From the IMG/VR virus record IMGVR_UViG_3300024265_000202, positions 1 through 23,875 of that record: DNA of 23,875 nucleotides. One strand, written 5' to 3'. Source of the DNA: a virus. Position numbers and translations under genes: made by a program. The notes beneath the pieces are model-generated. The model was given only the letters and a program-made list of their open reading frames with translations. It made no database searches and was not told the origin of the DNA. Positions 1-23,875 of the stretch are shown in pieces. How positions within the stretch are numbered: the first letter of the stretch is position 1; each line of letters starts with the position of its first letter.

Positions 1-1
1 T

Positions 2-142
2 TTTATGGGGGATTATGATAAAGAGACTAACCGTTACGCTTGTCCGGGATGTGATAAGCCTGTAAAAATGCGCCCCCTTCCGTCTCTTCCTTCTCGTTAT
101 GCTATGATCCCACGACACAACCATTCTCTTAAAAAAGAGTAG
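2..142 (+). CDS. Small CxxC phage protein, possibly 5'-truncated
   Basis: The open frame runs from the window edge to a TAG at 140-142. An ATG at 5-7 would give a 45-residue protein, but the edge hides any ribosome binding site, so the true start may lie upstream. The product has one CPGC knuckle at residues 14-17 and a basic, Pro-rich C-terminal half (LPSLPSRYAMIPRHNHS). One CxxC pair is half of a zinc ribbon, so it may bind zinc as a dimer or with the His residues near the C-terminus. It ends just before the promoter at 151-179 and so belongs to an upstream transcription unit. Function unknown. Confidence 0.55.
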   Translation, partial: FMGDYDKETNRYACPGCDKPVKMRPLPSLPSRYAMIPRHNHSLKKE

Positions 143-150
143 TATTTTAA

Positions 151-179
151 TTGACATCTCCGCCTAAAAAGGTTATATT
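151..179 (+). promoter_or_regulatory. Sigma70-type promoter of the small-gene operon
   Basis: A perfect -35 TTGACA (151-156) is followed, after 17 nt, by TATATT (174-179). The predicted start site is near 186, which is also where the GGAGG of the first gene begins (186-190, ATG at 200). The transcript would have almost no leader beyond its Shine-Dalgarno. It is the only clear host-type promoter in the + strand block, so it probably drives much or all of 200-6068 early in infection. Confidence 0.75.
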
Positions 180-199
180 GTAAGTGGAGGTAAGAGTTA

Positions 200-688
200 A
201 TGACAGACAAGACAAAAAGAATTGAAGCTTTCAAAGAGTATGTCAATTTTGCAAGTAGCGTGATACCTATCCCAGATAACTTCGGTTGGAATCCTATTAC
301 TTGGGCTACTGAGAAAGCTGTTGCCTATCCCGTTGTCAGACATGAGGACCGGGGAAAGACTTTCAACAACAAGTGTTACAATAATAGCTTAGAAGAAACC
401 CCACGATATATTTATTGTGAAGGGTATACTGACATTCCCAATATTTCTTTACCAATACATCATGGATGGAACTTTGATTCAGATACCGAAGAGGCTGTTG
501 ATGTGACTCTTTCGGACCCGGAAGACAGAGCCTACTGGGGGACCAAACTTCCCTACTTCATGGTTGTTGCCGCTATCTGTCATGATGCTTGGCCACACTG
601 TTACGGGGTCATCAACACCGTGATGAATATGAGCCGGGATGAGAGAGAAGCAATCAAGAAAGAACTTGATGAAAAAGGGCTGTTATGA
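200..688 (+). CDS. Conserved-looking phage protein with Cys/His/Asp pattern
   Basis: 162 residues, started by ATG with GGAGG nine nt upstream, directly behind the operon promoter. The middle has the order C59-Y60-x-N62, then Y72-C-E-G-Y76, then P-I-H87-H88-x-W90, then D101, then Y112-W-G114. I recall this arrangement (CYxN, xEGY, PIxHxW, VDxT, YxG) from uncharacterised phage proteins. Cys, then His, then Asp is also the order in papain-, NlpC/P60- and transglutaminase-like thiol enzymes, so a thiol-hydrolase fold is possible. That is an inference from spacing only. The C-terminus is charged and helical. It overlaps the next gene by four nt (ATGA), so translation is probably coupled. No signal peptide or membrane segment is visible. 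Confidence 0.85.
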   Translation: MTDKTKRIEAFKEYVNFASSVIPIPDNFGWNPITWATEKAVAYPVVRHEDRGKTFNNKCYNNSLEETPRYIYCEGYTDIPNISLPIHHGWNFDSDTEEAVDVTLSDPEDRAYWGTKLPYFMVVAAICHDAWPHCYGVINTVMNMSRDEREAIKKELDEKGLL

Positions 689-1848
689 AAACCACAACCA
701 ACACAAAACGAAGTGAGAAAGCACGAGAGTTTTTAAATGCTGGCTTCACTTCCATGGCGGCTAAGAAAAGAGCCAATGAGTTGGTCAGCCGTGAATACGA
801 TGCAGTTCGAAGTGAACTCATGAAGGATTTTCTGGTTAAGAGAGAGGCAGAGCCGACAAAGGCTGATTACTACGATGATCTTTACTGGGACTTCCCCGAT
901 TATGTTCACAACTTCAAGGTTGAAAACCTCAATCTCAATGAAGATTATAATGAAGCCGTTGAGAGGATTCTGAAGCTCAAGGCTCTCAGAAACGAGATCA
1001 AAGATGCAGTCGTTACCAAACCCCTGTCAAAGAAAGCCAAGGCTGATATCGAAAGAGTTGAGCTTGAACTGAGTGTAAGTGACACGGGTAGGGCAAGGGT
1101 TGAAAAATTAGTGACTGACATTTCTGAGGTCTGGAGAAAAAGGATCGAAGCTGACTACCGTAAGAGAGTTTTCGGAGCTATCCGGGAATTCCGGATAGCT
1201 GAAGACATTCTGGTTATTCCTTACACCAAAAGTTATTCTCCCAAGTGGAACAGGAACAACCACTACTATTCTCTTTTTGCAAGACTGGTTGATAGTGTTC
1301 ACATGGGGATGTACAGCAACAAGATAGCTTCTCCCAAAGTTTACACCCTGAAGCCTGAGTGGAAAACACTTCTGAAAGCGGCTGTTAAAAGAGATGGTGA
1401 AGAGGCTGTTGCAAGATTTATTTATAAGGTAACCGGAAAGCTTCTGAGTATTGTGGATAATATCCCCGGTGATTTCGAAGTAACAACGCACGGTGAGCTT
1501 TGGAGATCAACACTTCTTTTCAAGTGGACAAGCGGTGTGAGCTTCATCGTTGAAAACAAAATAGTTTATGCAGTTAGAGGGTGGACACCTTACAACAGTT
1601 TCCCCTTGACCTTCCACAAGGTGATTCTTGAAGATGGTTCAAGAATGAAAACTCCTTCAGAAGCTAAATTGAAAAAGTATTTTGGGAGGGTGTTGAAAAT
1701 AGTAACATGTATACACTGTAAAAAAGAACTTCCGTTTGGGGCATCTTATTCCGCCGGAATCGATGGTAAGGAATTCGCCTGTGAAAATTGTTTCCTGAGC
1801 CCTGAGCATTATGTACCTTGGCCCGAAGAATTAATATCAAAGGAGTAA
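685..1848 (+). CDS. Unknown 387-residue phage protein with C-terminal zinc ribbon
   Basis: This is the largest product of the + strand block. It overlaps the previous gene by ATGA at 685-688. The first ~170 residues are highly charged and predicted helical (many Lys, Glu and Arg), with possible coiled-coil stretches around 85-170. The middle is more globular, with aromatic-rich segments such as HYYSLFARLV and a Trp-rich part around 270-310. The end has two CxxC knuckles (C342/C345 and C366/C369) about 20 residues apart, the usual layout of a zinc ribbon. That suggests nucleic acid or protein binding. I do not recognise the family, and no catalytic motif stands out. Confidence 0.85.
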   Translation: MKTTTNTKRSEKAREFLNAGFTSMAAKKRANELVSREYDAVRSELMKDFLVKREAEPTKADYYDDLYWDFPDYVHNFKVENLNLNEDYNEAVERILKLKALRNEIKDAVVTKPLSKKAKADIERVELELSVSDTGRARVEKLVTDISEVWRKRIEADYRKRVFGAIREFRIAEDILVIPYTKSYSPKWNRNNHYYSLFARLVDSVHMGMYSNKIASPKVYTLKPEWKTLLKAAVKRDGEEAVARFIYKVTGKLLSIVDNIPGDFEVTTHGELWRSTLLFKWTSGVSFIVENKIVYAVRGWTPYNSFPLTFHKVILEDGSRMKTPSEAKLKKYFGRVLKIVTCIHCKKELPFGASYSAGIDGKEFACENCFLSPEHYVPWPEELISKE

Positions 1849-1850
1849 TA

Positions 1851-2021
1851 ATGAAGAGTATTGAGAAAGAACTTAATATTATATTTTTGGCTTTTGGTGG
1901 TTTGTTTGGTATCCTCGGATTAATCTTCATTGGCCGTCCAGACACATATCCCTACCCATTTGTACTAATGACGTTCGGGTGGATATTTATGTGGATCGCT
2001 CATATAGGGAAACCGAAATGA
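1851..2021 (+). CDS. Small two-segment membrane protein
   Basis: 56 residues from ATG 1851. This start is preferred to an upstream in-frame ATG at 1818 because AAGGAG lies seven nt before it and 1818 is inside the previous gene. Two hydrophobic stretches, roughly residues 8-28 and 38-52, are separated by a polar Pro/Tyr turn, predicting a hairpin membrane protein with short charged ends. Small membrane proteins of this kind in phage early regions often alter the host envelope or block superinfection, but nothing in this sequence specifies that. Confidence 0.75.
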   Translation: MKSIEKELNIIFLAFGGLFGILGLIFIGRPDTYPYPFVLMTFGWIFMWIAHIGKPK

Positions 2022-2051
2022 GAACCCCTACTTACAGTGTGGAGAATGGGT

Positions 2052-2327
2052 ATGAATAATCATAGATGGTCTGGATGGCCCGGAGCATACTGCCTAAAAT
2101 GCGGGTGTGAAGATGCAGTAGAAAATGCACTAGCATTAGGATGGTACGATCCAATAAAAAATACTTATGATACTCCAGAGCATGAAGAGGAAGTCGTGGC
2201 AACTTTTGTCTGTAGTGTCAGTGATATTGAATGGGCAGAGCACCTTGAAAGACAAGGAAAGTTGCACTTATGGAAAAACATAGAACAGCTTCTAAATAAG
2301 CATAGATTGAAAGAGGAGGCGACATGA
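2052..2327 (+). CDS. Small WPGAYCLKC-type phage protein
   Basis: 91 residues. I chose ATG 2052 because GGAGA sits at 2041-2045. Upstream in-frame GTG 2037 and ATG 2046 would place that Shine-Dalgarno inside or too close to the gene. The N-terminus reads SGWPGAYCLKCGCED, with C14, C17 and C19. The motif is one I recall from many short uncharacterised phage proteins, where it is probably a metal-binding knuckle. The rest is acidic and helical. It overlaps the next gene by ATGA. Function unknown. Confidence 0.8.
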   Translation: MNNHRWSGWPGAYCLKCGCEDAVENALALGWYDPIKNTYDTPEHEEEVVATFVCSVSDIEWAEHLERQGKLHLWKNIEQLLNKHRLKEEAT

Positions 2328-2548
2328 GAGCACTAACGTATAGTAGACCATCACTACCATTTATCAAATGGCCAAGGGCTTTAAAGCCCTTGGTTGGTTT
2401 GAAAATCAGTTACCACGCTAAAGGGTCGTTGATACCAGTGATTTCTATGGTTGATGAAGTCAAAAAAGGTAATATTCTTTTGGCTACTGGGGAATGGATT
2501 CATACCAGCACTCATAATCTGGAAAAAATTCATAACAACCCTGTATAA
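2324..2548 (+). CDS. Unknown 74-residue phage protein
   Basis: Begins with a four-nt ATGA overlap and a good Shine-Dalgarno (GAGGAGG, about 2312-2318). The product is basic at the N-terminus, then mixed beta-type sequence with no Cys, no membrane segment and no motif I recognise. The coupled start and strong ribosome binding site argue that it is a real gene. Only 26 nt separate it from the next start. Confidence 0.7.
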   Translation: MRALTYSRPSLPFIKWPRALKPLVGLKISYHAKGSLIPVISMVDEVKKGNILLATGEWIHTSTHNLEKIHNNPV

Positions 2549-2574
2549 CTGTGGTATTATAAAAGGAGAAAAAC

Positions 2575-2685
2575 ATGTATCCAACACAAGACCCACATAT
2601 ATTACAAAGAATTATTGACGAGCTTCTGTCAAGAGTTCTGATATTAGAATCTATAATTAATGAACGTCTTCCACTCGGACCCTAA
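2575..2685 (+). CDS. 36-residue helical peptide
   Basis: The ATG at 2575 follows AAAAGGAGA (2562-2570) and the frame runs to TAA 2683-2685, giving MYPTQDPHILQR followed by a Leu/Ile-rich amphipathic helix and LPLGP. The stop overlaps the next start as TAATG. Supported by its strong ribosome binding site and coupling to the next gene. No function can be proposed. Confidence 0.6.
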   Translation: MYPTQDPHILQRIIDELLSRVLILESIINERLPLGP

Positions 2686-2837
2686 TGATCATGAAAAGAA
2701 AACTAGAGGAAAGACGCCCGTATGATGCGTGGGATATGAGCGGGTTTAGAACTACACCGTGGGTAGCATGGCTGGCTGTTATCTTTTTTATAATAATGGG
2801 AGCCCTCTTTTTGTTTGGAGTACCCCCTGCTCCCTAA
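2685..2837 (+). CDS. 50-residue single-span membrane protein
   Basis: Starts at ATG 2685 by TAATG overlap (an in-frame ATG at 2691 is an alternative). The first ~25 residues are charged (MIMKRKLEERRPYDAW). A hydrophobic segment then runs from about residue 27 to 46 (WVAWLAVIFFIIMGALFLF), and the end is PPAP. This predicts one membrane helix with the basic end in the cytoplasm. No lipobox and no cleavage site. Function unknown. Confidence 0.7.
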   Translation: MIMKRKLEERRPYDAWDMSGFRTTPWVAWLAVIFFIIMGALFLFGVPPAP

Positions 2838-3087
2838 TTGTTGTCCATCAAATAACCCCATGTGTGGCCGGGGATATACTGGCGCAACCGTTTGGTGTGC
2901 TGACTGTCTTGTAGAACACGGCAAGACGCTTGACACAATTGTAATTGAACTTCCAAAGGAGAAAAACCATGCCGTGGAAAAAGTATCGAAGAACAAACAT
3001 ACAACCAAGCGAAATGAGACCTTACATCCCCGGAGAAGACTTGAGCAAAATATCCGTAAGTCCGGAAATCACACCCAGAGAAGGTGA
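2815..3087 (+). CDS. Possible Cys-rich ORF overlapping the next gene
   Basis: The 131 nt between 2837 and 2969 are open in this frame. The sequence has paired cysteines (NCCPSNNPMCGRG, then VWCADC), like the neighbouring zinc-knuckle proteins. The start is uncertain: TTG 2815 has a GGGAG 12 nt upstream, while ATG 2860 has none. The frame runs on to 3087 and overlaps the well-supported gene at 2969 by 119 nt. The overlapped part is Lys/Arg/His-rich and reads like a shadow. It may be a real small gene with a long out-of-frame overlap, or one whose proper stop was lost. Confidence 0.35.
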   Translation: MEYPLLPNCCPSNNPMCGRGYTGATVWCADCLVEHGKTLDTIVIELPKEKNHAVEKVSKNKHTTKRNETLHPRRRLEQNIRKSGNHTQRR

Positions 3088-3172
3088 TATGGTTGCTCGT
3101 GATCCGGACTGTCACACTGACCAGTGGTTAGTTACCAGAACGTACTTTGAAAAGAATTTGGAACCATTGTAA
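2969..3172 (+). CDS. Conserved small phage protein (MRPYIPGEDLS type)
   Basis: 67 residues from ATG 2969, chosen over upstream ATG 2945 because AAAGGAGA lies just before it. The core MRPYIPGEDLSKISVS, the run PREGDMVARDP and the end DQWLVTRTYFEKN form a pattern I recall from short proteins in many unrelated phages, often near early or DNA-metabolism genes. Its role is unknown. The Pro-Gly turns and alternating hydrophobic residues suggest a compact beta fold. Its strong ribosome binding site and family resemblance decide the frame in this stretch against the overlapping Cys-rich ORF. Confidence 0.85.
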   Translation: MPWKKYRRTNIQPSEMRPYIPGEDLSKISVSPEITPREGDMVARDPDCHTDQWLVTRTYFEKNLEPL

Positions 3173-3178
3173 ATTTGT

Positions 3179-3197
3179 AAAGGAGGTTCATCATGGC
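3179..3197 (+). repeat. Repeated translation-start cassette, copy 1
   Basis: The 19-nt sequence AAAGGAGGTTCATCATGGC is identical at 3179-3197 and 5200-5218. Both copies start a few nt after a TAA stop, follow a similar AATTTTG-like spacer, and supply a full-strength AAGGAGG and the first codon of the next gene (3193 and 5214). Confidence 0.8.
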
Positions 3198-3651
3198 TGA
3201 CAAAGATGAAGAAAAATATCTCAATCCAGTTGGGTACTGGGAAGTAACCACGGACGGGGACTGTGAGGGCAGGAGCCAACGTCACCTTGGCACGTGGTAC
3301 GGTCATTGGGTGGATATTGCATTTCATCTGGCAGACCGCCAGTTCTATCAACTCAAGTTCGAAAAGATAGAGCGGCCGGAAGTGTATGACCCGGTTAAGA
3401 CAGAAGTCAACGTCATGTTTAATATCGATTCGGGTACATGGGGTATGAACAGACCCCAGCGTATTAAGTTCTTCACAGAAGCTTTGGGAGACATGGCTGA
3501 TAAAGTTATCGTCAAGGATTGCAACTATTACGGGAGCGTTACCTTGACACGAGGTGATTTAGCTGAGAAAGAGCTTGCCAAGAATAAACTCCAAAAACAG
3601 GCGTTGGCCAAACTCACCACCACTGACAAGGAGGCACTGGGTCTGTTATGA
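3193..3651 (+). CDS. Unknown 152-residue phage protein
   Basis: The start is fixed by a perfect AAAGGAGG six nt before ATG. The sequence looks like a soluble alpha/beta protein. It has a polar N-terminus, a stretch WYGHWVDIAFHLADRQFYQLKF, a possible beta-rich middle around 65-110 and a Lys/Ala/Leu helix at 120-150. No Cys pair, membrane segment or catalytic motif is evident. Its unusually strong initiation region suggests it is made in larger amounts than its neighbours. It overlaps the next gene by ATGA. Confidence 0.85.
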   Translation: MADKDEEKYLNPVGYWEVTTDGDCEGRSQRHLGTWYGHWVDIAFHLADRQFYQLKFEKIERPEVYDPVKTEVNVMFNIDSGTWGMNRPQRIKFFTEALGDMADKVIVKDCNYYGSVTLTRGDLAEKELAKNKLQKQALAKLTTTDKEALGLL

Positions 3652-4073
3652 CAAAAGAACACGATTGGTTTAGAAGAGGAGTAGGTGATCCGGATGATGC
3701 TTCTCCAGAGGAAAAGAAAGAAAATAAATTATACCGGAGCCTTGTCCGGATTGAAGAGGTTGGAGAAGATTACATCATAGTGTGTGTTCCAGCGTGGGAC
3801 TCTAACTCTTTCAAGGTCATGAGAAACAGAATTTGGATAAGTGAAACACTTAGCCTTGATGAATTGCGGGAGAAAAAGTGTCCTATCAGGATACCTGTTA
3901 AGTGTACCCTTGGGGTGAAATTCCATCAGAATATGCGCTTCCACCAATGGGAGACAGAGAGTATGGTGGACGCCAACGAACTAGCCGAACTTAAGACATA
4001 CTGGGCGGCTAAGTTCAATCCAGATGACGCTTACTATATGGGATTGACTTTCGGAGATGAGGTGGACAAATGA
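3648..4073 (+). CDS. Unknown 141-residue phage protein
   Basis: Coupled to the gene before and after by ATGA overlaps (3648-3651 and 4070-4073). The N-terminus is acidic and disordered-looking (GVGDPDDASPEEKKENK). Residues 30-100 look beta-rich, with a segment EEVGEDYIIVCVPAWDS like a small-barrel strand pair, and the C-terminus is acidic (DDAYYMGLTFGDEVDK). No recognised family; the acidic character would fit an inhibitor or DNA-mimic, but that is speculation. Confidence 0.8.
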   Translation: MTKEHDWFRRGVGDPDDASPEEKKENKLYRSLVRIEEVGEDYIIVCVPAWDSNSFKVMRNRIWISETLSLDELREKKCPIRIPVKCTLGVKFHQNMRFHQWETESMVDANELAELKTYWAAKFNPDDAYYMGLTFGDEVDK

Positions 4074-4375
4074 TTGACGCTATTGGAGTTGCTTACTTCG
4101 CCACTGTAACAACGGCCACAATCCTATTGACATTCGCTGTTATTATACTTATGATGGCGGTAAGACAACTAAAGCGCCGGGTCCGGGAGTTGAAGACGGC
4201 CGTGTCCTGTAAATCTTTTGTCGTGATCCGGTATGAATGGATAAATCTCACTCAAAAGAAAAGGTTTATTCGGTGTGTGGTGTGTCTGGCCCAAGCACCT
4301 CTTCATTTAGCTGGGTGTGATTTTGAAAGACAAGATATGATAAGGGCCAGAGCGAGAAGGGGGAATAGCCCATGA
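4070..4375 (+). CDS. Small protein with N-terminal membrane helix and Cys cluster
   Basis: 101 residues, ATGA-coupled on both sides. Residues 5-32 form a strongly hydrophobic helix (VAYFATVTTATILLTFAVII), followed at once by a basic run RQLKRRVRELK. This predicts a single-pass protein with the bulk in the cytoplasm. Further on, CVVC and a third Cys (APLHLAGC), with a His between, could bind a metal. The end is highly basic (IRARARRG). Role unknown; a membrane-tethered nucleic-acid or protein binder is one reading. Confidence 0.75.
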   Translation: MIDAIGVAYFATVTTATILLTFAVIILMMAVRQLKRRVRELKTAVSCKSFVVIRYEWINLTQKKRFIRCVVCLAQAPLHLAGCDFERQDMIRARARRGNSP

Positions 4376-4599
4376 AACAAAAAATCGAATATAATTTTGA
4401 AGGAGATTTTTCTAAAAAATGTCGTATAGCTTCCGGCTTTTATGATGAAGGTAGGGAGGGGCAATATTATGGAAGAATCTGTGTAACCGACCAACAGTGG
4501 GCTATTGTTCTATTCGATGGAGATGATGACCCCACCCTTTTCAAAATAGATGGTCTTGATATTGTCCAAGAAAAATGGGTTAATGGGAGGTTTTTATGA
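4372..4599 (+). CDS. Unknown 75-residue acidic protein
   Basis: Begins with an ATGA overlap and ends with one at 4596-4599. The sequence alternates hydrophobic and charged residues (QYYGRICVTDQQWAIVLFDGDDDP), as in a small beta-barrel or SH3-like fold, and is acidic overall. No motif I recognise. Supported by tight coupling on both sides. Confidence 0.75.
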   Translation: MKQKIEYNFEGDFSKKCRIASGFYDEGREGQYYGRICVTDQQWAIVLFDGDDDPTLFKIDGLDIVQEKWVNGRFL

Positions 4600-4877
4600 C
4601 AAACGGCGAACGATTTCTTGACCTTTTAAAAAAGGCTACCAAAAATCTGCTTCCACCGGAGAGCCACGAACTGGCATTATGGTGTTTATTGGAAAGTGAA
4701 CGGGAGAACGTATTGCTGTTATTGGACCAAGGACATCCTTTCCAATTCCATAAAGCTTTCCGGCAAATGGACATCACTGATTCCGGGCGCAGAGATATGG
4801 CCATATGGCACCTTCTTGATAACGCTAAAATCTTCTGGGAAGTATTCCATGAGGTCTGGCCCTTGAGGGAGAAATAA
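4596..4877 (+). CDS. Unknown 93-residue helical protein
   Basis: Mostly predicted alpha-helical, with Leu- and His-rich helices (LLKKATKNLLPPESHELALW, FWEVFHEVW). The start overlaps the previous stop as ATGA and the stop overlaps the next start as TAATG. No Cys pairs or membrane segment. No family recognised; the length and composition are typical of phage small regulators. Confidence 0.75.
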   Translation: MTNGERFLDLLKKATKNLLPPESHELALWCLLESERENVLLLLDQGHPFQFHKAFRQMDITDSGRRDMAIWHLLDNAKIFWEVFHEVWPLREK

Positions 4878-5071
4878 TGTCTCATGATAACTGGTTTCAA
4901 CCAGATGAACTATCTATTAATTATGTAAAGGAATTTTCAAGAGCGGAACGTGCAGAAACTTTCTTGGAGATGATTCGAATAACCCTAATGTGTTCACCGT
5001 TTAAAAATACTGTTTGGGGGAAGAAGATAAACAATCTTATAAAACAATATAAGAAGGAATCAACAACATGA
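4877..5071 (+). CDS. Unknown 64-residue protein
   Basis: Starts by TAATG overlap with a GGGAG a few nt upstream. The sequence is helical and mixed-charge (AERAETFLEMIRITLM, then a Lys-rich tail IKQYKKEST). It overlaps the next small gene by ATGA at 5068-5071. No motif recognised. Confidence 0.7.
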   Translation: MSHDNWFQPDELSINYVKEFSRAERAETFLEMIRITLMCSPFKNTVWGKKINNLIKQYKKESTT

Positions 5072-5193
5072 AATTTCTTTGTATAATTCGTCATAAGTGG
5101 GACGTGGAAAAATGTGGGTGTAGTCGAACATGTGATCGATGTGGAGCTTATCAATATAGAAAGTGGTCCACTGGTGATTGGGTGTTTATGTAA
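5068..5193 (+). CDS. 41-residue zinc-knuckle protein
   Basis: ATG 5068 overlaps the previous stop (ATGA) and the frame ends at TAA 5191-5193. The product has a His-containing N-terminus (RHKWDVEKC) and a Cys cluster CGCSRTCDRC (C16, C18, C22, C25), followed by an aromatic tail (YQYRKWSTGDW). Four Cys plus a nearby His are enough for a single zinc site. It resembles short phage zinc-finger proteins in general layout. An AAGGAAT ribosome binding site lies upstream. Confidence 0.7.
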   Translation: MKFLCIIRHKWDVEKCGCSRTCDRCGAYQYRKWSTGDWVFM

Positions 5194-5199
5194 TTTTGA

Positions 5200-5218
5200 A
5201 AAGGAGGTTCATCATGGC
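5200..5218 (+). repeat. Repeated translation-start cassette, copy 2
   Basis: Second identical copy of AAAGGAGGTTCATCATGGC (first at 3179-3197), again just after a stop codon and again driving a soluble protein (ATG 5214). The proteins that follow are not alike, so only the initiation region was duplicated or conserved. Confidence 0.8.
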
Positions 5219-5588
5219 CGGAAAACAGGGACGGAAAAAGAAAATCAAAATGACCAAGAATCAAAGAATTAGGGCGGGGTATCAGAACCAGATTATTAAT
5301 CTAACCCAAGTCTTGATGGAGAAGTTTTTACAGCCTCCCCCAAACTATGTTGTCTCCGCTGACCTGAAGACTTTACCCACGGAAAAACTCAAGGGACTCC
5401 GGGATGCTCTTCAGCGGAAACTGGAGTATCTTGTTGACAAGGCGAAGGAGGCTATTGCCAAAGAGCGGGATGAATCCATCAAGGCCGGACTTATGTGTTG
5501 TCAATGTAGTAAGGTTATTACACAATCTGATATGGATGATGGAGTTGCCACCGTGGACTTGTGTAAGAATTGTATGGAGGACTTTTAA
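5214..5588 (+). CDS. Basic protein with C-terminal zinc ribbon
   Basis: 124 residues from ATG 5214, chosen over upstream ATG 5178 because of the AAAGGAGG cassette. The N-terminus is very basic (GKQGRKKKIKMTKNQRIR), the middle (25-90) is helical and may form a coiled coil, and the C-terminus has a zinc ribbon: C95/C98 and C117/C120, 18 residues apart. Basic tail plus ribbon suggests nucleic-acid or RNA polymerase binding, by analogy with phage transcription factors in general. I do not recognise a named family. Confidence 0.85.
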   Translation: MAGKQGRKKKIKMTKNQRIRAGYQNQIINLTQVLMEKFLQPPPNYVVSADLKTLPTEKLKGLRDALQRKLEYLVDKAKEAIAKERDESIKAGLMCCQCSKVITQSDMDDGVATVDLCKNCMEDF

Positions 5589-5590
5589 TA

Positions 5591-5731
5591 ATGAGTCTTA
5601 GCGATTTACTTTTTTGGGCTACTAATGATGATGCCCCTCCCAAATTAGGCATAATTTGCGTTCATGGTCATGATAGAAATGATTGTGTTAATTGCATTCT
5701 TATCGCTGGGATAATAGTGGAGGACTCCTGA
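5591..5731 (+). CDS. 46-residue Cys/His protein
   Basis: ATG 5591 lies two nt after the previous stop and the frame ends at TGA 5729-5731. The central motif CVHGHDRNDCVNC (C23, H25, H27, C32, C35) is a compact Cys/His cluster that could hold one zinc ion. The rest is hydrophobic (LIAGIIVEDS). I have seen similar CxHGHxxxxCxxC peptides in phages but know no function for them. Confidence 0.65.
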   Translation: MSLSDLLFWATNDDAPPKLGIICVHGHDRNDCVNCILIAGIIVEDS

Positions 5732-5733
5732 TT

Positions 5734-5943
5734 ATGTTTCCTTATCAAGACCCCAAACACGAAGGTAATCACCCAAGACACAAATCGGGATTACCATGTA
5801 TTGGTATTGAATCCGAGTGTAAAAATCTAGCAGGAACAGCATGGTCCCCGTATTGGTGTTTTGAATGTAATGTTAAAAGGATGGATCGTATAAGTAAACA
5901 GATGGAGGATATGCTTAAGAACTGGGACGAGAATGCATTATGA
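5734..5943 (+). CDS. 69-residue zinc-finger-like phage protein
   Basis: ATG 5734 is preferred to an upstream in-frame start at 5692, since GGAGG (5719-5723) lies ten nt before it. The Cys pattern is C22, C28, then SPYWCFEC (C41, C44) followed by a basic helix NVKRMDRISKQME. The run SPYWCFxCNVxRMxRI is one I recall from short proteins of several phage groups. A zinc finger followed by a helix fits nucleic-acid binding. It overlaps the next gene by ATGA. Confidence 0.75.
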   Translation: MFPYQDPKHEGNHPRHKSGLPCIGIESECKNLAGTAWSPYWCFECNVKRMDRISKQMEDMLKNWDENAL

Positions 5944-6068
5944 ATATGTTGGAATTACATAAAGGTATTCTTCGGGCCAGACAGGAAGAGAGAAAACATC
6001 TTCCTTGTATTATTGGTTTGGTGATTATTTGGATAATTGCTATTATTGTGTTTTATGTTATCCTATGA
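5940..6068 (+). CDS. 42-residue C-tail membrane protein
   Basis: ATG 5940 overlaps the previous stop and the frame ends at TGA 6066-6068. The first ~20 residues are charged; residues 22-42 are an uninterrupted Ile/Val/Leu membrane segment ending at the C-terminus, as in a tail-anchored protein. Its last 16 nt overlap, in antisense, the end of the amidase gene on the other strand. Confidence 0.65.
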   Translation: MNMLELHKGILRARQEERKHLPCIIGLVIIWIIAIIVFYVIL

Positions 6069-6604
6069 TACCCAGCGGCAATCCCAAAAGCCATAGCTTT
6101 GGCCAGCGCCTTCAGCTTCCAGTTATCCACTCCAGATTTATCTTCTTTAATGACGAACTTCTCTAGTTCGTCATCGTTGTTTATGAAGAATGGTTCAAGG
6201 ATGAGAGACACGGAACCCGTCTTCAGGAATCCAAGGTTATCCCGACGCTTCACCCCACGGTCCCGATTGTCCATATAACCCTGCGTAGCGCTCTGTACGC
6301 TCTCTGCAAGGGGAAGTGCTAGGTTATGGAGATAAAGTGTCTCACAGCCTCTCCACGGGGTTCCTACGTTGCTATTAAAGTGGAATTCGATGCTGATTGT
6401 CTTGTCCACATCTTTTGCCTTCATAGAACGGATAACATTACCCAGTGTGTCCTGCTCCATGAGCGTGACGGCCGGGAGATGGGCCAGTTCTGAAAACACC
6501 ATAGCGGCGATAGGGACGGCTAAGTCATATTCGGAAAGACCGTACTTGGCGTTCACAGCGCCACGGCGTTTAGCATCATGTCCTTCAGATAGATAAATGT
6601 GCAT
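6053..6604 (-). CDS. N-acetylmuramoyl-L-alanine amidase endolysin (Amidase_3 type)
   Basis: 183 residues, the probable endolysin that cleaves the amide bond between MurNAc and L-Ala in peptidoglycan. Zinc ligands of the Amidase_3 family are visible: H9 in SEGHD, E25 in LSEYD, H75 in SIEFHFNSN, with the catalytic Glu E137 in LILEPFFIND-like sequence. Length matches a bare catalytic domain; there is no separate wall-binding domain. No signal peptide or membrane anchor, so it needs a holin to reach the wall, and the best candidate is at 17666-18178. It is the last gene of the short late unit below the promoter at 8233-8240. The start follows AGGAGTAGTC. The gene end overlaps the opposing operon. 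Confidence 0.9.
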   Translation of the reverse strand: MHIYLSEGHDAKRRGAVNAKYGLSEYDLAVPIAAMVFSELAHLPAVTLMEQDTLGNVIRSMKAKDVDKTISIEFHFNSNVGTPWRGCETLYLHNLALPLAESVQSATQGYMDNRDRGVKRRDNLGFLKTGSVSLILEPFFINNDDELEKFVIKEDKSGVDNWKLKALAKAMAFGIAAGYHRIT

Positions 6605-6612
6605 GACTACTC

Positions 6613-6849
6613 CTACTTAATAGCTTTTAAAAGTTTCTGGGTGTTTATATTAAAATTATTCATCGCCGTTAACAATGTTTCAAACTCTTTCCGATATTTT
6701 ATCAATAGTTCATCTTGCATAGTATCAGAAAAAGCTTTTTCAAGTTTTCCCAAATCACCCATCAACGTCTGGGTTGTACTAACATATTTTTTAAATTCTT
6801 CTCGTGGGTTGTTACCCTTTTTTTCCGTGATCATATCCTTAAATTGCAT
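6613..6849 (-). CDS. Unknown 78-residue helical protein
   Basis: Entirely charged and predicted helical, with heptad-like Leu/Ile spacing, so a coiled-coil or helical-bundle protein is likely. The start has AAGGAGTAGTC, the same 12-nt initiation sequence (GGAGTAGTCATG) as the amidase just downstream, and the stop of the upstream gene (TAG) lies inside this Shine-Dalgarno. No Cys, membrane segment or export signal. It may be a chaperone or regulator of the amidase, but nothing proves it. Confidence 0.75.
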   Translation of the reverse strand: MQFKDMITEKKGNNPREEFKKYVSTTQTLMGDLGKLEKAFSDTMQDELLIKYRKEFETLLTAMNNFNINTQKLLKAIK

Positions 6850-6851
6850 GA

Positions 6852-7211
6852 CTACTCCTTTACAGCAAACACGATTGCCTTGACTGGCCGAAGAGCGGCC
6901 TTCGTGTATTGGTTGTTACCCCGGAGGATTTCGTAGATACTAATCTGATCCTTGACCACGACCAACTTCTCCCAATCAGGTTTGGGCTTAATAACACCAT
7001 TCGTTCCCAGAATCTGGAATTCGATGTACTGGAGTTTAAGCGGTTCATCTCCTGAATAGACCTTGTTGGCCCGTTGAAGAATCTTGAGGTCACGGAGAAT
7101 AGAGGATTCATTCTTCTTGTAACTCTTATCATATTCCATAGAGACCATAGCCCCGTATAACATCATTCTCTTCATAGATTCTTCAATTGAATGTTGTATA
7201 AACCCTTTCAT
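6852..7211 (-). CDS. Unknown 119-residue phage protein
   Basis: Begins at ATG 7211 with TAGGAGTAAG upstream and ends two nt before the next gene. The N-terminus (MKGFIQHSIEESMKRMM) is an amphipathic helix. The middle is charged helix, and the C-terminus has strands such as LQYIEFQILGTNG and EKLVVVKDQISIYEIL. No motif recognised. Because it lies between a tail-type protein and the endolysin in a late unit, it could be a minor virion component or a lysis helper. Confidence 0.75.
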   Translation of the reverse strand: MKGFIQHSIEESMKRMMLYGAMVSMEYDKSYKKNESSILRDLKILQRANKVYSGDEPLKLQYIEFQILGTNGVIKPKPDWEKLVVVKDQISIYEILRGNNQYTKAALRPVKAIVFAVKE

Positions 7212-7220
7212 CTCTTACTC

Positions 7221-8141
7221 CTAATTGTAGCTGGCGTGAGTGTCGTTATTAATAGGAATGTCCTGCCAATCCATATCCGCCACAGTATCAGCGAATGTGA
7301 TAGACCTGTTATATTTTACAGCTTGACATTTAATACGAATGGGAATCTCTTGTACCACGCCTACAGAGAAGTATCCTGAAGCGTCCGTATAGATGAGATG
7401 TTTATCCCCATCAATGGCCGATCCCCCTGAGAAGACTGCCACGGGTGCATAAGTTAGAATCTCTATAAGAGTGTTCTCAATTGCTACCCCCAGAATATCA
7501 GCCGTATATCCCCAGAGAGTGGTAAGACCCGGAGATGACCCCGGAGCAAAAACAGTCCTCACAGCCGATAAAGGTATTGTGCCTCCCCCAACTGGAATGG
7601 TAATAGGCTGTTCTGTAAAGCTATGTGTTGGGGAGAATCCACGAATGGTATAATCGCCTTCCGGAAGTCCTCCAGTTACCCAGTCCCCGTTTGAATCCGT
7701 AATACCCTTCTTGTATCGAAGCACCCCACCCAAATCCCAAATCTCAAGGGTCAGGCCCGGAACAACTTGTGGAACTCCTTGGTCATCAGTTACGTGGAAA
7801 GTTACCGGGTTCAACGCCCCGGCGATAAGTAAGTTGTACAGAGCATCAATACTCATAGGAGCATCAGCGGTATATGGATCGAACAACCTAGAATCTATGT
7901 TAGTAAACGGACCAGCACCTATTTGTCCACGGGCAATGGTCCAACATCTTTCATCTGGGGGAACTATGTCAGAATCCGTAATGTAATAGTTGTTATCAAT
8001 TGTTCCAAAGCTCATTGCATGATATGTTGAAACCAATGTCCACGCAGAAACCCCATCCCACATTTCTAATGGATTGGAATCTCTCACGAACGCAATCTCA
8101 ACAGTGAATCCGGCCGCTGAAGGAAATGATACTATACGCAT
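7221..8141 (-). CDS. Ig-like (carboxypeptidase-regulatory-type) tail/baseplate protein
   Basis: 306 residues. The N-terminal ~100 residues (WDGVSAWTLVSTYHAMSF, then NNYYITDSDIVPPDE) resemble a domain I recall from phage tail or adhesin proteins. Two Ig-like beta-sandwich modules of the carboxypeptidase-regulatory type follow: residues ~112-190 (VTDDQGVPV-like start, TDSNGDW turn, GLPEGDYTIRG) and ~212-300 (YTDASGYFSVGV, IPIRIKC). Such modules decorate virion surfaces or bind sugars. It starts at ATG 8141 with AGGGGAT and is the first gene after the late promoter at 8233-8240, with a hairpin in its leader. No signal peptide, unlike the genes just upstream. A virion protein is the best guess. 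Confidence 0.8.
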   Translation of the reverse strand: MRIVSFPSAAGFTVEIAFVRDSNPLEMWDGVSAWTLVSTYHAMSFGTIDNNYYITDSDIVPPDERCWTIARGQIGAGPFTNIDSRLFDPYTADAPMSIDALYNLLIAGALNPVTFHVTDDQGVPQVVPGLTLEIWDLGGVLRYKKGITDSNGDWVTGGLPEGDYTIRGFSPTHSFTEQPITIPVGGGTIPLSAVRTVFAPGSSPGLTTLWGYTADILGVAIENTLIEILTYAPVAVFSGGSAIDGDKHLIYTDASGYFSVGVVQEIPIRIKCQAVKYNRSITFADTVADMDWQDIPINNDTHASYN

Positions 8142-8160
8142 TGTATCCCCTAAGTAGGAT

Positions 8161-8198
8161 TACACCACACAGAGATAATTATCATCCTGTGTGGTGTA
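8161..8198 (-). other. Perfect 12-bp hairpin in a late mRNA leader
   Basis: TACACCACACAG (8161-8172) and CTGTGTGGTGTA (8187-8198) are perfect inverted repeats around a 14-nt loop that itself contains the palindrome GATAATTATC. No T-run follows on either strand, so it is not a standard intrinsic terminator. It lies between the late promoter (8233-8240) and the Shine-Dalgarno of the gene starting at 8141, so it would sit in that gene's leader. It could stabilise the mRNA, control its translation, or stop readthrough from the upstream unit. Confidence 0.75.
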
Positions 8199-8232
8199 TA
8201 ATTCTTAAACTCCGACAAAGCTACGTTTTAAG

Positions 8233-8240
8233 TATTTATA
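8233..8240 (-). promoter_or_regulatory. T4-type late promoter box
   Basis: The - strand reads TATAAATACTT, with TATAAATA at 8240-8233. This is the T4 late -10 consensus, used with a gp55-type sigma factor and no -35 element. It lies in a 109-nt gap between two leftward genes, about 90 nt before ATG 8141. The same TATAAATACTT is found at 18224-18214 in the only other sizeable leftward gap. Confidence 0.75.
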
Positions 8241-8250
8241 TTTGTTCTTT

Positions 8251-9579
8251 CTACCGAATACTTCCGCCTCTCAGTGAGCCACCACGAAGAACGTTAGTTA
8301 CACCTTCGGGTTCTTGTTCCCCTCGTAATGGATGAGGGTATGTATAAGGTGTGTACGTTGGTCTTGCAGTTTGAAAGTACCAATCTCTATCCTCTTCTAC
8401 TAATGTTCTTGCCCCTGTCCCAATTAAAGTCATGTCTGGATCAAGTATTGAATCACACTGTGAACCATCAACCCAATCAAGGTTAGCATAGGTAAGTGAA
8501 TTACTCATCCAACTATTTCCCCAACTATAAATAGGATCAAGACCGTTATCCTCTCCTCTACCAAGGCCATACTCCCAAGGGTAATTATCGTCGCTGTTTA
8601 TGTCCGCAGTTGTACACTGGTTGCCCGGATACAGAGTGGCATTACACCCGGCCGTAAGTCTCATGTCATAGATCGTAAATCTCATCTGACAAGTAGCCCC
8701 ACCCGTAGATACCCAAGTGTTTCCCCATATCACACCTGTTCCACCACGAACGTTTATCGCATTATCGGTCCCATCTGAACCAGCTTCATTTTGAGCTTGG
8801 CTACAATCGAAATCATTATTATAAATCTCAAACTCTCTCCCACCCCACCATGAACAGTTTCCGTGCATATCTACGTTTGTGTTATCAACCGTATTATATC
8901 GAAACACATAAGACCCACCACACTGTGTCCAGACAGCGTGATCTTTGCCCCAATCAGCCCAAGCATAGAAGGTATTATCTTCCACAAAGACCATGTTATC
9001 GGCTCCACCAATACCTGATGATCGAGAATAACCATTGGCCGTTCCATCTGAGGTGATATAAATAAAACTCTTATCGTCTCCACTAGTACCACCGACAGTG
9101 GATAAGAAGCTGTTTGCTGAAATAACTCCCAGCGTTTGTTGACCACAATTATTCGCACATGTGTTTGATCCTACAATAATCTGAAGCCCTACATCTCCAT
9201 CATCATGGAAGGCATTATTATCAACTAAAAACTCTGTCTGACTACCTGTTATGCATAACTTATTCCCATTCCCCACGAATCTAATTCCGCTCACGCTAAA
9301 GTTATTAGGCGAATCAACATCAGCTTTTATGGCGGTTCCATTCCTCGTGATTATAGTCGAAGTAGTTCCCGCCCCCGCAAAATGAACACCTTTAGTAACT
9401 GTTAACATACTTCCCCAACCACACGTACCGGCTGGGATGTTGAGTGTGTCACCGTGGGCAGTAGAGTTGGCATACTTACTTTGTACATCTGCGTAAGAGC
9501 ATGAATCCGCCGTATACTCTGTTGCCAGAGCAAGAGAAGGTATAAACAAAAATAACATTATAGTAATTAACTTATTCAT
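8251..9579 (-). CDS. Exported 12-cysteine right-handed beta-helix protein
   Basis: 442 residues from ATG 9579; the frame is open further upstream, but this start gives a clear Sec signal peptide (MNKLITIMLFLFIPSLALA, cleavage before TEYT). The mature start SCSYADVQ...DTLNIPAGTCGWGS is typical of pectate-lyase-like beta-helices. Many short Asn/Gly-rich rungs follow (VDNNAF, VEDNTFYAW, YNNDFD). Proteins of this fold bind or cleave polysaccharides, but I see no sure catalytic residues. The mature part has twelve Cys, an even number, which suggests disulfides and an oxidising compartment. It ends in a short repeat, LRGGSLRGGS. Its start overlaps the previous gene by eight nt. It is last in the late unit, so probably part of a surface or tailspike-like apparatus. 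Confidence 0.8.
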   Translation of the reverse strand: MNKLITIMLFLFIPSLALATEYTADSCSYADVQSKYANSTAHGDTLNIPAGTCGWGSMLTVTKGVHFAGAGTTSTIITRNGTAIKADVDSPNNFSVSGIRFVGNGNKLCITGSQTEFLVDNNAFHDDGDVGLQIIVGSNTCANNCGQQTLGVISANSFLSTVGGTSGDDKSFIYITSDGTANGYSRSSGIGGADNMVFVEDNTFYAWADWGKDHAVWTQCGGSYVFRYNTVDNTNVDMHGNCSWWGGREFEIYNNDFDCSQAQNEAGSDGTDNAINVRGGTGVIWGNTWVSTGGATCQMRFTIYDMRLTAGCNATLYPGNQCTTADINSDDNYPWEYGLGRGEDNGLDPIYSWGNSWMSNSLTYANLDWVDGSQCDSILDPDMTLIGTGARTLVEEDRDWYFQTARPTYTPYTYPHPLRGEQEPEGVTNVLRGGSLRGGSIR

Positions 9580-10162
9580 AAGTTTTATACCTTGTCCCTT
9601 TAGTAGCGTCAGAAACAGTTGTTGGGGGCACTCCATTGTCATCATAATGGATTCTTCCAGCTACCCCTAAGTCAGTGGTTCTAATGCTAACTGTGTTTGT
9701 ACCATCAACCCCGTCAGATGTAATCATAATCCAGTATCGAGTCCCGGAGGTTATAGATACACTCATGTTCGGAAAGGTGATAAACCCCCACGTTGTTGAT
9801 GTGGCAGAAGCAGGAATTGAATCAGAATTACCTAATGAGGAGCCCGTGATATCATCTCCACCATCGTCTAGGAAGATGTGAGCGGTCATGTTATAGGAAG
9901 CTGGTGTGGCTGTTCTTGCCATATCCACTTCAACTGAACAAAGGGTATAATTTGATGTAGCTGTGAATGGACTTCCCCACCAATCCTGAGTCCCAAACTT
10001 AAATCCTTCCTTAGCTCCATTCCCCGTAGCTGTTTCCGAGTCAGCAAGAGTCGTACATAAAAAGACTTCAACCCTGCCAGTAGCAAAATTAGCTGACCCA
10101 TTAAACGAAGCTCCCCATATGATAGAAGGAATTAAAAGTAGAATGAATATTAACTTTTTCAT
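9572..10162 (-). CDS. Exported beta-sandwich protein
   Basis: 196 residues from ATG 10162, chosen because AGGAGG lies eight nt upstream, the previous stop overlaps as TAATG, and it yields a signal peptide (MKKLIFILLLIPSIIWG, cleavage near ASFNG). The mature domain has the layout SNYTLCSVEVDM, then AHIFLDDGG, TWGFITFP and SGTRYWIMI. This is a jelly-roll pattern common in extracellular adhesion or choice-of-anchor-type domains. Two Cys residues (FLCTT, TLCSV) could pair. It lies between two other exported proteins in the same late unit. Role unknown; a fibre accessory or surface-binding protein is likely. Confidence 0.8.
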   Translation of the reverse strand: MKKLIFILLLIPSIIWGASFNGSANFATGRVEVFLCTTLADSETATGNGAKEGFKFGTQDWWGSPFTATSNYTLCSVEVDMARTATPASYNMTAHIFLDDGGDDITGSSLGNSDSIPASATSTTWGFITFPNMSVSITSGTRYWIMITSDGVDGTNTVSIRTTDLGVAGRIHYDDNGVPPTTVSDATKGTRYKTYE

Positions 10163-10739
10163 TATATTAACCTCCTGCGCACACCATCGACTATAGTAAA
10201 CGTACCGTCTTGCCACACTTCATAAATATAGGAAGCGCCAGTATCCTGACCACCAGCACGATTATAAATTCCTACACACCTCAAATCTGTTTGATTACTT
10301 AACTCTCCACCAGATAGAACATAATTCTTAGTAGTTTTTGTTACCGCTGATGCCGTTGGAGATTCTAATGTTGCTAATATCGAATCGGCCCCATTTCTTA
10401 TCTCAACCGAGAAGAGATCGTTGCCATCCCATCCGTCAGAAGAATAGGTACAGTAGAGAGTCCCCGAATCCCATGACTGTGAAGGAGCATCCCAAGCATC
10501 AGTCGCAACACTTGTAACGGCTCCAACATATAACCAGCTATCGCTTTGATTAGGCGGCCCACCGGTAAGGTCCGCCGCTGTAGTTAAACTGTTATCCCAA
10601 GCATTTGAGTTATTAGCCCACTTTGCGTTCGTGTCGTATGTGCCTGACGGTCGAATAGTTTCAAATTCAACGGCGAATACAATATTAAACCACCCGAAGA
10701 AGAGGAGACCAGCATGACTGTCCCGATAATTACTTTCAT
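10162..10739 (-). pseudogene. Exported beta-sandwich protein, frameshifted inside its signal peptide
   Basis: ATG 10739 overlaps the previous stop as TAATG and has GGAG eight nt upstream. It opens with a signal-peptide-like MKVIIGTVMLV, but that frame stops at 10584-10586 after 51 residues. The overlapping frame (10162 to at least 10761) contains LLFFGWFNIVFA, a natural h-region and cleavage site, then the mature domain VEFETIRPSGTYDTN. A one-base backward shift near 10709-10707 (GTC|TCC) joins them into a 192-residue protein with a complete signal peptide. The mature part is Trp- and Asn-rich beta-sandwich, ending GVRRRLI. The long frame has only a TTG start without a Shine-Dalgarno. It could be a sequencing error, a real mutation or recoding; the span is 578 nt, not a multiple of three. 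Confidence 0.7.
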
Positions 10740-13700
10740 TAGTTACACTCCGCTTGAACAATTAGTAGTGTTGGGTCTGATCCACCAGTTGCAGTCACAG
10801 TAAAGTTAAGCTCCGCTCCATCTGCAATAGATGTATTTGCTAATCCTGATGTCTGTGATGTCTCACTACCGGGGGTATTCACAGCACAAACAAGTCCTGT
10901 GTAAATAGCCGCAGTATCATTATAGACTGTAATTGTAGATGAATATGTAGTTCCACGACAAACAATTTTATCAATAGTGCAAGAGCCATTTGCCCATCCC
11001 ATAGGAATTTGAACATCCGCTGTAGTTACTGAATCTATAATTCCTCTGGAGAATGTCTGCTTAACAACATCAACAACAGTCCCGTTCTGAACAAGCCCAT
11101 CACCCGGAGTAAGATGTTCTGCTCCCACAAAGTCAGAGAAGTTATCGTGTTCCGCTCCACCTTGGACTGCGTAATTAGTTGAGTGGTCAGTATTATCGTG
11201 AGATTGAGCATGACTAAGTGAATGGTCGCTCCCATCACTACCTCTGTGTGTCGTGTTTTCACTAACCCCATCATGGTCATGCAGGGTCGTATCACCGCCA
11301 CCGGTTAAGGTGTTGAGATTCGTTTCGGTAACATTGGCGGTCTGTCGAAGGGCCTCCCCTAATGCCGCTGGCGTCTGTAGATTAATTATTTGGAATAAAT
11401 TGTTCATATCGATATCAGCGGTCATTGTACCTAAAGTAGTATCAGTACCTTGGGTATGAAGATCAGAAGTCTTTGGTACACTCTCCATACTATCACTATC
11501 ATAATATTGAAGTTCATCATCGGTGATATCAAAACAAAGATAACCTGTGGTGGTAAAAACATTATTAGTATTCGTGCAATCGATAAATCTATCGCCATCA
11601 GCGGCATCCGTTAAGAACGCACCTGATGTAATGTTGGTGGCGAAAATATCAGCGACTTTATCACCGCTTGCTCCAATATTATCATCATCCACAACCAGAA
11701 TATAACCCGTTTGATCGGTCCATAAACTTCCTCCACCAGCATGGCTATGTAAAGTTGTCTCACTGGCATTAGTAAGCTCAATCAAGTTAACCTCTGTAAT
11801 ATTCGTAGTCGTTCTTACAGCCTCGCCTACTCCAACAGGTGCCGCAAGGGAAATAAGTTGATACAGGGTGTTCATATCGATATCTTCAGCCATTGCACCA
11901 AGGGCTGTATCAGTTCCTTGAGTATGAATATCCCCACCCGTTATATTCGTAGCATCTAATATAGGACTCGCAACAATACTTACCTGTAACGATCCACCAC
12001 CTACAGCGATACCTATCTCATTCGCTGTCCCTGAAATAGTGCCCAAATTCCACACATTACTCGTAGTATTACCAATAAGCATCTGACCGTTCGTGACCCC
12101 CGAAGTATCCAACTCAGTTCCGCCAGCGGCTTGGTCTATAAACCCATTAGCTCCCACGTCATAGGTAGCAGTATTCATGTCTCCACCACCAGCCGCCGAC
12201 ACACAACTTACTGAATTATCAGTATTCCAAACAAGATGGTATTGGTCAGTAGAACACACAGAACCAAGATTAAGACTATCAATAGTTGCAGTTGTAATAG
12301 CTACAGAATTAGCCGATATTGATAAAAATGCGGGTGTGCCAGAAGTCGTAACATCCTGATCAATATAGGAATGGTCTGTGCCATCACTTCCTCTATGAGT
12401 AATATTCTCCAAGATACCATCATGATCATGTAGCGTAGTATCTCCACCTCCAGTGAGAGTATTCAGATTCGTTTCCGTCACGTTAGCGGTCTGTCGAATA
12501 GCCTCACCGAGTGCGGCGGGAGCTTGAAGATTGACTACTTGAGATGAGTTAGTTAAATCAATATCGGCATTAGACTGAACAGCAACCGATGGGTTGAGAA
12601 GTATAATACCGTCGGTTCCGTCTATCTCCATCGTTGCGCTCTCTCCGGCGTAACCATCTTGTGAATATAAACGTATTTTCGAGTTTACACCGTCACTAGT
12701 CAGTTGTAGTTCTTGCCATCTTTGAGTCAAAACATCGTCTTCTTCATAAATTATAAAAGTATCCGTACCACTCCAAGAAAGGGAATCATGTAGGTCTACT
12801 GGATTCGAAATACTCGTAAATCTAGGATTGCTTATAACGCTTACCGTAGCTCCCGAACTTGTTAAGTTGGTGCCAGCAATACTAAATCCACCTCCGCCAA
12901 CAAGAGAGTCAAAGGATACCCAAGCATCGCCTGAATCTGTATAACCGAATTGTCCACCTGTAGCGAAGATTGAAGCGGTTGATTTGGAGTAGAGATAGTC
13001 TGTAATTATCGTTGGAGCATCTAAAGTATCAGCGTAAATATTAGGGATACGTTCAGCAGTAGCGCCAAGATCGTCAGTATTATCGTTGGGCATGATGTAA
13101 GTGGTGTTATCGGTCCAAAGTCCTGAACCACCCGAAGCGGTAAGAGTATTACCAGACTTACTTAAACCACTCCCAAATAATAGATTAGTAGAGTGATAAA
13201 ACGCACTTAAATTAGTACCATCAACAGCTACCTTCGGCTCACCCGCTATTGTAATAATGTATCCTATTCCAAGGAATGTGCCTGTGGGAGCCGTGGCATT
13301 ATCAACTTGAATATACTTAGTTGAAGCTGTAGAAGTTATTGTCCCAACGCTTAAGTTATTAATAACAGTAAGAGTATCAAAGAAAGAAGACCCAATAGGC
13401 GTAGTGGCTGACCCAACTCCATACCCAGAATCAAGAGGCTGAAGTGCAGAGTTAATGTCAGTCCACAATCCACCCGCCCCACTGCCAGCGGCGATACAGT
13501 CAAGATCACCACCAGTATTCCATCTCACAAGATTATCATCCGTTGAGCAGATAGCCGACATAGTTACTTCACCGTGGACTTTTAAGGTGTCAGTAATAGT
13601 CATAGCGTAAGCAGAGCTTTCGCCCGTTCCACTCACCGCAAACCCATTGCTATCAAATGTGATCGACTTATTAGACCAACTTAAAACGAATGCTTCACTA

Positions 13701-16700
13701 CTACCCATAGAAATAGTTGTATCAGCCACCCAATTGAAAGTAGTTCCTACGAGAGCCATTGCTATTCCTGCGTTGTAAGTCGTGCCACCCCCAGCATGGC
13801 TATGTAAAGTCGTCTCGCTGGCATCAGTAAGCTCAATCAAGTTAACTTCTGTGATGTTGGTAGTTGTTCTAACAGCCTCACCAGCGCCAACAGGAGCGGC
13901 CAAAGCGATAAGTTGATACAAGGTATTCATGTCAATATCTTCAACCATCGCTCCAAGAGCAGTATCGGTTCCCTGTGTATGTAGCTCAATATCCCTCGCA
14001 ATGGAATCAACTATTTGAGCATCTTGCACCGAGTCAGCTATATCCGCAAAGTTACCCGTAAAAGCAATTGTAATGCTATCAGCCGTAGCATTACCTGTAA
14101 TCGTAATTCCGGTTCCATCAAGTAGTCGTATCGTATCAGTGGCAGATGAAGCAACAGGGTCAGTACCATTCTCTACATCCCACGTCTCAAACGAGTTAGC
14201 TCCACCACCTCCGGTAGCATCAAGTTTCCAGTAACTATTTCCCACTCCATCAGTCGCAAGTACCCACGCAGAGGAACCCGCTCCCGCACCGTTACTAAGT
14301 GCTTCAAGGTTAGGAACTTGGCCATCGGTAGCTGTTCCAGAAAGGTCTGTAAAGTCGCCACCAAATAACTCACTGTCTCTCGCCATATCAGCGGCTATTT
14401 GAGCGGAGGTTATGTTGCCCGAAATAGCCGAAGAAAGAATAGTGATATCGTCAGGCACTTGAGCATCAATAATACTATCAGCGATCTTACTGAAATTGTG
14501 GGCTGTATAAGCCCCTGCGTTAGTACCTGTCCCGTAGAATATCTCACCTAACTCAATACCAGTAATGACAGCTTCAAGGTTGTTAACTTCAGCACCACCA
14601 GTAAGTTCCACGCAACCTAAACCACTGGCACCCTGTACGACAGCCCATGAGTTTGTACTACAAATCGCTGGCATCACGACTGCACCTGTCATAGTTGTAT
14701 CACTAAATGTAACAGAGGGCATTCCTGAGTAGGCTATAGCATTTTTTATAGTCCCATCTACGGCAACATAAGGTTCGCCGTTGAGTGTCCATATATATCC
14801 AACCCCAAGGAATGTAGTTGTCGGAGCCGACGAATTATCAGCTTGAATATACTTAGTATCTGCGGTTGAAATAACATTATCAACAGTAAGCCCATTTACT
14901 ACAGTAAGAGTATCAAAGAAAGATGGTCCAATGGGTGTAACGGCTGACCCTATTCCATATCCTGCATCAAGTGGTTGAAGCGCAGAGTTTATATCAGTCC
15001 ACATTCCTCCTGTGCCACTGCCAGCGGCGATAACTGTACATATCCACGAAGACCCTCCGCTGTTCTGGATGGCCTCACCATCAACACAATCAATAGGCAC
15101 CCCACCAGCCGTATAGTCTATAGCCGAACTGTTATCAGCATCATAAACTGACTTGAACATGTCACCACCACCTGATGCAGTAACACACTCAAGAACCCCG
15201 TCAGTGCCCCAAGTGAGCAAATTGTTATTAGTTGAACAGATATCCGACATTGTAACAGCACCATGGATTTTTAAAGTATCAGTGATGGTCATGGCGTATG
15301 CTGAGGATTCACCCGTCCCACTAACAGCCATTCCGTTACTATCGAATGTTATAGATTTATTTGCCCAACTTAAAATAAAAGCTTCACTACTGCCCATAGA
15401 GATGGTTGTATCGGCTACCCAGTTGAAAGTTGAAGTAGCAAGGTCCATAGCTATTCCTGCGTAATATACACCTCCACCTCCACCGGTCGCATCTTCCTTC
15501 CATGCAGTCCCATTTGCGCCATCGGCCGCCAACACCCAATTAATAGTTACCCCATTAGCTCCAATTGAAAGACCTTCAAGAGTCCCAGTAATTGAAGTAA
15601 AGGGAAGTGAGGTAGTTTTAGCGTGAAGCTCTGAGTCTCTCGCCATATCATCCGCTATTTGAAGGGAGGTTATCGTACCTGAGATAGTTGCCGCTGTTAC
15701 TGTAATATCATCCGGTATCTGTGAGTCAGTCGCAGACCCGGTTATAGCTGTAAAGTCTAAAGCTGTGACGGGTACATGGTGTTGTGTGCTACTCACTCCT
15801 GAAATCCCTGTATGACTCACAGCACTGTTAAGTACAGAATCAACTACCCCGTCATAATCAGAGTCATATTGAGAAAGAATATCATGAACAGCATTAGCGG
15901 AACTTGACTGGCCGGTAACCCCATCCCAAGTTGCTCCATATGTATCATTAATTACATAATCTTCATTTGAACTATGAAGGACAATAGAACCGTTTGTAGT
16001 CCCAACAGCAACTACGTAACCTACTTCAATTACTCTACTTCCTATCGACGGTCTCACGTCAGTAAAATTACCAGCGGTGACGTCATCTAAATATAGTCGA
16101 TCACCCGCCGCATACAAAGAGGTATCTATATCATGAACAACGCCTATCGTTGTCACATATCCATCAGTACCATCTTCAATTTGATGAGTAGTCATTCCTA
16201 ATACATAAGTAGTCGCAACATCATCCGCTTCTGCTAATCTAATATTAGGTACTTCACCAGTAGCCCCATCTATATAGACGATCATACCGTCATCTATTGT
16301 CGCTCCAGAAGCGTTACGGGCTTTGTAATATACTTCCTGCCCAATCTGTAGGGTTATATCCGCTTCATCATTATAAAATGCCAATGCCCCACTCGTACTA
16401 TCATAGAAGAGTTTACCTTCATCATATAGAGATGCTAAGGAAGAAGGATCAAATTGAATATAAGCTCCATTAGTAATTCCGTTACTTATATAAACACCAC
16501 CAAAGGTAATTATCGCAGGTTGAGTACCTTCGCTTATAATTTTAAGTGGTATTACATCAGCATCATCAGCTTCTAAATGAAGAAGATCAACTGAAGAAGG
16601 ATTACCAGTATGTTGATGTATGTGTACAAGATCGCCTGAGAACCCACCACTAGCATCAATTTCAAATGCACCATCTGCACCAACAGGTCCACTGAAGGTA

Positions 16701-17182
16701 AATGTGAGTGTATTGTTCCCCATTACAAAAGTTGTATCATTATCAGGATTACCTATCTCATTCAATAATCCATCAAACGTGAAATTAGTATCAATGAGTG
16801 CAATACCATTTGACGCTGAATAAGTAGTGTTAGTATCAATCGAGCCGAAGGCGATCCAAGCATCTCCTGAATCGGCGTATCCAAATTGTCCACCGGTTGC
16901 GAAAATGGACGCTGTATTTTTAGAGTAAAGGTAGTTAACCCACACATCGGTTCCGTGGTAATCTGTTGCCCAAATTGTGTTAAAATAAGCAGACCCGTTT
17001 GGATAAAAACGTATTGGGGATGTTTCATCATACCCACCAATAGCTATTTTCTTGGTAGGATATTGAAGGGGGGCAATCCAGTTATCGGGATATTCTTGCC
17101 ATGTAGGGAACGGCTCAGAAACCACCGTTCCCACGAACACGAATGTTGTAGCTAGAATTATACCAGCTATTTTCTTTAGCAT
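10739..17182 (-). CDS. Giant repetitive fibre/adhesin with signal peptide
   Basis: 2147 residues from ATG 17182. It starts with a Sec signal peptide (MLKKIAGIILATTFVFVGTV, cleavage near VVS|EPFP), which tail fibres normally lack. The rest is Gly/Thr/Ser/Asn-rich beta repeats of the phage-fibre kind. Recurring units include HTQGTDTxLGxM..DIDMNxL (three), ETTLHSHAGGG or DTTLHDHDG (two each), IPDDIT-type strands, and a large duplicated block (13200-13782 and 14735-15470). A domain around residues 285-410 (SGATIDDGMIVYIDG, GMTTHQIEDGTDGYV) is one I recall from many phage fibres. Paired Cys modules of the form ICST...W...C recur at least four times. It probably forms a long trimeric fibre or surface adhesin. 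It follows the lysis-region genes after nine nt in the same late unit. Confidence 0.85.
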   Translation of the reverse strand: MLKKIAGIILATTFVFVGTVVSEPFPTWQEYPDNWIAPLQYPTKKIAIGGYDETSPIRFYPNGSAYFNTIWATDYHGTDVWVNYLYSKNTASIFATGGQFGYADSGDAWIAFGSIDTNTTYSASNGIALIDTNFTFDGLLNEIGNPDNDTTFVMGNNTLTFTFSGPVGADGAFEIDASGGFSGDLVHIHQHTGNPSSVDLLHLEADDADVIPLKIISEGTQPAIITFGGVYISNGITNGAYIQFDPSSLASLYDEGKLFYDSTSGALAFYNDEADITLQIGQEVYYKARNASGATIDDGMIVYIDGATGEVPNIRLAEADDVATTYVLGMTTHQIEDGTDGYVTTIGVVHDIDTSLYAAGDRLYLDDVTAGNFTDVRPSIGSRVIEVGYVVAVGTTNGSIVLHSSNEDYVINDTYGATWDGVTGQSSSANAVHDILSQYDSDYDGVVDSVLNSAVSHTGISGVSSTQHHVPVTALDFTAITGSATDSQIPDDITVTAATISGTITSLQIADDMARDSELHAKTTSLPFTSITGTLEGLSIGANGVTINWVLAADGANGTAWKEDATGGGGGVYYAGIAMDLATSTFNWVADTTISMGSSEAFILSWANKSITFDSNGMAVSGTGESSAYAMTITDTLKIHGAVTMSDICSTNNNLLTWGTDGVLECVTASGGGDMFKSVYDADNSSAIDYTAGGVPIDCVDGEAIQNSGGSSWICTVIAAGSGTGGMWTDINSALQPLDAGYGIGSAVTPIGPSFFDTLTVVNGLTVDNVISTADTKYIQADNSSAPTTTFLGVGYIWTLNGEPYVAVDGTIKNAIAYSGMPSVTFSDTTMTGAVVMPAICSTNSWAVVQGASGLGCVELTGGAEVNNLEAVITGIELGEIFYGTGTNAGAYTAHNFSKIADSIIDAQVPDDITILSSAISGNITSAQIAADMARDSELFGGDFTDLSGTATDGQVPNLEALSNGAGAGSSAWVLATDGVGNSYWKLDATGGGGANSFETWDVENGTDPVASSATDTIRLLDGTGITITGNATADSITIAFTGNFADIADSVQDAQIVDSIARDIELHTQGTDTALGAMVEDIDMNTLYQLIALAAPVGAGEAVRTTTNITEVNLIELTDASETTLHSHAGGGTTYNAGIAMALVGTTFNWVADTTISMGSSEAFVLSWSNKSITFDSNGFAVSGTGESSAYAMTITDTLKVHGEVTMSAICSTDDNLVRWNTGGDLDCIAAGSGAGGLWTDINSALQPLDSGYGVGSATTPIGSSFFDTLTVINNLSVGTITSTASTKYIQVDNATAPTGTFLGIGYIITIAGEPKVAVDGTNLSAFYHSTNLLFGSGLSKSGNTLTASGGSGLWTDNTTYIMPNDNTDDLGATAERIPNIYADTLDAPTIITDYLYSKSTASIFATGGQFGYTDSGDAWVSFDSLVGGGGFSIAGTNLTSSGATVSVISNPRFTSISNPVDLHDSLSWSGTDTFIIYEEDDVLTQRWQELQLTSDGVNSKIRLYSQDGYAGESATMEIDGTDGIILLNPSVAVQSNADIDLTNSSQVVNLQAPAALGEAIRQTANVTETNLNTLTGGGDTTLHDHDGILENITHRGSDGTDHSYIDQDVTTSGTPAFLSISANSVAITTATIDSLNLGSVCSTDQYHLVWNTDNSVSCVSAAGGGDMNTATYDVGANGFIDQAAGGTELDTSGVTNGQMLIGNTTSNVWNLGTISGTANEIGIAVGGGSLQVSIVASPILDATNITGGDIHTQGTDTALGAMAEDIDMNTLYQLISLAAPVGVGEAVRTTTNITEVNLIELTNASETTLHSHAGGGSLWTDQTGYILVVDDDNIGASGDKVADIFATNITSGAFLTDAADGDRFIDCTNTNNVFTTTGYLCFDITDDELQYYDSDSMESVPKTSDLHTQGTDTTLGTMTADIDMNNLFQIINLQTPAALGEALRQTANVTETNLNTLTGGGDTTLHDHDGVSENTTHRGSDGSDHSLSHAQSHDNTDHSTNYAVQGGAEHDNFSDFVGAEHLTPGDGLVQNGTVVDVVKQTFSRGIIDSVTTADVQIPMGWANGSCTIDKIVCRGTTYSSTITVYNDTAAIYTGLVCAVNTPGSETSQTSGLANTSIADGAELNFTVTATGGSDPTLLIVQAECN
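11265..13985 (-). repeat. Repeated HTQGTDT/LHSHAGGG modules in the fibre gene
   Basis: Three copies of a ~65-residue module beginning HTQGTDTxLG lie at about 11265-11462, 11735-11930 and 13785-13985. A fourth copy lacking the first part is at about 12365-12565. Two subtypes are seen: VGxGEAVRTTTNITEVNL...LHSHAGGG and AALGExxRQTANVTETNL...LHDHDG. The copies are close in protein and partly in DNA, as expected for recombination within the gene. Confidence 0.75.
13200..15470 (-). repeat. Large internal duplication in the fibre gene
   Basis: Block 14735-15470 and block 13200-13782 encode nearly parallel sequences. Both contain YxAGIAMxL, the stretch NWVADTTISMGSSEAF, KSITFDSNG, GTGESSAYAMTITDTLK, ICST, WTDINSALQPLD, SFFDTLTV and GEPxVAVDGT, in the same order. 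The upstream-coded copy has an extra ~50 residues with a second Cys pair. A smaller repeat links the start of the gene (16850-16935) to 12890-13010 through TASIFATGGQFGYxDSGDAW. Confidence 0.8.
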
Positions 17183-17191
17183 GATACCCTC

Positions 17192-17494
17192 TTAATGTTT
17201 AAGTTGTTTTATGAGTTCTTCGTTTTTAATCTGAAGATTTTCGGCCTTCACCCGCCAATACTTCACCGTCTCTTCATGGTTGAAGATATAAGGGGGTGAT
17301 ACGATGTAGAATTTCGACATCACCTTCAGTTCTTTTTCAGAGAAATCGCCTACTTGACCTACTATCTGTTCATCCCCGGTATTAAGGAGAATGACATCCT
17401 TCTGAAGAAAACTACACCCTGTTACTACCAGAATGCTCAGAAGGAGGGACAGTAACACGATTCCTTTTAATGACTGAATTGATGTATTCCACAT
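17192..17494 (-). CDS. Lipoprotein, possible outer-membrane spanin
   Basis: 100 residues from ATG 17494. Longer in-frame starts exist, up to 17602, but this one gives a proper lipoprotein signal: MWNTSIQSLKG, hydrophobic IVLLSLLLSILVV, then lipobox VTGC with C27. Mature part: CSFLQKDVILL, a beta-like middle, and a charged C-terminal helix (WRVKAENLQIKNEELIKQ) that could form a coiled coil. It overlaps the upstream membrane-protein gene by 83 nt out of frame. That nesting, a lipoprotein and a holin-like gene close by all recall Rz/Rz1 spanin pairs, which fuse inner and outer membranes at lysis. The Shine-Dalgarno is weak. Lipoprotein is secure; spanin is inferred. Confidence 0.65.
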   Translation of the reverse strand: MWNTSIQSLKGIVLLSLLLSILVVTGCSFLQKDVILLNTGDEQIVGQVGDFSEKELKVMSKFYIVSPPYIFNHEETVKYWRVKAENLQIKNEELIKQLKH

Positions 17495-17660
17495 CGCCAC
17501 GGGCCACCGCTTTTTCGAATTTTTTCTTTTCATTGATGGCCTCCAATGCTTTTTTCTCATGTTGGACACTGGGGTCTTCCCTATCCCTCTTCTTCTTTCC
17601 AAGGAAAGCTTTCAGGAGAAGACCCACAATGCCCAACAATGTTCCGAGTAATTCAAACAT
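17412..17660 (-). CDS. Small membrane protein, lysis region, overlapped by lipoprotein gene
   Basis: 82 residues. Residues 1-20 are a hydrophobic helix (MFELLGTLLGIVGLLLKAFL), followed at once by GKKKRDRE and a charged helical part. It may be the inner-membrane partner of the lipoprotein encoded in the overlapping frame. Against that, the basic cluster right after the helix favours the C-terminal part staying in the cytoplasm, opposite to an inner-membrane spanin. The Shine-Dalgarno is weak (GAG just before ATG), and the gene starts five nt after the holin-like gene, so translation may be coupled. Confidence 0.65.
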   Translation of the reverse strand: MFELLGTLLGIVGLLLKAFLGKKKRDREDPSVQHEKKALEAINEKKKFEKAVARGDVEYINSVIKRNRVTVPPSEHSGSNRV

Positions 17661-17665
17661 CTGAA

Positions 17666-18178
17666 TTACTCAGCAGACTTCGGGTTATCATCCCCGCCGC
17701 CGTTACCAGTCTGAAGTTCATCCAGTTTCTTTTGTAGTGATTCCCGGCCCTTCTCTAAGCCGTAATCTCTTGCTCTGGCCAGATTGACCACAAGAGCAGT
17801 CTTTACGCCTTCACTATCAAGGAACGGAAGTTTTCCGGCCATTTTCATGTAAGCCTTATCAAACTTTTCGGCTCCAGCAACAGCGTAACCTCTTTCAGAC
17901 GCTTTCTTTCGTGCCCATTCTTCGGCGTAGAAAATTGCATCTTCAGCGGCACCAACAACAGCAACTTCGTACTCTTCCAGCTTCCACTTCTTCAGTAGTT
18001 TCTGGACACCCAGAGTAACCAGTCCCAGTACGGCCATGGATAGAAGTTTGATAACTCCGAAGACGGCTTCATTGAACACTCCGGTCAAATCCTCAACCAG
18101 TGCGGCACCCGCCATAGCCGGAACCACGAACAGTGCCAGCATTGCGAATACCATTAGTACGATACTCAACTTTTTCAT
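17666..18178 (-). CDS. Holin-like membrane protein with signal peptide
   Basis: 170 residues, first gene after the late promoter at 18217-18224, with AAGGAGGATTG before ATG. It has a signal-peptide-like N-terminus (MKKLSIVLMVFAMLALFVVP, AMAGA cleavage site) and a second hydrophobic helix at ~38-60 ending in KKWK. The following soluble part (VVGAAEDAIFYAEEWARKKA, then GAEKFDKAYMKMAG and a C-terminal coiled coil) resembles the LLH-type holin family in layout: one membrane helix, then an Ala/Glu helical domain. The end is Gly/Asp-rich. It sits beside a lipoprotein and small membrane protein, and the phage's amidase lacks export signals, so a holin is needed. The call rests on layout and context; a periplasmic or inner-membrane protein of another kind is possible. 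Confidence 0.55.
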   Translation of the reverse strand: MKKLSIVLMVFAMLALFVVPAMAGAALVEDLTGVFNEAVFGVIKLLSMAVLGLVTLGVQKLLKKWKLEEYEVAVVGAAEDAIFYAEEWARKKASERGYAVAGAEKFDKAYMKMAGKLPFLDSEGVKTALVVNLARARDYGLEKGRESLQKKLDELQTGNGGGDDNPKSAE

Positions 18179-18216
18179 AACAATCCTCCTTGTGGGTTAA
18201 TGGTAAGTCTTTCAAG

Positions 18217-18224
18217 TATTTATA
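18217..18224 (-). promoter_or_regulatory. T4-type late promoter box
   Basis: The - strand reads TATAAATACTT, with TATAAATA at 18224-18217, in the 58-nt gap between the large terminase stop and the holin-like gene, 39 nt before ATG 18178. It matches the T4 late consensus and the copy at 8233-8240 over 11 nt. It would start a late transcript for the lysis genes and the exported fibre cluster. Confidence 0.75.
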
Positions 18225-18236
18225 AGAGATAACGCT

Positions 18237-19910
18237 TTAACTGATGAGCCATCTTTTAAAATCATCATCTGTCTCTGTATCTTCATATGACCCGGATGGT
18301 AAAATGGGGAATGGTGTTTCTTCCATCTCAGGATTAACGTAAACAACACGAGCTATTTTTTGAGTTAATCTATCAACATCAACCCAATCCGTTTTTAAAA
18401 CATAAGCGCCTACAGCTAAGGCCATAATTGCATCAGCCGTGGACCCCTCTTCTGGTACATAAGAATTGGCTTTTTTAATAAAAGTACCAAATTCTGCAAT
18501 AGTGTCATAATCGTTAACAATCATCTTTTGGGTCTCGATTAAGTCCCTCATGAAGTGGAGCATGATTCGTTTTGTCTTTGTGGTAGTCCTAAGCCCCATG
18601 TTTGGTTTCTTAAACTCACTATACAGGTTGTCATACTCATAATCGAAGAACAGGGCATCAGCCACGGATTGTCCAAGGTCGTTATTCTCTACCATAATAA
18701 TGGGGTTGAAGTATTCATCAGCAATATGCATAATGTATCCGGGGAAATCTGAATACAAAATATCAGCCGCCCGGAATACAGCTACTTGTCTGATAGGAAA
18801 TTCTGTGATATCCAACACCTGTGCCACACTGTAACAAAGTTCTACCCCTTTTCCAGTATCCACTCCGATAACGTAAACCCGGTTAGGGCTGGGATTCTCA
18901 TATACCTTGAAATGGTAATCATCCTTCACACTGATAGGCGTATGCCATACAAGACTTTTAAGAGCGTCTCCGGAAAGTAAAGTATTACCAGAGCCAAGGA
19001 ACTCACATCCATATTCCTGAGCAAACCCACGTTCATATATGGTTGCAATTTGATCCTGTTTCCATTTCAAGTCACGGCCGGGAACTTCCCACCAATCATA
19101 ACGGAAGAACTTAAATGGTGACAGTTCTTTCAAGGAGTCATGACAAATCTTATACCAATGATTCAGACCTTTCGGGGTAGAAACCATTAAAACCTTTGTG
19201 GTAGTACCAGATGAAATTGTCGGGTAGGCTGAATTCCAGAATTCATCCCAAAGGTTCTTGGCAATCTTAGCAACCTCATCCACAAAGAGGATGTTTAGCG
19301 AACGCCCGGTGAATGAATCTTCGGATGTGGCCTCAGCTTCGATGCGTGAGCCATTCTCAAAAACGATACTCAGAGTGTTCCATTCAGTAACACCCTGTTT
19401 TAACCAATGAGGCAGTTCCTTATAAGCTACTTTAATTCTTCTGATAACATCCTTGGCACCCTTCTCTTTGTTTGACAGAACACCAATGGTGAAGTCATCA
19501 TTGAACATTGCTTGATGAAGTAAGATGATACTAACCAGAGTAGTCTTGCCAATCTGACGTGAAGCAAGGGTGGCCGTGAAGCGATTCTCATGCATGTGGC
19601 GAAGCATCTCATACTGCTTCGGATACAATTCAATGAGCTTCTTGCCTTCATCCTTGGAGATGATGTAGAAATAATTCTCAGCAAAATATTCAATATCTCG
19701 CTTACACCTTTTTACCTCTTCTATCATGGCATCGGTGTAGGAGATGGTACAATTTTCCGGACGTATCTGGGTCCGGCCACGGTACTTTATCTTCTTCCCC
19801 TTAACATCCTTAATGACTGGGGGAAGCTCCGGGGCATAATCCGTCATACGATCATAAATGAACGCCGGGATTATTTCAGGAGTGGGTGTGTTTAAGCCCA
19901 GAGTTTCCAT
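18237..19910 (-). CDS. terL: Large terminase subunit (T4 gp17-like)
   Basis: 557 residues. This is the ATP-driven motor and nuclease that packages DNA into the prohead. ATPase motifs: Walker A SRQIGKTT (117-124), Walker B ILFVDE (207-212; D211 and catalytic E212) and coupling motif STPKG (244-248). The RNase H-like nuclease domain has D351 (VIGVDTGKG), E408 (IIMVENNDLG) and D493 (TADAIMALA). The T4 residues D401, E458 and D542 have almost the same spacing, so both domains look intact. Starts at ATG 19910 right after the gp4 stop (0 nt gap). Partners: gp16-like small subunit (20384-20866) and the portal, which is outside the window. It is the surest marker of a T4-type myovirus here. Confidence 0.95.
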   Translation of the reverse strand: METLGLNTPTPEIIPAFIYDRMTDYAPELPPVIKDVKGKKIKYRGRTQIRPENCTISYTDAMIEEVKRCKRDIEYFAENYFYIISKDEGKKLIELYPKQYEMLRHMHENRFTATLASRQIGKTTLVSIILLHQAMFNDDFTIGVLSNKEKGAKDVIRRIKVAYKELPHWLKQGVTEWNTLSIVFENGSRIEAEATSEDSFTGRSLNILFVDEVAKIAKNLWDEFWNSAYPTISSGTTTKVLMVSTPKGLNHWYKICHDSLKELSPFKFFRYDWWEVPGRDLKWKQDQIATIYERGFAQEYGCEFLGSGNTLLSGDALKSLVWHTPISVKDDYHFKVYENPSPNRVYVIGVDTGKGVELCYSVAQVLDITEFPIRQVAVFRAADILYSDFPGYIMHIADEYFNPIIMVENNDLGQSVADALFFDYEYDNLYSEFKKPNMGLRTTTKTKRIMLHFMRDLIETQKMIVNDYDTIAEFGTFIKKANSYVPEEGSTADAIMALAVGAYVLKTDWVDVDRLTQKIARVVYVNPEMEETPFPILPSGSYEDTETDDDFKRWLIS

Positions 19911-20384
19911 CTAACGCCTTCTTCTCTCTAATCCTAACTCTCTCTCGGTCATAATGATAAAAGACAAGCCACGGGCCTCACAGACCCTTGTAGCCGCCTT
20001 CCACTTCGCTTGGTTGCGGATATATTGGTTCTTCTCCCTGTTATACCGCTTCAGGGCCTTATAATTATTTATCTTTGGGGGTTGGGGAGGAATTGTCTGT
20101 TTGTACGGTTTAACTTCAACCAGATATTCTTTAATCTCACCATCACCGTTTTTCATAGCGAACCAAAAATCAAGAAAGTAACGCCGGGGTCTGTCAGTCC
20201 ACGGATCACGATAAGGAATCATCACCTCTTCAGAGTTCCAAGCAAGTATCTTGTCACTCTCATCAAGATGCTTCATCACCCTCAATTCCCAACCGGAACG
20301 GAAAATAATGTTGGACAGATTCCCCCGATATTTTTTGGGGAAGATAGGACTAAAGCGCCCTTGTTTGTATTTGGGAGCCGCCAT
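19911..20384 (-). CDS. gp4: Head completion protein (T4 gp4-like, PD-(D/E)XK fold)
   Basis: 157 residues, close to the T4 gp4 length. It acts after DNA packaging to complete heads so that tails can join. The run FRSGWELRVMKHLDES, then EEVMIPYRDP, RRYFLDFWF and YLVEVKPY shows a PD-(D/E)XK nuclease-like core: E33, D72, E90-x-K92. A basic helix (KALKRYNREKNQY) and QAKWKAA..C..RGLSFIIMTE follow, as in the family. Whether the nuclease is active is not visible. It starts by a one-nt TAATG overlap with the small terminase gene and abuts the large terminase, an arrangement unlike T4, where gene 4 is elsewhere. Confidence 0.85.
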   Translation of the reverse strand: MAAPKYKQGRFSPIFPKKYRGNLSNIIFRSGWELRVMKHLDESDKILAWNSEEVMIPYRDPWTDRPRRYFLDFWFAMKNGDGEIKEYLVEVKPYKQTIPPQPPKINNYKALKRYNREKNQYIRNQAKWKAATRVCEARGLSFIIMTERELGLERRRR

Positions 20385-20866
20385 TAATCATCGGCCGCAA
20401 TATCACTAAGGTTGCCTTGTTTCCTCCCAGACTTGTCAGTATCCTCTTCCGGGTTGAAACTCCGGCCCCTCATCTTCACGGCATCCTTCATAGCAGTTGA
20501 ACTGGAATCTTGGAGTTTGGCTAAAGCATCTACAGTATTTCTGATAAGGCTTGAAGCGGCCTCAAGTTCACGAACCCCCATTGTTTCTTTCATCATCAAC
20601 AAAGCGTTCGCAATAGCGGCATCTCCGGCCTCGATAAGACGATACATTTTGGTCCGGACGTACTTCCGATCCACATCATAGTTTTTGGCTTCATCCTCAT
20701 TATGGGTTAATTCAACCTCTTTCGTATCAACAAAGTCAATCTTGCCCACTTCGCCAAGGTCCGGCTTTAATTCATCCAGATTATCTGGTATACCGGGAAA
20801 CTGTTCTACGTTATCTTTCCCATCACCCGGAACCATTTCTTCGATTTTTCTTTCGTCACCATTCAT
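20384..20866 (-). CDS. terS: Small terminase subunit (T4 gp16-like)
   Basis: 160 residues. T4 gp16 (164 residues) forms rings that recognise DNA and regulate gp17. The layout agrees: an acidic, Pro-rich N-terminus with PGIPDNLDELK, a central helical domain (residues ~63-120: NYDVDRKYVRTKMYRLIEAG, then MKETMGVRELEAASSLIRNT and LAKLQDS) matching the coiled-coil core, and a polar C-terminal tail. Overlap with the neighbours is ATGA upstream and TAATG downstream. Sequence similarity to T4 is low, so position next to gp4 and gp17 is part of the argument. Confidence 0.8.
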   Translation of the reverse strand: MNGDERKIEEMVPGDGKDNVEQFPGIPDNLDELKPDLGEVGKIDFVDTKEVELTHNEDEAKNYDVDRKYVRTKMYRLIEAGDAAIANALLMMKETMGVRELEAASSLIRNTVDALAKLQDSSSTAMKDAVKMRGRSFNPEEDTDKSGRKQGNLSDIAADD

Positions 20867-21087
20867 CGCAACATCGTCTCCAATCTGCGGTAGACCCGCT
20901 CCATAATTAGCTTGTATTCTTTAGACCCACGTTCATAATTTTCAAGGACGGGCACGGCTCCAACCTCTACCAAAGCAACCAACTTAACACGGCTCCCTTT
21001 TGACGCCAGCATCAGATGTTTAATAATTTTCTCAACATCTTGCTGGAGTTCGTCATTCTCAACTATGAATTCACCGAATCTCTTCAT
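20863..21087 (-). CDS. Small protein with capsid-targeting-like N-terminus
   Basis: 74 residues. The first ten, MKRFGEFIVE, match the T4 capsid-targeting sequence (MKTYQEFIAE in internal protein IPIII) at M1, K2, E6, F7, I8 and E10, with aromatic F4 in place of Y. IVE fits the [IL]xE rule for the gp21-type prohead protease. After removal, a helical, Leu/Val/Lys-rich body of 64 residues would remain (ELQQDVEKIIKHLM, then LKIMERVYRRLE-like helix). No catalytic motif. Likely a small internal head protein that may be injected with DNA. It overlaps both neighbours by ATGA. Confidence 0.75.
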   Translation of the reverse strand: MKRFGEFIVENDELQQDVEKIIKHLMLASKGSRVKLVALVEVGAVPVLENYERGSKEYKLIMERVYRRLETMLR

Positions 21088-21503
21088 TTGATAGGAACCT
21101 TTCCGCTTTTATAGACTGTGAAATCTCCCCCCATAGCCTTTCTAAGATTCTTGTGGCTTTCAAGATTCTTTTTTACAACTACCAATTCCTTATAGGGGTA
21201 TCCCCGATCATAATCAGTTGATAGGGTAACCCACTTTTCACCGCCCATTCTAAAAATTAAAATTGATTCGGCCATGGTCCATTTATAAACCGTCTTTATT
21301 TTGGCATGAAGGTCAGCGTATACAGGCCAGAGCAAAATATCAGCGCCTTTAATAATTCCTCTGACTCCTTCTTTTTTGGGGTCTAAATCCTGTGTTTCTC
21401 TAGCGGTTGGATTCTTAAAAATCTCATACACAATATCTCTATTGAGTCCTGAACGCCGGGTATCGAACCACTCTTCTGCTATGTATTGAAGAAATCGTTT
21501 CAT
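21084..21503 (-). CDS. Putative internal head protein with capsid-targeting-like N-terminus
   Basis: 139 residues starting MKRFLQYIAE, again the T4 capsid-targeting pattern with an IAE cleavage site at residue 10. The body reads EWFDTRRSGLNRDIVYEIFKN, then NPTARE, VRGIIKGADILLWPVYADLHA and basic strands towards the C-terminus. The combination IFxNPTxxE...VRGIIxGxDxxxW...ADLHA is one I recall from uncharacterised proteins of several phages. The body may be an alpha/beta domain of ~120 residues. No clear active site. Coupled by ATGA overlaps to both neighbours, between the second metalloprotease and the smallest cargo candidate. Confidence 0.75.
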   Translation of the reverse strand: MKRFLQYIAEEWFDTRRSGLNRDIVYEIFKNPTARETQDLDPKKEGVRGIIKGADILLWPVYADLHAKIKTVYKWTMAESILIFRMGGEKWVTLSTDYDRGYPYKELVVVKKNLESHKNLRKAMGGDFTVYKSGKVPIK

Positions 21504-22306
21504 CCTGTTAATTGTTCCAAATACTGAAAAACCATCTTGTGAAATTTGTTTAACATCTTCTTTCCACGGGCTCCAATACCATAAATCAGATAAATGGCAT
21601 ATGTTGAAAATTCCTTACTGTCGAACAGATTACCGTGCTTCTTGATGAAAACCTGTATTTTCTTCTGGACTTCAAACGGGTCCAATTTATGTCTCTGTGC
21701 GTAGGAAATTATTTCCTTGGCGGCATCCTGTGCATAAGCCATCATCTCATTGGGTTGAGTAAAATAATCTTCTCCAAACTGTTCAGACCACTTAGCCTTG
21801 TTAAATGCTATATTAGCTAATGCCGCTCCCCGTACATTATCAGGAACCCTGTTCCACTGCTCCTTATGAACCAATTCATGATCTATGGCCTTCATGAGTA
21901 CCTTCAGGGTGCTTACCCACCTTTTGGTAATATCCTTGTCATCGCCTAATAACCATTTCATCATGAGCTTATCATTCACGTAAATTTTAATGTTATTAAA
22001 GTATGGGTGGTACATAGCCCCGATAATCCCGTTCTTAATAGATATCGGAGTAAGCTTCATAGCCTCCTTGCTTGTTCCAGCCGGAAGAACCCAGATGGCT
22101 TTGGACTTGAGTCCACCATCCAACCAACGCTTGGTCAGGTTGTAAAACTCTTCTGTATAATCTATCTTCACCGTCCAATTAAACTCTCTTCGGTTAAGAA
22201 AATCTTGATACCACTCCCGGAAACCTTTGGTAATAATTCCCTTGACTGATTTAGAGTCTTTCGGCACGATAACGGCTTCTTCAATGTATTCTATGAAACT
22301 TTTCAT
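21500..22306 (-). CDS. Putative injected HExxH metalloprotease 2
   Basis: 268 residues. The N-terminus MKSFIEYIEE matches the capsid-targeting sequence, with IEE as the likely cleavage site at residue 10. A zinc-metalloprotease signature lies at 143-147 (H143-E144-L-V-H147, in AIDHELVHKEQW). A probable third zinc ligand of the gluzincin type is E187, in QPNEMMAYAQDAAKE, 40 residues after the second His. The C-terminal ~70 residues are helical and basic. There is no signal peptide or membrane anchor, so the enzyme would act inside the prohead, on DNA-entry proteins, or in the host after injection. HELVHxxQ...NExMAYA also occurs in uncharacterised proteins of other phages. It overlaps both neighbours by ATGA. 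Confidence 0.8.
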   Translation of the reverse strand: MKSFIEYIEEAVIVPKDSKSVKGIITKGFREWYQDFLNRREFNWTVKIDYTEEFYNLTKRWLDGGLKSKAIWVLPAGTSKEAMKLTPISIKNGIIGAMYHPYFNNIKIYVNDKLMMKWLLGDDKDITKRWVSTLKVLMKAIDHELVHKEQWNRVPDNVRGAALANIAFNKAKWSEQFGEDYFTQPNEMMAYAQDAAKEIISYAQRHKLDPFEVQKKIQVFIKKHGNLFDSKEFSTYAIYLIYGIGARGKKMLNKFHKMVFQYLEQLTG

Positions 22307-23064
22307 AGCCGTCCTTCTCCCTTGGCCAGTTGGAACATTACCTTCATAAATCTCTTCATGACTGGATTCTTTAAATCGAAATAATCCAGATAAGTCATTA
22401 GAGCATTAGAGGATTCTAACCCTCTAAGATTCTGGAAAGGTTTCTGAATAATACGTAATATTTCTTCGTTGGTATATCCTCTTCCTACCAGTTCATTAAA
22501 AGCTGTGGTTGCCCACGCTGAAAGTTCATATTTATTGGACAGGTACGCTTCAAGTTTTTCCTGTTCTGTCTTACCGGGTGTCGGTAGATTAAACTGTCGA
22601 ACCAATTCCATATGTTTCCCGGCGGACTTGGCCCGTGCATGTTGAGTCCGGTGTACCTGTTCGTGTCCTACAATGTTAGCGAACCTCTCAACAAAATAAC
22701 GCCAGTTATTTGGTGTCAGAGCGGCTTGCCATAAATTCTTATTTACATAGACAACCATGATGGGAGTTTTCTCCCCCACAGCCGTGAATCCGCCATTCAA
22801 CCCTACCTCATTCTCATCTTCGTTTGAGGACATTCCGTTGTGATTATACCCGATAAAAACACCATCATTAATAAACGCCTTCAGCAACAAATCAGCTAAC
22901 TTTTTATTCCCAGCCGTGATCCCCTTAGCCGATGGTATTCCCATACCTTTTACAATAGCCTTAAACTGTTTCTCCAGTTTGACCAGACGTGATTTCACCC
23001 ACCCAGTGTCAGACTGAATAGCGGCTTCTATAATCACGTCTAATGACTCCTTAAATCTTATCAT
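22303..23064 (-). CDS. Putative injected HExxH metalloprotease 1
   Basis: 253 residues. H134-E135-Q-V-H138 (IVGHEQVHRTQH) is a zinc-protease signature, and E180 in SNKYELSAWATTAF, about 42 residues on, is a likely third ligand. The spacing and the shared HExVHxxQ suggest it is a diverged paralogue of the neighbour at 21500-22306. The N-terminus MIRFKESLDVIIEAA is a looser match to the capsid-targeting sequence, with IIE at residues 11-13 as a possible cleavage site. The N-terminal ~100 residues differ from the paralogue. No export signal. It starts by ATGA overlap with gp15, so it is co-expressed with the tail gene. Confidence 0.8.
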   Translation of the reverse strand: MIRFKESLDVIIEAAIQSDTGWVKSRLVKLEKQFKAIVKGMGIPSAKGITAGNKKLADLLLKAFINDGVFIGYNHNGMSSNEDENEVGLNGGFTAVGEKTPIMVVYVNKNLWQAALTPNNWRYFVERFANIVGHEQVHRTQHARAKSAGKHMELVRQFNLPTPGKTEQEKLEAYLSNKYELSAWATTAFNELVGRGYTNEEILRIIQKPFQNLRGLESSNALMTYLDYFDLKNPVMKRFMKVMFQLAKGEGRL

Positions 23065-23765
23065 GGTGGGTCAGTTATCGTTGTTTCAAACTCTGTTATA
23101 GTTACAAGTTCAATTTCCTTGGTTGGAGATATTCCCTGAGAAATCATAAGTTCAATTTCTGTGATAAGCCCTTCATTCCCAAGTTCTGGATATAGATGAG
23201 TTTTCATAATGAAATCAAACGAAAACTCTAACACCCGTTCATCTGTTTCTGTTAGATCACGAAAGGTCATTTCTGGAGAGATACTTTCCATGATGACCTC
23301 CACGTCATGGGCTACTCCCAATAACGGAAATTCGTTTACAGTGACATTCCTCTTGGGATTGAACCCTTGAGCAATCTGTTCAATGATTTGAAGAGCATCC
23401 GTCATTTTAATAGTCCAGAGCGAGAGCGTTATTCCAATATTGTAAGGCGCTGGTTGGAATGTAAAATCTCTAAACCCAGCTACGGGGTCTTCTATAATTT
23501 TGTTAAATGGATTAAGCCGTCTATCCGGATCATGTTGGATGGAGTTAAATTGGACGGAGAGCCGGGGAAGCACGTTCCCTATGCTCTCCGTCACTATCTG
23601 GGTGACCCATATAACCATCTTATGTTTCATATCAAAGCTGATAGGCACCTTGATGTCTTTGGTCACAGCACCAAGATTGTCGAATCGATTAATATGAATA
23701 TTATCGAACATCGACATAAATGCTACAAAGTTTTTACGTATGATACTGTGATAAAAAAATGCCAT
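23061..23765 (-). CDS. gp15: Tail sheath stabiliser / tail terminator (T4 gp15-like)
   Basis: 234 residues (T4 gp15 has 272). In T4, gp15 hexamers cap the finished tail tube and sheath and form the surface that joins the head. Matching landmarks: FFYHSIIRKNFVAFMSMFDN at the start, KVPISF at ~40-45, a conserved region with LPRLSVQF, PAPYNIGITLSLWT and ALQIIEQIAQGFNP at ~110-155, and the end with an ELGNEGLI segment and a short, Thr/Pro-rich tail. It starts by a TAATG overlap with the Gly-rich gene. Its presence with gp16 and gp17 means a contractile tail. Confidence 0.88.
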   Translation of the reverse strand: MAFFYHSIIRKNFVAFMSMFDNIHINRFDNLGAVTKDIKVPISFDMKHKMVIWVTQIVTESIGNVLPRLSVQFNSIQHDPDRRLNPFNKIIEDPVAGFRDFTFQPAPYNIGITLSLWTIKMTDALQIIEQIAQGFNPKRNVTVNEFPLLGVAHDVEVIMESISPEMTFRDLTETDERVLEFSFDFIMKTHLYPELGNEGLITEIELMISQGISPTKEIELVTITEFETTITDPP

Positions 23766-23875
23766 TATTTATGACCTTTTCCGCCTCCACGACCTCCACC
23801 AACTCCGCCGCCTTTACCACTTCCACGGCCGCCGCCAACTCCACCACCACGTCCGCCGCCTTTACCACTTCCACG
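23765..23875 (-). CDS. C-terminal end of a Gly-rich protein, truncated by the window
   Basis: Only the last 36 residues lie in the window, running from the right edge to TAA 23765-23767. They are made of RGSGKGGG, RGGGVGGG and VGGGRGGG units ending KGHK. In the T4 order, gene 14 (neck) precedes gene 15, so this could be the tail of a neck protein, but composition alone cannot show that. A flexible, basic Gly-rich end could contact DNA, RNA or the head wall. The stop overlaps the gp15 start as TAATG. Confidence 0.7.
   Translation of the reverse strand, partial: RGSGKGGGRGGGVGGGRGSGKGGGVGGGRGGGKGHK
23804..23875 (-). repeat. Gly-rich tandem repeat
   Basis: An identical 24-nt sequence, encoding RGSGKGGG, lies at 23804-23827 and 23852-23875, 48 nt apart, so the repeat period is about 16 residues. 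The tract continues past the edge, so copy number is unknown. Confidence 0.75.

Follow-up and report, generated by a model that had tools for sequence, protein, structure and literature searches.

A 2147-residue repeat fibre encoded by a T4-like virus contig begins with a predicted Sec signal peptide, and two further proteins with such signals are encoded behind it in the same operon. The oddity recurs in unrelated phages, which suggests that the maturation of some phage fibres takes place beyond the cytoplasm and that they get to the virus or the cell surface afterwards. In the general view, virion assembly in tailed phages is wholly cytoplasmic. As the best explanation, to which we give close to an even chance, we posit that the fibre is exported through Sec, folds in the periplasm and joins virions or is released at lysis. 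We argue from the signals, the phage-type fibre domain, the operon order and the recurrence in other phages, all of which the sequences show.

The virus contig and its T4-like genes

The window, that is, the whole stretch of DNA that was analysed, is the virus contig IMGVR_UViG_3300024265_000202 (23,875 nt). PHROG and Pfam matches identified the following T4-type genes:

23061-23765, - strand: gp15-type sheath stabiliser gene (PHROG/Pfam)
20384-20866, - strand: gp16-type gene (PHROG/Pfam)
19911-20384, - strand: gp4-type head-closure gene (PHROG/Pfam)
18237-19910, - strand: gp17-like terminase large subunit (PHROG/Pfam and phage-record matches)

Judged by its genes, the 23.9-kb window comes from a T4-like myovirus, of which it covers a part. 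The terminase shares 37-39% identity with its best phage matches, mostly cyanophage gp17, and on this measure the virus appears distant from known T4-like myoviruses. The gene order gp16, gp4-type head closure (19911-20384) and gp17 is not seen in T4. Between the gp15 and gp16 genes (20863-23064, - strand) lie four genes with similar N-termini (MKRFGEFIVEN, MKRFLQYIAEE, MKSFIEYIEEA and MIRFKESLDVIIEA) that resemble the start of the T4 internal protein IPI, MKTFKEFTS, and are possible candidates for capsid-targeting sequences. Two of the four contain HExxH motifs (HELVH, HEQVH), and their products could be packaged metallopeptidases. At the end of the contig (23781-23875) lie short tandem repeats; read on the - strand, they would give a Gly-rich product segment.

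A late unit with predicted exported products

Directly behind the gp17 gene lies a compact unit of seven products, bracketed by two TATAAATA sites that resemble T4-type late promoters. This motif occurs five times in the window against about two copies expected (our base-composition estimate); the two - strand sites at 18217-18224 and 8233-8240 are intergenic, and the three others lie inside genes. The unit and its surroundings comprise the following features, all on the - strand:

18217-18224, - strand: TATAAATA, similar to T4-type late promoters, at the head of the unit (motif; 38 nt upstream of the first gene)
17666-18178, - strand: 170-aa holin-like protein, N-terminal signal and one further hydrophobic segment (Pfam, signal test)
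17412-17660, - strand: small membrane protein of 82 aa, hydrophobic near the N-terminus, without cleavable signal (signal test, hydrophobicity)
17192-17533, - strand: 113-aa lipoprotein, lipobox VTG/C, GGAGG ribosome-binding site (lipobox by eye)
10739-17182, - strand: 2147-aa repeat fibre, Sec signal, 16 Cys (six close pairs and four others) (signal test, cysteine count)
17117-17182, - strand: fibre signal peptide MLKKIAGIILATTFVFVGTVVS (signal test)
16532-16768, - strand: fibre domain A1, residues 139-217, HIHQHTGNP motif, common to other phage fibres (sequence matches)
15956-16426, - strand: domain A2 of the fibre (residues 253-409), with the fold of decoration proteins and the phi29 head-fibre base (sequence matches and model)
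10162-10761, - strand: reading frame of secreted type, 192-199 aa, its start disrupted in the assembled sequence (reading frames)
9572-10162, - strand: Sec-signal protein with choice-of-anchor R domain (signal test, NF041539)
8251-9579, - strand: Sec-signal protein, 12 Cys, beta-helix-like by eye (signal test, cysteine count)
8233-8240, - strand: second TATAAATA, opening the following unit (motif; upstream of 7221-8141)
7221-8141, - strand: 306-aa protein without signal, carboxypeptidase-regulatory-like domain below the Pfam cut-off (Pfam, signal test)
6053-6604, - strand: Amidase_3 endolysin without signal, in the next unit (PHROG/Pfam, signal test)

Signal peptides were called by a home-made rule-based test for a positive n-region, a hydrophobic core and small residues at -3/-1. 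In a 49-kb E. coli stretch the test found all five known Sec proteins, its other calls there being only membrane or N-terminally hydrophobic proteins. Among 50 late or structural genes of T4 it called one, pseT.2, a spanin-like lipoprotein gene. In the window it called four of 31 genes (17666-18178, 10739-17182, 9572-10162 and 8251-9579), all of them in this unit. The background rate among other ORFs of at least 100 aa in the fetched phage loci was 22/785; at this rate, three signals among the four fibre-region genes have p ~9e-5, for genes picked after the fact. Ribosome-binding sites stand directly before the signal-bearing ATG of the fibre, choice-of-anchor-R and holin-like genes. Prediction supports export well.

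As a group, the first three products resemble a normal phage lysis cassette. Export is normal for lysis proteins, and for these three it is therefore unsurprising. As in phage lysis cassettes with an LLH holin and spanins, the membrane and lipoprotein genes adjoin and an endolysin is nearby. The cassette differs in that the LLH holin match (PF09682) of the first product, at 14.6 against 24.9 bits, falls below the curated Pfam cut-off, and in that the small membrane protein is not like a classical i-spanin: its positive charges follow the hydrophobic segment, the wrong topology for one. The start of the lipoprotein gene is embedded in the gene of the small membrane protein in another frame, and the assignment of this pair as spanins is uncertain.

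The preliminary description had presented a late unit in which almost every product is exported. Its late promoter at 18217-18224, on the - strand and 38 nt before the first gene, was confirmed, as were a signal peptide on the first product and, by the VTG/C lipobox, the lipoprotein nature of the third. The second product, listed among the exported ones as a membrane protein, has the N-terminal hydrophobic stretch but no cleavable signal. Of the seven products for which signal prediction had been proposed, four were thus called by our test; the lipoprotein, whose lipobox follows an unusually long n-region, was missed by it and recognized by eye, and a signal on the 10162-10761 product is only surmised. 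Three of the last four products carry clear Sec signals, but the oddity of the unit was overstated, with three of the seven looking like lysis proteins.

The signal-bearing fibre

The rule-based test confirmed a Sec signal on the 2147-residue fibre, as described earlier. Its N-terminus, directly after a ribosome-binding site, reads MLKKIAGIILATTFVFVGTVVS followed by EPFPTW. The A2 domain matches annotated tail-fibre proteins of phage isolates at 30-44% identity. A sequence search of A2 against solved structures yielded no match. A model built from 47 relatives (pLDDT 80) matched the head-fibre base gp8.5 of phi29 and a series of capsid decoration proteins; against 6qyy it gave a Foldseek E of 6e-4 and a VIA Z of 7.8, and decoration proteins reached VIA Z values of up to 11.7. 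Its relatives among the predicted viral structures of BFVD include phage fibre-type proteins. Part of the shaft is 43-67% identical to a signal-less fibre on another contig (L020), the N-terminus of which we take to be that of a typical phage fibre. The decoration/fibre-base fold of A2 and the signal-less phage relatives support the reading of the large protein as a phage fibre and not a host adhesin. The viral scan gave A2 in 415 stretches; bacterial genome contigs, for which the search pattern was narrower, gave none. Capture of a host adhesin is weakly disfavoured by this absence.

Six C-x(13-16)-C pairs, where 1.06 would be expected, account for twelve of the 16 cysteines in the fibre. Four of these pairs are copies of one module, so that the pairs are not independent. 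Such pairs are absent from the shaft of the signal-less L020 relative. Cysteine content is not raised in the signal-bearing relatives as a class (0.35% versus 0.40%), and we do not regard a high cysteine content as characteristic of exported fibres in general. The pairs therefore back export of the window fibre only.

Genes after the fibre

For the gene behind the fibre, the preliminary description had restored a signal peptide by a one-base shift. A hydrophobic stretch and a long reading frame do exist in another frame than that of the ATG at 10739, which stops after 51 codons; as assembled, however, the gene at 10162-10739 is not intact, and its signal is conjectural. The break may be an assembly error, a real inactivation or a frameshift. 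The next product, reported as another Sec protein, was called by the signal test and matches choice-of-anchor R (NF041539) at 32.4 bits against a cut-off of 30; it has no C-terminal hydrophobic segment that could serve as a surface anchor. The last one had been described as a Sec protein with 12 cysteines. Signal and cysteines were both found, with the start at 9579 and not at 9645. It matched no Pfam family, and a single-sequence model made without relatives reached pLDDT 30. The 12-Cys, holin-like and choice-of-anchor-R proteins had no relatives in the phage records searched, and the 12-Cys protein had none in viral contigs either.

It might be argued that nothing but the lysis genes is exported and that the remainder is host-captured cargo or an assembly artefact, given the resemblance of the first three genes to a lysis cassette and the broken gene at 10162. 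The placement of all genes in one compact operon directly behind gp17, the confinement of A2 to viral stretches (with the narrower pattern for bacterial contigs) and the recurrence of a like arrangement on other contigs make this ordinary explanation very improbable.

Recurrence in other phages

Of the A2 relatives examined in viral contigs, 8/72 carry a strong Sec signal (10/76 on a looser reading), a set that includes a closely related pair, L068 and L091, and one contig under two handles, L078 and L012. Signals were also found on two relatives (L017 and L024) reached through other parts of the fibre. Many of the signals in relatives end in a small residue before Q, which is typical of Bacteroidota signals. 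Neighbours of signal-bearing fibres are themselves more often signal-bearing (7/41 versus 5/313; Fisher p 9e-5), all seven coming from three contigs. No signal-bearing fibre was seen in the first 99.8 kb of Rhodothermus phage RM378 or in phage P12024S, and the fibre-type proteins of phages P26218 and ctNMl277 lack a signal.

Three arrangements stand out. On the 29-kb contig L109, a siphophage, a signal-bearing large fibre-type ORF occupies the slot directly after the long ORFs that stand where tape-measure and tail-tip genes would be; the contig holds no other A2 match. L098 is a probable T4-like contig and has a tail-tube gene resembling T4 gp19; behind its fibre gene come four consecutive signal-bearing genes, making five in a row. 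On L078 and L024, a signal-bearing beta-helix protein is encoded near or beside the signal-bearing fibre, a combination that the window may share. Two side observations concern these contigs and another one. L098 encodes three tandem signal-bearing paralogues (12217-15041), one of which matches PHROG 10356 (virion structural protein), and L002, a contig with a T4-like terminase, has at 2081-7779 several 2OG-Fe oxygenase-like genes and two membrane fatty-acid desaturase-like genes, as judged by eye.

The lack of a signal in 64/72 A2 relatives, together with cysteine contents that are not generally enriched in the signal-bearing ones, would fit a fibre that matures in the cytoplasm like other tail fibres, its hydrophobic N-terminus being an inner-membrane anchor or packed in the virion. 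We consider this unlikely. A positive n-region, a hydrophobic core and small cleavage-site residues occur together in three neighbouring, unrelated proteins of the window; the same features return in relatives, many with the Bacteroidota-typical ending; and the cysteines of the window fibre are paired.

Proposed fate of the exported proteins

In our preferred explanation, the unit brings together lysis proteins, a fibre exported through Sec and small proteins of spike-like or adhesin-like character. Late in the infection, the fibre and these small proteins would be translocated unfolded through the host Sec channel. Their signals would be cleaved and folding would follow in the periplasm, probably with disulfides in the case of the fibre. 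We saw no further transmembrane segment, C-terminal anchor or outer-membrane exit domain in the mature forms of the fibre, the choice-of-anchor-R protein and the 12-Cys protein, and the proteins would therefore wait in the periplasm until lysis, when they would attach to virions or leave with them. Signal cleavage, periplasmic folding and virion attachment are inferred.

The main rival is a purely extracellular role, a possibility that we take seriously but rate below the preferred explanation. The proteins would be exported without being virion parts. Their site of action would be the envelope, the surface of the infected cell or, after lysis, the surrounding polysaccharide and cells nearby, for instance in superinfection exclusion, as decoys or in matrix degradation. 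Choice-of-anchor R occurs in proteins that bacteria secrete, the beta-helix proteins near the fibres of L078 and L024 bear signals, and the unit shares its promoter with lysis-type genes, all of which would suit such a role. It counts against our preferred explanation that the true tail-fibre genes of the phage may lie outside the 23.9-kb fragment, in which case the 2147-aa protein is perhaps not the virion fibre. Against the extracellular role stand the virion-type decoration/fibre domain of the fibre, the position of the L109 fibre directly behind tail genes, and the lack of any detected anchor or exit signal in the three mature proteins. On account of this lack, the single-fibre contig L109 and the unit shared with a holin-like gene, we think it likelier that the proteins join virions or are released at lysis than that they are displayed on the infected cell, although the three fates named in the preliminary description are not decisively separated.

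More broadly, it is possible, though we hold this with less confidence than the explanation for the window itself, that in several unrelated lineages of tailed phages the receptor-binding fibres pass through Sec and fold in the periplasm with disulfides, and that a virion becomes complete only once lysis has brought capsids and fibres together. If export comes first, the last assembly step would take place at or after lysis, phage maturation would come to include the periplasmic folding and disulfide machinery of the host, and fibres set free could coat or block cells nearby.

Comparison with known systems

That phage fibres normally carry no Sec signal, as the preliminary description assumed, holds for T4 gp34, gp37, gp12 and wac, none of which was called by the same test. 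In a paper on Bacteroides phages, absent signal peptides were used as support for a phage origin of DGR target proteins (PMC6199706), and the annotation of receptor-binding proteins would be affected if our explanation is true. No report of Sec signals on tailed-phage fibres was found in the openly licensed full-text literature. The window fibre is comparable to the T4 long tail fibres gp34 and gp37 and the whisker wac as a fibre of a T4-like myovirus, but differs from them in having a signal; T4 was not among the phage records that it matched.

The A2 fold is shared with the phi29 head-fibre base gp8.5 and with DUF2190-like decoration proteins (T1, HFTV1, Pam3). To our knowledge these are synthesized in the cytoplasm and lack a signal, whereas A2 of the window sits inside a 2147-aa fibre with a Sec signal. 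The tail fibres of Roseobacter phage CRP-6, Nitrincola phage 1M3-16, Pseudomonas phage Rollin and Synechococcus phage S-N03 have A2 in common with the window fibre (30-44% identity). Unlike the window fibre, that of CRP-6 begins with MALVLKDRVKETTTTTG and has no signal. A Sec signal on a receptor-binding protein is known from the adsorption protein pIII of filamentous phages, the virions of which are assembled at the envelope. An inovirus is, however, extruded through the membrane, whereas the window belongs to a tailed phage with capsids assembled in the cytoplasm.
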